Under the pieces are notes generated by a model, which worked only from the letters and a program-made list of their open reading frames with translations, was not told where the DNA came from and did not search any database. Made by a program: the position numbers and the translations under genes. This document shows, piece after piece, positions 1-64,000 of a stretch of DNA of 64,000 nt. The stretch is taken from contig NZ_CP051185.1 in NCBI RefSeq assembly GCF_012516315.1, positions 6,267,363-6,331,362 of the forward strand, read 5' to 3'. How positions within the stretch are numbered: position 1 is the first letter of the stretch; every line of letters starts with the position of its first letter. Origin of the DNA: Limnospira fusiformis SAG 85.79 (GTDB taxonomy: Bacteria > Cyanobacteriota > Cyanobacteriia > Cyanobacteriales > Microcoleaceae).

Positions 1-75
1 ATTTAAAATCTTAACATATTGTGAATCCACCGGGACCCCAACTCCCTATAAATCCTTAATTTGCCCTAAATCATT

Positions 76-1668
76 ATGTCTATTGGCTATCTCGCCCTGG
101 TACTCCATGCTCACCTACCCTTTGTCAGACACCCCGAAAGTGACTATGTATTAGAGGAAGAGTGGTTATTTGAAGCCATTACCGAAACCTATATTCCTCT
201 GATCCAAATGTTTGAAGGGCTCAAACGTGATCGCATTGAATTCAAAATGACCATGAGCCTGACCCCCCCTCTGGTGTCCATGCTCCGCGATCCGCTTTTG
301 CAAGAACGCTACGACCAACACTTAGCCAAACTACAGGAATTGGTCGAGAAAGAAGTTGACCACAACCAACACAATGACCATCTAGTTTATCTAGCCAAAC
401 ATTATATTGAAGAATTTGCCGAAGCCCGTACCCTCTGGGAAAGATATAGCGGGGATTTAGTTACAGCCTTTAAGCAATTCCAAGACAGCAACAACCTAGA
501 GATTATCACCTGTGGAGCCACCCACGGCTATCTACCCCTAATGAAAATGTACCCCCAAGCGGTACACGCCCAAATCCAAGTCGCCTGCGAACACTACGAA
601 GAAAACTTTGGTCGCCCCCCTAGAGGTATCTGGCTGCCAGAATGCGCCTATTATAATGGTTTGGAAACGATTGTAGCCGACTGTGGTTTACGCTACTTTC
701 TCACCGATGGCCATGGGGTACTCTATGCCCAACCCCGTCCCCGATTTGGTACCTATGCCCCCATTTTTACGGAAACCGGAGTCGCCGTTTTTGCTCGCGA
801 CCATGAATCATCCCAGCAGGTCTGGTCTTCCCAGGTGGGATATCCCGGCTCTCCCGAATATAGAGAGTTTTATAAAGATTTAGGTTGGGAAGCTGAATAT
901 GAATATATTAAACCCTATATCATGCCCAACGGTCAACGGAAAAATACGGGCATCAAATATCACAAAATTACTGGGCGCGACTTAGGACTAGCAGATAAAG
1001 AACTCTATGACCCCTATTGGGCTAAACAAAAAGTCGCGGAACACGCTGCCAATTTTATGTTTAACCGAGAGCGCCAGGTTGAACACCTACAGGGGATTAT
1101 GCAGCGCCCCCCCATTATTGTCTCTCCCTATGATGCGGAACTTTTCGGACACTGGTGGTATGAAGGACCTTGGTTCCTAGATCTTCTGTTCCGCAAGACT
1201 TGGTTTGATCAAGATGTTTACGCGATGACCCATCTAGCTGATTATTTACAGACTTACCCCACCCAGCAGGTCTGTCGTCCGGCTCAGTCGAGTTGGGGTT
1301 ATAAGGGATTTCATGAATATTGGCTTAACCATACTAACTCCTGGATATATCCCCATTTACATAAAGCGACAGAGCGCATGATTTCCCTCGCTTGTCGAGA
1401 AGCGCTTAATGAGTTGGAACTGCGGGCTCTCAATCAGGCGGCGCGGGAATTGCTGCTGGCTCAATCCTCTGACTGGGCTTTTATTATCAGTTCTGGGACT
1501 ATGGTTCCCTATGCTGTGCGCCGCACTAAATCCCATCTCATGCGCTTTAACAAGATTTATGAGGATATCAAGATCGGTAAAATTGATGCGGGATGGCTCC
1601 AAAAGGTGGAAACTCTCGATAATATCTTCCCCAACATTAACTATCGGGTCTATCGACCTGTGATGTAG
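76..1668 (+). CDS. Glycoside hydrolase family 57 protein (probable 1,4-alpha-glucan branching enzyme)
   Basis: A 530-residue cytoplasmic protein of the GH57 type, which acts on alpha-glucans; in this family the roughly 530-residue members are mostly branching enzymes that make alpha-1,6 branches in glycogen. The N-terminus has the family motif LVLHAHLPFVRHPE. The expected catalytic nucleophile is E189 in WLPECAY and the acid is D353 in SPYDAELFGHWW. No signal peptide is visible. The start is the first ATG of the open frame, and a Rho-independent hairpin follows the stop. The family assignment is firm; branching versus other glucan transferase activity is inferred from length and motifs. Confidence 0.88.
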   Translation: MSIGYLALVLHAHLPFVRHPESDYVLEEEWLFEAITETYIPLIQMFEGLKRDRIEFKMTMSLTPPLVSMLRDPLLQERYDQHLAKLQELVEKEVDHNQHNDHLVYLAKHYIEEFAEARTLWERYSGDLVTAFKQFQDSNNLEIITCGATHGYLPLMKMYPQAVHAQIQVACEHYEENFGRPPRGIWLPECAYYNGLETIVADCGLRYFLTDGHGVLYAQPRPRFGTYAPIFTETGVAVFARDHESSQQVWSSQVGYPGSPEYREFYKDLGWEAEYEYIKPYIMPNGQRKNTGIKYHKITGRDLGLADKELYDPYWAKQKVAEHAANFMFNRERQVEHLQGIMQRPPIIVSPYDAELFGHWWYEGPWFLDLLFRKTWFDQDVYAMTHLADYLQTYPTQQVCRPAQSSWGYKGFHEYWLNHTNSWIYPHLHKATERMISLACREALNELELRALNQAARELLLAQSSDWAFIISSGTMVPYAVRRTKSHLMRFNKIYEDIKIGKIDAGWLQKVETLDNIFPNINYRVYRPVM

Positions 1669-1711
1669 CCTCACCCCTACCCCCGCTCTAACCCTCCTAT
1701 CATCCTATCAA

Positions 1712-1742
1712 CCCTAGCCACTAAGGGGGCTGGGGCTTTTTT
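1712..1742 (+). terminator. Rho-independent terminator after the GH57 gene
   Basis: CCCTAGCC pairs with GGCTGGGG (one T-G wobble) across an 8-base loop and is followed by C and six T residues. It lies 44 bases after the GH57 stop codon, so it probably separates that gene from the small-protein array. Confidence 0.75.
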
Positions 1743-1801
1743 GTCAGAATGCGATCGCTAATTTAGCCCGAAACTAATGTTAAATTTTGTAAACTTCTGG
1801 T

Positions 1802-1838
1802 ATTCTGTAAAATAGACTACAGAATTTTATAGTATAGT
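1802..1838 (+). promoter_or_regulatory. Candidate operator and -10 region of the small-protein array
   Basis: A perfect inverted repeat ATTCTGTA / TACAGAAT with an 8-base spacer is followed directly by two overlapping TATAGT hexamers at 1828-1838, about 50 bases before the first small ORF. A dyad beside a -10 box suggests repressor control, but no regulator is known. The later copies lack this block and start directly after a 54-base intergenic repeat, so they may depend on read-through from here. Confidence 0.45.
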
Positions 1839-1887
1839 AGTAAGCGTGGGGGAAAAAACCCACTCAAATCACTAGGAGACAAAAAAC

Positions 1888-2085
1888 ATGGGTACTCAGG
1901 ACCAAGCACGGGCGTTAATGATGGGTCATCACCAAAATATCAAGAACCGTCAGCAATCTATGCTCAACCGTTCGGCTCAAGAAGTAGGTATGGAAGATGT
2001 GGGTGACTACTACAGCACCATCCAAGGGAAACCTAACTCCAATTCAAGTATGAGTTACGATCGCAGTTCCTCATCAATGAGTTAA
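1888..2085 (+). CDS. Small conserved cyanobacterial protein, array copy 1
   Basis: A 65-residue hydrophilic protein with no signal peptide or membrane segment. It has an N-terminal basic/His part (ALMMGHHQNIKNRQQSML), a middle motif DVGDYYSTIQGKP and a Ser-rich tail ending SSSSMS. A strong Shine-Dalgarno sequence AGGAGA sits 8 bases before the ATG. I do not recognise a function; the length and motif pattern suggest a short protein family found in cyanobacteria. This copy has M35-E36 where the next three intact copies have I35-D36, and it carries the only obvious promoter region. Confidence 0.75.
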   Translation: MGTQDQARALMMGHHQNIKNRQQSMLNRSAQEVGMEDVGDYYSTIQGKPNSNSSMSYDRSSSSMS

Positions 2086-2139
2086 AGCACTTCAACCCTT
2101 TTTCAATCAGTTAATTCCATATACTAGGAGACAAAAATC

Positions 2140-2337
2140 ATGGGTACTCAGGACCAAGCACGAGCTTTAATGATGGGTCATCACCAAAATATCAAGAACC
2201 GTCAGCAATCTATGCTCAACCGTTCGGCTCAAGAAGTAGGTATCGACGATGTGGGCGATTATTATAGCACCATCCAAGGGAAACCTAACTCCAATTCAAG
2301 TATGAGTTACGATCGCAGTTCCTCATCAATGAGTTAA
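2140..2337 (+). CDS. Small conserved cyanobacterial protein, array copy 2
   Basis: 65 residues, the same as copy 1 except for I35-D36 in place of M35-E36. The upstream 54-base spacer carries ACTAGGAGAC as ribosome binding site. The repeat period is 252 bases, so gene and spacer were duplicated together. Function unknown. Confidence 0.72.
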   Translation: MGTQDQARALMMGHHQNIKNRQQSMLNRSAQEVGIDDVGDYYSTIQGKPNSNSSMSYDRSSSSMS

Positions 2338-2391
2338 AGCACTTCAACCCTTTTTCAATCAGTTAATTCCATATACTAGGAGACAAAAATC

Positions 2392-2590
2392 ATGGGTACT
2401 CAGGACCGAAGCACGAGCTTTAATGATGGGTCATCACCAAAATATCAAGAACCGTCAGCAATCTATGCTCAACCGTTCGGCTCAAGAAGTAGGTATCGAC
2501 GATGTGGGCGATTATTATAGCACCATCCAAGGGAAACCTAACTCCAATTCAAGTATGAGTTACGATCGCAGTTCCTCATCAATGAGTTAA
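2392..2590 (+). pseudogene. Small protein array copy 3, frameshifted
   Basis: This copy matches its neighbours base for base over most of its length but has one extra G after CAGGACC at about 2407. The reading frame therefore shifts after the fifth codon and the normal protein is not made. Start codon, ribosome binding site and the rest of the body are intact, which points to a recent event or a sequencing error. Confidence 0.8.
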
Positions 2591-2644
2591 AGCACTTCAA
2601 CCCTTTTTCAATCAGTTAATTCCATATACTAGGAGACAAAAATC

Positions 2645-2842
2645 ATGGGTACTCAGGACCAAGCACGAGCTTTAATGATGGGTCATCACCAAAATATCAA
2701 GAACCGTCAGCAATCTATGCTCAACCGTTCGGCTCAAGAAGTAGGTATCGACGATGTGGGCGATTATTATAGCACCATCCAAGGGAAACCTAACTCCAAT
2801 TCAAGTATGAGTTACGATCGCAGTTCCTCATCAATGAGTTAA
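2645..2842 (+). CDS. Small conserved cyanobacterial protein, array copy 4
   Basis: 65 residues, identical in protein sequence to copy 2, with the same spacer and ribosome binding site. Identity at DNA level indicates very recent duplication or gene conversion. Function unknown. Confidence 0.72.
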   Translation: MGTQDQARALMMGHHQNIKNRQQSMLNRSAQEVGIDDVGDYYSTIQGKPNSNSSMSYDRSSSSMS

Positions 2843-2896
2843 AGCACTTCAACCCTTTTTCAATCAGTTAATTCCATATACTAGGAGACAAAAATC

Positions 2897-3094
2897 ATGG
2901 GTACTCAGGACCAAGCACGAGCTTTAATGATGGGTCATCACCAAAATATCAAGAACCGTCAGCAATCTATGCTCAACCGTTCGGCTCAAGAAGTAGGTAT
3001 CGACGATGTGGGCGATTATTATAGCACCATCCAAGGGAAACCTAACTCCAATTCAAGTATGAGTTACGATCGCAGTTCCTCATCAATGAGTTAA
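2897..3094 (+). CDS. Small conserved cyanobacterial protein, array copy 5
   Basis: 65 residues, identical to copies 2 and 4. Its downstream spacer diverges from the repeat after the stop codon, marking the right edge of the recent 252-base amplification. Confidence 0.72.
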   Translation: MGTQDQARALMMGHHQNIKNRQQSMLNRSAQEVGIDDVGDYYSTIQGKPNSNSSMSYDRSSSSMS

Positions 3095-3167
3095 AGGACT
3101 GCAACCCTTTTTAAATTCCTCATTTCAATCTGACTTAATAAATATCAATTAGCGGGAGACCAAAACC

Positions 3168-3362
3168 ATGTGTACTCAAGATGAAGCCAGGGCGCTAATG
3201 ATGCGTCATCATCATAACATCAAGAACCGTCAGCAATCTATGCTCAACCGTTCGGCGCAGGAAGTAGGTATCGATGTTGGGGATTATTATAGCACGATTC
3301 AAGGCAAACCCCATTCCGACTCACGGGATAACTACGATCGCTCCCGAGCTTCGATGAGTTAA
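3168..3362 (+). CDS. Small conserved cyanobacterial protein, diverged array copy 6
   Basis: 64 residues with the same architecture but clear divergence: C2, E6, MRHHHN in place of MGHHQN, one residue lost in the IDVGDYY motif, and an HSDSRDNYDRSRASMS tail. The ribosome binding site is GGGAGA rather than AGGAGA. Because the other copies are almost identical to each other, this is probably the older paralogue that the array grew beside. Conservation of the ALMM, IKNRQQSMLNRSAQEVG and YYSTIQGKP blocks shows that these are under selection. Confidence 0.72.
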   Translation: MCTQDEARALMMRHHHNIKNRQQSMLNRSAQEVGIDVGDYYSTIQGKPHSDSRDNYDRSRASMS

Positions 3363-3402
3363 AATTTCAACACCACGAAAAATTGAAAAATCTTTGTCCC
3401 CA

Positions 3403-3430
3403 CCCCCACCTAGCCGTCTTCAGGTGGGGG
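3403..3430 (+). repeat. Hairpin after the small-protein array
   Basis: CCCCCACCT pairs perfectly with AGGTGGGGG over a 10-base loop, 40 bases after the last small ORF. There is no T-run, so it may be a processing or stability hairpin, or a remnant of a mobile-element end. Confidence 0.55.
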
Positions 3431-3460
3431 ATAGTTAATTATCCATGAATTTGTTTGTGC

Positions 3461-3497
3461 AAATCCCCACTGTAGCAATCCCGCTGGGTGGGGATTT
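3461..3497 (+). terminator. Hairpin upstream of argJ
   Basis: AAATCCCCAC pairs with GTGGGGATTT (10 bases, perfect) across a 17-base loop and ends in a short T-run. It is plausible as the terminator of the small-protein array. Confidence 0.5.
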
Positions 3498-3512
3498 TCA
3501 ATTAAAACTTGG

Positions 3513-3549
3513 TATAATGCCTTCTGCTCAAGAGTAGATGCTAGAAGGC
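3513..3549 (+). promoter_or_regulatory. argJ -10 box and leader hairpin
   Basis: A perfect TATAAT at 3513-3518 is followed by GCCTTCT (3519-3525), which pairs with AGAAGGC (3543-3549), placed 7 bases before the argJ ATG. I see no good -35. The stem would occupy the 5' end of the mRNA and part of the ribosome binding region, so it could affect translation. Confidence 0.45.
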
Positions 3550-3556
3550 GAAACCT

Positions 3557-4798
3557 ATGTCAGAGTGGCAAAAGATTGATGGTGGCATCACCGCACCCAA
3601 GGGATATAAAGCCAGTGGAATCACCGCCGGGCTCAAACCTTCTGGAGCGCCAGACTTAGCGTTGATTATATCAGATGTAGAGGCGATCGCAGCGGGGGTA
3701 TTTACGACATCCCAAGTGCGCGCCGCCTGTGTAGATTATTGTCGGCAAAAGTTAGAAGCGAAACCCAGTGTGCGGGCGATTTTATGTAATTCCGGTCAAG
3801 CCAACGCCGGGACAGGACAGCAGGGGTGGGAAGATGCCCAAGATAGTGCGAAAGCCTTGGCGGCGGCGTTAAATATTGATCCAGATTCGATTTTACTAGC
3901 TTCCACCGGAGTCATCGGTAAACGGATTAAAATGGAGGAACTCATAGCAGCCATTCCCCAATTAGTGTCTGAGGTTTCCGAAAACGGCGGGACAGCGGCA
4001 GCCGGGGCAATTATGACGACGGATTTGGTGATGAAATCCATTGCTTTAGAAACTCAATTTGGCGATCGCCCGGTGCGGATTGGTGGCATTGCCAAAGGTT
4101 CGGGGATGATTCATCCTAATATGGCAACAATGCTGGCTTTTGTCACCTGTGATGCTGCGGTTTCTCCTCCTCTGTGGCAAGAAATGCTGACTAGGGCTGC
4201 CAATCGTAGTTTTAATCAAATTACAGTTGATGGGGATACTAGCACCAACGACACGCTGATTGCTTTAGCTAATGGTCAGTCCCGCACTCCGGCAATTACT
4301 GGACCCGGACCTGATGCTGATAAATTAGAAGCGATGCTGACAGCAGTTTGTGAACATTTAGCTAAGGCGATCGCCAGAGATGGAGAAGGGGCTACCTGTT
4401 TAATTGAAGTGCAGGTAACTGGCGCACCCACAGAAGCAGCGGCGGCTATGGTTGCTAAAACTATTGTTGGGTCTTCTTTATTAAAGGCGGCGATTTTCGG
4501 TTGTGACCCTAATTGGGGAAGAATTGCGGCTGCAGCCGGACGGGCTGGGGTTCGTTTTGACCAGGATAAGTTAGAGATTTCCTTGGGTGAGTTTCAACTG
4601 ATGAAAAATGGTCAGCCTTTAGCTTTTGATGCAGCTGCGGCCAGTAATTATTTAAAACTGGCTAAAACTGCGGCTTATCTTCAGGAAGATACAGTGTTAA
4701 TCAAGGTTAAAATTGGTGATGAGCCAGGAAGTAGTAAGGCTTGGGGATGTGACCTTAGCTATGATTATGTGAAAATTAATGCAGAATACACTACTTAA
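3557..4798 (+). CDS. argJ: Bifunctional glutamate N-acetyltransferase / amino-acid acetyltransferase (ornithine acetyltransferase)
   Basis: A 413-residue ArgJ, the normal family length. It transfers acetyl from N-acetylornithine to glutamate, and in bifunctional forms also makes N-acetylglutamate from acetyl-CoA, in the arginine pathway. Visible hallmarks are GITAGLKPSGAPDLALI at the N-terminus, the oxyanion region STGVIG, and the self-cleavage site KGSGMIHPNMATML, where T191 becomes the nucleophile of the beta chain. The C-terminal motif DPNWGRIAAAAGRAG is also present. The gene stands alone and is followed by a hairpin. Mono- versus bifunctional activity cannot be read from sequence. Confidence 0.95.
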   Translation: MSEWQKIDGGITAPKGYKASGITAGLKPSGAPDLALIISDVEAIAAGVFTTSQVRAACVDYCRQKLEAKPSVRAILCNSGQANAGTGQQGWEDAQDSAKALAAALNIDPDSILLASTGVIGKRIKMEELIAAIPQLVSEVSENGGTAAAGAIMTTDLVMKSIALETQFGDRPVRIGGIAKGSGMIHPNMATMLAFVTCDAAVSPPLWQEMLTRAANRSFNQITVDGDTSTNDTLIALANGQSRTPAITGPGPDADKLEAMLTAVCEHLAKAIARDGEGATCLIEVQVTGAPTEAAAAMVAKTIVGSSLLKAAIFGCDPNWGRIAAAAGRAGVRFDQDKLEISLGEFQLMKNGQPLAFDAAAASNYLKLAKTAAYLQEDTVLIKVKIGDEPGSSKAWGCDLSYDYVKINAEYTT

Positions 4799-4812
4799 TT
4801 GGTCTTGACCTG

Positions 4813-4845
4813 ATCAACCCGGTTGCTCACAGAAACCGGGTTGAT
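4813..4845. terminator. Bidirectional hairpin between argJ and the Uma2 array
   Basis: ATCAACCCGGTT pairs with AACCGGGTTGAT (12 bases) around a 9-base loop, between genes that converge. Its core AACCCGGTT is the core of the palindrome that recurs in the right half of the window. Confidence 0.6.
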
Positions 4846-4873
4846 TGTTCCGACAAATATCAACTATTCGCGC

Positions 4874-5575
4874 TCACAGGGTTTCTGGATCGATACCCAA
4901 TTCCCGGAGTTTCGCCAAGGCGCGATCGCGTTCTTGTTTTGCCTTATCCCGTTCTTGTTGTGCCTCATTGCGTTCTTGTTGTGCGCGATCGCGTTCATCA
5001 AACAAATCCCCCGGTTCTTTGAACAATTCCCCATTAGGGTGATACACTGCTAAACCATCATCAAACAGCTCAAAGCGAATGTTCAACAGTGGAGAAGTCC
5101 AGGGGAAATCTAGGGGGGTAATTAACACCAAGCTATCTTCGGGGGTAGCCCGTTGAAAACCCCAAAAATTATGGGATTGGGGATTATAAAAATACATCTC
5201 CAGCACGCCATACTGTTGATAAAATTGTTGTTTGGCAGCCATTTCGCTCATGGTGTTACTGGGAGAGAGGATCTCAAACACCACTTGCGGCGGAATGTTG
5301 TCTTCTTCCCACTGTTTATAACTACCGCGCGCGCCATCAGGACGACCTAACACCACCATCGCATCAGGGGCTTGTCTGGGAGCGGGGGGACGTTCTACCT
5401 GGACGGGATACCAGAGTAAATCCCCCGCCACAAAAGCCACTTGTGACTTGAGAAGTTGTTTAAGGTTGCTGACTAGCCGCACAATCCAGCCATACTGGAG
5501 GGTATTTTCCGCCATCGGTTTACCATCAGAGTCGGGGTAGAGGATATGAGGGGGGATAGGAGTTTGAACCATCAT
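4874..5575 (-). CDS. Uma2 family protein (DUF820), array copy 1, three heptads
   Basis: A 233-residue protein of the Uma2/DUF820 family, which has a PD-(D/E)XK nuclease fold and is greatly expanded in cyanobacteria; its cellular target is unknown. The likely catalytic residues are D71 (in APDAMVV), E101 (in VVFEILSPSN) and K115 (in EMAAKQQFYQQYGV). From about residue 193 the protein turns into a charged coiled coil of 7-residue units such as ERDRAQQ, ERNEAQQ and ERDKAKQ, here three before the constant end ALAKLRELGIDPETL. Each copy has its own -10 box about 30 bases upstream. The start is ATGATG; the second ATG is equally possible. Confidence 0.85.
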   Translation of the reverse strand: MMVQTPIPPHILYPDSDGKPMAENTLQYGWIVRLVSNLKQLLKSQVAFVAGDLLWYPVQVERPPAPRQAPDAMVVLGRPDGARGSYKQWEEDNIPPQVVFEILSPSNTMSEMAAKQQFYQQYGVLEMYFYNPQSHNFWGFQRATPEDSLVLITPLDFPWTSPLLNIRFELFDDGLAVYHPNGELFKEPGDLFDERDRAQQERNEAQQERDKAKQERDRALAKLRELGIDPETL

Positions 5576-5604
5576 TCAGTACCCGGATGAATCAATATTC
5601 ACCT

Positions 5605-5610
5605 ATTATA
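5605..5610 (-). promoter_or_regulatory. Promoter -10 box repeated before every Uma2 copy
   Basis: On the minus strand this reads TATAAT, 30 bases before the start codon of array copy 1. The same box lies at the same distance before every other copy (for example 6446-6451), because the 118-base spacer is duplicated with the gene. Each copy could therefore be transcribed on its own. No convincing -35 hexamer is seen. Confidence 0.55.
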
Positions 5611-5693
5611 TAGCGACCCTAGAACGGTTGTGGAATCAGCCCTCGCCCTCAATCTGAATCCCAGAGAGGGACAGGAACTTTTGCTCACAATTA

Positions 5694-6416
5694 TCAGAGG
5701 GTTTCTGGATCGATACCCAATTCCCGGAGTTTCGCAAAGGCGCGATCGCGTTGTTGTTGTGCCTCATTGCGTTCTTGTTGTGCGCGATCGCGTTCTTGTT
5801 TTGCCTCATTGCGTTCTTGTTGTGCGCGATCGCGTTCATCAAACAAATCCCCCGGTTCTTTGAACAATTCCCCATTAGGGTGATACACTGCTAAACCATC
5901 ATCAAACAGCTCAAAGCGAATGTTCAACAGTGGAGAAGTCCAGGGGAAATCTAGGGGGGTAATTAACACCAAGCTATCTTCGGGGGTAGCCCGTTGAAAA
6001 CCCCAAAAATTATGGGATTGGGGATTATAAAAATACATCTCCAGCACGCCATACTGTTGATAAAATTGTTGTTTGGCGGCCATTTCGCTCATGGTGTTAC
6101 TGGGAGAGAGGATTTCAAACACCACTTGCGGCGGAATGTTGTCTTCTTCCCACTGTTTATAACTACCGCGCGCGCCATCAGGACGACCTAACACCACCAT
6201 CGCATCAGGGGCTTGTCTGGGAGCGGGGGGACGTTCTACCTGGACGGGATACCAGAGTAAATCCCCCGCCACAAAAGCTACCTGTGACTTGAGAAGTTGT
6301 TTAAGGTTGCTCACTAGCCGCACAATCCAGCCATACTGGAGGGTATTTTCCGCCATCGGTTTACCATCAGAGTCGGGGTAGAGGATATGAGGGGGGATAG
6401 GAGTTTGAACCATCAT
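5694..6416 (-). CDS. Uma2 family protein, array copy 2, four heptads
   Basis: 240 residues. The body is essentially that of copy 1 with D71, E101 and K115 kept, A65, and four heptads (with ERNEAKQ second and ERNEAQQ fourth) before the FAKLRELG version of the C-terminal end. Confidence 0.85.
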   Translation of the reverse strand: MMVQTPIPPHILYPDSDGKPMAENTLQYGWIVRLVSNLKQLLKSQVAFVAGDLLWYPVQVERPPAPRQAPDAMVVLGRPDGARGSYKQWEEDNIPPQVVFEILSPSNTMSEMAAKQQFYQQYGVLEMYFYNPQSHNFWGFQRATPEDSLVLITPLDFPWTSPLLNIRFELFDDGLAVYHPNGELFKEPGDLFDERDRAQQERNEAKQERDRAQQERNEAQQQRDRAFAKLRELGIDPETL

Positions 6417-6534
6417 TCAGTACCCGGATGAATCAATATTCACCTATTATATAGCGACCCTAGAACGGTTGTGGAATCAGCCCTCGCCCTCAATGTGAAT
6501 CCCAGAGAGGGACAGGAACTTTTGCTCACAATTA

Positions 6535-7216
6535 TCAGAGGGTTTCTGGATCGATACCCAATTCCCGGAGTTTCGCAAAGGCGCGATCGCGTTCTTGTTG
6601 TGCCTCATTGCGTTCTTGTTGTGCGCGATCGCGTTCATCAAACAAATCCCCCGGTTCTTTGAACAATTCCCCATTAGGGTGATACACTGCTAAACCATCA
6701 TCAAACAGCTCAAAGCGAATGTTCAACAGTGGGGAAGTCCAGGGGAAATCTAGGGGGGTAATTAACACCAAGCTATCTTCGGGGGTAGCCCGTTGAAAAC
6801 CCCAAAAATTATGGGATTGGGGATTATAAAAATACATCTCCAGCACGCCATACTGTTGATAAAATTGTTGTTTGGCAGCCATTTCGCTCATGGTGTTACT
6901 GGGAGAGAGGATTTCAAACACCACTTGCGGCGGAATGTTGTCTTCTTCCCACTGTTTATAACTACCGCGCGCGCCATCAGGACGACCTAACACCACCATC
7001 GCATCAGGGGCTTGTCTGGGGACGGGGGGGACGTTCTACCTGGACGGGATACCAGAGTAAATCCCCCGCCACAAAAGCTACTTGTGACTTGAGAAGTTGT
7101 TTAAGGTTGCTGACTAGCCGCACAATCCAGCCATACTGGAGGGTATTTTCCGCCATCGGTTTACCATCAGAGTCGGGGTAGAGGATATGAGGGGGGATAG
7201 GAGTTTGAACCATCAT
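6535..7216 (-). pseudogene. Uma2 family, array copy 3, frameshifted in a G-run
   Basis: The start and first 64 codons are normal, but the run of six G at the codons for ERPP has seven (7024-7030). The frame breaks and a 70-residue product ends in RPQTSP. The rest of the gene, including E101, K115 and two heptads, stays open from 6999 down to 6535. A reversible slip at this run would restore the full protein. Confidence 0.85.
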
Positions 7217-7276
7217 TCAGTACCCGGATGAATCAATATTCACCTATTATATAGCGACCCTAGAACGGTTGTGGAA

Positions 7277-7975
7277 TCAGCCCTCGCCCTCAATCTGAAT
7301 CCCAGAGAGGGACAGGAACTTTTGCTCACAATTATCAGAGGGTTTCTGGATCGATACCCAATTCCCGGAGTTTCGCAAAGGCGCGATTGCGTTTTCATCA
7401 AACAAATCCCCCGGTTCTTTGAACAATTCCCCATTAGGATGATACACAGCTAAACCATCATCAAACAGCTCAAAGCGAATGTTCAACAGTGGAGAAGTCC
7501 AGGGGAAATCTAGGGGGGTAATTAACACCAAGCTATCTTCGGGGGTAGCCCGTTGAAAACCCCAAAAATTATGGGATTGGGGATTATAAAAATACATCTC
7601 CAGCACGCCATACTGTTGATAAAATTGTTGTTTGGCAGCCATTTCGCTCATGGTGTTACTGGGAGAGAGGATCTCAAACACCACTTGCGGCGGAATGTTG
7701 TCTTCTTCCCACTGTTTATAACTACCGCGCGCGCCATCAGGACGACCTAACACCACCATCGCATCAGGGGCTTGTCTGGGAGCGGGGGGACGTTCTACCT
7801 GGACGGGATACCAGAGTAAATCCCCCGCCACAAAAGCCACTTGTGACTTGAGAAGTTGTTTAAGGTTGCTGACTAGCCGCACAATCCAGCCATACTGGAG
7901 GGTATTTTCCGCCATCGGTTTACCATCAGAGTCGGGGTAGAGGATATGAGGGGGGATAGGAGTTTGAACCATCAT
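7277..7975 (-). CDS. Uma2 family protein, array copy 4, altered C-terminus
   Basis: 232 residues. The catalytic body is intact, but where other copies read GCGTTCATC this one has two extra T (near 7395) and no heptads. The frame therefore leaves the normal end, passes the usual stop and continues into the spacer with about 38 foreign residues starting NAIAPLRNSG. The coiled coil is lost, so this may be a damaged copy. Confidence 0.75.
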   Translation of the reverse strand: MMVQTPIPPHILYPDSDGKPMAENTLQYGWIVRLVSNLKQLLKSQVAFVAGDLLWYPVQVERPPAPRQAPDAMVVLGRPDGARGSYKQWEEDNIPPQVVFEILSPSNTMSEMAAKQQFYQQYGVLEMYFYNPQSHNFWGFQRATPEDSLVLITPLDFPWTSPLLNIRFELFDDGLAVYHPNGELFKEPGDLFDENAIAPLRNSGNWVSIQKPSDNCEQKFLSLSGIQIEGEG

Positions 7976-8093
7976 TCAGTACCCGGATGAATCAATATTC
8001 ACCTATTATATAGCGACCCTAGAACGGTTGTGGAATCAGCCCTCGCCCTCAATCTGAATCCCAGAGAGGGACAGGAACTTTTGCTCACAATTA

Positions 8094-8774
8094 TCAGAGG
8101 GTTTCTGGATCGATACCCAATTCCCGGAGTTTCGCAAAGGCGCGATCGCGTTCTTGTTGTGCCTCATTGCGTTCTTGTTGTGCGCGATCGCGTTCATCAA
8201 ACAAATCCCCCGGTTCTTTGAACAATTCCCCATTAGGGTGATACACAGCTAAACCATCATCAAACAGCTCAAAGCGAATGTTCAACAGTGGAGAAGTCCA
8301 GGGGAAATCTAGGGGGGTAATTAACACCAAGCTATCTTCGGGGGTAGCCCGTTGAAAACCCCAAAAATTATGGGATTGGGGATTATAAAAATACATCTCC
8401 AGCACGCCATACTGTTGATAAAATTGTTGTTTGGCAGCCATTTCGCTCATGGTGTTACTGGGAGAGAGGATTTCAAACACCACTTGCGGCGGAATGTTGT
8501 CTTCTTCCCACTGTTTATAACTACCGCGCGCGCCATCAGGACGACCTAACACCACCATCGCATCAGGGGCTTGTCTGGGAACGGGGGGACGTTCTACCTG
8601 GACGGGATACCAGAGTAAATCCCCCGCCACAAAAGCCACTTGTGACTTGAGAAGTTGTTTAAGGTTGCTCACTAGCCGGACAATCCAGCCATACTGGAGG
8701 GTATTTTCCGCCATCGGTTTACCATCAGAGTCGGGGTAGAGGATATGAGGGGGGATAGGAGTTTGAACCATCAT
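8094..8774 (-). CDS. Uma2 family protein, array copy 5, two heptads
   Basis: 226 residues with V65, catalytic residues kept, heptads ERDRAQQ and ERNEAQQ, and the FAKLRELG end. Confidence 0.85.
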   Translation of the reverse strand: MMVQTPIPPHILYPDSDGKPMAENTLQYGWIVRLVSNLKQLLKSQVAFVAGDLLWYPVQVERPPVPRQAPDAMVVLGRPDGARGSYKQWEEDNIPPQVVFEILSPSNTMSEMAAKQQFYQQYGVLEMYFYNPQSHNFWGFQRATPEDSLVLITPLDFPWTSPLLNIRFELFDDGLAVYHPNGELFKEPGDLFDERDRAQQERNEAQQERDRAFAKLRELGIDPETL

Positions 8775-8892
8775 TCAGTACCCGGATGAATCAATATTCA
8801 CCTATTATATAGCGACCCTAGAACGGTTGTGGAATCAGCCCTCGCCCTCAATCTGAATCCCAGAGAGGGACAGGAACTTTTGCTCACAATTA

Positions 8893-9657
8893 TCAGAGGG
8901 TTTCTGGATCGATACCCAATTCCCGGAGTTTCGCAAAGGCGCGATCGCGTTGTTGTTGTGCCTCATTGCGTTCTTGTTGTGCGCGATCGCGTTCTTGTTT
9001 TGCCTTATCCCGTTCTTGTTTTGCCTCATTGCGTTCTTGTTTTGCCTCATTGCGTTCTTGTTGTGCGCGATCGCGTTCATCAAACAAATCCCCCGGTTCT
9101 TTGAACAATTCCCCATTAGGGTGATACACTGCTAAACCATCATCAAAAAGCTCAAAGCGAATGTTCAACAGTGGGGAAGTCCAGGGGAAATCTAGGGGGG
9201 TAATTAACACCAAGCTATCTTCGGGGGTAGCCCGTTGAAAACCCCAAAAATTATGGGATTGGGGATTATAAAAATACATCTCCAGCACGCCATACTGTTG
9301 ATAAAATTGTTGTTTGGCAGCCATTTCGCTCATGGTGTTACTGGGAGAGAGGATTTCAAACACCACTTGCGGCGGAATGTTGTCTTCTTCCCACTGTTTA
9401 TAACTACCGCGCGCGCCATCAGGACGACCTAACACCACCATCGCATCAGGGGCTTGTCTGGGAACGGGGGGACGTTCTACCTGGACGGGATACCAGAGTA
9501 AATCCCCCGCCACAAAAGCCACTTGTGACTTGAGAAGTTGTTTAAGGTTGCTCACTAGCCGGACAATCCAGCCATACTGGAGGGTATTTTCCGCCATCGG
9601 TTTACCATCAGAGTCGGGGTAGAGGATATGAGGGGGGATAGGAGTTTGAACCATCAT
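8893..9657 (-). CDS. Uma2 family protein, array copy 6, six heptads
   Basis: 254 residues with V65 and the FAKLRELG end. The six heptads include two ERNEAKQ units in a row, which shows duplication of single 21-base units. Confidence 0.85.
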   Translation of the reverse strand: MMVQTPIPPHILYPDSDGKPMAENTLQYGWIVRLVSNLKQLLKSQVAFVAGDLLWYPVQVERPPVPRQAPDAMVVLGRPDGARGSYKQWEEDNIPPQVVFEILSPSNTMSEMAAKQQFYQQYGVLEMYFYNPQSHNFWGFQRATPEDSLVLITPLDFPWTSPLLNIRFELFDDGLAVYHPNGELFKEPGDLFDERDRAQQERNEAKQERNEAKQERDKAKQERDRAQQERNEAQQQRDRAFAKLRELGIDPETL

Positions 9658-9775
9658 TCAGTACCCGGATGAATCAATATTCACCTATTATATAGCGACC
9701 CTAGAACGGTTGTGGAATCAGCCCTCGCCCTCAATCTGAATCCCAGAGAGGGACAGGAACTTTTGCTCACAATTA

Positions 9776-10561
9776 TCAGAGGGTTTCTGGATCGATACCC
9801 AATTCCCGGAGTTTCGCTAAGGCGCGATCGCGTTCTTGTTGTGCCTTATCCCGTTCTTGTTTTGCCTCATTGCGTTCTTGTTGTGCGCGATCGCGTTCTT
9901 GTTTTGCCTTATCCCGTTCTTGTTTTGCCTCATTGCGTTCTTGTTGTGCCTCATTGCGTTCTTGTTGTGCGCGATCGCGTTCATCAAACAAATCCCCCGG
10001 TTCTTTGAACAATTCCCCATTAGGGTGATACACAGCTAAACCATCATCAAACAGCTCAAAGCGAATGTTCAACAGTGGAGAAGTCCAGGGGAAATCTAGG
10101 GGGGTAATTAACACCAAGCTATCTTCGGGGGTAGCCCGTTGAAAACCCCAAAAATTATGGGATTGGGGATTATAAAAATACATCTCCAGCACGCCATACT
10201 GTTGATAAAATTGTTGTTTGGCAGCCATTTCGCTCATGGTGTTACTGGGAGAGAGGATTTCAAACACCACTTGCGGCGGAATGTTGTCTTCTTCCCACTG
10301 TTTATAACTACCGCGCGCGCCATCAGGACGACCTAACACCACCATCGCATCAGGGGCTTGTCTGGGAACGGGGGGACGTTCTACCTGGACGGGATACCAG
10401 AGTAAATCCCCCGCCACAAAAGCCACTTGTGACTTGAGAAGTTGTTTAAGGTTGCTCACTAGCCGGACAATCCAGCCATACTGGAGGGTATTTTCCGCCA
10501 TCGGTTTACCATCAGAGTCGGGGTAGAGGATATGAGGGGGGATAGGAGTTTGAACCATCAT
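9776..10561 (-). CDS. Uma2 family protein, array copy 7, seven heptads
   Basis: 261 residues with V65 and seven heptads but the LAKLRELG end, a combination that mixes features of copies 6 and 1. Confidence 0.85.
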   Translation of the reverse strand: MMVQTPIPPHILYPDSDGKPMAENTLQYGWIVRLVSNLKQLLKSQVAFVAGDLLWYPVQVERPPVPRQAPDAMVVLGRPDGARGSYKQWEEDNIPPQVVFEILSPSNTMSEMAAKQQFYQQYGVLEMYFYNPQSHNFWGFQRATPEDSLVLITPLDFPWTSPLLNIRFELFDDGLAVYHPNGELFKEPGDLFDERDRAQQERNEAQQERNEAKQERDKAKQERDRAQQERNEAKQERDKAQQERDRALAKLRELGIDPETL

Positions 10562-10679
10562 TCAGTACCCGGATGAATCAATATTCACCTATTATATAGC
10601 GACCCTAGAACGGTTGTGGAATCAGCCCTCGCCCTCAATCTGAATCCCAGAGAGGGACAGGAACTTTTGCTCACAATTA

Positions 10680-11318
10680 TCAGAGGGTTTCTGGATCGAT
10701 ACCCAATTCCCGGAGTTTCGCAAAGGCGCGATCGCGTTCATCAAACAAATCCCCCGGTTCTTTGAACAATTCCCCATTAGGATGATACACAGCTAAACCA
10801 TCATCAAACAGCTCAAAGCGAATGTTCAACAGTGGAGAAGTCCAGGGGAAATCTAGGGGGGTAATTAACACCAAGCTATCTTCGGGGGTAGCCCGTTGAA
10901 AACCCCAAAAATTATGGGATTGGGGATTATAAAAATACATCTCCAGCACGCCATACTGTTGATAAAATTGTTGTTTGGCAGCCATTTCGCTCATGGTGTT
11001 ACTGGGAGAGAGGATCTCAAACACCACTTGCGGCGGAATGTTGTCTTCTTCCCACTGTTTATAACTACCGCGCGCGCCATCAGGACGACCTAACACCACC
11101 ATCGCATCAGGGGCTTGTCTGGGAGCGGGGGGACGTTCTACCTGGACGGGATACCAGAGTAAATCCCCCGCCACAAAAGCTACCTGTGACTTGAGAAGTT
11201 GTTTAAGGTTGCTGACTAGCCGGACAATCCAGCCATACTGGAGGGTATTTTCCGCCATCGGTTTACCATCAGAGTCGGGGTAGAGGATATGAGGGGGGAT
11301 AGGAGTTTGAACCATCAT
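10680..11318 (-). CDS. Uma2 family protein, array copy 8, no heptads
   Basis: 212 residues, the shortest intact copy. LFDERDRA passes straight into FAKLRELGIDPETL, so it defines the minimal form without the coiled-coil insert. A65 is present. Catalytic D71, E101 and K115 are kept. Confidence 0.85.
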   Translation of the reverse strand: MMVQTPIPPHILYPDSDGKPMAENTLQYGWIVRLVSNLKQLLKSQVAFVAGDLLWYPVQVERPPAPRQAPDAMVVLGRPDGARGSYKQWEEDNIPPQVVFEILSPSNTMSEMAAKQQFYQQYGVLEMYFYNPQSHNFWGFQRATPEDSLVLITPLDFPWTSPLLNIRFELFDDGLAVYHPNGELFKEPGDLFDERDRAFAKLRELGIDPETL

Positions 11319-11436
11319 TCAGTACCCGGATGAATCAATATTCACCTATTATATAGCGACCCTAGAACGGTTGTGGAATCAGCCCTCGCCCTCAATCTGA
11401 ATCCCAGAGAGGGACAGGAACTTTTGCTCACAATTA

Positions 11437-12264
11437 TCAGAGGGTTTCTGGATCGATACCCAATTCCCGGAGTTTCGCTAAGGCGCGATCGCGTTCTTGT
11501 TGTGCCTTATCCCGTTCTTGTTTTGCCTCATTGCGTTCTTGTTTTGCCTCATTGCGTTCTTGTTTTGCCTTATCCCGTTGTTGTTGTGCCTCATTGCGTT
11601 CTTGTTGTGCGCGATCGCGTTCTTGTTTTGCCTTATCCCGTTGTTGTTGTGCCTCATTGCGTTCTTGTTGTGCGCGATCGCGTTCATCAAACAAATCCCC
11701 CGGTTCTTTGAACAATTCCCCATTAGGATGATACACAGCTAAACCATCATCAAACAGTTCAAAGCGAATGTTCAACAGTGGGGAAGTCCAGGGGAAATCT
11801 AGGGGGGTAATTAACACCAAGCTATCTTCGGGGGTAGCCCGTTGAAAACCCCAAAAATTATGGGATTGGGGATTATAAAAATACATCTCCAGCACGCCAT
11901 ACTGTTGATAAAATTGTTGTTTGGCAGCCATTTCGCTCATGGTGTTACTGGGAGAGAGGATTTCAAACACCACTTGCGGCGGAATGTTGTCTTCTTCCCA
12001 CTGTTTATAACTACCGCGCGCGCCATCAGGACGACCTAACACCACCATCGCATCAGGGGCTTGTCTGGGAGCGGGGGGACGTTCTACCTGGACGGGATAC
12101 CAGAGTAAATCCCCCGCCACAAAAGCTACCTGTGACTTGAGAAGTTGTTTAAGGTTGCTGACTAGCCGCACAATCCAGCCATACTGGAGGGTATTTTCCG
12201 CCATCGGTTTACCATCAGAGTCGGGGTAGAGGATATGAGGGGGGATAGGAGTTTGAACCATCAT
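11437..12264 (-). CDS. Uma2 family protein, array copy 9, nine heptads
   Basis: 275 residues, the longest copy. Nine heptads occur, including a repeated three-unit block (ERDRAQQ, ERNEAQQ, QRDKAKQ), so both single and multi-unit duplications have taken place. It has A65 and the LAKLRELG end. Confidence 0.85.
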   Translation of the reverse strand: MMVQTPIPPHILYPDSDGKPMAENTLQYGWIVRLVSNLKQLLKSQVAFVAGDLLWYPVQVERPPAPRQAPDAMVVLGRPDGARGSYKQWEEDNIPPQVVFEILSPSNTMSEMAAKQQFYQQYGVLEMYFYNPQSHNFWGFQRATPEDSLVLITPLDFPWTSPLLNIRFELFDDGLAVYHPNGELFKEPGDLFDERDRAQQERNEAQQQRDKAKQERDRAQQERNEAQQQRDKAKQERNEAKQERNEAKQERDKAQQERDRALAKLRELGIDPETL

Positions 12265-12382
12265 TCAGTACCCGGATGAATCAATATTCACCTATTATAT
12301 AGCGACCCTAGAACGGTTGTGGAATCAGCCCTCGCCCTCAATGTGAATCCCAGAGAGGGAGAGGAACTTTTGCTCACAATTA

Positions 12383-13126
12383 TCAGAGGGTTTCTGGATC
12401 GATACCCAATTCCCGGAGTTTCGCTAAGGCGCGATCGCGTTCTTGTTTTGCCTCATTGCGTTCTTGTTGTGCGCGATCGCGTTCTTGTTTTGCCTTATCC
12501 CGTTGTTGTTGTGCCTCATTGCGTTCTTGTTGTGCGCGATCGCGTTCATCAAACAAATCCCCCGGTTCTTTGAACAATTCCCCATTAGGATGATACACAG
12601 CTAAACCATCATCAAACAGCTCAAAGCGAATGTTCAACAGTGGAGAAGTCCAGGGGAAATCTAGGGGGGTAATTAACACCAAGCTATCTTCGGGGGTAGC
12701 CCGTTGAAAACCCCAAAAATTATGGGATTGGGGATTATAAAAATACATCTCCAGCACGCCATACTGTTGATAAAATTGTTGTTTGGCAGCCATTTCGCTC
12801 ATGGTGTTACTGGGAGAGAGGATCTCAAACACCACTTGCGGCGGAATGTTGTCTTCTTCCCACTGTTTATAACTACCGCGCGCGCCATCAGGACGACCTA
12901 ACACCACCATCGCATCAGGGGCTTGTCTGGGGACGGGGGGACGTTCTACCTGGACGGGATACCAGAGTAAATCCCCCGCCACAAAAGCCACTTGTGACTT
13001 GAGAAGTTGTTTAAGGTTGCTGACTAGCCGCACAATCCAGCCATACTGGAGGGTATTTTCCGCCATCGGTTTACCATCAGAGTCGGGGTAGAGGATATGA
13101 GGGGGGATAGGAGTTTGAACCATCAT
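12383..13126 (-). CDS. Uma2 family protein, array copy 10, five heptads
   Basis: 247 residues with V65, five heptads and the LAKLRELG end. Catalytic residues are kept. Confidence 0.85.
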   Translation of the reverse strand: MMVQTPIPPHILYPDSDGKPMAENTLQYGWIVRLVSNLKQLLKSQVAFVAGDLLWYPVQVERPPVPRQAPDAMVVLGRPDGARGSYKQWEEDNIPPQVVFEILSPSNTMSEMAAKQQFYQQYGVLEMYFYNPQSHNFWGFQRATPEDSLVLITPLDFPWTSPLLNIRFELFDDGLAVYHPNGELFKEPGDLFDERDRAQQERNEAQQQRDKAKQERDRAQQERNEAKQERDRALAKLRELGIDPETL

Positions 13127-13244
13127 TCAGTACCCGGATGAATCAATATTCACCTATTATATAGCGACCCTAGAACGGTTGTGGAATCAGCCCTCGCCCT
13201 CAATCTGAATCCCAGAGAGGGAGAGGAACTTTTGCTCACAATTA

Positions 13245-13882
13245 TCAGAGGGTTTCTGGATCGATACCCAATTCCCGGAGTTTCGCAAAGGCGCGATCGC
13301 GTTCATCAAACAAATCCCCCGGTTCTTTGAACAATTCCCCATTAGGATGATACACAGCTAAACCATCATCAAACAGCTCAAAGCGAATGTTCAACAGTGG
13401 AGAAGTCCAGGGGAAATCTAGGGGGGTAATTAACACCAAGCTATCTTCGGGGGTAGCCCGTTGAAAACCCCAAAAATTATGGGATTGGGGATTATAAAAA
13501 TACATCTCCAGCACGCCATACTGTTGATAAAATTGTTGTTTGGCAGCCATTTCGCTCATGGTGTTACTGGGAGAGAGGATCTCAAACACCACTTGCGGCG
13601 GAATGTTGTCTTCTTCCCACTGTTTATAACTACCGCGCGCGCCATCAGGACGACCTAACACCACCATCGCATCAGGGGCTTGTCTGGGAGCGGGGGACGT
13701 TCTACCTGGACGGGATACCAGAGTAAATCCCCCGCCACAAAAGCTACCTGTGACTTGAGAAGTTGTTTAAGGTTGCTGACTAGCCGGACAATCCAGCCAT
13801 ACTGGAGGGTATTTTCCGCCATCGGTTTACCATCAGAGTCGGGGTAGAGGATATGAGGGGGGATAGGAGTTTGAACCATCAT
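13245..13882 (-). pseudogene. Uma2 family, array copy 11, frameshifted in the same G-run
   Basis: The G-run at 13692-13696 has five G instead of six, so the first 75-residue frame ends early (ERPPLPDKPLMRWWC). The remaining 140 codons stay open, with no heptads and the FAKLRELG end. This is the opposite slip to copy 3 at the identical position. Confidence 0.85.
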
Positions 13883-14100
13883 TCAGTACCCGGATGAATC
13901 AATATTCACCTATTATATAGCGACCCTAGAACGGTTGTGGAATCAGCCCTCGCCCTCAATCTGAATCCCAGAGAGGGACAGGAACTTTTGCTCACAATTA
14001 TCAGAGGGTTTCTGGATCGATACCCAATTCCCGGAGTTTCGCTAAGGCGCGATCGCGTTCTTGTTGTGCCTCCTCTTTTGCCTTGCGTTCTTGTTTTGCC

Positions 14101-14802
14101 TCATTGCGTTCTTGTTTTGCCTCCCTGTTGTGCCTCATTGCGTTCTTGTTGATCGCGTTCTTGTTTTGCCTTATCCCGTTGTTGTTGTGCCTCATTGCGT
14201 TCTTGTTGTGCGCGATCGCGTTCATCAAACAAATCCCCCGGTTCTTTGAACAATTCCCCATTAGGATGATACACAGCTAAACCATCATCAAACAGTTCAA
14301 AGCGAATGTTCAACAGTGGGGAAGTCCAGGGGAAATCTAGGGGGGTAATTAACACCAAGCTATCTTCGGGGGTAGCCCGTTGAAAACCCCAAAAATTATG
14401 GGATTGGGGATTATAAAAATACATCTCCAGCACGCCATACTGTTGATAAAATTGTTGTTTGGCAGCCATTTCGCTCATGGTGTTACTGGGAGAGAGGATC
14501 TCAAACACCACTTGCGGCGGAATGTTGTCTTCTTCCCACTGTTTATAACTACCGCGCGCGCCATCAGGACGACCTAACACCACCATCGCATCAGGGGCTT
14601 GTCTGGGAGCGGGGGGACGTTCTACCTGGACGGGATACCAGAGTAAATCCCCCGCCACAAAAGCTACCTGTGACTTGAGAAGTTGTTTAAGGTTGCTGAC
14701 TAGCCGCACAATCCAGCCATACTGGAGGGTATTTTCCGCCATCGGTTTACCATCAGAGTCGGGGTAGAGGATATGAGGGGGGATAGGAGTTTGAACCATC
14801 AT
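14101..14802 (-). CDS. Uma2 family protein, array copy 12, scrambled heptad tract
   Basis: 233 residues. The body is normal, but the heptad tract has suffered several small deletions (for example KQERDQQERNEAQQGG), which shift the frame so that the protein ends in GGKTRTQ instead of GIDPETL. The lost tract continues in another frame to about 14001. It is likely a damaged copy, or a region that is hard to assemble. Confidence 0.7.
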   Translation of the reverse strand: MMVQTPIPPHILYPDSDGKPMAENTLQYGWIVRLVSNLKQLLKSQVAFVAGDLLWYPVQVERPPAPRQAPDAMVVLGRPDGARGSYKQWEEDNIPPQVVFEILSPSNTMSEMAAKQQFYQQYGVLEMYFYNPQSHNFWGFQRATPEDSLVLITPLDFPWTSPLLNIRFELFDDGLAVYHPNGELFKEPGDLFDERDRAQQERNEAQQQRDKAKQERDQQERNEAQQGGKTRTQ

Positions 14803-14920
14803 TCAGTACCCGGATGAATCAATATTCACCTATTATATAGCGACCCTAGAACGGTTGTGGAATCAGCCCTCGCCCTCAATGTGAATCCCAGAGAGGGAGA
14901 GGAACTTTTGCTCACAATTA

Positions 14921-15580
14921 TCAGAGGGTTTCTGGATCGATACCCAATTCCCGGAGTTTCGCAAAGGCGCGATCGCGTTCTTGTTGTGCGCGATCGCGTT
15001 CATCAAACAAATCCCCCGGTTCTTTGAACAATTCCCCATTAGGATGATACACAGCTAAACCATCATCAAACAGTTCAAAGCGAATGTTCAACAGTGGGGA
15101 AGTCCAGGGGAAATCTAGGGGGGTAATTAACACCAAGCTATCTTCGGGGGTAGCCCGTTGAAAACCCCAAAAATTATGGGATTGGGGATTATAAAAATAC
15201 ATCTCCAGCACGCCATACTGTTGATAAAATTGTTGTTTGGCAGCCATTTCGCTCATGGTGTTACTGGGAGAGAGGATCTCAAACACCACTTGCGGCGGAA
15301 TGTTGTCTTCTTCCCACTGTTTATAACTACCGCGCGCGCCATCAGGACGACCTAACACCACCATCGCATCAGGGGCTTGTCTGGGGACGGGGGGACGTTC
15401 TACCTGGACGGGATACCAGAGTAAATCCCCCGCCACAAAAGCCACTTGTGACTTGAGAAGTTGTTTAAGGTTGCTGACTAGCCGCACAATCCAGCCATAC
15501 TGGAGGGTATTTTCCGCCATCGGTTTACCATCAGAGTCGGGGTAGAGGATATGAGGGGGGATAGGAGTTTGAACCATCAT
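14921..15580 (-). CDS. Uma2 family protein, array copy 13, one heptad
   Basis: 219 residues with V65, a single ERDRAQQ heptad and the FAKLRELG end. It is the first complete gene of the array in the direction of transcription. Confidence 0.85.
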   Translation of the reverse strand: MMVQTPIPPHILYPDSDGKPMAENTLQYGWIVRLVSNLKQLLKSQVAFVAGDLLWYPVQVERPPVPRQAPDAMVVLGRPDGARGSYKQWEEDNIPPQVVFEILSPSNTMSEMAAKQQFYQQYGVLEMYFYNPQSHNFWGFQRATPEDSLVLITPLDFPWTSPLLNIRFELFDDGLAVYHPNGELFKEPGDLFDERDRAQQERDRAFAKLRELGIDPETL

Positions 15581-15698
15581 TCAGTACCCGGATGAATCAA
15601 TATTCACCTATTATATAGCGACCCTAGAACGGTTGTGGAATCAGCCCTCGCCCTCAATCTGAATCCCAGAGAGGGAGAGGAACTTTTGCTCACAATTA

Positions 15699-15760
15699 TC
15701 AGAGGGTTTCTGGATCGATACCCAATTCCCGGAGTTTCGCCAAGGCGCGATCGCGTTCTT
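15699..15760 (-). pseudogene. Stub of a fourteenth Uma2 copy
   Basis: The full 118-base spacer is followed by the last roughly 20 codons of the family (reading RALAKLRELGIDPETL on the minus strand), and homology stops abruptly near 15760. The rest of this copy has been lost, which marks the right edge of the array. Confidence 0.75.
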
Positions 15761-15919
15761 TTTGGCAGGGGGATTTAGGGTAATGGATAATGATATGATG
15801 ATGCGGGAGGCTAAAGCTGTTAATTACATTGACCACCTACCATATTAATCAACCCGCCTTAACCCCCATTTTGGGGGCGACTTATTACTTAGTATATATT
15901 GATAAGTATCTCTATGTAA
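15761..15919. other. Array edge with response-regulator terminator
   Basis: No gene. A perfect hairpin CCCCCA-TTT-TGGGGG at 15863-15877 lies about 45 bases beyond the response-regulator stop codon and may end its transcript. Confidence 0.5.
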
Positions 15920-16318
15920 CTACTGCATTTGTCCGGCTACAGTCAGAATTTTATGCACAGTTATTTGTAGTTGTTCTGGGTCAAAAGGTTTAGTTAAATA
16001 TTCAGTAGCGCCGGCTAAACGCCCTTCAATTTTATCGCAGACAGTATCCCTAGCAGTTAACATGATAATCGGTAACTTTTCTAAATGGGGAGTCCGCCTA
16101 ATAATTCGACATAATTCTAAGCCATCTACACCCGGCATAGCAATATCTAACAACATTAAATCAATCGAATCATGATGTAATTGTCCCAAGGCTTCTAGGG
16201 TATTGCTGGCTACTAAAATTCGATAATTTTCCCCTAGGGTTTGTCGCACCATTTTTTGGATTACTAGACTATCATCCACTGCGAGAATGGTAGCTGGGGA
16301 GGTTTCATTAAGACACAT
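15920..16318 (-). CDS. Single-domain response regulator (CheY-like)
   Basis: 132 residues made up of one receiver domain and no output domain. Phosphorylation residues are all present: acidic pair D15-D16, phospho-acceptor D58 (LLLDIAMPG), T88 (MLTA) and K110 (YLTKPF). It would act as a phospho-relay or as a partner-binding switch in the cytoplasm. AGGAG lies about 8 bases before the ATG. The cognate kinase is not in the window. An N-terminal stretch MCLNETSPATI precedes the domain. Confidence 0.92.
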   Translation of the reverse strand: MCLNETSPATILAVDDSLVIQKMVRQTLGENYRILVASNTLEALGQLHHDSIDLMLLDIAMPGVDGLELCRIIRRTPHLEKLPIIMLTARDTVCDKIEGRLAGATEYLTKPFDPEQLQITVHKILTVAGQMQ

Positions 16319-16722
16319 AATTATTCTCCTTGATGCTTATTGAAATCTGGGTTAAATTCAATAATATAATAGAGTGAAATATTAGCTTTGTGCAGCCCAA
16401 TTATGGCGATCGCCTATATACCAAAAAACTCTATGGACTGGCCAAAATTACCCGACTGGCTTACCTCATCAATTCACTGAGGGACTCGCGCCCTTTGATG
16501 GTTTGTCAATGGGCGTATTCAGCCCTTGACCTGTTCAAAAGTTTAAGTATAATGTCAAAAGCCTTTCCTCCCATTATATAACAATGATTCCCTGTCAAAA
16601 CTAAAGATTTATTTAATGGTATAATCTTGTTAACCAAGTCTTGACGGTTAACCCTCGAATCTAAATCACCTCCCTGATAGTATATTGTTGAGGAAATCCC
16701 CCAGTAAATGAGGCGATCGCAG
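16319..16722. other. Intergenic region without a recognisable gene
   Basis: About 400 bases between divergent genes. Short open frames on both strands have no family features. The sequence is AT-rich with scattered TATAAT-like words (for example near 16620), and I see no repeats. Confidence 0.4.
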
Positions 16723-16751
16723 TTGACTGTTTTCACTGTTTGTGGTATAAT
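16723..16751 (+). promoter_or_regulatory. Sigma70-type promoter of the LRAT-like gene
   Basis: TTGACT (16723-16728) and TATAAT (16746-16751) are separated by exactly 17 bases, about 70 bases before the next plus-strand start codon. This is the best-matching housekeeping promoter in the window. Confidence 0.7.
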
Positions 16752-16822
16752 CACCAATTCGCTGTCAACTCAACTAAATTATGTCAAACTATGAAGGATA
16801 ATGGTTTGTTAGGTGGAGTCCT

Positions 16823-17497
16823 ATGGCGCGAGGAGATCAGATTTATGTTTACCGGGAATTTCTGAATATGGATGGAGTCTACGAACATCACGGTATTGAC
16901 TGTGGAGACGGGACAGTTATCCATTACCGCAAACCCAGCGAAACCATTGAACGAACATCCTTGAGAACTTTTAGCAAAGGTAAACCAGTTTATATTCGCA
17001 GTTATCCAGTCCGCTATATTCCCGAGACCACCATACAAAGGGGAGAAAGTAGGCTAGGGGAACGCAAATATAATCTACTATTTAATAACTGTGAACATTT
17101 TGCCACCTGGTGTGTAACCGGAGTGAGTGATAGCCGACAAATTCGTGATTTTATTCCAGTCATCAACCATATAAATGTTGACAGTTTAGAGGACCCGATC
17201 GCCAAAGCCTTACGAACAGCGCCCAACGATAATTTACCGCAGTTAATTAATAATGCCTTAACCGATATTAGAACCGCGTGGAATGATATTCAACCCCAAT
17301 ATCAAGAAGCCTTAGCCGAAATGAAATCCTGGCATCAAGTAGCAATTAACGCCATGAAGCAAAACCGGGAAGACCTAGCCAGGGAGGCACTAAAACGTAA
17401 ACAAACCTATAAACAAAGGGCGCGGGAATTAGAAGCGGACTTAAAAAAACTAGCAACTCTGACTGAAGATTTAGTACAACAACAAACCCAACTGTAG
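16823..17497 (+). CDS. LRAT-domain (NlpC/P60-like) protein with coiled-coil tail
   Basis: 224 residues. The N-terminal half is an LRAT-type domain of the NlpC/P60 superfamily, a papain-like fold with acyltransferase or hydrolase activity. H23 (EHHGIDCGDG) and C90 (NNCEHFATWC) match the expected catalytic His and Cys. Residues from about 150 to 224 are charged and helical, probably coiled coil. There is no signal peptide, so it is cytoplasmic. The next gene begins 22 bases downstream and may be co-transcribed. The substrate is unknown; lipid acyl transfer is only a family-level guess. Confidence 0.75.
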   Translation: MARGDQIYVYREFLNMDGVYEHHGIDCGDGTVIHYRKPSETIERTSLRTFSKGKPVYIRSYPVRYIPETTIQRGESRLGERKYNLLFNNCEHFATWCVTGVSDSRQIRDFIPVINHINVDSLEDPIAKALRTAPNDNLPQLINNALTDIRTAWNDIQPQYQEALAEMKSWHQVAINAMKQNREDLAREALKRKQTYKQRARELEADLKKLATLTEDLVQQQTQL

Positions 17498-17519
17498 CCC
17501 AAAAACGAGGCATAAAACC

Positions 17520-18800
17520 ATGGCAAAATCTCCAGATAATCACCGTTCAAGTAGCCCGTTAAAATGGTGGAGTAAAATTGTCCTAATTTTAGGTTTATGT
17601 ATATTAGTGGGTGGTTGTCAATTTCAACCCCCGACAACAGAGGGAGTGATTAACCTAACTTTGTGGCATGGAATTAATCCCCCACCCAACCGGGATGTTT
17701 TCCAAAAGTTAGTCGATCGCTTTAATCAAGACCATCCCCATATTCAGGTAGAAGCGCTTTATATAGGTCAACCTGATCAACAAATGCCGAAAATCTTAAC
17801 CGCAGTAGTCGGAAATGCGCCGCCAGATATTTTATGGTATACACCAATTATTACAGGTCAACTGGTAGAACTAGATGCCATTAAACCGATTCAAGATTGG
17901 TTAAATAACTCCCCGGTAAAGGCAGAAATTGATCCGGCTTTATGGACAGGAATGGAATTAGAAAATCAGATTTGGTCTGTACCTATGGCAACTAATAATA
18001 CAGCCATTTTTTATCGTCCGAGTTTATTTGCAGCCGCCGGAATTGAGACCATACCTTCCACTTGGTCAGAGTTCCGAGAAACCGCCGCCAAATTGACAGC
18101 AGCAGGGGAGAAGTATGGGATAGTATTACCCCTAGGTAAAGGGGAATGGACGGTATTTACCTGGCTACCATTTATGTATAGTGCGGGTGGAGAATTAGTC
18201 AGAAATGGTGAAGCCAATTTAGTTAATCCTGGGGCGATCGCCGCCTTAGAATTTTGGTCAAATTTGATAGAAGATGGTTCAGCAATTCTCTCCGCACCGG
18301 AAAGAGGTTATGAACAGGATAACTTTATTTCTGGTAGGGTAGCGATGCAAATTACCGGACCTTGGACTTTAGGTTATCTCGACCAAATTGGTATTGATTA
18401 TGGAGTGTTTCCTATTCCGGCGGAAAATCAACAGGCGGCGGTAGTTGGGGGTGAAAATTTGTTTGTGATGAAAACCACCCCAGACCGAGAAAAAGCCGCC
18501 TTAGAGTTTCTCGAATATGTAGTCGGATCGGAATTTCAAACGGAGTGGAGTTTAGGAACCGGATATTTGCCGATTAATTTAACAACTCGCCTTGACCCCC
18601 GTTATCAAGAATATGTGGCTAAACAACCAGCTTTGAATGTCTTTTTACAGCAGATGAATTGGGCGGTATCTCGTCCGAATATTGCGGGATATAGTCGCAT
18701 TTCCGAAAATTTGGGTAGAGCGATCGAGGCTACACTATTAGGACAATCGCCCCAGTCCGCCCTCAAAGCCTCTCAAAACCGCCTGAGACTAGCGTTATAA
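17520..18800 (+). CDS. ABC transporter sugar-binding lipoprotein (family 1 extracellular solute-binding)
   Basis: 426 residues with a lipoprotein signal: a basic N-terminus, a hydrophobic stretch at 19-31 and lipobox VGG-C33, so it should be anchored outside the plasma membrane. The mature part has features of family 1 solute-binding proteins for sugars: LWHGINPP, DILWYTP, WSVPMATNNTAIFYR and SGRVAMQITGPWTLG. No permease or ATPase gene is adjacent, so the transporter partners must be elsewhere. The ligand is not predictable beyond a likely oligosaccharide or polyol. Confidence 0.88.
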   Translation: MAKSPDNHRSSSPLKWWSKIVLILGLCILVGGCQFQPPTTEGVINLTLWHGINPPPNRDVFQKLVDRFNQDHPHIQVEALYIGQPDQQMPKILTAVVGNAPPDILWYTPIITGQLVELDAIKPIQDWLNNSPVKAEIDPALWTGMELENQIWSVPMATNNTAIFYRPSLFAAAGIETIPSTWSEFRETAAKLTAAGEKYGIVLPLGKGEWTVFTWLPFMYSAGGELVRNGEANLVNPGAIAALEFWSNLIEDGSAILSAPERGYEQDNFISGRVAMQITGPWTLGYLDQIGIDYGVFPIPAENQQAAVVGGENLFVMKTTPDREKAALEFLEYVVGSEFQTEWSLGTGYLPINLTTRLDPRYQEYVAKQPALNVFLQQMNWAVSRPNIAGYSRISENLGRAIEATLLGQSPQSALKASQNRLRLAL

Positions 18801-18881
18801 CCGACAGCCGAAATTTTCCCGTCCCGCCGTAAATTTGGATAAATTGCCTGATTAGAAAATGCTGTTAACACCCACAAAAAC

Positions 18882-19928
18882 ATGAGTTATTGTATTAACC
18901 CCAAGTGTTTACAACCCCAAAATTCTGACCAGGAAAAATACTGTCAGAGTTGTGGATTTTCCCTGTTGTTACACAACCGTTATCGCCCCCTACAGCCCAT
19001 TGGACAAGGAGGATTTGGTCGGACTTTTTTGGCGAGAGATGAAAGCAGACCATCCCATCCTCATTGTGTAATTAAAGAGTTTGATTTTCCCGAAAAAAAT
19101 GCCAGCTATAATCATGCTGTCAAGTTATTTAATCAAGAGGCGGTGCGCTTAGATTGTTTGGGGGAACATCCTCAAATTCCCCGGCTATTAGCTTATTTTG
19201 AAGAACATCAACTTTTGCTATTAGTTCAAGAGTATATTCCGGGGAAAACGTTATTACAAGAATTTGAACACGATGGATTATTTGATGAACCCAAAATTTG
19301 GCAGATATTACGAGATTTATTACCAGTGCTTAAATTTGTTCACGATCGCGATATTATTCACCGAGACATCAAGCCAGCTAACCTCATTCGTCGCAGTCTT
19401 AGACACCCTTTACCACCCTCTCCCATAGGTTTTAATAACCCAGATACCATAGGGGAAACTCGCACCAGTGCAGCGATAGGTAATTTATCCTCAAAGTCAA
19501 TTCGCGATCGCCCTGTACCATTACCGCCGCCACCCCCTCGACCCTCGGGAAAATCGATAAATTCGGAATCTCAAATAATCGAAAATGGTCTGATAGTATT
19601 AATTGATTTTGGCGTGGCTAAGTTACTAACAGCCACCACCATTAGTCGCACAGGAACTATTATCGGTAGCCCCGAATTTATGGCACCAGAACAAACTCGC
19701 GGGCGAGTATTTCCAGCTAGTGATTTATATAGTTTAGGCGCAACTTGTTTATATTTACTTACCGGAGTTTCCCCCTGGGATTTATATGATACCGTCCTCG
19801 AAAAATGGGTTTGGCGCGATTTTTTATCTCCCGAACGTATGGTTAGCGATAAATTAGGAAAAGTCCTTGATAAATTAGTCAATAATCAAATCCTACAGCG
19901 CTATAATTCGGCGGCATGGAAGTGTTAG
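18882..19928 (+). CDS. Serine/threonine protein kinase with N-terminal zinc ribbon (5' part of a frameshifted kinase-GUN4 gene)
   Basis: 348 residues. An N-terminal four-Cys ribbon (C4, C9 and a CQSC pair) precedes a Hanks-type kinase domain with P-loop IGQGGFGRTF, Lys in VIKEF, catalytic loop HRDIKPANL, LIDFGVAK and MAPEQTRG. A Pro/Ser-rich insert of about 60 residues lies between the catalytic loop and DFG, which is unusual. The frame ends in RYNSAAWKC just as the normal kinase end (SAAEVLAAI) continues in another frame with a 13-base overlap. A two-base insertion or one-base deletion near 19912-19916 explains this. Kinase activity could survive without the GUN4 part. Confidence 0.82.
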   Translation: MSYCINPKCLQPQNSDQEKYCQSCGFSLLLHNRYRPLQPIGQGGFGRTFLARDESRPSHPHCVIKEFDFPEKNASYNHAVKLFNQEAVRLDCLGEHPQIPRLLAYFEEHQLLLLVQEYIPGKTLLQEFEHDGLFDEPKIWQILRDLLPVLKFVHDRDIIHRDIKPANLIRRSLRHPLPPSPIGFNNPDTIGETRTSAAIGNLSSKSIRDRPVPLPPPPPRPSGKSINSESQIIENGLIVLIDFGVAKLLTATTISRTGTIIGSPEFMAPEQTRGRVFPASDLYSLGATCLYLLTGVSPWDLYDTVLEKWVWRDFLSPERMVSDKLGKVLDKLVNNQILQRYNSAAWKC

Positions 19929-20602
19929 CGGCTATCTCCACATCACCCCCCAAGACCTCCCCTCCCACCCAGAAAGTTCTCAAACCTCAGTCCCCACCTA
20001 AAACCGCCCATAAAGCCTCAAAAACTAGGAAGCATAAAACCTCCCCCCCATCATCGGAACCCGCGAATTTAACTGACAATTTAAAGGATAATTTTCAGGC
20101 AATGTTAGGGCGAATCATACCCGCCTTAACTCAACCCCCAGATGATGAATATTTGGCTTCCGAGAGGGGTGGAGACTATGGACAGTTACAGAAATTATTA
20201 GCGACCCATAGATGGCGAAAAGCTGACCGAGAAACCTGGATTATGTTATGTCGCGCGTTAGGTAAAGGCGGACGACCCTACTTACATTATAGCGATTTGA
20301 ATAAGTTACCTTGTGAAGATTTGACCATCTTAGATAACTTATGGGTTAAGTATAGTAATCATCGCTTTGGGTTTAGTATTCAAGCCCAAATTTATCTACA
20401 GGAAGAGTCAGACTATGGGAAATTTTGCGATCGCGTCGGTTGGCTAAAGTCTATCGGACACGACCCCTCACTCGGCTTTCGCTATAATTTGAATATTCCT
20501 ACAGGACACCTTCCCACCCGCATTTGGGTAATGAATGGGGGTAAATGGTGGCTACACTTGGAAACCATCACCCAACGACTAAAAGACTGTGGTTTAATTT
20601 AA
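19916..20602 (+). CDS. GUN4-domain protein (3' part of the frameshifted kinase gene)
   Basis: 228 residues. It starts with MEVLAAIS, the end of a kinase domain, then has a Pro/Ser/Lys-rich linker to about residue 60 and a GUN4 domain (ERGGDYGQLQKLLATHRWRK, then ADRETWIMLCRALGK, DLNKLPCEDL, VKYSNHRFGFSIQ). GUN4 domains bind porphyrins; kinase-linked GUN4 proteins are common in cyanobacteria and differ from the chlorophyll-synthesis Gun4. I read this and the previous entry as one gene split by a frameshift, so separate translation from this ATG is doubtful. Confidence 0.8.
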   Translation: MEVLAAISTSPPKTSPPTQKVLKPQSPPKTAHKASKTRKHKTSPPSSEPANLTDNLKDNFQAMLGRIIPALTQPPDDEYLASERGGDYGQLQKLLATHRWRKADRETWIMLCRALGKGGRPYLHYSDLNKLPCEDLTILDNLWVKYSNHRFGFSIQAQIYLQEESDYGKFCDRVGWLKSIGHDPSLGFRYNLNIPTGHLPTRIWVMNGGKWWLHLETITQRLKDCGLI

Positions 20603-20802
20603 TCGGCTGCGGTGGGGGTGTGGTTGGCTCCCGATTTTTGTTTGATCACCTGATGGGATATAGTTAAATCTAATCATCCTAATAATGACTATCTATTGAT
20701 GGGTTATTCTATCCTCCCCCTCTATGTTTGTCTGTTCTCTGTCGCCAAGACACAAATTATTATATTATAATTGAATGTGATGCTCTCAGGACTCAACATC
20801 TA

Positions 20803-20976
20803 ATGACAGAAACCCCTCAACCAACTACAACCCCCAACTTACAAGAACCCAAATTTGGGTTTAACTCCTATTCGGAACGCCTCAATGGTCGCGCGGCGAT
20901 GATTGGGTTTGTGATTACTTTGGCGATCGAATATTTCACCAAACAGGGACTACTAGCTTGGCTAGGGTTAAGCTAA
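20803..20976 (+). CDS. High-light-inducible protein (HLIP, one-helix CAB-like)
   Basis: 57 residues from the internal ATG at 20803; the frame is open further upstream but those codons do not fit the family. It carries the chlorophyll-binding helix motif ERLNGRAAMIGFVITLAIEY followed by a short stroma-side end. HLIPs sit in the thylakoid membrane, bind chlorophyll and carotenoid, and protect photosystem assembly under strong light. It is a lone gene that converges on ddl. Confidence 0.9.
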   Translation: MTETPQPTTTPNLQEPKFGFNSYSERLNGRAAMIGFVITLAIEYFTKQGLLAWLGLS

Positions 20977-21020
20977 ATTGCGATTTTCCGCCCTGAATCC
21001 GGCGATTTAACGACCACTAA

Positions 21021-21040
21021 CCCCCCCAGCTAAGGGGGGG
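21021..21040. terminator. Hairpin between the convergent HLIP and ddl genes
   Basis: Seven C pair with seven G around AGCTAA. No T-run follows, but its place between converging stop codons fits a two-way transcription barrier. Confidence 0.45.
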
Positions 21041-21102
21041 GGATGATTACCACCTTACCAGGTCTTTCAAGGCAGATTTATGGGGGGTATTTGGGCAGTA
21101 AA

Positions 21103-22179
21103 TTAGCGGGCTTCAGCGGCTTGGGTATGCCTTTCTAGGGCTAATTCAATGAGTTGATTTACCAATTCTGGAAAGCTGATTCCTGTGGCTGACCACAGTT
21201 GCGGATACATACTTAAAGCGGTAAAACCGGGGAGGGTGTTGATTTCATTCAGCAAGACTTCTCCGGTTTTTTCGATATAGAAGAAATCTACCCGCGCTAG
21301 TCCAGCAGCATCGACGGCGAGGAAGGCTTCGATCGCCATATCTCGGACTTTAGAAGCGATCGCTGTATCAATAGGCGCTGGAATCATCAGATTAGCTTTG
21401 CCATCAGTATACTTAGTTTCGTAGTCGTAGAAATCGCTGTTATAGCTAATTTCTCCCACCACGGACGCTTTCGGATAATCATTGCCTAAAACAGCACATT
21501 CTAGTTCTCTGGCTTCGACTCCTGCTTCCACAATAATTCGCCGATCATAGGTAGCCGCAGCATCTAAAGCCGCTTCGAGTTCCTGACGCGATCGCACTTT
21601 GGAAATGCCAACAGAAGACCCTAAATTAGCAGGTTTCACAAAGCAGGGATAACCCAAAGCCGCATCAAGGTCATCGCATAATTTCGGGAAAATACAGGGG
21701 TTAGACCATACTTGACTACGCCGCACTGCTTGATAACGCACTTGCGGAATTCCCGCCTGAGAAAAAGCCATTTTCATGGCGATTTTATCCATACCAACCG
21801 CAGAACCGAGAACTCCCGAACCCACATAAGGCACTTGCATTAAGGTTAACATACCCTGAACTGTGCCATCTTCCCCATTAGGACCGTGAAGAATGGGAAA
21901 CCAAAGGTCTATATCCTTTACAGTGGCGGGGTCAGGAATGCGATCGCTTGGTATCACTTCCCCTGTCACTGTTAGGGGTTGACCCGACTCTAAAACCGCT
22001 TCCGCCTCGGTCCCTCTATGCCACACCCCATTTTTTTCTATATATATGGGGACTACCTCATATTTACTGGGGTTTGGGTCTATAGAGAGTGCATTGGCGA
22101 TCGCCTTAGCCGAGGTAATGGACACCTCATGCTCTCCCGAACATCCACCAAATAACAGTGCAACCCGGAGTTTTGTCAT
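21103..22179 (-). CDS. ddl: D-alanine--D-alanine ligase
   Basis: 358 residues, the usual length. It joins two D-Ala with ATP to make the dipeptide end of the peptidoglycan stem. An ATP-grasp fold is shown by [16 protein letters not shown] near the N-terminus, [13 protein letters not shown], the ATP-binding loop [14 protein letters not shown] and the metal-binding end [12 protein letters not shown]. Cytoplasmic. No other cell-wall gene is adjacent. Confidence 0.96.
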
Positions 22180-22372
22180 ATTACCCTACAACCTAATTTC
22201 CCGATTCACTTTGACACAATCTCTGGAAAAATCCAAGCTAATGGCGGGATATTTTCTGATTTTACCGTGTATGGCAACCAGTATTACGTCAGTTTCTTTC
22301 TGATAGTCAACAGAATCTTCCTGAGAGCAGCTTGCTGTTGTCCAAGTGGTTTTTCAATCCATTACGCTCAAC

Positions 22373-22780
22373 CTATAAAGACGTAGTATCTAAAATTTCA
22401 ATGGTTGGCAAAATCCCAGTTTTATGGTTTTCCAAACCTTCTCTAAAATCCTGCACATTTTCCTTACCTGATTCTTGCAAAGCCTTTAATAGGGTCGCCG
22501 TTTCCGTCACTAATTTCTCGACATTAATATCAAAATAACTCGGCTGATAGTAACCCAGGCGAGAAATTCCTTCCCCCATCAAAATAACTGCTCCTTGCCA
22601 ATTATCATTACTGAGATGATACAGAGAAACAGCAATTTGTAAAATGCCTTGATAAAACCGCTTTTCGGGTTCTCCGGCTTCCATCCAGATAGCTTCTAAA
22701 GTATCATGGCAGGCGTAAAATTCCCTTTGATTAAACTCATTAATTCCTTGCCAAAACTCAGGAGGAATATCTTTAACCAT
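22373..22780 (-). CDS. DUF309 domain protein
   Basis: 135 residues of the DUF309 family: FNQREFYACHDTLEAIW and RFYQGILQIAVSLYHL are the family signature, with acidic and His residues that suggest a metal- or ligand-binding helical bundle. No function is established for the family. It stands alone between ddl and ftrC, and no promoter or terminator is clear. Confidence 0.82.
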   Translation of the reverse strand: MVKDIPPEFWQGINEFNQREFYACHDTLEAIWMEAGEPEKRFYQGILQIAVSLYHLSNDNWQGAVILMGEGISRLGYYQPSYFDINVEKLVTETATLLKALQESGKENVQDFREGLENHKTGILPTIEILDTTSL

Positions 22781-22919
22781 TGTCTTATCCTTACCTATAG
22801 CACAACCCGCGACATTACATAAATAATATAATCCCCCTGTGAATAAGGGGGAGTTAGAGGGAGTTAGAGGGGGGTAAAATAACTTTTACCTGTTCCCTAG
22901 TTACTGGTGATATGGTAGC

Positions 22920-23285
22920 TCAAACCATGCTTTTTCTGGCTTCTTCTAACACTTCCATCTCAATGGTTTGCTGATCTCCGGCAAAATCATTATCTGGGGT
23001 TAAGAAAAGCATACAATGGCACTCTTTGCGTTCCCGCATAGGGATGCAAGGACAATTCCAGAAAGCATCTTTGACCTCTGCCTCTTTATCTTCATAGTGG
23101 CGGCAGGGACATAGGGGAGAACCTAAATCATCCTTATGCTTGGCAAGTCCTTCAATCACTACGGCTGTCACTGAAGGTTCCGCACAAAAATAGGTTCCAG
23201 TTCGTTTAGCATACTGTTCGGCGAATCGCTTCATCGCCTCTAGGCTTTTGGGAGTGGAGAGTTTTTCGTTGATCTGCTCTGTCAT
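22920..23285 (-). CDS. ftrC: Ferredoxin-thioredoxin reductase, catalytic (beta) subunit
   Basis: 121 residues from the ATG at 23285; the frame is open 21 codons further upstream, but MTEQINEKLSTPKSLEAM is the normal start. It passes electrons from photosystem I-reduced ferredoxin to thioredoxin through a 4Fe-4S cluster and an active disulfide. The Cys pattern is complete: TYFCAEPS, PLCPCRHY and NCPCIPMRERKECHC. The variable subunit is encoded elsewhere, as is usual in cyanobacteria. Confidence 0.95.
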   Translation of the reverse strand: MTEQINEKLSTPKSLEAMKRFAEQYAKRTGTYFCAEPSVTAVVIEGLAKHKDDLGSPLCPCRHYEDKEAEVKDAFWNCPCIPMRERKECHCMLFLTPDNDFAGDQQTIEMEVLEEARKSMV

Positions 23286-23399
23286 TATGGAAGCACTCTT
23301 GACTAAATCCGCTTTTAATATTTTAACCCAAAACCGGATCTTGTTCAAATTCTACCTAGGGCGATCGCCAAGTTTCTCCATGGGTCTTAGGCATCCCGT

Positions 23400-23942
23400 T
23401 TAGGTTGGCACTACATATTCACCTCGCAGACGTTGTATAATTTCCCGAAACCGATATCCGTCCTCATCGAGAGATTGCTCAATTTCTGTGGTAGAACTAT
23501 TAGTTTCAGAAGGTAATGGTTTTTGTTGACCAAACTGGGTCACAGTATTTCGGAGACGATAGGACAAAAACTTACTTACTGCTCGATAAAATCTCAGAGA
23601 AAACAAAGCATCCCACTCCAATTTTTCTGATAATTTTTCACGAGGAACCGATAAGACTAAACAAGGTTCTTTGGCGCTAACTGTTGCTGAAGGCATACGA
23701 CCATCAACAAAAGACATTTCTCCGATAACTTCTCCTATACCCAGTGTAGCCACTTCTCGATTTCCCAAGGCGGCTACTGATGCCACCAATGTACCATCAA
23801 GAACGATATAAAGGGCTTCAATTAGCTGACCTTCTGTAATTAAAACCATGCCAGACTCAAGTTGCTGTTGCTGACCATTAGCAATAATCCAGTCCAGGTC
23901 ACGATCGCTCAATTCTCCCAGAATAGCTAGTGTTTTATTCAT
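23400..23942 (-). CDS. Cyclic nucleotide-binding domain protein without DNA-binding domain
   Basis: 180 residues. One cNMP-binding domain occupies residues 10-125, with the phosphate-binding cassette IGEMSFVDGRMPSATV including the expected Glu and Arg. After the domain there is a helical region and a polar tail with EIEQSLDEDGYRFREI. There is no helix-turn-helix, so it is not a CRP regulator; it may sense cAMP or act as a regulatory subunit. It lies beside a thioredoxin-TPR gene on the same strand, 150 bases apart. Confidence 0.82.
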   Translation of the reverse strand: MNKTLAILGELSDRDLDWIIANGQQQQLESGMVLITEGQLIEALYIVLDGTLVASVAALGNREVATLGIGEVIGEMSFVDGRMPSATVSAKEPCLVLSVPREKLSEKLEWDALFSLRFYRAVSKFLSYRLRNTVTQFGQQKPLPSETNSSTTEIEQSLDEDGYRFREIIQRLRGEYVVPT

Positions 23943-24092
23943 AGATCATCACGAAGGTAATTATTAACAATTTAGGATAGCTGCCTAACCAGTTACCACC
24001 TCACCCGTGAATCAATTAATTACTACTCCTCACTATTTGGCTATTTTTGGACACCCTGACTGCTTTAACTGTTGATAGCCTATCCAGCACCA

Positions 24093-24911
24093 TCAATACA
24101 ATTGTAGCATAAGCTGCTTACGATACTGAGGGATAAGTGGATGATCTGGTCCGAGAAGGTCAAACACTGCGATCATAGCTTTTCTAGCGCCATCTTCGCG
24201 ATATTTACGACTAATGCCGACAATCTTTAGAAATAATGAAAGACCCGCATCATATTCCTCATTAATGATATGCTGGCAGGCTTGAGCATAAAGCTGTTCT
24301 ATTTCGGTTTCTCCAGGGTTTTCAGCAGCGACTCGAAATTCAATCAATTTTTCGACAGCACGCGCCTTAGCATGAAACTCTCGGTTATCGGGTCTAATAG
24401 TTGCCAACATTTTTTGGGCGGCTTCAATTTCATTAACGGCAATGAAAAACTGAGCAGCTTTAATAATTAGTTCGGGATGATTGGGATATTTCTCAAACAA
24501 AAAATCAAACAAATTTTTAGCTTGTTTGAGATTACCGGAATGAGTAGCATTGTCAATAGCGGACAATCCATTTTCTAACTCTGATTTAAGGTTAAACCCC
24601 GCCAACAATTCCCGCAGTTGCGGTTCAGCGATCGCCCCCACAAAACCAGGTTTAACCTCTCCTTTGGTAACCATACGAACATCAGGAACTCCCTGAATAC
24701 CATATTGACTAGCTAATTCAGGATTCTGATCTACATCGACCTTGGCTAAGATAAAATCGTATTCGGTGGTCAGTCGCTCTAGTATGGGTTTCATGATTTG
24801 ACAAGGGCCGCACCAGGTAGCAAAAAAATCGACCATCACCAATGTTTCCCAAGACTTATCAATAACTTCTGCCTGAAAATTATCCTGATTAACGTCAATG
24901 GCATATCCCAT
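24093..24911 (-). CDS. Thioredoxin-domain protein with TPR-like tail (YbbN/CnoX-like)
   Basis: 272 residues. The N-terminal thioredoxin fold has active site W33-C34-G35-P36-C37 and cis-Pro region GIQGVPDVRMV. Residues from about 115 onward form tetratricopeptide-like helices (AKNLFDFLFEKYPNHPELIIKAAQ cut across several units). This layout matches the co-chaperone type that binds unfolded or oxidised proteins. Here the CxxC is intact, unlike E. coli YbbN. It is cytoplasmic, with no signal peptide. Confidence 0.85.
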   Translation of the reverse strand: MGYAIDVNQDNFQAEVIDKSWETLVMVDFFATWCGPCQIMKPILERLTTEYDFILAKVDVDQNPELASQYGIQGVPDVRMVTKGEVKPGFVGAIAEPQLRELLAGFNLKSELENGLSAIDNATHSGNLKQAKNLFDFLFEKYPNHPELIIKAAQFFIAVNEIEAAQKMLATIRPDNREFHAKARAVEKLIEFRVAAENPGETEIEQLYAQACQHIINEEYDAGLSLFLKIVGISRKYREDGARKAMIAVFDLLGPDHPLIPQYRKQLMLQLY

Positions 24912-24964
24912 ATTAACCTATCTCCTGTTGCTGATATAGATACTAATTTATCCCAATTTACCAA

Positions 24965-26236
24965 CTATTGTGACAAGGTTTCAAGTACCATATTAGCCAA
25001 TTTTTGAGAGGCTCCAGGTTGTCCCCGGACTTGTCGCAAGCGATCGCGAATAGTTTGGAGACGGTGGGGGTTTTGCAAATATTCCAAAATGCGATCGCCA
25101 ATAAATTCTGGTTGTAGCCTCCCCAAAAATTCCGGGACGATTTCGGAACCGGCCCAAATATTCGGCCAAGCCAATAATTTACCAGTACGTTGTATATACG
25201 ATAGTGCTAGGCTATTAATTCCCTTAGCCAGGAAGCCACCAACACCAGGTAAATTGGCTAAAATCCCTGGGATACCATCCCACGCACGCATAGCATCAAG
25301 TTGATAACTAGGAAGCAAAACCACCATAGGTATAGCTAAAGCACCCAATTCCGCAGTATTAGCCCCCACGGTGGTGACAGCGAAACAGCAGCGGGAAAGT
25401 AGGGGATAAGCGGGGTTTTGAGTATACAGACTCACGTTTAAGCCAGTTTTGGTTTGTAGGATAAATTGATCACCTATCTGTTGGAGATCCGCCGCCACAC
25501 CGGGGAAATAACTAAGGATGGGGTTATATTCAGGATTAGCCAGTTGTGCAATGGTAGAGACCTCGACCGTGGGAGCGACAGGAATGATAAATTGAGTTTG
25601 AGGGCGGCGCTGGTGGATATATTGAGCGATCGCCAAAGTCAAAGGCACACCCTGAACCAGTTTAGCCATTTTCGAGCCAGGAAGCAGAGCGATAAGTTCG
25701 GTCAGAGGTGGCTGTAGCAGCGAGTAAGGCTGGATTGGCTCCTGGGTGGGGGGGGAAACATCAGCCATCAAGTCGCCTATAACAGTGCATTTTGAGGCGT
25801 ATAAGTGAGGTATACGGCTAATGGTTTCGGGTTTCATGACGGCAAATTTGTCAATCCATCGCCACCAACGGATATCCCATTCTGCGTAAACTATACTTTG
25901 ATATGCCAGGCGGCGGGCAATAATCGGGGTAAAGGCTTGGTCGCCGCCCAAAAATAAGACTAAACCCTTTTCTCGCCAATCCCAATTTTGGGCAGTTTTT
26001 CCTGAGAGTAAAAATTTCCAGAAGTGTTGGGGACCCTGAATGCGGTCAATAGCTAAAAGCGATCGCCCGATTTCTACTTCGTTACCGGTAGCGTTAGGAC
26101 AAGGTGATAGAATCAGGGAGGTTCTCAGATCCAGATGGCTATTTTGAGATCTAATAGCTTCTAGGACTGGTCGCACCCAGGTAGTTAGTTCTCCCGGACC
26201 GTTGGAGAGGATAAGGATATCGGCGGCTGTGGACAT
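24965..26236 (-). CDS. Lipid-A-disaccharide synthase-related protein
   Basis: 423 residues. It resembles LpxB-type GT-B glycosyltransferases: ILILSNGPGELTTWVRP at the N-terminus and the GSKMAKL / GANTAELGALAIPMVVLLP region in the C-terminal half. It belongs to the related cyanobacterial/plant-type family rather than to true LpxB, so the sugar-lipid substrate is uncertain. There is no membrane helix. It lies 53 bases upstream (in coordinates before) of nothing on the same strand but is followed by the thioredoxin-TPR gene. Confidence 0.8.
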   Translation of the reverse strand: MSTAADILILSNGPGELTTWVRPVLEAIRSQNSHLDLRTSLILSPCPNATGNEVEIGRSLLAIDRIQGPQHFWKFLLSGKTAQNWDWREKGLVLFLGGDQAFTPIIARRLAYQSIVYAEWDIRWWRWIDKFAVMKPETISRIPHLYASKCTVIGDLMADVSPPTQEPIQPYSLLQPPLTELIALLPGSKMAKLVQGVPLTLAIAQYIHQRRPQTQFIIPVAPTVEVSTIAQLANPEYNPILSYFPGVAADLQQIGDQFILQTKTGLNVSLYTQNPAYPLLSRCCFAVTTVGANTAELGALAIPMVVLLPSYQLDAMRAWDGIPGILANLPGVGGFLAKGINSLALSYIQRTGKLLAWPNIWAGSEIVPEFLGRLQPEFIGDRILEYLQNPHRLQTIRDRLRQVRGQPGASQKLANMVLETLSQ

Positions 26237-26339
26237 TGGTAGGGCGATCGCTTAGTTATCATGATTGAGTATTATCTAATTTTCCCCTAGAAACCAGGTT
26301 TCTGATAACCTCTAATAAGTGCTATGAACCGTAATACCA

Positions 26340-27575
26340 GTGGAAAGTCAACCGGAACACCCTAACCCCCTCAGTCACTCTTCAGACTGGCGTTGGCCAT
26401 GGTGGCCCTTAGTCCCCCTCTACCCATTTAGTCAGCGTCGGACTATTCGCCGGGAAGTAGTCAGCGATCGCATTTGGACTTTTGAACAGGTCCAAGGTAT
26501 TCTGTATGTGGTGGTTCCCATTCGCATGACCGTCATTCGGTTGGATATGGGGGGATTATTAGTTTATGCTCCTGTGGCTCCTACTCCTGAATGTATTAGA
26601 CTGGTGAATGAGTTAGTAGCTGAATATGGAGAGGTGCGCTATATTATCCTCCCCACCACCTCCGGTCTTGAGCATAAAGTGTTTGTCGGTCCCTTTGCGC
26701 GGAAGTTTCCGAAAGCTCAGGTTTTTGTGGCTCCAGATCAATGGAGTTATCCGTTAAAATTACCCCTAAGTTGGTTAGGTTTACCCCCGAAACGTACCCA
26801 TATTTTACCAGCAGATTGTTCTGAGACTCCGTTTTCCCGCGAGTTTAGTTATGCGATTTTAGGCCCGATTGATTTGGGATTAGGAACCTTTGAGGAAGTC
26901 GCCTTTTTCCATTGGCGATCGCAAACTTTATTACTGACAGATACGATAATTTCTATTCCCGAACAACCCCCAGCCATAGTGGAACTAGATGCCTATCCTC
27001 TGTTATTCCACGCGCGAGATAATGCCTTTCAAACCGTGGCAGATCACCCGACCACCCGCCAAAAAGGATGGCAGCGAATCACCCTATTTTCCCTGTATTT
27101 CCAACCAGATACATTAGAGCCAGTGCCATTCAAAGAAGCTCTCAGTGATGCTTTAAAAGCAAGCGATCGCTCTCGAAAAGCCTATTTTGGTTTATTTCCC
27201 TTCCAGTGGCGATCGGGCTGGGAAGAAGCCTTTAACACCCTCCGAAGAGACGGCAATATATTAGTGGCTCCCATTCTGCAAACCCTGATCTTGAATCGTT
27301 CGCCACAACTGACCCTCGCCTGGGCGGATCGTGTTTGCGAGTGGAATTTTAACCGGATTATTCCCTGCCATTTTGACGCACCGATAACAGCCACCCCCCC
27401 GGCTTTTCGGCAGGCTTTCAGCTTCCTAGAATCCCAGGAAGCGCCGCCAAATGGTTATTTAGGCAGTTCGAGTCATCCCCTCCCCGCCGGAGATTTTACC
27501 ATCCTCCAAAATATAGATAAACGCCTAAACCAATGGGGAATTACTCCCCCACCAGCATCAGCCAAAATCCGTTAA
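26340..27575 (+). CDS. DUF4336 domain protein
   Basis: 411 residues with a GTG start (GTGGAAAGTC). The region from about 55 to 260 is the DUF4336 domain, which has a metallo-beta-lactamase-like pattern (PIRMTVIRLDMGGLLVYAPVAP at the start, ILPTTSGLEHKVFVGPF with a His, LLLTDTIISIP, and IIPCHFDAPI near the end). No function is known. The first 35 residues are Pro/Trp-rich. The start could be further inside, because the first 30 codons are not family-like. Its stop codon lies within the first bases of a dispersed repeat. Confidence 0.75.
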   Translation: MESQPEHPNPLSHSSDWRWPWWPLVPLYPFSQRRTIRREVVSDRIWTFEQVQGILYVVVPIRMTVIRLDMGGLLVYAPVAPTPECIRLVNELVAEYGEVRYIILPTTSGLEHKVFVGPFARKFPKAQVFVAPDQWSYPLKLPLSWLGLPPKRTHILPADCSETPFSREFSYAILGPIDLGLGTFEEVAFFHWRSQTLLLTDTIISIPEQPPAIVELDAYPLLFHARDNAFQTVADHPTTRQKGWQRITLFSLYFQPDTLEPVPFKEALSDALKASDRSRKAYFGLFPFQWRSGWEEAFNTLRRDGNILVAPILQTLILNRSPQLTLAWADRVCEWNFNRIIPCHFDAPITATPPAFRQAFSFLESQEAPPNGYLGSSSHPLPAGDFTILQNIDKRLNQWGITPPPASAKIR

Positions 27576-27727
27576 ATTTATCTAATAGCTAACCCTGATA
27601 TTGGTCAAATCTCATCAGGATCTGAATGCCTAAGCATACCTATAACTCCGATATAACTCGGATGCGATCGCCACATCCCAGATTAATATATGACTGTGAC
27701 ATTCCCCGACCCCCAGAAACCCGGTTT
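27572..27727. repeat. Dispersed 150-base repeat A, copy 1
   Basis: This block, from TTAAATTTATCTAATAGC to CCAGAAACCCGGTTTC, recurs at 28607-28760 and 29773-29920 with a few differences. It contains CGATATAACTC and a HIP1 site. The remaining bases to 27887 hold only a likely promoter of the next gene pair. Confidence 0.85.
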
Positions 27728-27887
27728 CAGACTTGACTGAGTTTTGGGGAGGGTGGGGAGGGAAAAGGAGAGAACGGAACCGTATTTGTGAGTGATAAAT
27801 GTGCTAAAATCAAATCATAACAGACATAAAAATGTTGGGTTACTTTTGCCCAGGTAGCATTGGTATGACATATTTTGAGGTAAGACA

Positions 27888-28133
27888 ATGAAGGCATTTG
27901 AGGTATTGGGAAAAGTCAATCATCAGGGTCACATTTTGCTAGATGAACCTTTAGAAGTTAAACCTGATATTCGGGTCAAAGTTATCGTTTTGATATCTGA
28001 TGAAGATGAATTGGATGCTGACGATACTCCGGTTGAGGAAATTCAAGCCAGTTTAATCCGAGCGTTGCAAGATGCTCAAGCCGGAAGAAGAATTCCCCTA
28101 GAACAAATGTGGGAGGGAATTGATGCCGAATAA
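27888..28133 (+). CDS. Putative antitoxin of a type II module
   Basis: 81 residues. The N-terminal half (GKVNHQGHILLDEPLEVKPD) resembles an AbrB/DUF2281-like strand pattern for DNA binding, and the acidic C-terminus (EEIQASLIRALQDAQAGRR) would bind the toxin. GAGGTAAGACA before the ATG is a good ribosome binding site. It overlaps the RelE-like gene by 14 bases, the usual antitoxin-first operon. The exact antitoxin family is uncertain. Confidence 0.68.
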   Translation: MKAFEVLGKVNHQGHILLDEPLEVKPDIRVKVIVLISDEDELDADDTPVEEIQASLIRALQDAQAGRRIPLEQMWEGIDAE

Positions 28134-28482
28134 TCCTGAATTAGTGAACATTTATTTCACACCTGAATATCGTGATAACCTCAAAAAATTAGCCAAAAAA
28201 TATCGAAATATTCGCTCTGATACTCAGGGGTTAATAGAGGAACTCCAAAAAGGCTCGGTGTTAGGCGATCGCCTTTCGGGTTTTGGTGATCATCTTTATG
28301 TTTACAAGGTCAGAGCTAAAAATAGTAATATCCAAAAAGGCAAAAGTGCTGGATATCGCATTATTTATTTACTGGAATCAGAAACCAGCATTTTGTTATT
28401 GACGATTTATAGTAAATCGGAGCAGGAAGATATTACTAAGGAGCAAATTAAAAGTATTTTAGATAATTTTCATCAAGCATAG
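28120..28482 (+). CDS. RelE/ParE-family toxin
   Basis: 120 residues (or 119 from the second ATG). The RelE/ParE fold is suggested by YFTPEYRDNLKKLAKKYRNI, LSGFGDHLYVYKVRAKNSN, the basic KSAGYRIIYLL strand and a closing helix. Members of this family cleave ribosome-bound mRNA or poison gyrase; which applies here is not clear. It is translationally coupled to the preceding antitoxin. Confidence 0.78.
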   Translation: MMPNNPELVNIYFTPEYRDNLKKLAKKYRNIRSDTQGLIEELQKGSVLGDRLSGFGDHLYVYKVRAKNSNIQKGKSAGYRIIYLLESETSILLLTIYSKSEQEDITKEQIKSILDNFHQA

Positions 28483-28606
28483 TAAAGTGGGTGGGGTTCA
28501 AGAAATCGGTTTTCTTACAGCATCTATATCTGGTTCAATAAGATTTAAGCAATCAACCTATTTTCTGAGTCTCTGTGTAGTCAAGAAACAGGGTTGATAA
28601 AATCCC

Positions 28607-28760
28607 TTAAATTTATCTAATAGCTAACCCTGATATTGGTCAAATCTCATCAGGATCTGAATGCCTAAGAATACCTATAACTCGGATATAACTCGGATGC
28701 GATCGCCACATCCCAGATTAATATATGACTGTGACATTCCCCGACCCCCAGAAACCCGGT
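28607..28760. repeat. Dispersed repeat A, copy 2
   Basis: Close match to 27572-27727. Unlike copy 1 it runs straight into a remnant of the CHAT-gene 5' end. Confidence 0.85.
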
Positions 28761-28763
28761 TTC

Positions 28764-29003
28764 TTTGGGGTAAAATGGGGATGGTATTCTCTACCCGGTG
28801 TGTGGCGATGGATGAAAAGCGATCGCAGTCTTATCTCTCGCGGATTCGAGAACTCCTTACCTGTGCCAATGGGATGGAGTTGTCTGGGAGGGGGGACTAT
28901 CTCGGTAATGGTGGGAAACCCAAATAAAATCTCTATTGTTACCCAGGAAATCACCATGAATATTAGGCAATTGATTGATTTCGCCGACCCGGTTAATTCG
29001 TGA
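28764..29003 (+). pseudogene. Remnant of a CHAT-gene 5' end
   Basis: GGGGTAAAATGGGGATGGTATTC and the codons for CVAMDEKRSQSYLSRI match the start of the intact CHAT gene at 43584, then the reading frame is lost. The following 120 bases, to a short ORF MNIRQLIDFADP, are shared with 38640-38790 but not with the intact gene. So the two remnants descend from one rearranged ancestor. Confidence 0.7.
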
Positions 29004-29086
29004 GGGGGAAACGTGATCAACGGGATTCAATGTGGGGGGGATAGGGTAAAATTGGGGTGCGATCGCTCTAACAATTTGAAATTCAG

Positions 29087-29683
29087 TCAATCCATCCCTT
29101 CAACTCGTAATGTTCCGATAAAACTTTTCCAGTCATCGACCTTTGAAACGGTAATATCTAAAATGGGGATATTAACGGTCGTAGTTACTCTGTAATAAGT
29201 GATTATGGTCGGTTCCGCTTGTCCTAAACCGTAGCGATTGGCAACCCTTCTCGCCTCTTGACAGTTAATGCTGTAGGCTCCCATTTTGATATTTCCGCCC
29301 CCCGCATAATATCGCCAAATAATTATGTCTAAAGGTCGCCTGCCGGAACTTAAACTTTGCAGACATTCATGGCGGGTAATTTCAAACATTTTGGCAATAT
29401 GCACATCATAACGGCTCAACTGCCCTCCGTAAGCCGATGTTTCCCTGGGGCGGCGATCGGGAACAACAAAATCAGCGACACGGATTTCCTGTTCCGGAGA
29501 GGGAAAAAATACGATCCGGGTAATGGGAACCGCAGTAGACTGGGCGATCGCCTCTTGCAATATCCCCAAAGTTGAGCAGGTCACAGTTAAACTGACCCCT
29601 ATCACTTTTTGTATGAATGCCATTATATCTATAGGTTTAACTTGAGTTGATTTGATTCTAGCCAACTCCCTATTCAGAGTCAA
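29087..29683 (-). CDS. Hypothetical exported protein
   Basis: 198 residues; translation may begin at the internal Met at codon 21 (29623), where a signal peptide starts (MAFIQKVIGVSLTVTCSTLG, then AIAQS as a cleavage site). The mature part has Tyr- and Arg-rich segments, RREY-like charged patches and a YYAGGGNIKMGAYSINC segment, with no recognised family. It is probably periplasmic. It lies between repeat copies inside the island, on the opposite strand to most neighbours. Confidence 0.6.
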   Translation of the reverse strand: MTLNRELARIKSTQVKPIDIMAFIQKVIGVSLTVTCSTLGILQEAIAQSTAVPITRIVFFPSPEQEIRVADFVVPDRRPRETSAYGGQLSRYDVHIAKMFEITRHECLQSLSSGRRPLDIIIWRYYAGGGNIKMGAYSINCQEARRVANRYGLGQAEPTIITYYRVTTTVNIPILDITVSKVDDWKSFIGTLRVEGMD

Positions 29684-29772
29684 TCCTACCCCCTCACCAA
29701 GGGAACGCCACCTCCAAGGTAGGGGATAAAATGGGGATGCGATCGCATTTTCACTGACCTGCTTATCTGTAC

Positions 29773-29920
29773 TAATAGCTAACCCTGATGTTCGTCAAAT
29801 CTCATCAGTATCTGAATGCCTAAGCATACCTATAACTCCGATATAACTCCGATGCGATCGCCACATCCCAGATTAATATATGACTGTGACATTCCCCCAC
29901 CCCCAGAAAACCGGTTTTTT
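29773..29920. repeat. Dispersed repeat A, copy 3
   Basis: Third copy of the block at 27572, slightly more diverged (TGTTCGTCAAATC in place of TATTGGTCAAATC). It too is followed directly by a CHAT 5' remnant. Confidence 0.82.
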
Positions 29921-30086
29921 GGGGTATAATGGAGATGGTATACCCTACCCCGTGTGTGGCTATCGATGAAAAGCGTGTGCAGGCTTATCTCTTGCTGATT
30001 CAAAAACTCCTCGCCTGTCCGGGTGTGGAAGAACCGCAAATCCTCAAACGTCATCTGGAGTAGCTGGATAAGGGGTTTGTGCAGGT

Positions 30087-36333
<6,247 letters not shown>

Positions 36334-36426
36334 CAATACAAGGCGGCTTGGGGAGAGATTTACTCAGTAGATAATATCCGAAAACCCGCCGATGCCTGAA
36401 AATTTTAACTTTGACTGTGAACTGCT

Positions 36427-36510
36427 CCCTGGTCAGATAATCGAGGTGATAATGTGCATCCTTTTACTATTGCTGTCTTGCTCAGTATGCTGGATGGGGT
36501 GCGGTAAAAA
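36427..36510 (+). pseudogene. 3' remnant of a copy of the CHAT-associated membrane protein gene
   Basis: About 56 bases (CCCTGGTCAGATAATCGAGG onward) match 48898-48953 in the intact gene almost exactly, then sequence is missing and the gene end AAAAAAAGGCGATCG follows. The intact gene is 11.5 kb away, so a second copy of the CHAT operon must once have lain here. Confidence 0.78.
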
Positions 36511-36524
36511 AAGGCGATCGCCTT

Positions 36525-36705
36525 AAAGCCAGAAACCGCCTTTCTGTCAACATCTGTGTTTCTGTGGCAAAAATTTGGTCAAGAAACCCGGTTTTTGCGG
36601 TGCGGGGATGGGGTAAAATGGGGATGGTATTCTCTACCCGGTGTGTGGCTATGGATGAAAAGCGATCGCAGTCTTATCTCTCGCTGATTCAAGAACGCCT
36701 CAACG
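36525..36705 (+). repeat. Island spacer element plus CHAT 5' remnant
   Basis: Paired GAAACC-type arms (AGAAACCGCCTTTCT and AGAAACCCGGTTTTT) are followed by GGGGTAAAATGGGGATGGTATTC and codons for VAMDEKRSQSYLSLIQE. It comes straight after the membrane-protein 3' remnant and before a PIN pseudogene. Confidence 0.75.
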
Positions 36706-36813
36706 TTCAGGGCAGGGACTAAAATACTAGGGTGTGTAGGAACACTCAGTCGTCAGTAGAAACTGAGACTCTAAACTTGCCCACCAATCCTTGACTGGAG
36801 ATAGATGTCTGGT

Positions 36814-37251
36814 ATGCGTATTTACCTAGACACAAGCGTTTTAAATCGTCCCTTTGACGATCAATCACAGGTCTAAATATTTTTAGAAACCCAGGCGTTT
36901 CTTCTAATTCTAACCCTGATTGAAAGTCAGAAAATTGCTCTGGTCAGTTCCAGTGTTTTAGACTATGAAAATAGTCGTAACTCTCGTCTTGACCGTGCCA
37001 ATGCTGTCAAGATCTGGCTTAGTTTGTCCAAGACCTATCAGAAACTGACACCTGAGATTCGCCTTCGAGCAAAAGCACTGGAAGAGATGGGTGTTAAGTC
37101 TTTAGATGCTTTACACATTGCCAGCGCGGAAGCGTCTGGGAGTGATTATTTTCTCACCTGCGATAAACGTCTGATTAATCGCTGCCAAGCCCTAGATTTA
37201 CCAGTTATGAATCCCACCTATTTTATCACGGAGGTTGATTATGAAGGTTAA
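36814..37251 (+). pseudogene. PIN-domain toxin with internal stop
   Basis: The frame reads MRIYLDTSVLNRPFDDQSQV, then TAA at 36874-36876, then continues with IFLETQAFLLILTLIESQKI and on to DALHIASAEASGSDYFLTCD, giving a full-length PIN ribonuclease of 145 codons apart from that stop. The acidic residues D6, D107-like (in SLDALHIA) and D-x-D region are kept. A single CAA-to-TAA change is the simplest cause. Another start at 36805 is possible. Confidence 0.8.
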
Positions 37252-37453
37252 TTTACCAACAGAACAACAAGTTATCGAAGAGGCGCTAAAAATTCTATCC
37301 GCCCACATGGAACCTGTCAAATTTGCTAGATTTGTTGTGGCTTGTCAACTGGGGGCAGGCGATTATTTGTTGAGTAAAGATGACACCTTTGCGGATGAAA
37401 CAGTGGATAGTTTATATGATAAAATTCGGGATTTTGAGCAGAAAAAAACTTGA
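37241..37453 (+). CDS. Small protein paired with the PIN pseudogene, possible antitoxin
   Basis: 70 residues. GGAGG lies 7 bases before this ATG, which decides the start, and the first 11 bases overlap the PIN gene (ATGAAGGTTAA). The protein is helical and acidic (VIEEALKILSAHMEPVKFA, TVDSLYDKIRDFEQKKT). I do not recognise the family; position and overlap suggest the antitoxin partner. Confidence 0.6.
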   Translation: MKVNLPTEQQVIEEALKILSAHMEPVKFARFVVACQLGAGDYLLSKDDTFADETVDSLYDKIRDFEQKKT

Positions 37454-37548
37454 GTTAGCCTTTACAAATGGGTGTTAACTATCCAGTTTCTGGGACAAGT
37501 TTTGTGAAAGATGAGTCGGTGGAAGCAACCCGGTTTCTGGATTGTGGT

Positions 37549-37645
37549 GTAAAATGGGGATGGTATTCTCTACCCCCTGTGTGGCGATGGATGAACCATG
37601 AGTGCAGTCTTATCTCTCGCGGATTCAAGAACTCCTTACCTTTGC
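37549..37645 (+). pseudogene. Remnant of a CHAT-gene 5' end
   Basis: GTAAAATGGGGATGGTATTC and codons resembling CVAMDE, broken by an inserted base pair in GATGAACCATGAGTG, then SLISRGFKN-like residues in a shifted frame. It sits just before a toxin-antitoxin pair. Confidence 0.65.
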
Positions 37646-37696
37646 CAAGCGGCTGCTGGGGAATGAATGTCTTTTGAAATGATGAGGTGATGGTAG

Positions 37697-37945
37697 ATGC
37701 AAGCAATTAACATACAAATTCCCATAGAATTAATTGAGCAAGGTGAGACGGCAGTTTTAGAACAAATTGCCATGCAGCTTTACGAAAATAAGGTGTTTAC
37801 CTTTAGTCAAGCCCGTCGGTTGTTGAATTATTCCGTGTGGGAGTTTCAAAAACTGTTGGGAGAAAATCATGTTGTTCGGCAATACGACCAAGATGATTTA
37901 GCAGAGGATATCGAAGCGATTAAATCAGGATTGTGGGATGGTTAA
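37697..37945 (+). CDS. UPF0175 family antitoxin
   Basis: 82 residues of the UPF0175 family: IQIPIELIEQ at the start and FTFSQARRLLNYSVWEFQKLL as a DNA-binding helix pair, ending in the acidic DQDDLAEDIEAIKSG. These proteins are the usual partners of DUF3368 PIN-like toxins. It overlaps the toxin gene by 8 bases, so translation is coupled. Confidence 0.85.
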   Translation: MQAINIQIPIELIEQGETAVLEQIAMQLYENKVFTFSQARRLLNYSVWEFQKLLGENHVVRQYDQDDLAEDIEAIKSGLWDG

Positions 37946-38435
37946 AGTCATTTGCAATGCTACGCCTTTGATTAATTTTGCAAGTATTAATCACTTAGAT
38001 ATATTAAAATACCTGTTTGCCGAGATAGTCATTCCCCAAGCGGTTTACTCGGAAACCGTTGAATCAGGATTTCCTAACTCGGAAACCATTGTTAATGGAA
38101 TTGAAGCGGCTTGGCTTAAAGTTAAGTCGGTGCAGGAGATGCCAGAATCCATCCCTTTAGAATTAGATGCTGGGGAAAGGGAGGTGATTGCTTTAGCACT
38201 GAGCGAACAAACAACCAGGGTTGTATTGGATGAAAAAAGAGCTAGAAAAGTGGCTCAATCTTTAAAATTGAATGTGATTGGCACGTTAGGGATTTTGATG
38301 TTAGCCAAACAAAACCAGATTATCCCCAAGGTGAGACCCCTATTGGATGCAATGATGACAGAAGCCCAATACTGGGTTAATGAATCTCTGTATGACAATG
38401 TTTTGCAAGCTGTTTCTGAGGATGAAATCGAGTAG
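37938..38435 (+). CDS. DUF3368 (PIN-like) toxin
   Basis: 165 residues. PIN-like ribonuclease with CNATPLINFASINHLDIL at the N-terminus, ELDAGEREVIALAL carrying acidic residues, and VLDEKRARKVA, all typical of DUF3368. The C-terminal part (GTLGILMLAKQNQIIPKV) is the conserved tail. It is the toxin of the preceding UPF0175 gene and appears intact. Confidence 0.87.
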   Translation: MVKVICNATPLINFASINHLDILKYLFAEIVIPQAVYSETVESGFPNSETIVNGIEAAWLKVKSVQEMPESIPLELDAGEREVIALALSEQTTRVVLDEKRARKVAQSLKLNVIGTLGILMLAKQNQIIPKVRPLLDAMMTEAQYWVNESLYDNVLQAVSEDEIE

Positions 38436-38462
38436 GGTGGGCGACTCTCCCGATTACTCTCG

Positions 38463-38790
38463 GTGGGGGAAAAGAAACCCGGCTTCTAGCAGCATCTGGT
38501 GTTTCTTCACAAAAATTCAACAAAGAAACCCGGTTTCTCAGTCGCAGGGATGGGGTAAAATCGGGATGGTATCCCCTACCCCGTGTGTGGCGATGGATGA
38601 ACATAGAGTGCAGTCTTATCTCTCCCTGATTCAAGAACTCCTTACCTGTGCCAATGGGATGGAGTTGTCTGGGAGGGGGGACTATCTCCGTCATGGTGGG
38701 AAACCCAAATAAAATCTCTATTGTTACCCAGGAAATCACCATGAATATTAGGCAATTGATTGATTTCGCTGGGTTAATTTATGAGGAAAA
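38463..38790 (+). repeat. Spacer element, CHAT 5' remnant and shared 3' block
   Basis: GAAACCCGGCTTCT and GAAACCCGGTTTCT arms flank a 45-base loop (38463-38540), then the GGGGTAAAATCGGGATGG element and CHAT-like codons (CVAMDEHRVQSYLSLIQELL), then a 120-base block shared with 28880-29000 that ends in a 17-codon ORF starting MNIRQLIDFA just before the next gene. Confidence 0.75.
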
Positions 38791-38796
38791 ATAGTC

Positions 38797-38985
38797 ATGA
38801 AAGGAATTAAATTTGTGGTGAATGAAGCCGGAGAAAAACAGGCGGTATTAATTGATTTGGCTGAGTGGGGTGAGTTATGGGAAGATTTCTATGATGTGTT
38901 GGTGGCTCATGCTCGTGAGCAGGAGGAGGAGGTGTCTTGGGAGGAGTTAAAACAAGACATCCAGGCAGAAGCGAATCGCAAATGA
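38797..38985 (+). CDS. Probable antitoxin of a truncated RelE module
   Basis: 62 residues, acidic: GIKFVVNEAGEKQAVLIDLAEW and then WEELKQDIQAEANRK. The pattern (strand with VLIDLAEW, then acidic helix) fits Phd/RelB-like antitoxins. Its end overlaps the remains of a RelE-type toxin. Confidence 0.65.
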   Translation: MKGIKFVVNEAGEKQAVLIDLAEWGELWEDFYDVLVAHAREQEEEVSWEELKQDIQAEANRK

Positions 38986-39073
38986 AGGGTATGCTGTCCG
39001 GTTTAAGAAGTCGGCGGCTGGGGTGGTTCGGATTGTGCGCGTGAGGCATCGTCGGGATGTCTATCGGAGTTGA
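38984..39073 (+). pseudogene. C-terminal remnant of a RelE-type toxin
   Basis: The frame reads EGYAVRFKKSAAGVVRIVRV followed by RHRRDVYRS and a stop, which is the C-terminal strand and basic tail of a RelE/ParE toxin. The first two thirds are missing. It directly follows and overlaps the antitoxin, so the pair has lost its toxin. Confidence 0.65.
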
Positions 39074-39120
39074 TTTAAGGATGCCGATTAGTCTCCAGTC
39101 ACAAGGGGATGGCAGGCGGG

Positions 39121-39240
39121 AAAAGAAACCGGGTTTCTAGCAGCATCTGGTGTTTCTTCACAAATATTTAAGAAAAAAATTGGGTTTCTCAGTCGCGGGG
39201 ATGGTGTAAAATGGGGGTGCTATCCTGAGCTATTGCGTTG
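39121..39240 (+). repeat. Island spacer element with TAAAAT
   Basis: GAAACCGGGTTTCT and AATTGGGTTTCT arms around AGCAGCATCTGGTG..., then GGGGATGGTGTAAAATGGGGG, about 70 bases before the next toxin start. Same layout as the elements before the other modules. Confidence 0.75.
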
Positions 39241-39275
39241 CAATTGATGATTAATGATTGAGGGAAAACGTTGTT

Positions 39276-39569
39276 GTGAGGATTATTGCTCGCAGTACAT
39301 TACGAGAGTTTTGGCAGTTGCACGCCGATGCTGAACAACCATTAAAGGCTTGGTTTCAGGATGTCCGTAGCATGAACTGGACAAGCCCAGCAGATATTAA
39401 AGCGATTTATGGTAATGCCAGTATTCTTCCTAATAATCGGGTGGTTTTTAATATAAAAGGAAACAATTACCGGATAATTGTTCATGTTCGTTATGATTTG
39501 GGGATTGTCTTTATTCGCTTTATTGGTACTCATAAGGACTATGATAATATTGATGCAACCACGATTTAA
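39276..39569 (+). CDS. HigB-type toxin
   Basis: 97 residues from the GTG at 39276, which gives the normal HigB start VRIIARSTLREFW; the frame is open six codons upstream through TTG. Other HigB features are AEQPLKAWFQDV, NRVVFNIKGNNYRIIVHV and FIGTHKDYDNI. HigB cleaves mRNA on the ribosome. The toxin-first order with antitoxin 13 bases downstream is typical of higBA. Confidence 0.88.
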   Translation: MRIIARSTLREFWQLHADAEQPLKAWFQDVRSMNWTSPADIKAIYGNASILPNNRVVFNIKGNNYRIIVHVRYDLGIVFIRFIGTHKDYDNIDATTI

Positions 39570-39582
39570 AGAGGTGAAACCC

Positions 39583-39885
39583 ATGAAATTAAAACCCATT
39601 AAAACTGAGGCGGATTATCGTGAAGCTTTAGCAGAGGTTGAACGGTTATTTGATGCGCCTATAAATACGGATGATGGGGATAGGCTTGAGGTTCTGACAG
39701 CCCTGATTGAAGTCTATGAAGAACAACATCATCCCATTGAGTTACCATCACCTTATGAGGCTATTTTATACTATCTGGAAAGTCGCCAGCCACCTGTTTT
39801 AAGTTTTATTGATGGATTGAAGCGGCGCGGGGTAAGTGAGCAGGTGATTCAAGAGGCTTTAAATGAATCGATAATGGAGAATTGA
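39583..39885 (+). CDS. HigA-like antitoxin lacking the usual HTH end
   Basis: 100 residues. The N-terminal 65 match HigA (LKPIKTEADYREALAEVERLF, DRLEVLTALIEVYEEQHHPI) up to EAILYYLESR, where the helix-turn-helix should begin. Instead the protein continues VLSFIDGLKRRGVSEQVIQ and stops, so the DNA-binding domain appears replaced. GAGG lies 9 bases before the ATG. It may still neutralise HigB but may not repress the operon. Confidence 0.75.
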   Translation: MKLKPIKTEADYREALAEVERLFDAPINTDDGDRLEVLTALIEVYEEQHHPIELPSPYEAILYYLESRQPPVLSFIDGLKRRGVSEQVIQEALNESIMEN

Positions 39886-40462
39886 GGAAAAGGAGCAAAT
39901 TTAAGGGCTAGTCTGCGGGGAAAAGCCACGGGTCTTCTATAGGGTGGGATTGGTTGCAGGGAATACAAAATTGTAGAGGCGAAAAATTTTTCGCCCCTAC
40001 CGCAACGGGTGTAATCTGCTATCAATTTTACTTATCATCTTGAACCCAGAACACCCTTGATTACTTAGATTAGGGCAAAGAAACCGGGTTTCTAGTAGCA
40101 TCTCTGTTCTTTAACAAAGGTTTAGGAAAGAAACCCGGTTTCTGGGTGGTTTATGGGAGGTTTGTGAGTCTCGGTGGGGGAAAAGAAACCGGGTTTCTAG
40201 CAGTATCTCTGTTTATTCACAAAAATTTAACAAAGAAACCCGGTTTCTCAGTGGCGGGGATGGGGTAAAATGGTGATGGTATTCTCTACCCCATGTGTGG
40301 CTATGGATGAAAAGCGATCGCAGTCTTATCTCTCGCGGATTCGAGAACTCCTTACCTAGATACTTGGCGGATGATGCGGTTAAGCTACCATCGATCAGCT
40401 TTGGGAGAGCGGTTAATCATTGTTCTCGATCAACCTTTTGGGCTAGGGATGAATATTGTGTA
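39886..40462. other. Gene-free stretch with remnants and palindromes
   Basis: It holds a short piece like the VapB gene at 42847 (CTGCGGGGAAAAGCCAC, near 39913), a palindrome GTAGAGGCGAAAAA / TTTTTCGCCCCTAC at 39973-40000, two spacer elements with GAAACCGGGTTTCT arms (40078-40150 and 40187-40251), a TAAAAT element, and a CHAT 5' remnant at 40265-40357 (AMDEKRSQSYLSRI in part). No intact gene. Confidence 0.65.
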
Positions 40463-40831
40463 ATGAAACATCAAAATTTATCGGAAATTATCGAGTTAAT
40501 TAAAAGTTGGTTTGGGGTACATTATGGCGATCGCGTGAGTCAAATTGTCTTATATGGTTCTCAGGCGAGAGGGGAAGCCAAACCTGATTCTGATATTGAT
40601 ATATTGATTGTTCTGAGGCAGGGTTTTGATTATGCTCAAGAAATTGAGAGGACGAGTGAGTTTATTCAGGAATTATCTTTAAGGTATGATACGGTTATTT
40701 CCCGTGCTTTTATTTCGGATTTTCGGTTTAATCATGAAAAAAGTCCTTTTTTACTGAATGTTCATCGAGAGGGAATTGATTTATCAAGGATGAACAGCGG
40801 TTATTGTGGGAGAAGGCGCGGCGGAGTTTAG
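40463..40831 (+). CDS. MNT-type nucleotidyltransferase antitoxin
   Basis: 122 residues from the ATG at 40463. The nucleotidyltransferase motif is complete: [20 protein letters not shown]. In MNT-HEPN modules this protein silences the HEPN toxin by adding AMP residues to it. It overlaps the HEPN frame by 28 bases. Upstream in-frame codons belong to a CHAT remnant and are not part of it. Confidence 0.87.
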
Positions 40832-41160
40832 TGGGGGCAAGTTTATTGTTAGAAAATAACCTGTCTGAACTGTCAATGTCTCGTGCCTATTATGCGATGT
40901 TTTATGTGGCTTGTGCATTTTGGCTCCGTAAGGATTTAAGTTTTTCGAGCCATTCTGCTGTCATCAGTGCTTTTGGTCGGGAATTTGCCAAGGATAATCA
41001 AAGGTTTCGAGAATTTCACAGATATTTGATTGATGCCCAGGATTTGCGAAACCGTAGTGATTATGATTTAGATGTTGGCATTGGTGCATCTGAGGTGAGG
41101 GTACAGATTCAAATAGCTGAAAGTTTCATGGATTTTTTTGAGAATTATCAGGAGGGTTAA
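40804..41160 (+). CDS. HEPN-domain toxin
   Basis: 118 residues, probably from TTG at 40804; no better start exists because a stop lies at 40777. HEPN fold features are [35 protein letters not shown], and the RNase-type motif region [13 protein letters not shown] partners of MNT proteins are RNases. Operon order and overlap support the pair. Confidence 0.83.
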
Positions 41161-41164
41161 AGGG

Positions 41165-41345
41165 CAAGAAACTGGGTTTTTGAGATAATTTAGGGGTAAA
41201 ATGAGAGAATGAGCGCAACCAGGTTTCTCCGTTAGGGGGGGAGAAGTGAGGGATGCAAGAAACCCTGTTTCAAGATGGTAAGGAAAAATTTAACAAAGAA
41301 ACCGGATTTCTCAGTGGCGGGGATGGGGTAAAATGGGGGTAATAT
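41165..41345 (+). repeat. Island spacer element with TAAAAT
   Basis: Degenerate arms (GAAACTGGGTTTTT, GAAACCGGATTTCT) and two TAAAAT words, the second in GGGGTAAAATGGGGGTAAT about 60 bases before the next antitoxin. Confidence 0.65.
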
Positions 41346-41390
41346 CCTGAAATGCACCATGCTAACCACGGAAGAGGTAAAATCAAGATT

Positions 41391-41636
41391 ATGAGTCTAG
41401 TGATTTCCGCAGACATTGTTAAGGCTAGTGGACTTTCTGAACAAGAGTTAATTATCGAGTTGGTATTATTGCTGTTTCAGCAGGAAAAAATCAGCTTGGG
41501 TAAGGCAGCCGAGTTACTGAATATCTCGCAGGTTAGATTCCAACAGATTCTCTCAGAGAGGGGCATTAATATTCATTACGATGTCGAGGAATTGCAGGAG
41601 GATATCCAGCATTTAACGGCTAAGGGATGGCTATGA
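41391..41636 (+). CDS. UPF0175-like antitoxin
   Basis: 81 residues from ATG at 41391 (an earlier in-frame ATG at 41352 adds 13 unlikely residues). LVISADIVKASGLSEQELI, then LGKAAELLNISQVRFQQIL as DNA-binding helices, and an acidic end EELQEDIQHLTAKG resemble the antitoxin at 37697. Its toxin gene downstream is broken. Confidence 0.78.
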   Translation: MSLVISADIVKASGLSEQELIIELVLLLFQQEKISLGKAAELLNISQVRFQQILSERGINIHYDVEELQEDIQHLTAKGWL

Positions 41637-41899
41637 TTGTTGTGAGTGATACTTCTCCGTTAAGTGGGTTGGCATTGGAAGTGAAAGCAGAAGAATGATT
41701 GATTAATGAACGGTTAGGACGAAGGGAAGCAATCAATTTGGGGTTGTCGATTACCGGATTATTAGGAATTTTGCTAGTAGCAAAGCGTCGGGGTTTGATT
41801 CCTCAGATTAGACCGATTATGGATAGTTTAATCTGGGAGGCTAATTTTCGGATTGGCTCAAATTTATATAGAGAGGTTTTAGCGGCTGCTGGGGAATGA
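41633..41899 (+). pseudogene. DUF3368 toxin, deleted and nonsense-broken
   Basis: In one frame: MIVVSDTSPLSGLALEVKAE, an in-frame TGA at 41696-41698, then LINERLGRREAINLGLSITG and the family tail LLVAKRRGLIPQIRPIMDSL. About 70 codons of the middle, with catalytic residues, are missing relative to the gene at 37938. Confidence 0.8.
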
Positions 41900-41927
41900 T
41901 AAAGTGATAAAATTCTGCGTTTGGGGT

Positions 41928-42045
41928 GGGGGAAAAGAAAACGGGTTTCTAGCCAAGTCTCTGTTCTTTTACAAATATTTTCTAAAGAAACCCGGTTTAT
42001 GGGAGGTCTCTGGGAGGTTTGTGAGTCTCGGTGGAGGGTGGTATG
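41928..42045 (+). repeat. Island spacer element without TAAAAT
   Basis: GAAAACGGGTTTCT and GAAACCCGGTTTAT arms around a 40-base loop, between convergent gene pairs. The promoter-like part seen elsewhere is absent. Confidence 0.65.
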
Positions 42046-42052
42046 AGATGAA

Positions 42053-42439
42053 CTAAGAAAGTATTTTTACTTCATATTGCTCAAACATACCATCTTCTGA
42101 TACCAAGGTTAAACCTTCAGATTTGGCTTGGGAAATCAATAATCGGTCGAACGGATCTCGATGATGGAAGGGTAACGTTTGTAATATCAATAAGTGCGAA
42201 AGCTGAATGGGGAGAATTTGAATACCGCTGGGAAGGATAAAATTGATTACAATTTGTTCTAGTGGGATTGCCAGTTCGAGTTTACCGAGGCTGGTTTTAA
42301 TGGTTATTTCCCAGAGGCTAACAATACTTAGGTGCAAAGTGTTGCTTTCATCCTCGATCGCTTCCCTTGCGGTTTGGCTAAGATTTGGGTTGCCTTCTAT
42401 CAGCCAAATCAAGATATGTGTATCTAGTAATAATTTCAT
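42053..42439 (-). CDS. VapC-type PIN toxin
   Basis: 128 residues. PIN ribonuclease with LLLDTHILIWLIEG at the start, SIVSLWEITIKTSLGKL, HHRDPFDRLLISQAKSEGL and LVSEDGMFEQY, which carry the four acidic metal ligands. Its ATG overlaps the antitoxin stop (TAATG). Confidence 0.9.
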   Translation of the reverse strand: MKLLLDTHILIWLIEGNPNLSQTAREAIEDESNTLHLSIVSLWEITIKTSLGKLELAIPLEQIVINFILPSGIQILPIQLSHLLILQTLPFHHRDPFDRLLISQAKSEGLTLVSEDGMFEQYEVKILS

Positions 42440-42663
42440 TACATATACTCAGCAAAATCATCAAGGGGGGCGTCAAAGTCTTCGGCAATCTTGATTTTGC
42501 CCTGCATACAACCAAATAAATTTTTACGGCTGATTTTTGGATCTACAAATAGGTTTGGCTGTTGTTGCCACTGGGTAATTAAGTAGGAGACGAGTTGCAA
42601 CTGCTCTTGGCGATCGAGTTGGGTGACTTCTGCTAAGACTTTTTCTAGGAGGGGACTCATCAT
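42439..42663 (-). CDS. VapB-like antitoxin
   Basis: 74 residues: LLEKVLAEVTQLDRQEQLQL forms a helical N-terminus and the acidic end KIKIAEDFDAPLDDFAEYM would bind the PIN toxin. It precedes VapC with a 1-base overlap, both transcribed leftwards, unlike the other modules of the island. Confidence 0.75.
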   Translation of the reverse strand: MMSPLLEKVLAEVTQLDRQEQLQLVSYLITQWQQQPNLFVDPKISRKNLFGCMQGKIKIAEDFDAPLDDFAEYM

Positions 42664-42727
42664 TTACCTCAACTTGGGTATTTCTTTGATTATACTATTT
42701 TGGGAGGGGAAAGGGGAAAAGTCTGGG

Positions 42728-42846
42728 AAAAGAAACCGGATTTCTCGCCAAGTATCTGTTTCTTAACAAATATTTAACAAGGAAACCCGGTTTTTCAGTT
42801 ATGGGGATGGGGTAAAATGGAGATACTATCCTGAAGCTGTTGCATC
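42728..42846 (+). repeat. Island spacer element with TAAAAT
   Basis: GAAACCGGATTTCT and GAAACCCGGTTTTT arms, then GGGGATGGGGTAAAATGGAG, with the next start codon 30 bases after TAAAAT. The distance suits a -10 box close to the gene. Confidence 0.75.
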
Positions 42847-43056
42847 ATGGTAACCACCGAAACTGAAATCTTAGCGATTCTGCGTAACCTCCCCCAACCC
42901 GCCCTGGAAGAAGCTAAACTATTCTTAGACTTTTTAGCTTGGCGGTATCAAAACACCTCACCCAAAGGAGCAACGTTAATCGCAAATCTGCGGGGAAAAG
43001 CCACAGGGGATATGACTACTGATGAGATTCTGAATTTAACGCGGGGTGAAGAATGA
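42847..43056 (+). CDS. VapB-like antitoxin (DUF2281 type)
   Basis: 69 residues: ILRNLPQPALEEAKLFLDFL, a short hinge and SPKGATLIANLRGKATGDMT ending in TRGEE, as in DUF2281-type antitoxins. It shares a 4-base ATGA overlap with the toxin gene. A fragment of a similar gene lies near 39913. Confidence 0.8.
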   Translation: MVTTETEILAILRNLPQPALEEAKLFLDFLAWRYQNTSPKGATLIANLRGKATGDMTTDEILNLTRGEE

Positions 43057-43457
43057 CGGATTTCCTCGTAGATAGTAATGTGATTCTGGATGTATTAACT
43101 GAAGATTCCCATTGGTTTGACTGGTCAGCCGCGCAACTAGCTGATTGCGCTGAAACTGGAACACTGCATATCAACCCTATTATTTATGCAGAAGTATCCA
43201 TTGGTTTTAAAGATGTAACGGAAGTGGAATCGGTATTATCTTATAGCTTTTTTCAGAGAGACGGATTACCTTATGAGGCGGCATTTTTAGCGGGTCAAGC
43301 CTTTTGGCAATATCGTCGCCGAGGTGGAGTGAGGCGATCGCCTTTACCGGATTTCTATATCGGCGCTCATGGGCTTGTGTGTGGGTACACCCTGCTAACT
43401 CGTGATACCACCCGTTATCAAACTTATTTCCCTGAACTTCTCCTCATCAGTCCCTAA
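43053..43457 (+). CDS. VapC-type PIN toxin
   Basis: 134 residues. DFLVDSNVILDVLTEDSHWF carries the first PIN Asp, NPIIYAEVSIGF the Glu, and LPDFYIGAHGLVCGYTLLTR the later acidic residues. An intact, probably active, RNase paired with the preceding antitoxin. Confidence 0.9.
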   Translation: MTDFLVDSNVILDVLTEDSHWFDWSAAQLADCAETGTLHINPIIYAEVSIGFKDVTEVESVLSYSFFQRDGLPYEAAFLAGQAFWQYRRRGGVRRSPLPDFYIGAHGLVCGYTLLTRDTTRYQTYFPELLLISP

Positions 43458-43488
43458 GTTAAGCGGTGTTCTGAGACTGGGTTGAGGG

Positions 43489-43583
43489 GAAAGAAACCGG
43501 GTTTCTAGCAGCATCTCTGGTTCTTAACAAAAATTTAACAAAGAAACCCGGTTTCTCAGTCGCGGGGATGGTGTAAAATCGGG
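43489..43583 (+). repeat. Island spacer element leading into the CHAT gene
   Basis: GAAACCGGGTTTCT and GAAACCCGGTTTCT are perfect inverted arms around a 41-base loop, followed by GCGGGGATGGTGTAAAATCGG. TAAAAT lies only about 10 bases before the ATG at 43584 and about 37 before ATG at 43611, so the later start may be the real one. Confidence 0.75.
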
Positions 43584-46500
43584 ATGGTATCCCCTACCCG
43601 GTGTGTGGCTATGGATGAACAGCGATTCCAGGCTTATTTCTCCCTGATTCAACAACTCCTCGACTGTCCGAGTGGGGAGGAATTGCAAATCCTCGACGAT
43701 CATCTGGAGTTGCTGGATGAGGGATTTGTGCGAGTGTGCGAGGTGCTGGCGGAACGGTTACAGGAGGAGGGGGAGGAAAGTACGGCGGCGTTTTTACGGG
43801 ATGTGGTTCAAGAGGTGGAGGAATATCTCAATTCAGATGAAGATGGCGATGAATTTATGGAAATCCGAAGTTCCCCCACGCCGGAAGACTATTTCAAGTT
43901 TTTAATAGAAGTATTGCAAGCTACTCAAGATAGTCATGGCAATCCCACGGTGGTTTATCCGGTGCTTCAACATAACCTCGATAAATTGAATGAAAATTTG
44001 TATGATATTTTGCCAATTTTGGCGAGTCAAATTTTGAAAAAACATAACAACAATCAATTGATTAAATTTGCCGCAATAATTGGTGAATTTGCTAATTTAA
44101 TTCAGCAGTTTCCATTGGGAAGTCGAGCGGATAATCTGGAAATTGGAATTATAAGCTATGAAATCAGCTTAACTGTTTTCACACAAGAAAGACACGAAAA
44201 AATATGGGCAAAACTTCAAAACAATCTAGGGACTGCCTACTCAGACCGCATTAAAGGAGAGCGGGCGAACAATCTTGAGCAGGCTATTGTTGCCTATAAA
44301 GAGGCATTAGCAGTCCATACTCGTGAATCATTTCCAAAAGATTGGGCATTGACTCAAAATAACTTGGGTAATTCCTATAGAGAACGGATCAGAGGAGAGC
44401 GAATAGACAACTTAGAACAGGCTATTATTGCTTATAATGCGGCATTAGAAATACTTACCCGCGAAGACTATTCAACCGATTGGGCGACGACCCAAAATAA
44501 TCTGGGGCTTGCCTATAGAAACCGCATAAAAGGAGAACAATCAGATAACTTAGAATATGCTATTGCCGCTTTTCAATCTGCTTTAGATGTTTATGACTTT
44601 ACTTCTTTTCCTGAAGATTGGGCAATGACTCAAAATAACTTGGGTACGGCCTACTATTACCGGATTAAAGGAGAGCGCGTGGACAACTTAGAATATGCTA
44701 TTGCCGCCTTTCAATCTGCTTTAAAAATTTATACCTGTACTACCTTTCCTGAAAAATGGGCAATTGCTAAAATTGGTTTGGGTGCAGCATACTCAGACCG
44801 CATTAAAGGAGAGCGTGCGAATAATCTTGAGCAGGCTATTATTGCCTATAAAGAGGCATTAAAAGTCCATACCCGTGAAGCCTTTCCTTACGAATGGGCA
44901 TTGATTCAAAATAACTTGGGGCTTGCTTACAGTAACTTAATGGGCGAAGATCAAGCGGACAGCTTAGAACAGGCAATTGCTTTCTATACATCGGCATTAG
45001 TAGTTCGTACTCGTATCTCTTTTCCTTACGAATGGGCACAGACTCAAAATAATTTAGGCAACGCCTATTGTGACCGCATTAAGGGAACAACTGTGGGTAA
45101 TATAGAACAGGCAATAGCTGCTTTTGAATCTGCATTAGACATCTATAACCAGAATGCATTTCCCTATGAATGGGCAACGACTCAAAATAACTTGGCCAAT
45201 GCCTATGTGGAAATAGATAAAGTCGAAGCTGCTACGATCTGTTACAGAGCCGCCTTACAAATCTATACTCCTTCTTCCTTCCCCATCAACTGCCTCGGAA
45301 CCGGAAGCAACCTCGGCAACCTCGGCTACGACCTCCAAAACTGGGAAATCGCCATCGAAGGCTACAACCAAGCCATCCTAGCCATCGAACAAAGCCGCTA
45401 CTGGGCCACCTCCGAAGCCACCAAACGGGAACTCATCGCCAACTCCCTCGATATCTATCAAAAAATGGTGCAAGCCTGCATCAACCACCAAGACTACGCC
45501 CAAGCCTTGCTCACTGTCGAACGCAGTAAATCCCGCACCCTGATCGAACTCCTCGACAGCGCCCACCTCTACCCCAAAAACGCCACCGACGCACAAAAAC
45601 AACGCATCAGCGACTTGCGCCGTCAAATCGCCATCTACCAACAACAACTCGCCTACCCCTCCAGCAACACCCCCACCACCGAGAAGCACCCCAACCAACC
45701 CTCACCGGAAACCCTCATCCGCCAACAACTCCAAGCCGCTAACCAGCAATTCCAAGACTTGCTCACGGAACTCGACGACCCCAACTTTACCCTCACCCAA
45801 CAAGTCCCCCCGCAACTCCCCGACTTGCGCCGCCTCCTCCCCCCTCAAACCGCCCTCATCGAGTGGTATCTCCCCACCGAAGCCGACTCCGGGTTTTACG
45901 CCTTCCTCGTCACCCGCGAAAACGACCAAATCCAGATTACCCCCCACCCCTTCAACGCCACAGACCGCCAACACCTCGACGAAGCCATCAGCGACTACCG
46001 CAGCGACTACGGACAACCCTCCTGGAATCAGCAACTCCCCCAACGCCTGGAAACCCTCAGCGCCGCCTTGCAACTCCCCCGCCTTCTGGGTGACTTATCC
46101 CAGATTAAACAGCTTATCCTGATTCCCCACCGGGAACTGCACCTCATCCCCCTCCACGCGCTCCCCGTCCCCTCTTCTCCCCTCTCCCGCGCTGGGAGAG
46201 GGGCTGGGGGTGAGGGCAAACCCCTACAAGACGGGTTCCCCGTGCAATATGCCCCCAGTTGTCAAATTCTCAACACCCTCCAGCAGCGTCCCCCCCTCAA
46301 CCGGGAAACCGTCCCCTTTTTCGCGATTCAAAACCCGACGGAAGACCTGAACTATGCCGAGTGGGAGGTGGAACTATTATTGCGCCAATTCAGCCCCCAT
46401 CAAGTCTTGCGTCGCCACAAAGCTACCCAGGAGAATTTAAGCCAACCCCAGACCCAAACCTTCCTGGAACAGAGTCACGCGGTCCACTTTGGCTGTCACG

Positions 46501-46991
46501 GGGAATTTGACGAAAACAACCCCCTCAACGCCTATCTGAGACTGGCAAATCAGGAAAAGCTGACCTTTCTGGATATTTTCAACCGTCTTAATATTCCCCT
46601 CTGTCGCCTGCTGGTGCTGTCGGCTTGCAAAACTGGCTTGGTGGAAACTTCCCACACTGATGATTATGTGGGATTATCCAGTGCGTTTTTCTACGCCGGA
46701 GCGCGAACGGTGGTCGCCAGTCTCTGGAATGTGGATGAACTGGCGGCGACTCTGGTGACGCTGCGCCTCTATCAAATTTTACCGGATTATCCCTCGGTGA
46801 CAGTGGCTTTGCAAGCGGCTCAAACTTGGTTGCGGGGGGTATCTTGTGATGATATTCTCGACTGGCTAAAACATGAGCAGAAGGCGACCCCGGAGGAAGT
46901 GGAAGAAGTGGAAGACCGTTTGATTTTATTTGATGACCCCCCGTTTGCGGAGGCTTGTTATTGGTCTGCGTTTACGGCAACGGGTTTATAA
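43584..46991 (+). CDS. TPR-CHAT protease
   Basis: 1135 residues (1126 if started at codon 10, which fits the promoter-like element better). The N-terminal 80 residues are acidic and helical (DEQRFQAYFSLIQQLLD, LDEGFVRVCEVLAERL); their coding sequence is repeated as remnants across the island. Residues from about 200 to 640 hold at least eight tetratricopeptide-like units of about 50 residues (QNNLG...ERANNLEQAI...). The C-terminal 350 form a CHAT caspase-like protease with an intact dyad: H972 in FGCHGEF and C1015 in LSACKTG. TPR-CHAT proteins act as triggered proteases in bacterial defence. Two genes follow closely and probably form an operon with it. Confidence 0.88.
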   Translation: MVSPTRCVAMDEQRFQAYFSLIQQLLDCPSGEELQILDDHLELLDEGFVRVCEVLAERLQEEGEESTAAFLRDVVQEVEEYLNSDEDGDEFMEIRSSPTPEDYFKFLIEVLQATQDSHGNPTVVYPVLQHNLDKLNENLYDILPILASQILKKHNNNQLIKFAAIIGEFANLIQQFPLGSRADNLEIGIISYEISLTVFTQERHEKIWAKLQNNLGTAYSDRIKGERANNLEQAIVAYKEALAVHTRESFPKDWALTQNNLGNSYRERIRGERIDNLEQAIIAYNAALEILTREDYSTDWATTQNNLGLAYRNRIKGEQSDNLEYAIAAFQSALDVYDFTSFPEDWAMTQNNLGTAYYYRIKGERVDNLEYAIAAFQSALKIYTCTTFPEKWAIAKIGLGAAYSDRIKGERANNLEQAIIAYKEALKVHTREAFPYEWALIQNNLGLAYSNLMGEDQADSLEQAIAFYTSALVVRTRISFPYEWAQTQNNLGNAYCDRIKGTTVGNIEQAIAAFESALDIYNQNAFPYEWATTQNNLANAYVEIDKVEAATICYRAALQIYTPSSFPINCLGTGSNLGNLGYDLQNWEIAIEGYNQAILAIEQSRYWATSEATKRELIANSLDIYQKMVQACINHQDYAQALLTVERSKSRTLIELLDSAHLYPKNATDAQKQRISDLRRQIAIYQQQLAYPSSNTPTTEKHPNQPSPETLIRQQLQAANQQFQDLLTELDDPNFTLTQQVPPQLPDLRRLLPPQTALIEWYLPTEADSGFYAFLVTRENDQIQITPHPFNATDRQHLDEAISDYRSDYGQPSWNQQLPQRLETLSAALQLPRLLGDLSQIKQLILIPHRELHLIPLHALPVPSSPLSRAGRGAGGEGKPLQDGFPVQYAPSCQILNTLQQRPPLNRETVPFFAIQNPTEDLNYAEWEVELLLRQFSPHQVLRRHKATQENLSQPQTQTFLEQSHAVHFGCHGEFDENNPLNAYLRLANQEKLTFLDIFNRLNIPLCRLLVLSACKTGLVETSHTDDYVGLSSAFFYAGARTVVASLWNVDELAATLVTLRLYQILPDYPSVTVALQAAQTWLRGVSCDDILDWLKHEQKATPEEVEEVEDRLILFDDPPFAEACYWSAFTATGL
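46179..46203. repeat. Palindrome inserted in the CHAT coding region
   Basis: CCCCTCTCCC pairs perfectly with GGGAGAGGGG around GCGCT. In protein it gives the odd segment SPLSRAGRGAGGEG between two normal CHAT segments, so a repeat element seems to have entered the gene in frame. Confidence 0.7.
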
Positions 46992-47023
46992 TGGGGAGAA
47001 TTGAGCCATGATGAGGTCGAACC

Positions 47024-47398
47024 ATGATGCCAACATCTGAAAATGAACGGATTGTGCGGGCTTTTTTACTGCTTCTGCATCGAGAAAGTAAAAAACCCGA
47101 GAGTGCGATTATTCCCCCCACGGCTTGGGAAACTTTGGAGGAACTGAAAGCCAACCTCGCCTCAGCTAATGATGATATTAAAACTATAGCACGAGCGATC
47201 GCAAAATGGTGTAAAAACCACCAATATCGTGAAATCCTCCAAGCACTCCGCCCCGTCCAAGCTGATGCGATCGATGAGTATGAAGACCCAGATGATGTGG
47301 CAACGGAGGAAGAAATTAAATTGACTAACTTATCAACTCGATTTGTGCAGGAAACTATCGATAAATCTCAACAGCAGCACCAGCAGCAATCATCATGA
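47024..47398 (+). CDS. Small helical protein of the CHAT operon, unknown function
   Basis: 124 residues, helical, with no signal or membrane segment. ENERIVRAFLLLLHRESKKP and NDDIKTIARAIAKWCKNH suggest a helical bundle of the adaptor or death-like kind, followed by an acidic stretch (DEYEDPDDVATEEEIKL) and a Gln-rich end. It starts 32 bases after the CHAT stop and overlaps the next gene by 4 bases (ATGA). I do not recognise the family; an adaptor or regulatory role is inference. Confidence 0.68.
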   Translation: MMPTSENERIVRAFLLLLHRESKKPESAIIPPTAWETLEELKANLASANDDIKTIARAIAKWCKNHQYREILQALRPVQADAIDEYEDPDDVATEEEIKLTNLSTRFVQETIDKSQQQHQQQSS

Positions 47399-49038
47399 AA
47401 GATAAGGTTATTTATGCCCCAGAAATCCGCTTGTTTACCTATCATTTAAAAATCCTAAGTACCACCAACCTACAAGACACGGATCAGGATTTGCCTCTCA
47501 GGTCAATGATTGTTTATTATCTCCAGTTATTGGCAGATTATGGGTTGGTGGATTCTCTGGTGAAAAACTTACAAAAAGAGATTTTATCCCCGTGGGCAAT
47601 TCTTGATAATTGGTTTCAGTATATTCAGACAATTAGGGGACTTGTATGGTGGATTAAACTGAGAATAATTGTCCTGGAAATTCTGATTGATTGGCATAAT
47701 TATCTGAGTGGAAAGACCCTAGAAGATGTCATCCAGGAATATCTATTTAGGTCGGATTTTGATTATTTAACTAATGGCAATAATCTATTTTTTCAAATCA
47801 TAAATAATCCGGGCAAGATAGGGATTCAACGAGTTAATTTACCGCCCAAATATCGGGGATTTTTCTATCCTCAATATCTGAATGATAGCTATAGTTTTTT
47901 ATTGCACATCTTCCATCCCCAAAAACTGGGAAAAGATGGGGTAAAATTCTCAGATATTGCGAAATTAAGCCCCCCAAAGTCATTTTTTGCGGGAACGTCA
48001 ACAAGCCTAGATGAACCGCTGCAAACTCATCTCAAACACGCCTCTTGGGGAACAACGATGCTGTTTAGTGGTTTTATTGACTCTCGCCCAGGGACTTTGG
48101 AGGAGGGGAAAAAATTAGCCGATGAACTATTACAAAACCTGTTAAAACCAGACCCGAAAAAACCAGCGCCGCCTTTCTGGGCTAGTCGAGAGTTTTTGGG
48201 GGGATTTCTGTATGAATATCAGGATATTTATAGTCCCCATCCCTACGGAAAGATTATGATTTTGCTGCTATTTTCGGAGGAGAGTAAAGAGAAAATTAAT
48301 GGGGTTCAGTGGTGGTTACCGGAGTTGTTTTTTTATGAGCGCAAGATTTGCCAAAATTACATAGACAGTCGGGGGGAATATAGTAAGGCTAATCAGGATA
48401 TTAAAACGATAGAAAAGACGATTCGGACTTTTCCGCCTAATATTGCGACGGATGTTCCGCCGGATTTGTCGGAGGAAGAGTTAAGGTCTTTGAAAAAGGA
48501 AATTAAGAATTTGTTGGATTTATCGTTGCGGTATTCTCAACGAATGCGGAGTTTGGTGACGTTTGAGAATACGATCGCCATTAATCGGAATAATTATCTT
48601 AATACTCTCACCCGCATGGAGGTCAAAAGTAACAGTGATTTGACGGGTTGGCGGGATAAAGCCAATCATATTTTTGGCACATTTCAGGAACAAATAAAAG
48701 CGGATTTGGTTTATCTGCAACAAGGAGAACGCCTGTTAGATACCGCAATTAACACGATTCGCGGTTTGGTGGAAATTGACCAAGCGGAACGCGATCGCCT
48801 TTTGGAACATCAAATCCAAATCGCTGGCTGGGGTATTGGGGTGGGGGCGATTGTAGCTTCGACTTCGGCGTTAATTTTTCAGGAGAAAATGACGTTTCCC
48901 TGGTCTGATAATCGAGGTGATAATGTGCATCCTTTTACTATTGCTGTCTTGCTGAGTTTCGCCTGTGCTGGGTTAGGGGTACTCTTGGCGATCGCATTGA
49001 TTAAGTTTGGGAAAAAAAGGCGATCGTCTTCCAATTAA
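47395..49038 (+). CDS. Protein with two C-terminal membrane helices, CHAT operon (possible effector)
   Basis: 547 residues. The first 330 are soluble and mixed helical, with no family I know. Residues about 350-470 are likely coiled coil (SLKKEIKNLLDLSLRYSQR, DTAINTIRGLVEIDQAERDR). Two hydrophobic helices follow at about 474-497 (GWGIGVGAIVASTSALIF) and 516-540 (IAVLLSFACAGLGVLLAIAL), then a basic tail. Translation is coupled to the preceding gene. A soluble sensor or plug with a C-terminal membrane hairpin next to a protease would fit a pore-forming effector, but that is inference. A 3' remnant of a second copy lies at 36427. Confidence 0.7.
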   Translation: MKDKVIYAPEIRLFTYHLKILSTTNLQDTDQDLPLRSMIVYYLQLLADYGLVDSLVKNLQKEILSPWAILDNWFQYIQTIRGLVWWIKLRIIVLEILIDWHNYLSGKTLEDVIQEYLFRSDFDYLTNGNNLFFQIINNPGKIGIQRVNLPPKYRGFFYPQYLNDSYSFLLHIFHPQKLGKDGVKFSDIAKLSPPKSFFAGTSTSLDEPLQTHLKHASWGTTMLFSGFIDSRPGTLEEGKKLADELLQNLLKPDPKKPAPPFWASREFLGGFLYEYQDIYSPHPYGKIMILLLFSEESKEKINGVQWWLPELFFYERKICQNYIDSRGEYSKANQDIKTIEKTIRTFPPNIATDVPPDLSEEELRSLKKEIKNLLDLSLRYSQRMRSLVTFENTIAINRNNYLNTLTRMEVKSNSDLTGWRDKANHIFGTFQEQIKADLVYLQQGERLLDTAINTIRGLVEIDQAERDRLLEHQIQIAGWGIGVGAIVASTSALIFQEKMTFPWSDNRGDNVHPFTIAVLLSFACAGLGVLLAIALIKFGKKRRSSSN

Positions 49039-49124
49039 ACAGCGGGAGTCAAAAAATTCGGTTTCTGGGAGGGTTTTATGCTAAACTAATTTTCGGAAAA
49101 TATGGTGTAATAATAAGCTAAAAT

Positions 49125-52022
49125 ATGTTAACAGATATTGCTCCAGGGGCACGAATTCTTTGCCGGGATGCTGAATGGTTGGTTAAATCTGTGGCCCTGT
49201 CTTCTGATGGCGATCGCATTATTGAAGCAGTGGGAGTGTCGGAATTTCTCCGGGGTCGTCGTATTCGCTTCCTGGAAGAGTTGGAAAAAAAAGACAGGAA
49301 ACGGGGTTTACAAGTGTTGAAACCCGAAGAGACTCATTTGGTTATTGATGAAACTTCTGGTTATGTCCGTAGTTTATTATTTGTTGAGGCGAATTTAAAG
49401 CAAACTATCCCGGAAGATGGGCGGATTTATTGGGGACATAAAGCCGCTATGGATGCCCTGAATTATCAGCTTATTCCGGCGACTAAAGCCCTACAAATGC
49501 CTCGCCAACGCTTGTTAATTGCTGATGCGGTGGGGTTGGGTAAAACTCTGGAATGTGGTATCCTGGTAACTGAGTTAATTGGGAGGGGGAAAGGTCGCCG
49601 GATTTTAGTGGTTACTACTAAGTCAATGATGGGGCAGTTTCAAAAGGAGTTTTGGCTGCGGTTTACTATTCCTTTGGTGCGTTTGGACTCTGGGGAAATT
49701 CAACGAGTGCGATCGCGACTTCCGGGAAATCATAACCCTTTTCACTATTATGACCGGACAATTATTTCTATTGATACCCTCAAACAAGACCGGGAATATC
49801 GCAGTTATTTGGAACAGGCTCACTGGGATATTATTATAATTGATGAAGCCCATAATGTCGCCCGCAGAGGTAAGGGTCAGTCGGCTTCGCAGCGGGCGAA
49901 ATTGGCTGAACGTTTAGCTACTCGTTCGGATACTTTGATTTTGCTTTCCGCTACTCCCCATGACGGGAAACCGGAGAGTTTTGCTAGTTTGATGAATATG
50001 CTAGATCCGACGGCGATCGCTAATGAAAGTAACTACACTAAAAATGATATCCATGACCTCTATTTGCGGCGGTTTAAAAAAGATGTTTTGCGGGATTTAA
50101 ACCAAAGTATCCCTGAACGGAATGTGGAACCTGTAGAAGCGATCGCCTCCCCCCCAGAAGAGGCGGTTTTTCGGAAACTCCACGATTTGCAATTGGTCAG
50201 TATTGACCGAGGCAAAAGTGCCGGACAGCTATTTAAAACTACTCTCCTAAAGGCATTCTTATCTAGTCCGGCTGCGGGTCTGGAAACCGTGCAAAATCGC
50301 CTGAAAACTTTACAGAAAAAGCTGGATATCTCCACGGAATTAGACCAGGCAGAATTGACTGATTTGGCGGCAGGTTTGGCGGCAATAGATCAGGGGAGTT
50401 TTTCTAAGTATCAGCGACTTATCCAACTGATTAAAACTGAGTTTCAGTGGACTGGAAAAGACCCCAAAGACCGCTTGGTTATTTTTACCGGACGTTTGGA
50501 AACTTTGCGGTTTCTGGAGGCGGAACTACCCCAAGACTTGCGCTTAAAACCAGAGGCGATCGCTCGTTTAGATGGGGGTATGGCAGATATTGACCAAGTG
50601 GAAATTGTCGAGAAATTTGGCTATGAAAATTCCCCGGTGAGGATTTTAATTGCTACGGAAGTGGCATCAGAAGGGTTAAACCTGCACTATCTTAGCCATA
50701 AATTGATTCACTTTGATATCCCTTGGTCGTTGATGACTTTACAGCAGCGAAACGGACGGATCGACCGCTACGGACAAACTCGAAAACCGGAAATTCGCTA
50801 TCTGCTGACTCGCTCCCAGGTTGAACGTATGGATGAGGTGGAGCGTATTATTAAAGTACTTTTAACTAAGGATGAACAGGCGATTAAAAATATTGGCGAT
50901 CCTTCCGTATTTATGGGGGTATTTGACCCGGAAAAAGAAGAAAATTTGACCGCTGCTGCTATTGAAAGCGGAGTGTCGGCGGCGGATTTTGCCGAGGAGT
51001 TAGACCGCAACGCCAAGGGAGAGGGAGATGTCGATATTTTTAGCTGGTTTGAGTCGGAGTCTGGGGATACTGATGAGGGGGTTTCCATGGACTCTAGCCA
51101 GGGTGAACCTCTGGTGGAAACGGGGAGTTTGTTAAGTCTATTTCCGTCGATTTTTCAGTTTACCGCTACGGCTTTAAGGTTCATTAATTCCCAGACCAGT
51201 CCGGTTCATAATCTCCAAATTAACGAAGATGAAGGGTTTATTGAATTGCAACTTCCTCAAGAGCTAAAAAGCCGTTACGATCGCCTTCCTAAAGAAATAC
51301 AACCCCAGGATAATCGGTTATTATATCTTAGCGATCGCCCCGAAGATATGATGCGGGCCATGGAACAAGCGCGAACCGAAGACGCGGACTGGTCGGCTGT
51401 TCAATACCTTTGGGAATTGCATCCTTTGGTAGAATGGATTAGCGATCGCTGTTTATTTTATTTTGGCAGACATCAAGCACCTGTGATACAATTATCTCAG
51501 GGATTAGAATCCGATGAGGTGATTTTTATCTGCTTTGGTAGTTTCCCCAACCGCCGAGGAACTTCCGTCCTAAATCGCTGGGTTTCGGTTATCTTTAAAC
51601 AAGGGAAATTTCAGCGGGTTGAACCCTTTGCGGAAACTCAGAAACGCACGGAATTAGGACTGCATGAGTTGCCCAATTCCGGGACGGTTAATATTGATGA
51701 TTTACTCCCTTTACGGAGTCCGGCTATTCAGCAAGCGCGGCAATATCTTCAGCAGGAAAGGCAACGGTTTCAAGACCAGTTAAATCCTCAGTTAGAGGCA
51801 CAACGGGAACGCCTGGAAAGGCTGCAAGGCTATCATGTGGAACAGTTAGAGTTGCGGTGGGAAAGTGATAATATTTCGGCTAATCTGAAGCAGGATAAAC
51901 AGCAGAAAGAACGCCATAAAATTGACAAGATATTCCAAGATTATCGCGATTGGGTAGAGTTGTCAATGACTACGGAAAGCGAACCTTATCTCAAGTTAAT
52001 TTTTGTGATTCAGCAAGCATAG
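49125..52022 (+). CDS. SNF2/HepA-type helicase, DISARM DrmD-like
   Basis: 965 residues. Superfamily 2 motor with Walker A ADAVGLGKTLE (about residue 134), DEAH box IIIIDEAHN (about 239), LLSATPHDG and, in the C-terminal lobe, ATEVASEGLNL and QQRNGRIDRYGQ. This is the layout of SNF2-like helicases such as RapA and the DrmD protein of class 1 DISARM. It begins 86 bases after the CHAT operon and precedes a large methylase and a DUF1998-type helicase on the same strand. C-terminal 250 residues are helical without a known domain. Confidence 0.85.
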   Translation: MLTDIAPGARILCRDAEWLVKSVALSSDGDRIIEAVGVSEFLRGRRIRFLEELEKKDRKRGLQVLKPEETHLVIDETSGYVRSLLFVEANLKQTIPEDGRIYWGHKAAMDALNYQLIPATKALQMPRQRLLIADAVGLGKTLECGILVTELIGRGKGRRILVVTTKSMMGQFQKEFWLRFTIPLVRLDSGEIQRVRSRLPGNHNPFHYYDRTIISIDTLKQDREYRSYLEQAHWDIIIIDEAHNVARRGKGQSASQRAKLAERLATRSDTLILLSATPHDGKPESFASLMNMLDPTAIANESNYTKNDIHDLYLRRFKKDVLRDLNQSIPERNVEPVEAIASPPEEAVFRKLHDLQLVSIDRGKSAGQLFKTTLLKAFLSSPAAGLETVQNRLKTLQKKLDISTELDQAELTDLAAGLAAIDQGSFSKYQRLIQLIKTEFQWTGKDPKDRLVIFTGRLETLRFLEAELPQDLRLKPEAIARLDGGMADIDQVEIVEKFGYENSPVRILIATEVASEGLNLHYLSHKLIHFDIPWSLMTLQQRNGRIDRYGQTRKPEIRYLLTRSQVERMDEVERIIKVLLTKDEQAIKNIGDPSVFMGVFDPEKEENLTAAAIESGVSAADFAEELDRNAKGEGDVDIFSWFESESGDTDEGVSMDSSQGEPLVETGSLLSLFPSIFQFTATALRFINSQTSPVHNLQINEDEGFIELQLPQELKSRYDRLPKEIQPQDNRLLYLSDRPEDMMRAMEQARTEDADWSAVQYLWELHPLVEWISDRCLFYFGRHQAPVIQLSQGLESDEVIFICFGSFPNRRGTSVLNRWVSVIFKQGKFQRVEPFAETQKRTELGLHELPNSGTVNIDDLLPLRSPAIQQARQYLQQERQRFQDQLNPQLEAQRERLERLQGYHVEQLELRWESDNISANLKQDKQQKERHKIDKIFQDYRDWVELSMTTESEPYLKLIFVIQQA

Positions 52023-52190
52023 AAACCCGGTTTCTTTGTCGAGAAGTCTAGAAACCCGGTTTCTTTGAGAAACCGGGTTTCTTATCCTTGAGAAGCCGAG
52101 AAACCCGGTTTCTTTGAGAAACCGGGTTTCTTATCCTTGAGAAGCCGAGAAACCCGGTTTCTTTGAGAAACCGGGTTTCTTATCCCTGGG
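52020..52190. repeat. Palindrome array left of the RAYT gene
   Basis: Four copies of GAAACCCGGTTTC, three of them paired with GAAACCGGGTTTC five bases further on, with 18-20-base linkers such as ATCCTTGAGAAGCC. It starts at the helicase stop codon and ends at the transposase stop. Confidence 0.88.
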
Positions 52191-52203
52191 TTTCTTTTAG
52201 CTT

Positions 52204-52779
52204 CTATTCATCAAGTAGTAAGTGCTGAATTGATGAGGTTTGGATATGACTTTCGACAAAAGACTGATAATCATTCACCGAATTAAAAAGCGATCGCACC
52301 CCATCAATTTTCGGCAAAGTTCCCCCACGCAATTGGAGATATTCGGGATAGCTAGAAAACTCCCAATCTTCGGGTTTTTTAACCAAATTAGCCTTAACTG
52401 GGTTTAAATGAATATATCGTGTTAAATGGAATAAATATTCATCATTATCAACAGCGATCGCTTGAAATCTACCTTGAAATAAACCGCCAACCCTGTCATA
52501 CTGCTTGTTAATTGCTTTCACATAAGACAAGCTAAATTTTTGCATCACCTCAGAAAAACAATTCTGTTTCAAATATACCAATAAATGATAATGATTAGGC
52601 ATCAAACAATAAGCAATAATATCAGCCACATTAGATTCAACCAAATATTTTCTAATCAGGCGCAAAAAATGAATATAGTTGTCTTGGGTAAAAAAGATAA
52701 TTTGATGATTATTACCTCGATTATAAATATGGTAGTAATGACCCGTTTCAAAAACAATTTTGCGACGTGGCATTTCCAA
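52204..52779 (-). CDS. REP-associated tyrosine transposase (RAYT, IS200-like Y1)
   Basis: 191 residues. It has the Y1 HUH signature PNHYHLLVYL and the later tyrosine-bearing segment LTRYIHLNPVKANLV, and FETGHYYHIYNRGNN near the start, as in RAYT proteins. RAYTs nick single-stranded REP hairpins and are thought to spread them. Here the gene is flanked on both sides by arrays of the island palindrome, whose hairpin is the expected substrate. Opposite strand to the defence genes. Confidence 0.88.
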   Translation of the reverse strand: MEMPRRKIVFETGHYYHIYNRGNNHQIIFFTQDNYIHFLRLIRKYLVESNVADIIAYCLMPNHYHLLVYLKQNCFSEVMQKFSLSYVKAINKQYDRVGGLFQGRFQAIAVDNDEYLFHLTRYIHLNPVKANLVKKPEDWEFSSYPEYLQLRGGTLPKIDGVRSLFNSVNDYQSFVESHIQTSSIQHLLLDE

Positions 52780-52829
52780 TCAACTCCCACAACTTCAACT
52801 TTTATAACTCCGTTAAATTTTAGCGCAAG

Positions 52830-53326
52830 AGAGGTCTAGAAACCCGGTTTCTTTTTCGAGAGGTCTAGAAACCCGGTTTCTTCGAGAAACCGGGTTTCTT
52901 GGTAGAGAGGTCTAGAAACCCGGTTTCTTTGAGAAACCGGGTTTCTTGGTGGAGAAGTCTAGAAACCCGGTTTCTTTGAGAAACCGGGTTTCTTGTTGGA
53001 GAGGTCTAGAAACCCGGTTTCTTCGAGAAACCGGGTTTCTTGTTGGAGAGGTCTAGAAACCCGGTTTCTTCGAGAAACCGGGTTTCTTGGTGGAGAGGTC
53101 TAGAAACCCGGTTTCTTTGAGAAACCGGGTTTCTTGGTGGAGAGGTCTAGAAACCCGGTTTCTTTGAGAAACCGGGTTTCTTGGTGGAGAGGTCTAGAAA
53201 CCCGGTTTCTTTGAGAAACCGGGTTTCTTGGTAGAGAAGTCTAGAAACCCGGTTTCTTTGAGAAACCGGGTTTCTTTGTGGAGAGGTCTAGAAACCCGGT
53301 TTCTTTGAGAAACCGGGTTTCTTGTT
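52830..53326. repeat. Palindrome array right of the RAYT gene (about 11 units of 47 bases)
   Basis: Ten full 47-base units and one partial. Each unit has a GAGAGGTCTA lead, GAAACCCGGTTTC, TTTGA or TTCGA, GAAACCGGGTTTC and a short TTGGTG-like linker. Each arm is itself an odd palindrome and the two arms are inverted copies. Linkers barely vary, so there are no unique spacers as in CRISPR. The last 70 bases to 53394 hold TAAAAT (53342) and the methylase leader. Confidence 0.93.
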
Positions 53327-53394
53327 GGTCGTGAGTAGTGTAAAATGAAAATTTACAGGGTTTCTTTGACTATAAGCCGGGGTTATCGAATATT

Positions 53395-56300
53395 ATGTTA
53401 ATCGGAATTGCTAACGAAAATGAATTTTATGCCGCCTATTATTTGGATGCAATTTTAACCGAAGACCTAAAGACGATCGCCTCCGAGGTGGGGACCAATC
53501 AAGAGCCGCCGTCCCAGGCTTTGGGGAGGCTGCGGGGAGATTATTTTCGCCTCAAAACTCGCACCCAAACTATTAATATAGATAAAACTGAAATTCTCGG
53601 TCAGCAACGGCAGTTTTTTCGGCAGGTTTTGGAGGTTTTGGGGTATCAGTGGGAACCGGGGTTAAAGTGGTTGGATAATGATACCTTGCTCCCGATTTTG
53701 GCGGAAGTTAGACAGAGTTCTGGAATGCCAAATTTGTGGGTTTTGGAAGGGTTTAATCCTACCGGAGAACCTCTCGATATTCTCTCCCTGGAATTTGACC
53801 CTATTCAAGGTCAAGATTTCCCGGAATTTCGGGTCGATCGCTCTCCAGAAAACTGGCTAAATTCTACCCTGGAAGATATCGTAACTGATGTGGTTTTTGG
53901 TCAAAATGAACCCCCCCGCTGGGTGCTATTAATTAGTGTAGACCAGATAGCTTTAATTGACCGTTATAAATGGAATGCTTCCCGGTTGTTAAGGTTTGAT
54001 TTAGAGCAGATTTTAGCCGATCGCGATCGCCATTCTTTGTTCGCTATCGCTACCCTGTTACACCGCGATCGCATTTGTCCAGCCGAAGGAATGGCGTTGT
54101 TAGATACCCTTGATGAAAATAGTCACCGCCATACTTATAGCGTTTCCGAAGACTTGAAATTTGCCTTACGGGAGGCGATCGAACTTTTGGGAAACGAGTT
54201 TATTTATTATCGGCGGACAGTCGGTAAAAAGGGGGTGTATTCCACCCAGGAACAAACCCAAAAGGGAGAACAGGAAATTGACCCCAACCTGTTAAAAATC
54301 CAGTGTTTGCGGTGGGTTTATCGACTGCTATTTATCTTTTATATTGAAGCGCGACCCGAGTTAGGTTATGCTCCCATGGGTTCTGATGTTTATCGGGAGG
54401 GATATAGTTTAGAAACCCTGCGAGACTTGGAACAGGTGGAGTTACTTTCTTCGGAGGACTCGGAAGGCTATTATATAGATACCTCTATTCGTCGTTTATT
54501 TAAATTGTTGTGGTTTGGATATCCTGAAGAAGACCATAAACAAGCCGAACTTTTGCAGAAGAAAACAGCCATTTATAATACCTTCCGTTTACCCGCCTTA
54601 AAAAGTCATCTGTTTGACCCCGAATATACCTCCATGTTAGAGGGAGTCAGGTTTCGCAATTCCGTCCTACAGAAAGTCTTGGAATTGATGTCTTTGTCGC
54701 GGTCAGGACAAGGACGACGGGGACGCATTAGCTACGCGCAATTGGGGGTTAACCAGTTAGGGGAAGTTTACGAGGGTTTATTGAGTTTATCGGCTTTTTT
54801 CGCCGAGGAAAACCTCTACGAAGTTCAACCCGCCGCCAAAAAAACCTCTACCAAGACAGACACCGAAGACGACGACGAAGACCAACCCACAGTTAAACCC
54901 AAAGCCGCGAAAGGTTCCCAACCACGCAGTGAATTAGAGGTGGCTTATTTTGTTCCCGCTGACCGTTTGGAGGAGTTAAAAACGGAGGAGTTGGTGACAG
55001 ACCCCCAGACGGGAAAAACTCCCCGCAAACATGAGAAAGGGAAATTTTTGTTTCGGTTAGCGGGAAGAGACCGCCAAAAAAGTGCCAGTTATTACACTCC
55101 CCAAACCTTAACCAAATGTTTGGTCAAATATGCTCTCCAAGAACTTTTAGCGGACAAGACCGCTGACGATATTTTAAAGTTAACCGTCTGCGAACCAGCT
55201 ATGGGAAGTGCGGCTTTTTTGAATGAAGCTATAACTCAATTAGCCGAGGCTTATTTACAGAAAAAAGAGAAGAAACTTAATCAACGGATACCCCATGAAA
55301 ACATCACCTTAGAGAAGCAGAAAGTCAAAATGCTGCTGGCTGACCGCAATGTATTTGGCATTGATAAAAACCCCATAGCCATGGAATTAGCCGAGGTTTC
55401 CCTGTGGTTAAATTGTATCTATGGGGAAAAAGACAGCGACCAAATATTCGTCCCCTGGTTTGGCTTGCAATTGCATTGTGGTAACTCCCTGGTGGGTGCG
55501 AGACGACAAATATACCCCCGCCAAAAGGTGAGTCAAGGCAAAAAAAACCTCTCCTGGTGGGAAATGCCGCCGTCACGGATACCCCTGGGAGAAACCTTCC
55601 CCGCAGACGGTATTTTTCACTTTTTGTTAGGGGACCCAGGTATGGCTAATTATACGGATAAAGTGATTAAAAAACTCACCCCCGAAGCCATAAAACAGAT
55701 TAACCAATGGCAGAAAGAATTTATCAAAACTCCCCTAAATGCCGACCAAGCGGACTATGGAACATACCTATCAACTCGCATTGATGAACTGTGGCATACT
55801 TACGCGAAGGAATTAGCCAAAATTCGCCAACGGACTACGGACAGCTTGACGGTGTGGGGACAACCGGAACAGGAGAAACGGGAAGTTCCCCTAGCACAAA
55901 AAGATAAAATCTACGAACAGGAGAAACTCTCGCGGGGGGTGAGTAATTCATCGGCTTATCGGCGGCTAAAGTTGGTGATGGACTATTGGTGCAGTTTATG
56001 GTTTTGGCCGCTAGAGGAGGCGGAAAACTTACCGAGTCGGGAGGAGTTTTTCAGCGACATAACGATGATTTTAGGGGTGACGGAAATGGTACCCTCCCAA
56101 CAGTTATCTTTATTCCCGGAAACTCAAACACCCCAGCAAGCGGAGGATTTTATTAATAAATTTGGTTTTGTGGACTTGGAGAAGTTCAAGGGTTTTTCGC
56201 CTCGGTTGCAGTTGGTGGAAACTTTGGCGGAAACTTATAAGTTTTTCCATTGGGAGTTGGAATTTGCGGATATTTTCCTAGAGAGAGGCGGGTTTGATTT

Positions 56301-58233
56301 AATGATTGGTAACCCTCCCTGGGTGAAGATAGAATGGGAAGAAGGGGATATATTGGGGGACTATGACCCGTTGACGGTGATTAGAAAGTTATCGGCGAGT
56401 GAGTTGGCGAAACGGCGGGAAGATTTATTTAGTAAATACCCAAAGTTACAAGCGGCATATCTTCAGGAGTATGAAGAGTTACACGGAACCCAGAATTTCC
56501 TCAACGCGGTGCAAAATTATCATTTATTACAGGGTCAGAAAGCCAACTCATTTAAGTGTTTCCTTCCCCAAGCATGGAATTTTGGCAAGTCTGGCGGGGT
56601 GTCGGGTTTCTTACACCCAGAAGGGGTTTATGATGACCCCAAAGGGGGAACTTTGCGCCGGGAATTATATCGGCACTTAATAGGACATTTTCAGTTTCAA
56701 AATGAATTTAAACTTTTTTCTGATATTGGAAATCGAGTTAAATTTAGCATCAACATTTATCAAAATCCATCTAGCCACAACACAAAAAATATTCGCTTTG
56801 TCAATATTGCTAATGTTTTTAGTCCTAATACCATTTTTGAATGTTTTGAGTCTCCGGGAATTGGTTTGATTCCAGGGATTAAAAATGATAACGGCAAATG
56901 GGAAACCAAAGGTCATCCTAGCCGAATTATTAGCGTTGAGTCCGAGACCTTACAGCTATTTGCGAGATTATATGATGCCGAAGGAACCCCCGCTGAGGAA
57001 GCGCGACTCCCGGCTTTACATTCGCAAAACTTAGTCAGTGTATTAGAAAAGTTGGCTACCCAAGAAAAGCATTTAACTGATGTTATTTACTATTCAACTC
57101 CATCAACCTGTTGGAATGAAGTTAATGCTCAACAAGATAAGACAATTCGCCGAGATACTCAGTTTGCGAAGTCTCCCCAAGACCTGATTTTATCAGGACC
57201 CCATTTCTTTGTGGGAACACCACTTTATCAAACTCCGAGAAAAGTTTGTAATACTAATCGGTCTTATGATATTATTGATTTAAGGGCAATTCCCGACGAC
57301 TATCTACCGCGCACTAACTACGTCCCGGACTGTTCCCCTGCTGAATACCGTCGTCGCACTCCCTGCGTTCCCTGGGATGACCAAAAACCCGTCACTGAGT
57401 TTTATCGGGTTGCTTATAGAAAAATGATTGGAGCATCAGCAGAACGCACTTTAATTCCGGCAATTGCGCCGAAAAAATCAGCGCATATTGATGGCTGCTA
57501 TTCTATGGCGTTTAGAGATATTAAAACTCTTGTTAAGATAACGGCATTATCATCATCATTACCTTATGACTTTTTTATCAAGACAACAGGTAAAGCTAAC
57601 TTCAGACAAGAGTTATCATCTCTTTTTGCTTGTCCAGAGGTAATGTTATCAGCATATATTCGCACTCTAGCGTTAAATTGCCTAACAGTGTATTATGGTG
57701 AATTATGGGAAGAATGCTGGGAGGAAGGATACCGTGAAGAGAGATGGACAAAAGGGGAAGACCGGCGACTGAATCAAAACTTTTTCCGTCATTTAACCCC
57801 AGAATGGCAAAGAAATAACGCCTTGCGGAGTGACTACGAACGTCGTCAAGCGTTAGTAGAAATAGACGTATTAGCAGCGATGTCGTTAGGGTTAACCCTA
57901 GAGGAACTCATCACGTTATACAGGGTACAATTCCCGGTGATGCAGCAATATGAAAAGGAAACCTATTATGATATGAATGGTAGAATAGTGTTCACGAGCA
58001 GCAAAGGGTTAACGGGGGTAGGTTTACCGCGCAAAGGGAACGCGAAAAAGGAAATCATCGGTTGGGAAGACATCAAAGACCTGGAAAGTGGTATCATAGA
58101 AGTAACGGTTACCGACGACACCCTCCCCCAGGGTCCAACGACTCGGAAAATCGCCTACGAAGCGCCTTTTATATTATGCGATCGTATTGAGGACTACCGC
58201 ACGGCGTGGAAACAATTAACAATTAATAATTGA
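53395..58233 (+). CDS. Large adenine-specific DNA methyltransferase (Eco57I/PglX/DrmMI-like)
   Basis: 1612 residues. The N-terminal 560 (ANENEFYAAYYLDAILTEDL to FLFRLAGRDRQKSASYYTPQ) is a large region of unknown role with an acidic low-complexity patch near 490. The methylase core has motif I CEPAMGSAAF (about residue 600), VFGIDKNPIAMELAEVSLWL and the catalytic IGNPPW (N973-P-P-W976), the gamma-class amino-methylase order. Size and layout match DISARM DrmMI or BREX PglX rather than a simple type II enzyme. In DISARM the methylase marks self DNA. The C-terminal 400 residues probably recognise DNA. Confidence 0.87.
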   Translation: MLIGIANENEFYAAYYLDAILTEDLKTIASEVGTNQEPPSQALGRLRGDYFRLKTRTQTINIDKTEILGQQRQFFRQVLEVLGYQWEPGLKWLDNDTLLPILAEVRQSSGMPNLWVLEGFNPTGEPLDILSLEFDPIQGQDFPEFRVDRSPENWLNSTLEDIVTDVVFGQNEPPRWVLLISVDQIALIDRYKWNASRLLRFDLEQILADRDRHSLFAIATLLHRDRICPAEGMALLDTLDENSHRHTYSVSEDLKFALREAIELLGNEFIYYRRTVGKKGVYSTQEQTQKGEQEIDPNLLKIQCLRWVYRLLFIFYIEARPELGYAPMGSDVYREGYSLETLRDLEQVELLSSEDSEGYYIDTSIRRLFKLLWFGYPEEDHKQAELLQKKTAIYNTFRLPALKSHLFDPEYTSMLEGVRFRNSVLQKVLELMSLSRSGQGRRGRISYAQLGVNQLGEVYEGLLSLSAFFAEENLYEVQPAAKKTSTKTDTEDDDEDQPTVKPKAAKGSQPRSELEVAYFVPADRLEELKTEELVTDPQTGKTPRKHEKGKFLFRLAGRDRQKSASYYTPQTLTKCLVKYALQELLADKTADDILKLTVCEPAMGSAAFLNEAITQLAEAYLQKKEKKLNQRIPHENITLEKQKVKMLLADRNVFGIDKNPIAMELAEVSLWLNCIYGEKDSDQIFVPWFGLQLHCGNSLVGARRQIYPRQKVSQGKKNLSWWEMPPSRIPLGETFPADGIFHFLLGDPGMANYTDKVIKKLTPEAIKQINQWQKEFIKTPLNADQADYGTYLSTRIDELWHTYAKELAKIRQRTTDSLTVWGQPEQEKREVPLAQKDKIYEQEKLSRGVSNSSAYRRLKLVMDYWCSLWFWPLEEAENLPSREEFFSDITMILGVTEMVPSQQLSLFPETQTPQQAEDFINKFGFVDLEKFKGFSPRLQLVETLAETYKFFHWELEFADIFLERGGFDLMIGNPPWVKIEWEEGDILGDYDPLTVIRKLSASELAKRREDLFSKYPKLQAAYLQEYEELHGTQNFLNAVQNYHLLQGQKANSFKCFLPQAWNFGKSGGVSGFLHPEGVYDDPKGGTLRRELYRHLIGHFQFQNEFKLFSDIGNRVKFSINIYQNPSSHNTKNIRFVNIANVFSPNTIFECFESPGIGLIPGIKNDNGKWETKGHPSRIISVESETLQLFARLYDAEGTPAEEARLPALHSQNLVSVLEKLATQEKHLTDVIYYSTPSTCWNEVNAQQDKTIRRDTQFAKSPQDLILSGPHFFVGTPLYQTPRKVCNTNRSYDIIDLRAIPDDYLPRTNYVPDCSPAEYRRRTPCVPWDDQKPVTEFYRVAYRKMIGASAERTLIPAIAPKKSAHIDGCYSMAFRDIKTLVKITALSSSLPYDFFIKTTGKANFRQELSSLFACPEVMLSAYIRTLALNCLTVYYGELWEECWEEGYREERWTKGEDRRLNQNFFRHLTPEWQRNNALRSDYERRQALVEIDVLAAMSLGLTLEELITLYRVQFPVMQQYEKETYYDMNGRIVFTSSKGLTGVGLPRKGNAKKEIIGWEDIKDLESGIIEVTVTDDTLPQGPTTRKIAYEAPFILCDRIEDYRTAWKQLTINN

Positions 58234-58251
58234 TTTAGAGGAGATTCGATT

Positions 58252-58340
58252 ATGGACACCATAACACACTATCGGCAAATTGTCAAAGACCCTTTATTCC
58301 AGCAGCCTATAAACCGGGTTTCTTTGAGAAACGGGGTTTC
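58252..58340 (+). pseudogene. XisI-like N-terminus cut by repeat units
   Basis: MDTITHYRQIVKDPLFQ resembles the start of XisI-family proteins (DUF-type element-excision factors of cyanobacteria, usually near 110 residues). GAGGAGATTCG before the ATG is a good ribosome binding site. After about 17 codons the sequence becomes the 84-base palindrome repeat, and the open frame to 58683 merely reads the repeat. A remnant is likelier than a gene. Confidence 0.45.
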
Positions 58341-58780
58341 TTTATCCCTCCACCAGCCACCCCGGAAACCTCCTTTCTTACTCCAGCAGCCTATAAACCG
58401 GGTTTCTTTGAGAAACGGGGTTTCTTTACCCCCCCACCAGCCACCCCGGAAACCTCCTTTCTTACTCCAGCAGCCTATAAACCGGGTTTCTTTGAGAAAC
58501 GGGGTTTCTTTATCCCTCCACCAGCCACCCCGGAAACCTCCTTTCTTACTCCAGCAGCCTATAAACCGGGTTTCTTTGAGAAACCGGGTTTCTTTTTCGT
58601 CCTTGGAGAAACGGGGTTTCTTATCCCCCCAGGAGCCGATAAACCCGGTTTCTTCCCCCCAATTGTTAATTATTGGTTATTAATTAAGACCACCCGGAAA
58701 CCGGGTTTCTTTTTCGAGAAGCCGAGAAACCGGGTTTCTTTGAGAAACCGGGTTTCTTATCCTCGAGAAGCCGAGAAACC
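58301..58780. repeat. 84-base repeat units with palindromes
   Basis: AGCAGCCTATAAACCGGGTTTC begins units at 58301, 58385, 58469 and 58553 (period 84), each with AAACCGGGTTTCTTTGAGAAACGGGGTTTC and CACCAGCCACCCCGGAAACC. Ordinary GAAACCCGGTTTC pairs follow to 58780. The rest to 58840 has TTAATTATTAATT stretches and the GAGAAGAGAG ribosome binding site of the next gene. Confidence 0.85.
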
Positions 58781-58840
58781 GGGTTTCTTATCCCCCAATT
58801 GTTAATTGTTAATTATTAATTATTAATTAAGAGAAGAGAG

Positions 58841-61800
58841 ATGTTTCCTTCAGTTGTAGCTGCCCAAATTAGGAACTGTGTTTCTGACTATTTGATAACC
58901 ACCTTTCGACCGACAACGCCAGGGTTTAATGGGTTGATTGAACGATTCCTGAAAACGGCTAATAACCTCTATCGCGGACCTTATGTTTCGGTGGGTTTAC
59001 CGTTTCGACAGGGTACAATTGGCGGGGACTATTTCCCGGAAATTCCCCTGGGTTTTATCCCGTTTTTGCACCAAGAACGCGCTTTTAATCGCCTCAGTCC
59101 CCCTAACTATCAGTCAACTATAATCGCCACGGGGACGGGTTCGGGGAAAACGGAATGTTTCTTAATTCCCCTCCTAGAACATTGTCGCCAACAGGGGAAT
59201 AAACCGGGGATAAAAGCGATTTTAATTTATCCTATGAACGCTTTAGCGACGGACCAAAGTAAACGTATCGCCCAAATAATTGAGCAAACTCCCTCGCTAA
59301 AAGGTCAGGTTACGGCTGGGTTATATGTAGGGGAAAAAGACGAAAAACCTACGCGGGTGATGACCCCAGAAAAGGTGATTACTGATAAAGAGATGTTGCG
59401 AAAGTCTCCCCCAGATATCCTGCTGACTAACTATAAAATGTTGGACTATCTGCTAATTCGACCAGACCTTCAAACTTTATGGACAAATAATGAACCGGAA
59501 ACTTTGCGCTATTTGGTAGTTGATGAATTCCATACTTTTGATGGCGCACAGGGGACGGACTTGGCTTGTTTGTTGCGTCGCCTAAAACACCGCCTCCAAA
59601 CTCCCCCAGGACATTTGGCTTGTGTGGGAACTTCGGCGACTTTGGGGAACAAAAGTGATAAAACGGAAATCTTAGCCTATAGTAAAACTATCTTTAAAGA
59701 AGAGTTTGAGGCGGCGGCTTTAATTGAAGAAGACCGCCTAAGTGATGGGGAATTTTTGGGGAATGCTTTATTAAACGTCCTCCCCCTACCGAGGTTAGAG
59801 GACTGGGAAAAACTGCAACCGGACAACTACACCGACCCGGAAAACTATCTACAAACTCAAGCGCAACTTTGGTTAAACCCGACTACAGAAACGGATACTT
59901 TTATTAATAAACCCATAGACGACCAGTGGCGGGTAGAATTAGGGAAGGAACTAAAAAGCCTCCCAATTATCCATAATTTAATCAGGGTTTTAAAGGAAAA
60001 ATCCTGCACCTACGAGGAAATTCTCGATCGCATTGGTAGCCGTCTCCACTTCCCGGTCAAACAACACCCAGAATATTGCTATCTTCTCCTGGATAGCATT
60101 TTCGCGTTAATTAGCGCGGCACGTTGCCAAATTGACAACCCCAATGGTACAATAATCATAGCCCCTTGGGTGACATTACGGGTACAGGTCTGGTTTCGGG
60201 AACTCAAGCGTATGGTGGCTTCTGTGGAGTCGCAGCCGGAACTTGCTTTCTCGGACGACCTCACCCCAGAGTTACGCCAAAATCAGAAAACCTTACCGGT
60301 CATGCACTGTCGCGACTGTGGGGCGACGGGTTGGGGTGGTGTGCGCCATTCCACGATTAATAATAAACTTATCCCCAACGACCTGCGTGGCTTCTATCAA
60401 GCGTTTTTCAGCCAGAAGCCGTTAGTGTCCTTCCTGTTTCCCTGCGACGAGTCTCACGAGGAAACTCAACTCCTCTGTCGTCACTGTCTCACGGTTAACC
60501 CAACTTCGGTGGAATTCTGTAAGGGTTGTCATAAGGAAAACAACGCGGATAATTTCATCCGGGTGTTAGTCCCGGAGGTGACGCAAACAGTAACCCGAAA
60601 CGGACAGGAACAGTTAATATCTAACCATGACTGCCCTTTCTGTGGCAACTCGAACGGCTTATCAATTTTGGGCGCACAAGCAGCCAGCCTGACGAGCGCT
60701 AGTATTGGCATCTTGTACACGACACCGTTCAATCAGGACAAGAAACTACTCACCTTTTCGGACTCGGTACAAGATGCTGCTCACAGGGCTGGATTTTACA
60801 ACGCCCGCACCTATCGTAGCACATTACGCACGTCAATTTTCCAATTAGTGCGAGAATCTCAACATCCCCTGACTTTGCAGGAATTATGCGATCGCTTTGC
60901 GGACTATTGGCGGGAAAAAATCCCCATCCCAGAAAATTATATCGCGACTTTCCTACCGACAGACCTGCAATGGTTGCGGGAGTGGGACGACTTCCTAAAT
61001 GGCGATCGGTCTAAATTAGACCCCCACACGGCTTTACCGGACTTACTGGAGTTAGTCGAAAAGCGCCTGGTGTGGGAAATTGTGACGCAATTCGGACACC
61101 GAGGGGCGATCGGTCCGTCTTTGGAACGCAGCGGGGTCGCTAGTGTCAGCTTTAACCCCCAATTCCTGACGGCTGCGACTAAGACGCTACACCAAAAGCT
61201 GAGTAATGAAATAGAAGCGCTGCGGACAGTGAGTGAGGACCGGGTAAGGGAGTTAATCGTGGGTTTATTGCATCATCTCCGCCACCGGGGAGGGATTGTG
61301 CAACCTGTCACCCAAGGCAATTATATCAGCAGTGGCGGCGAAACATATCTTTTGTCTAAATTAGTTTATATGCCAGGGGTGGGTCCTTCTGTCCCCGCGC
61401 CGAAATTTCTGGTAAATGCGGCGGCGAAAACTAAGCAGTTTGAAAGGGTGATCTCTGGGAAAAACAGAGACAGTTGGTGCGAAGATTGGACTATGCGAGT
61501 ATTTGCTCCCCACACGCTGCTACTGAAGGAACAACTGATTGATATATTACACTTCACCCTAGAGACTTTGGTGGGGGCGAAGTTGCTAGAGTCTCATTTT
61601 TGCGGTCAAGGTCGCGCTTGGGGTATCCCCATGGCTGCGATTATAATTAACCCAGGGGGAAAGGTTCTTACTTGCGATCGCTGTTATCATCAAATCACCC
61701 ATTCTCGGACTTCTTCCCACTTACCGGACACTTGTCGCAGCTTAGGCTGTCAGGGACATTACCACGAAGACGACCAACGCCCCGGTTTAGTCTACTATCG

Positions 61801-64000
61801 CCAAATGTATCAACAGGGAGAAGTTCGTCGCATTGTGGCGGCGGAACATACGGGACTTTTAAGCCGCACTACCCGCGAACGTTTAGAACACCGTTTTATC
61901 CAGAGCGATCGCTATTGTGATCCTAACTTAATTTCGGCGACTTCGACGTTAGAAATGGGGATTAATATTGGCGACCTCTCCAGTGTTTTCCTGTGTTCTC
62001 TCCCCCCCAACGTTGCCAACTACCAGCAGCGAATTGGTCGCGCGGGACGACGAGACGGTAATGCGTTAGTGGGAGTAATTGCCAACGCCAAACCTCACGA
62101 TTTATTCTTCTACAGCGACCCCGCCCAAATGCTAGAAGGGGGGATAGAGGCTTCGGGATGCTATCTAAACGCGGCGGCGATTTTAGAGAGACAACTGACG
62201 GCGTTTTGCCTAGATAATTGGGTGGCAAGTGGGTTAGACTCGGAAGGATTCTCTCCCCAACTTAATGATATCCTAAACCATCTGCAAAATCAAGCCCAAA
62301 ATCGATTTCCTTACAATTGGCTAAGGTTCATTGACAGCCAGCAAGGGGAATTACTGAGGGAATTTATAGATTTATTCGCGGATACCATTACGCCAGAAAC
62401 TCAAGCCCAAATTGAGGAGTTCATGCACCAGGGACAAGGGGAAATCGGCGGACTAGGCTGGCGCATTTTGAACCGCCTAGAAGGAATGAAAAAAGAACGA
62501 CATCGTTTTAATAATGCGATCGTCAACCTCACCAAAAAAATCAAAGCCCAAAAAGGGGAACCCACCCACCTGCAAGACCCGGACAAGCTGGCAGAAATGG
62601 AACAAGAAAAAGAGGGACTCCGGGAAATTATCCGAGATATCAACAACAAAAATATCTTTAACTTTCTGACGGACGAGGGACTGCTCCCCAACTATGCTTT
62701 CCCGGAAGCGGGAGTAACTTTACGGTCAATGGTTTTGCGGAAACTGCGGCCAAAACAAGGGGCGAATGGTAAGCGTTATGAGGTGCTAACCATGACCTAT
62801 GAACGCCCCAGCCAGGTGGCGATTAGAGAATTAGTACCCAGCGGGGTTTTCTATGCGGAAGGAAGACGAGTAAAGGTTGACCAAATAGACCTCAAATTAT
62901 CGGAGCCGCAAGAGTGGCGAATTTGTCGAAGTTGTAGTTATGCAACGGAGAGTTTTCAACCAGAAGCCCATCAAAAAACCTGCCCGCGATGTAATGATAC
63001 CCTATGGAGTGATAAAGGCAGGTTGCGGACTATGCTGCGGTTACGGCAAGTTATGGCAACTACTGCCGACCAGACAAGTCGCCTAACTGATGATAGTGAA
63101 GACCGCAAAATCGAATTTTTCGAGAAACAGTTATTAGTGGATTTTTTGCCGGAATTCCGCGAACAAACTTTTTTGATTAATCACCCAGAGTTTCCCTTTG
63201 GGTTCGAGTATATTTCCCGCACGAAGTTCCGCGAAATCAACCTAGGCGAGTCTTTGTCCACGGGGGAAACGGTGGAAATTGCGGGTAAAAAATTTACGAC
63301 AAAAGGGTTTACAGTTTGCCGCAGTTGTGGTAAAGTAATAGATAGGAATAAGGACCACGCCCAAAATCACGCGATTAGCTGTCAGTGGCGGGACAAACCC
63401 GACCAGGTAAAAACTATCGAGGTGCTGTATCTTTACCGGGAATTTGAATCAGAATCAATCCGGTTTTTAATGCCGGATGAAAGTTTCTGGACTCCGGAAG
63501 GTTTGCACTCGTTTATTGCAGCGCTCCAATTAGGCTTAAAAGAGAAGTTTCGGGGGAAAGTAGACCACCTCCGCACGACCATTAGCGAAGAACCGCAACC
63601 GGAAAGCAACCTCCGCAAATCGTTTTTATATCTGTTCGATAGCATACCGGGAGGGACGGGATATCTGCGGCAATTAATTCGCCAGCCGCAGGAATTACAA
63701 GAGGTATTTCTGCAAGCCTTGGAAAAGATGAGAACCTGTAGTTGCAAAGAAAGGCATCAAGACGGGTGCTATCAATGTATTTTTGCTTATCGGAATAGTT
63801 TTTATAAAGACTATACCAGCCGGAAAAAGGCGGAGAGTTTACTGGGAAAATTACTGAATCATTGGAGTGAATTAAAAGACCATTCGGAAGGTTTATCAGC
63901 GATTCGAGTTAATAGCAATTTAGAGAGTGAACTAGAGAGGAACTTTATCAAGGCGCTATCAATGCGAACTGATTTAGTGCTGAAACCAGAGATTATTGAT
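58841..64000 (+). CDS. Giant DUF1998-type helicase, DISARM/Druantia-like (3' end beyond the window)
   Basis: At least 1720 codons, open to the last base. It starts MFPSVVAAQIRNCVSDYL after a purine-rich ribosome binding site. Motor motifs: Walker A TGTGSGKTE (T97 to E105), YPMNALATDQ, DEFH box (D228), TSATLG, then ATSTLEMGINIGDL and QQRIGRAGRRDGN for the second lobe (near residues 1030-1080). Cys pairs CRDCG, CRHC, CKGC, CRSC, CPRC and CRSCG suggest zinc sites. IPGGTGYLRQLIRQ and GCYQCIFAYRN near the end are the DUF1998 (MZB) signature. Druantia DruE and DISARM helicases have this architecture. Position after an SNF2 helicase and a methylase favours a DISARM-like system, but the assignment is inferred. 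Confidence 0.82.
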   Translation, partial: MFPSVVAAQIRNCVSDYLITTFRPTTPGFNGLIERFLKTANNLYRGPYVSVGLPFRQGTIGGDYFPEIPLGFIPFLHQERAFNRLSPPNYQSTIIATGTGSGKTECFLIPLLEHCRQQGNKPGIKAILIYPMNALATDQSKRIAQIIEQTPSLKGQVTAGLYVGEKDEKPTRVMTPEKVITDKEMLRKSPPDILLTNYKMLDYLLIRPDLQTLWTNNEPETLRYLVVDEFHTFDGAQGTDLACLLRRLKHRLQTPPGHLACVGTSATLGNKSDKTEILAYSKTIFKEEFEAAALIEEDRLSDGEFLGNALLNVLPLPRLEDWEKLQPDNYTDPENYLQTQAQLWLNPTTETDTFINKPIDDQWRVELGKELKSLPIIHNLIRVLKEKSCTYEEILDRIGSRLHFPVKQHPEYCYLLLDSIFALISAARCQIDNPNGTIIIAPWVTLRVQVWFRELKRMVASVESQPELAFSDDLTPELRQNQKTLPVMHCRDCGATGWGGVRHSTINNKLIPNDLRGFYQAFFSQKPLVSFLFPCDESHEETQLLCRHCLTVNPTSVEFCKGCHKENNADNFIRVLVPEVTQTVTRNGQEQLISNHDCPFCGNSNGLSILGAQAASLTSASIGILYTTPFNQDKKLLTFSDSVQDAAHRAGFYNARTYRSTLRTSIFQLVRESQHPLTLQELCDRFADYWREKIPIPENYIATFLPTDLQWLREWDDFLNGDRSKLDPHTALPDLLELVEKRLVWEIVTQFGHRGAIGPSLERSGVASVSFNPQFLTAATKTLHQKLSNEIEALRTVSEDRVRELIVGLLHHLRHRGGIVQPVTQGNYISSGGETYLLSKLVYMPGVGPSVPAPKFLVNAAAKTKQFERVISGKNRDSWCEDWTMRVFAPHTLLLKEQLIDILHFTLETLVGAKLLESHFCGQGRAWGIPMAAIIINPGGKVLTCDRCYHQITHSRTSSHLPDTCRSLGCQGHYHEDDQRPGLVYYRQMYQQGEVRRIVAAEHTGLLSRTTRERLEHRFIQSDRYCDPNLISATSTLEMGINIGDLSSVFLCSLPPNVANYQQRIGRAGRRDGNALVGVIANAKPHDLFFYSDPAQMLEGGIEASGCYLNAAAILERQLTAFCLDNWVASGLDSEGFSPQLNDILNHLQNQAQNRFPYNWLRFIDSQQGELLREFIDLFADTITPETQAQIEEFMHQGQGEIGGLGWRILNRLEGMKKERHRFNNAIVNLTKKIKAQKGEPTHLQDPDKLAEMEQEKEGLREIIRDINNKNIFNFLTDEGLLPNYAFPEAGVTLRSMVLRKLRPKQGANGKRYEVLTMTYERPSQVAIRELVPSGVFYAEGRRVKVDQIDLKLSEPQEWRICRSCSYATESFQPEAHQKTCPRCNDTLWSDKGRLRTMLRLRQVMATTADQTSRLTDDSEDRKIEFFEKQLLVDFLPEFREQTFLINHPEFPFGFEYISRTKFREINLGESLSTGETVEIAGKKFTTKGFTVCRSCGKVIDRNKDHAQNHAISCQWRDKPDQVKTIEVLYLYREFESESIRFLMPDESFWTPEGLHSFIAALQLGLKEKFRGKVDHLRTTISEEPQPESNLRKSFLYLFDSIPGGTGYLRQLIRQPQELQEVFLQALEKMRTCSCKERHQDGCYQCIFAYRNSFYKDYTSRKKAESLLGKLLNHWSELKDHSEGLSAIRVNSNLESELERNFIKALSMRTDLVLKPEIID

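Follow-up and report, generated by a model that had tools for sequence, protein, structure and literature searches.

An array of 13 tandem Uma2 genes, in which near-identical nuclease-like bodies carry tails that differ in length by steps of seven residues, was characterized in a 64,000-nucleotide stretch (the window) of the genome of Limnospira fusiformis SAG 85.79, a cyanobacterium and relative of edible spirulina. The nine intact copies encode proteins of 212, 219, 226, 233, 240, 247, 254, 261 and 275 amino acids (aa), corresponding to 0 to 7 and 9 seven-residue units (heptads, 21 bp each). When the arrays of this genome and of Arthrospira sp. PCC 9108 are pooled, copies of equal length are rarer than expected by chance. 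The explanation considered best, at a little under an even chance, is that the length of the tail helix is a discrete specificity setting and that duplicates of equal length are lost or broken.

The tandem array in the window

The array (array A) occupies positions 4874-15580 on the minus strand. The sequence-only reading had described thirteen tandem Uma2 genes, and its coordinates and counts were right, with 13 start sites of one gene; its heptad ladder and its picture of near-fixed bodies with a varying heptad number (212-275 aa) were likewise borne out. The intact units are, in gene order, unit 1 (14921-15580; 219 aa, 1 heptad), unit 4 (12383-13126; 247 aa, 5 heptads), unit 5 (11437-12264; 275 aa, 9 heptads), unit 6 (10680-11318; 212 aa, 0 heptads), unit 7 (9776-10561; 261 aa, 7 heptads), unit 8 (8893-9657; 254 aa, 6 heptads), unit 9 (8094-8774; 226 aa, 2 heptads), unit 12 (5694-6416; 240 aa, 4 heptads) and unit 13, the last, which has a different 3' flank (4874-5575; 233 aa, 3 heptads). 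Four units are broken. Unit 2 (14001-14802) is interrupted in the heptad region and its DNA is 5 nt shorter than expected for 8 heptads, so that by length this value is also represented in the array. Unit 3 (13245-13882; 0 heptads) is 1 nt short in the body, unit 10 (7335-7975; 0 heptads) is 2 nt too long where body and tail meet, and unit 11 (6535-7216; 2 heptads) has 1 extra nt in the body; all three share their lengths with intact copies. Heptads were counted with a BLAST-based method in both species. The unit and heptad counts are credible because the assembly reads exceed 35 kb, and the single-base frameshifts are less so; some of the breaks may reflect errors in sequencing or a mixed consensus.

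Upstream of unit 1, a spacer of 118 bp (15581-15698, minus strand) contains a TATAAT-type promoter-like site (15639-15610), and beyond it lies the leftover 3' end of another unit (approximately 15699-15765, minus strand), recognized from 14 C-terminal matches against 13 bodies. A similar site, by consensus match only, precedes all 13 units, and the 16 such sites in the region are not above the number in shuffled sequence (15.5). An open reading frame that runs through the heptads in the +1 frame was rejected as a gene, as one codon variant stops the frame and it is not kept in all copies. Antisense reading frames over the heptads are expected, because 21-bp units leave frames open.

The bodies of the nine intact copies are on average 99.0% identical (minimum 98.1%), and variation is confined to 12 of the 190 codons, where 12 changes are synonymous and 1 is a replacement. 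Variation in the array sits in repeat number, and body changes are few and mostly synonymous. The length series looks as if a 21-bp repeat had expanded, contracted and recombined. A dedicated diversity-generating locus, as had been suggested from the sequence, is not supported, since the genome is rich in tandem repeats of diverse kinds. A diversity-generating retroelement would be marked by a template and variable repeat pair, adenine-specific changes and a reverse transcriptase; the variation seen in array A is in repeat number. Turnover of the locus is supported, with 13 copies found here against three in PCC 9108 (2, 5 and 0 heptads); array size and lengths both turn over between the species.

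Related arrays and the deficit of equal lengths

The L. fusiformis genome contains 135 Uma2 matches, and further tandem arrays within it carry heptad sequences of their own. Array B has 9 copies at 9 consecutive lengths, array D 12 copies at 12 consecutive lengths, array C 6 copies at 6 of 7 lengths, and array F 12 copies at 10 lengths, 2 of them repeated. Array G includes three copies of 266 aa and array H two of 246 aa, and in PCC 9108 three lengths are repeated in array D and one in array B. The rule of unequal lengths is therefore not strict. The copies of array J (1107196-1111794; 284, 313, 291 and 278 aa) all differ and lie off the seven-residue grid. Among the four genomes listed in full, arrays this large are present only in the two Limnospira/Arthrospira genomes. 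A scan of named genomes covered 79 loci, 11 of which have at least two open reading frames matching the array A body, a count that includes fragments, opposite-strand neighbours and two loci from PCC 9108 itself. None is as large an array, within a flank limit of 10 kb and on contigs of which many are short, so that larger arrays may have escaped notice. A search of a viral contig collection with the longest array D copy found no relative.

Equal-length pairs were compared with uniform draws over the observed range of each array with both ends occupied. Array J and pairs of two copies were excluded. In PCC 9108, the counterparts of F and G, each with two copies, and of I, which is partly broken, were left out as well. 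Lengths of 268, 277 and 293 were assigned to the heptad count closest to them. Among intact copies (13 arrays, two species) 11 equal pairs were observed and 36.9 expected (P<1/20000); with broken copies included (15 arrays) the figures were 25 and 51.5 (P<1/20000). PCC 9108 alone gave 4 pairs against 10.2 expected for intact copies (3 arrays, P=0.002) and 5 against 12.5 for all copies (5 arrays, P=0.00065). When the null model forbids a duplicate to have the length of its parent, P was 0.0005-0.0125 for L. fusiformis arrays A, B, D, E and F, and 0.07 (D) and 0.13 (B) for PCC 9108. No equal pairs occur among the intact copies of A, B and D, which are three of the five largest arrays in L. fusiformis. 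Taken singly, array E with broken copies (P=0.23) and the intact PCC 9108 arrays (P 0.09-0.15) were not significant, and arrays G and H run opposite to the deficit (P=0.94 and 0.98). Simulated length-purging selection left 3-10% of arrays without equal pairs, which is below the observed share, in runs yielding only 336 and 20 arrays. Along the arrays, neighbours were not clearly more alike in length (sum 240 vs 267, P=0.054), with significance for array D alone (P=0.02). The proposal in the sequence-only reading that selection favours different lengths thereby gains statistical backing from the pooled arrays, while the selection itself is something we infer.

The series could instead be a neutral by-product of genome-wide tandem amplification and a drifting 21-bp minisatellite, the missing equal lengths being due to luck and the choice of arrays. 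Of 40 sampled 20-kb regions, 28 contained tandem repeats of at least two copies (53 stretches), although these regions were hand-picked from 60 random draws, with known Uma2-array regions among the 20 omitted, and are not a wholly random sample. Repeated lengths in arrays G and H, the lack of significance of the window array on its own when broken copies are included (P=0.10) and the varying spans of some other nested repeats (L132, L128) also fit this reading. Against it stand the combined deficit, which holds for intact and for all copies, and eight neutral forward simulations, in which zero equal pairs arose in at most 0.4% of comparable arrays. Another array of this genome, L142, also speaks against it, as its nested repeats of period 14/21 bp have one span at 15 of 19 places. 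Spans are near-constant in L150 too, which has the same period (8 of 8), and vary in L132, L128 and L124. Neutral origin is considered somewhat unlikely on balance.

An assembly artefact is improbable. It would have merged near-identical copies whose lengths are equal, leaving each length seemingly represented once. Scrambled heptads in broken copies of array E and in unit 2 of array A suggest mixed consensus, and unique placement of the short reads used to polish this Shasta assembly may fail in such repeats. Against this, reads of more than 35 kb exceed the length of the arrays, the same assembly retains units of equal span (L142) and equal lengths in arrays F, G and H, and PCC 9108, which is a PacBio assembly, shows the deficit too.

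Within each species the bodies appear to be homogenised, and purifying selection seems to act on them for the most part. Arrays D and E cluster by species with a support of 1.0, and five array E copies have identical bodies at lengths of 257, 299, 306, 313 and 320. pN/pS was 0.02-0.28 in eight of ten arrays and 0.55 in the two E arrays, and few changes underlie the values for C (2) and E (6); 10 of 11 intact copies of the L. fusiformis E array entered the body analysis, the 277-aa copy with scrambled heptads being omitted.

Protein family and tail character

Two window copies match PF05685 (Uma2) at 56.1 and 57.2 bits, over the Pfam cut-off of 27, and four proteins of arrays B, D, E and F match at 49.3-85.1 bits. 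Residues P70, D71, E101 and K115, which we take to be those of the PD...E...K nuclease site, are invariant in 45 sequences, three of which are window copies. Foldseek recovered the solved DUF820 proteins 9y1l (E=6.9e-6), 3ot2 (E=9.9e-6) and 1wdj (E=2.0e-5) with TM-scores by target of 0.45-0.57. The Pfam description of PF05685 terms the endonuclease 'putative', and all four array proteins scanned with PADLOC gave weak matches to family PDC-S03.

In the AlphaFold2 model of the longest window copy (unit 5), residues 188-267 form one continuous helix of 80 residues. Charged residues make up 54% of this tail, and one alanine per heptad is the only hydrophobic residue of the repeat. The coiled coil assumed in the sequence-only reading is accordingly doubtful for the window array, whose tail is better described as a charged helix; it fits array B better, where a regular Leu/Val pattern is suited to pairing. 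Coiled-coil pairing is likewise doubtful in C, D and F, because bulky hydrophobic residues are few or absent in these tails as in that of A.

The closest parallel is with the recombination-promoting nucleases (Rpn, COG5464), which are PD-(D/E)XK nucleases whose C-terminal helix grows or shrinks by whole small repeats, occur in tandem arrays formed by direct duplication and differ in gene number between strains (PMC10327210). RpnCL is blocked only by an RpnCS whose repeat number equals its own (PMC10327210). The Rpn repeats have four residues and vary between strains, whereas those described here have seven and vary within one array, and Rpn genes encode an internally translated antitoxin (PMC10327210). 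A scan of seven arrays for internal starts preceded by a Shine-Dalgarno-like site found none in A, B, C, F and G, a weak candidate in D and a good TTG candidate in array E, in 10 of 10 copies and at the same place in 6 of 6 PCC 9108 copies. A small Rpn-like antitoxin therefore appears not to be general. No Rpn family model matched in Pfam (six proteins scanned) or NCBIfam (four).

The helix may act without any pairing code, as a rigid arm that bridges the nuclease core and a constant C-terminal cap, the set of lengths covering a range of distances. This has a version of the last step of the preferred explanation as its content, so the two probabilities are not additive, and it is considered somewhat unlikely. 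The tails of A, C, D and F with little or no bulky hydrophobic core, the unbroken modelled helix and the LRxLGIDP-like cap that closes many arrays (absent from E and I) are consistent with an arm, and TAEL repeats in EcoR124 are stated to alter the gap of the recognised site (PMC10327210). The regular Leu/Val pattern of array B, suited to pairing, speaks against it.

A proposed origin and its significance

Under the preferred explanation of helix length as a specificity setting, tandem duplication of a single gene would come first, with the outcome visible as one locus of 3 or 13 copies in two species. Recombination would then keep the bodies alike, as suggested by incompatible sites and by the clustering of D and E by species, and purifying selection would keep them functional (pN/pS below 1). 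The 21-bp repeats would expand and contract fast, given identical bodies with very different lengths, and a copy equal in length to another would tend to be lost or broken, as the deficit of equal pairs suggests. Tail length itself may thus matter, either because subunits would pair only with those of the same repeat number, as in Rpn nucleases, or because the helix would be a rigid arm setting a distance. The likely setting, we infer, is a toxic nuclease in phage defence. A broader proposal, held more tentatively, is that the large arrays are length-coded sets from which selection removes equals, so that near-identical nucleases would remain insulated from one another or span different distances, and that such a code would have originated independently in several arrays, on different heptad sequences, and re-formed in two species.

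Cassettes of Uma2/DUF820 paralogues in cyanobacteria belong to the same family, and a tail-length series is absent from the passage available (PMC2701414). In EcoR124I and EcoR124II the number of short TAEL units likewise shifts specificity stepwise, although these are two enzymes with 2 or 3 repeats and neither a paralogue array nor Uma2 (PMC10327210). Titles and abstract openings in the literature covered, which leaves most subscription journals outside, name no such length series.

For genomics, a shortfall of equal copies in a paralogue family, relative to chance, may point to selection of a kind that goes unnoticed when only the bodies are compared. If the length code is true, the arrays would supply naturally occurring nucleases, nearly alike but for a single integer variable, allowing a direct test of repeat number against pairing or reach, and would offer one reason why some cyanobacteria keep many Uma2 genes, whose role is predicted.

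Uma2 arrays in Limnospira fusiformis and a relative

Array A (4874-15580, minus strand) consists of 13 tandem copies of a single Uma2 gene (PF05685), as the sequence-only reading had reported, with units of 702-946 bp (the last unit taken without spacer). The nine intact copies encode 212, 219, 226, 233, 240, 247, 254, 261 and 275 residues, and the earlier description of steps of 7 is borne out, each step being a 21-bp unit (heptad) directly ahead of a constant C-terminus. The broken units 2, 3, 10 and 11 have, by length, 8, 0, 0 and 2 heptads; with these copies included, every heptad count from 0 to 9 is represented, and units 3, 10 and 11 each share their length with an intact copy. Random breakage of 4 of the 13 copies would leave all-different lengths with a chance of 53 in 715 (hand count), so the all-different intact lengths of array A, taken alone, prove little. 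A promoter-like site lies at the same place before 13/13 units, and is weak evidence since the total of such sites across the region was not above that in shuffles.

The SAG 85.79 genome was assembled with Shasta from Nanopore reads >35 kb and polished with PEPPER and Illumina data. These reads exceed the 11-kb array, which makes the unit and heptad numbers credible. Single-base errors could persist in arrays where short reads lack unique placement. The nearest relative compared, Arthrospira sp. PCC 9108 (CP066886.1), is a PacBio assembly.

Uma2 matches number 135 in the L. fusiformis genome, which has seven arrays of at least six copies, and 82 in PCC 9108. Lengths (aa, transcription order) in L. 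fusiformis are 291, 277, 249, 284, 263, 242, 270, 256, 235 (array B); 242, 228, 256, 263, 270, 235 (array C); 217, 231, 252, 245, 259, 224, 280, 294, 287, 273, 266, 238 (array D); 271, 277, 264, 313, 293, 306, 299, 278, 285, 320, 257 (array E, 11/17 intact); and 260, 295, 302, 246, 253, 253, 281, 309, 295, 288, 268, 274 (array F). Arrays B and D are full length series in which no length is used twice. Array G (L009, G000:C1:1534384-1543787) has, in order of position, 231, 266, 273, 266, 266 and 238 aa; here the genes with variable heptads alternate with a second, different Uma2 gene on the opposite strand, which is constant in length (196 aa in five of six ORFs, 163 in one). PCC 9108 has 242, (263 broken), 256, 284, 249, 277, 277, 270, 235 (array B); 238, 245, 266, 266, 238, 231, 259, 252, 245, 224 (array D); and 292, 271, 278, 306, 285, 257 (array E). 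The heptad repeat sequence is not the same between arrays. The original observation was right, and its wider form, across many arrays, is stronger than a sequence-only reading could reveal.

Large Uma2 arrays were absent from two further family genomes (5 and 10 contigs), whose 97 and 88 matches are scattered save for a few neighbours. Among the matches listed for a D-type protein against 61 family genomes, many of them fragmented assemblies, large tandem sets occurred only in L. fusiformis and PCC 9108.

Equal lengths and tandem-repeat controls

Equal-length pairs were counted against independent uniform draws across the observed length range; any peaked distribution on the same range would give more coincidences than this null. 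Restricted to intact copies, 13 arrays gave 11 such pairs where 36.9 were expected (P<1/20000), and with broken copies included 15 arrays gave 25 where 51.5 were expected (P<1/20000); the arrays counted were our selection, and those of the two species are not fully independent. PCC 9108 alone gave P=0.002 (intact, three arrays) and P=0.00065 (all copies, five arrays). Single-array values for intact copies in L. fusiformis were 0.0001 (D), 0.002 (B), 0.005 (E), 0.007 (A), 0.010 (F), 0.085 (C), 0.67 (I), 0.68 (K), 0.94 (G) and 0.98 (H), and in PCC 9108 0.095 (D), 0.125 (B) and 0.147 (E); with broken copies included, array A gave P=0.10 and array E P=0.23. Common descent should make equal lengths commoner, not rarer. 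A null forcing each duplicate to differ from its parent gave P=0.0005-0.0125 in five L. fusiformis arrays and P=0.07 and 0.13 in two PCC 9108 arrays, and neutral forward simulations left 0-0.4% of comparable arrays without any equal pair and 6-17% with two or fewer.

Tandem amplification as such is not special to Uma2, since repeats of at least two copies (53 stretches) occurred in 28 of 40 L. fusiformis regions of 20 kb, hand-picked out of 60 random draws. At locus L142, 19 nested repeats (period 14/21 bp, mostly 193 bp apart) have equal span in 15/19, and those at L150 in 8/8, which suggests that equal copies survive assembly and that differences among nested repeats are not inevitable; spans at L132, L128 and L124 are variable.

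Other repeats were also seen. Diverged tandem repeats of several periods extend over 10 kb at L156:9795-19995. In the window, a 252-bp unit at 1871-3310 (x 5.6) codes, on reading the unit, for a short protein starting MGTQDQARALMMGHHQN, and AGAAACCGGGTTTCTT-type repeats cluster at 52021-53328 and 58294-58789 and largely make up the ORF at 58252-58683. A 1955-aa ORF (30087-35954, plus strand) joins a membrane-like segment and 255-bp tandem repeats, in one frame with no intervening stop, to what we take to be rpoB. Of the 400 residues used as query, the rpoB match in the four relatives searched starts at 254-262, and in PCC 9108 it is split over two frames; the continuous frame may thus reflect chance or an indel in the L. 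fusiformis genome.

Evolution of bodies and tails

Average within-array body identity is 94.5-99.8%. The near identity reported for array A was confirmed (12 synonymous changes against one replacement), and its pN/pS is the lowest of a range from 0.02 to about 0.27 in 8/10 arrays; the two E arrays gave 0.55 (6 changes each), and the array C value rests on 2 changes only. In array A, 36/55 informative site pairs are incompatible with any one tree, which points to recombination; array E of L. fusiformis showed no incompatibility at its one informative site pair. Five array E copies do not differ at all in the 612 nt of body compared, and no two of them share a length; length therefore evolves much faster than body sequence.

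Copies of arrays D and E cluster by species (support 1.0); species clustering is less clear in array B, where the first copy pairs across species. The order of lengths along arrays is not the same in the two species, and the series thus seem remade instead of inherited as such. The counterpart of array A in PCC 9108 adjoins a gene that matches its L. fusiformis neighbour in start and in length (413 aa, presumably argJ). It consists of three copies, with heptad counts of 2, 5 and 0, and two of these are broken; L. fusiformis has 13, so the locus turns over between species.

The predicted protein and its likely role

Pfam Uma2 was above cut-off in 6/6 proteins scanned (arrays A, B, D, E, F). Residues P70, D71, E101 and K115, assumed here to be the catalytic set, are without variation across 45 sequences, and the predicted nuclease site therefore seems intact. 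An AlphaFold2 model of the 9-heptad array A copy (mean pLDDT 81.9) has a core and one helix (188-267), and Foldseek returned DUF820 structures including 3ot2 and 1wdj at moderate TM-scores. In the array A tail, 54% of residues are charged and Ala occupies one position of the heptad, with no bulky core; tails of C, D and F likewise have Ala and lack a bulky core, that of E has Leu and Ala, and that of B a Leu/Val pattern. Of the proposed 'coiled-coil heptads', 'helical heptads' is the safe term, and 'coiled coil' is doubtful for arrays other than perhaps B. PADLOC PDC-S03 (PDC presumably meaning phage defence candidate) weakly matched 4/4 array proteins scanned (E=1.5e-7 for A, 1.3e-4 for E, 2.5e-9 for F, 1e-9 for B).

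Earlier papers describe Uma2 as a likely solo toxin, mostly in cassettes of paralogous genes (PMC2701414), place DUF820 proteins next to toxin-antitoxin genes in the hydrogenase operon of Synechocystis (PMC4963859), and report that Thermosynechococcus has an expanded Uma2 family and Rpn genes in tandem arrays (PMC9403480). The best precedent is Rpn, a PD-(D/E)XK nuclease that, in passages of PMC10327210, occurs in tandem arrays with a C-terminal helix varying by four-residue repeats, and whose antitoxin fails to block its toxin when it has one extra repeat. The Uma2 arrays are likewise tandem PD-(D/E)XK genes with a C-terminal helix varying by whole repeats; their repeat, however, has seven residues, no array protein scanned matched an Rpn model in Pfam or NCBIfam, and a good internal start candidate was found only in array E among seven arrays scanned, so these genes are not placed in Rpn. 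That candidate Rpn-like start in array E (L020) is a TTG that lies shortly ahead of the repeat helix and is accompanied by a strong Shine-Dalgarno-like site; it is present in 10/10 intact copies examined and in 6/6 copies of PCC 9108 array E. By analogy with Rpn, heptad number may determine either the choice of partner subunit or the reach of the nuclease. In both cases, copies of one length would be redundant or prone to cross-talk, in keeping with the deficit of equal-length pairs.
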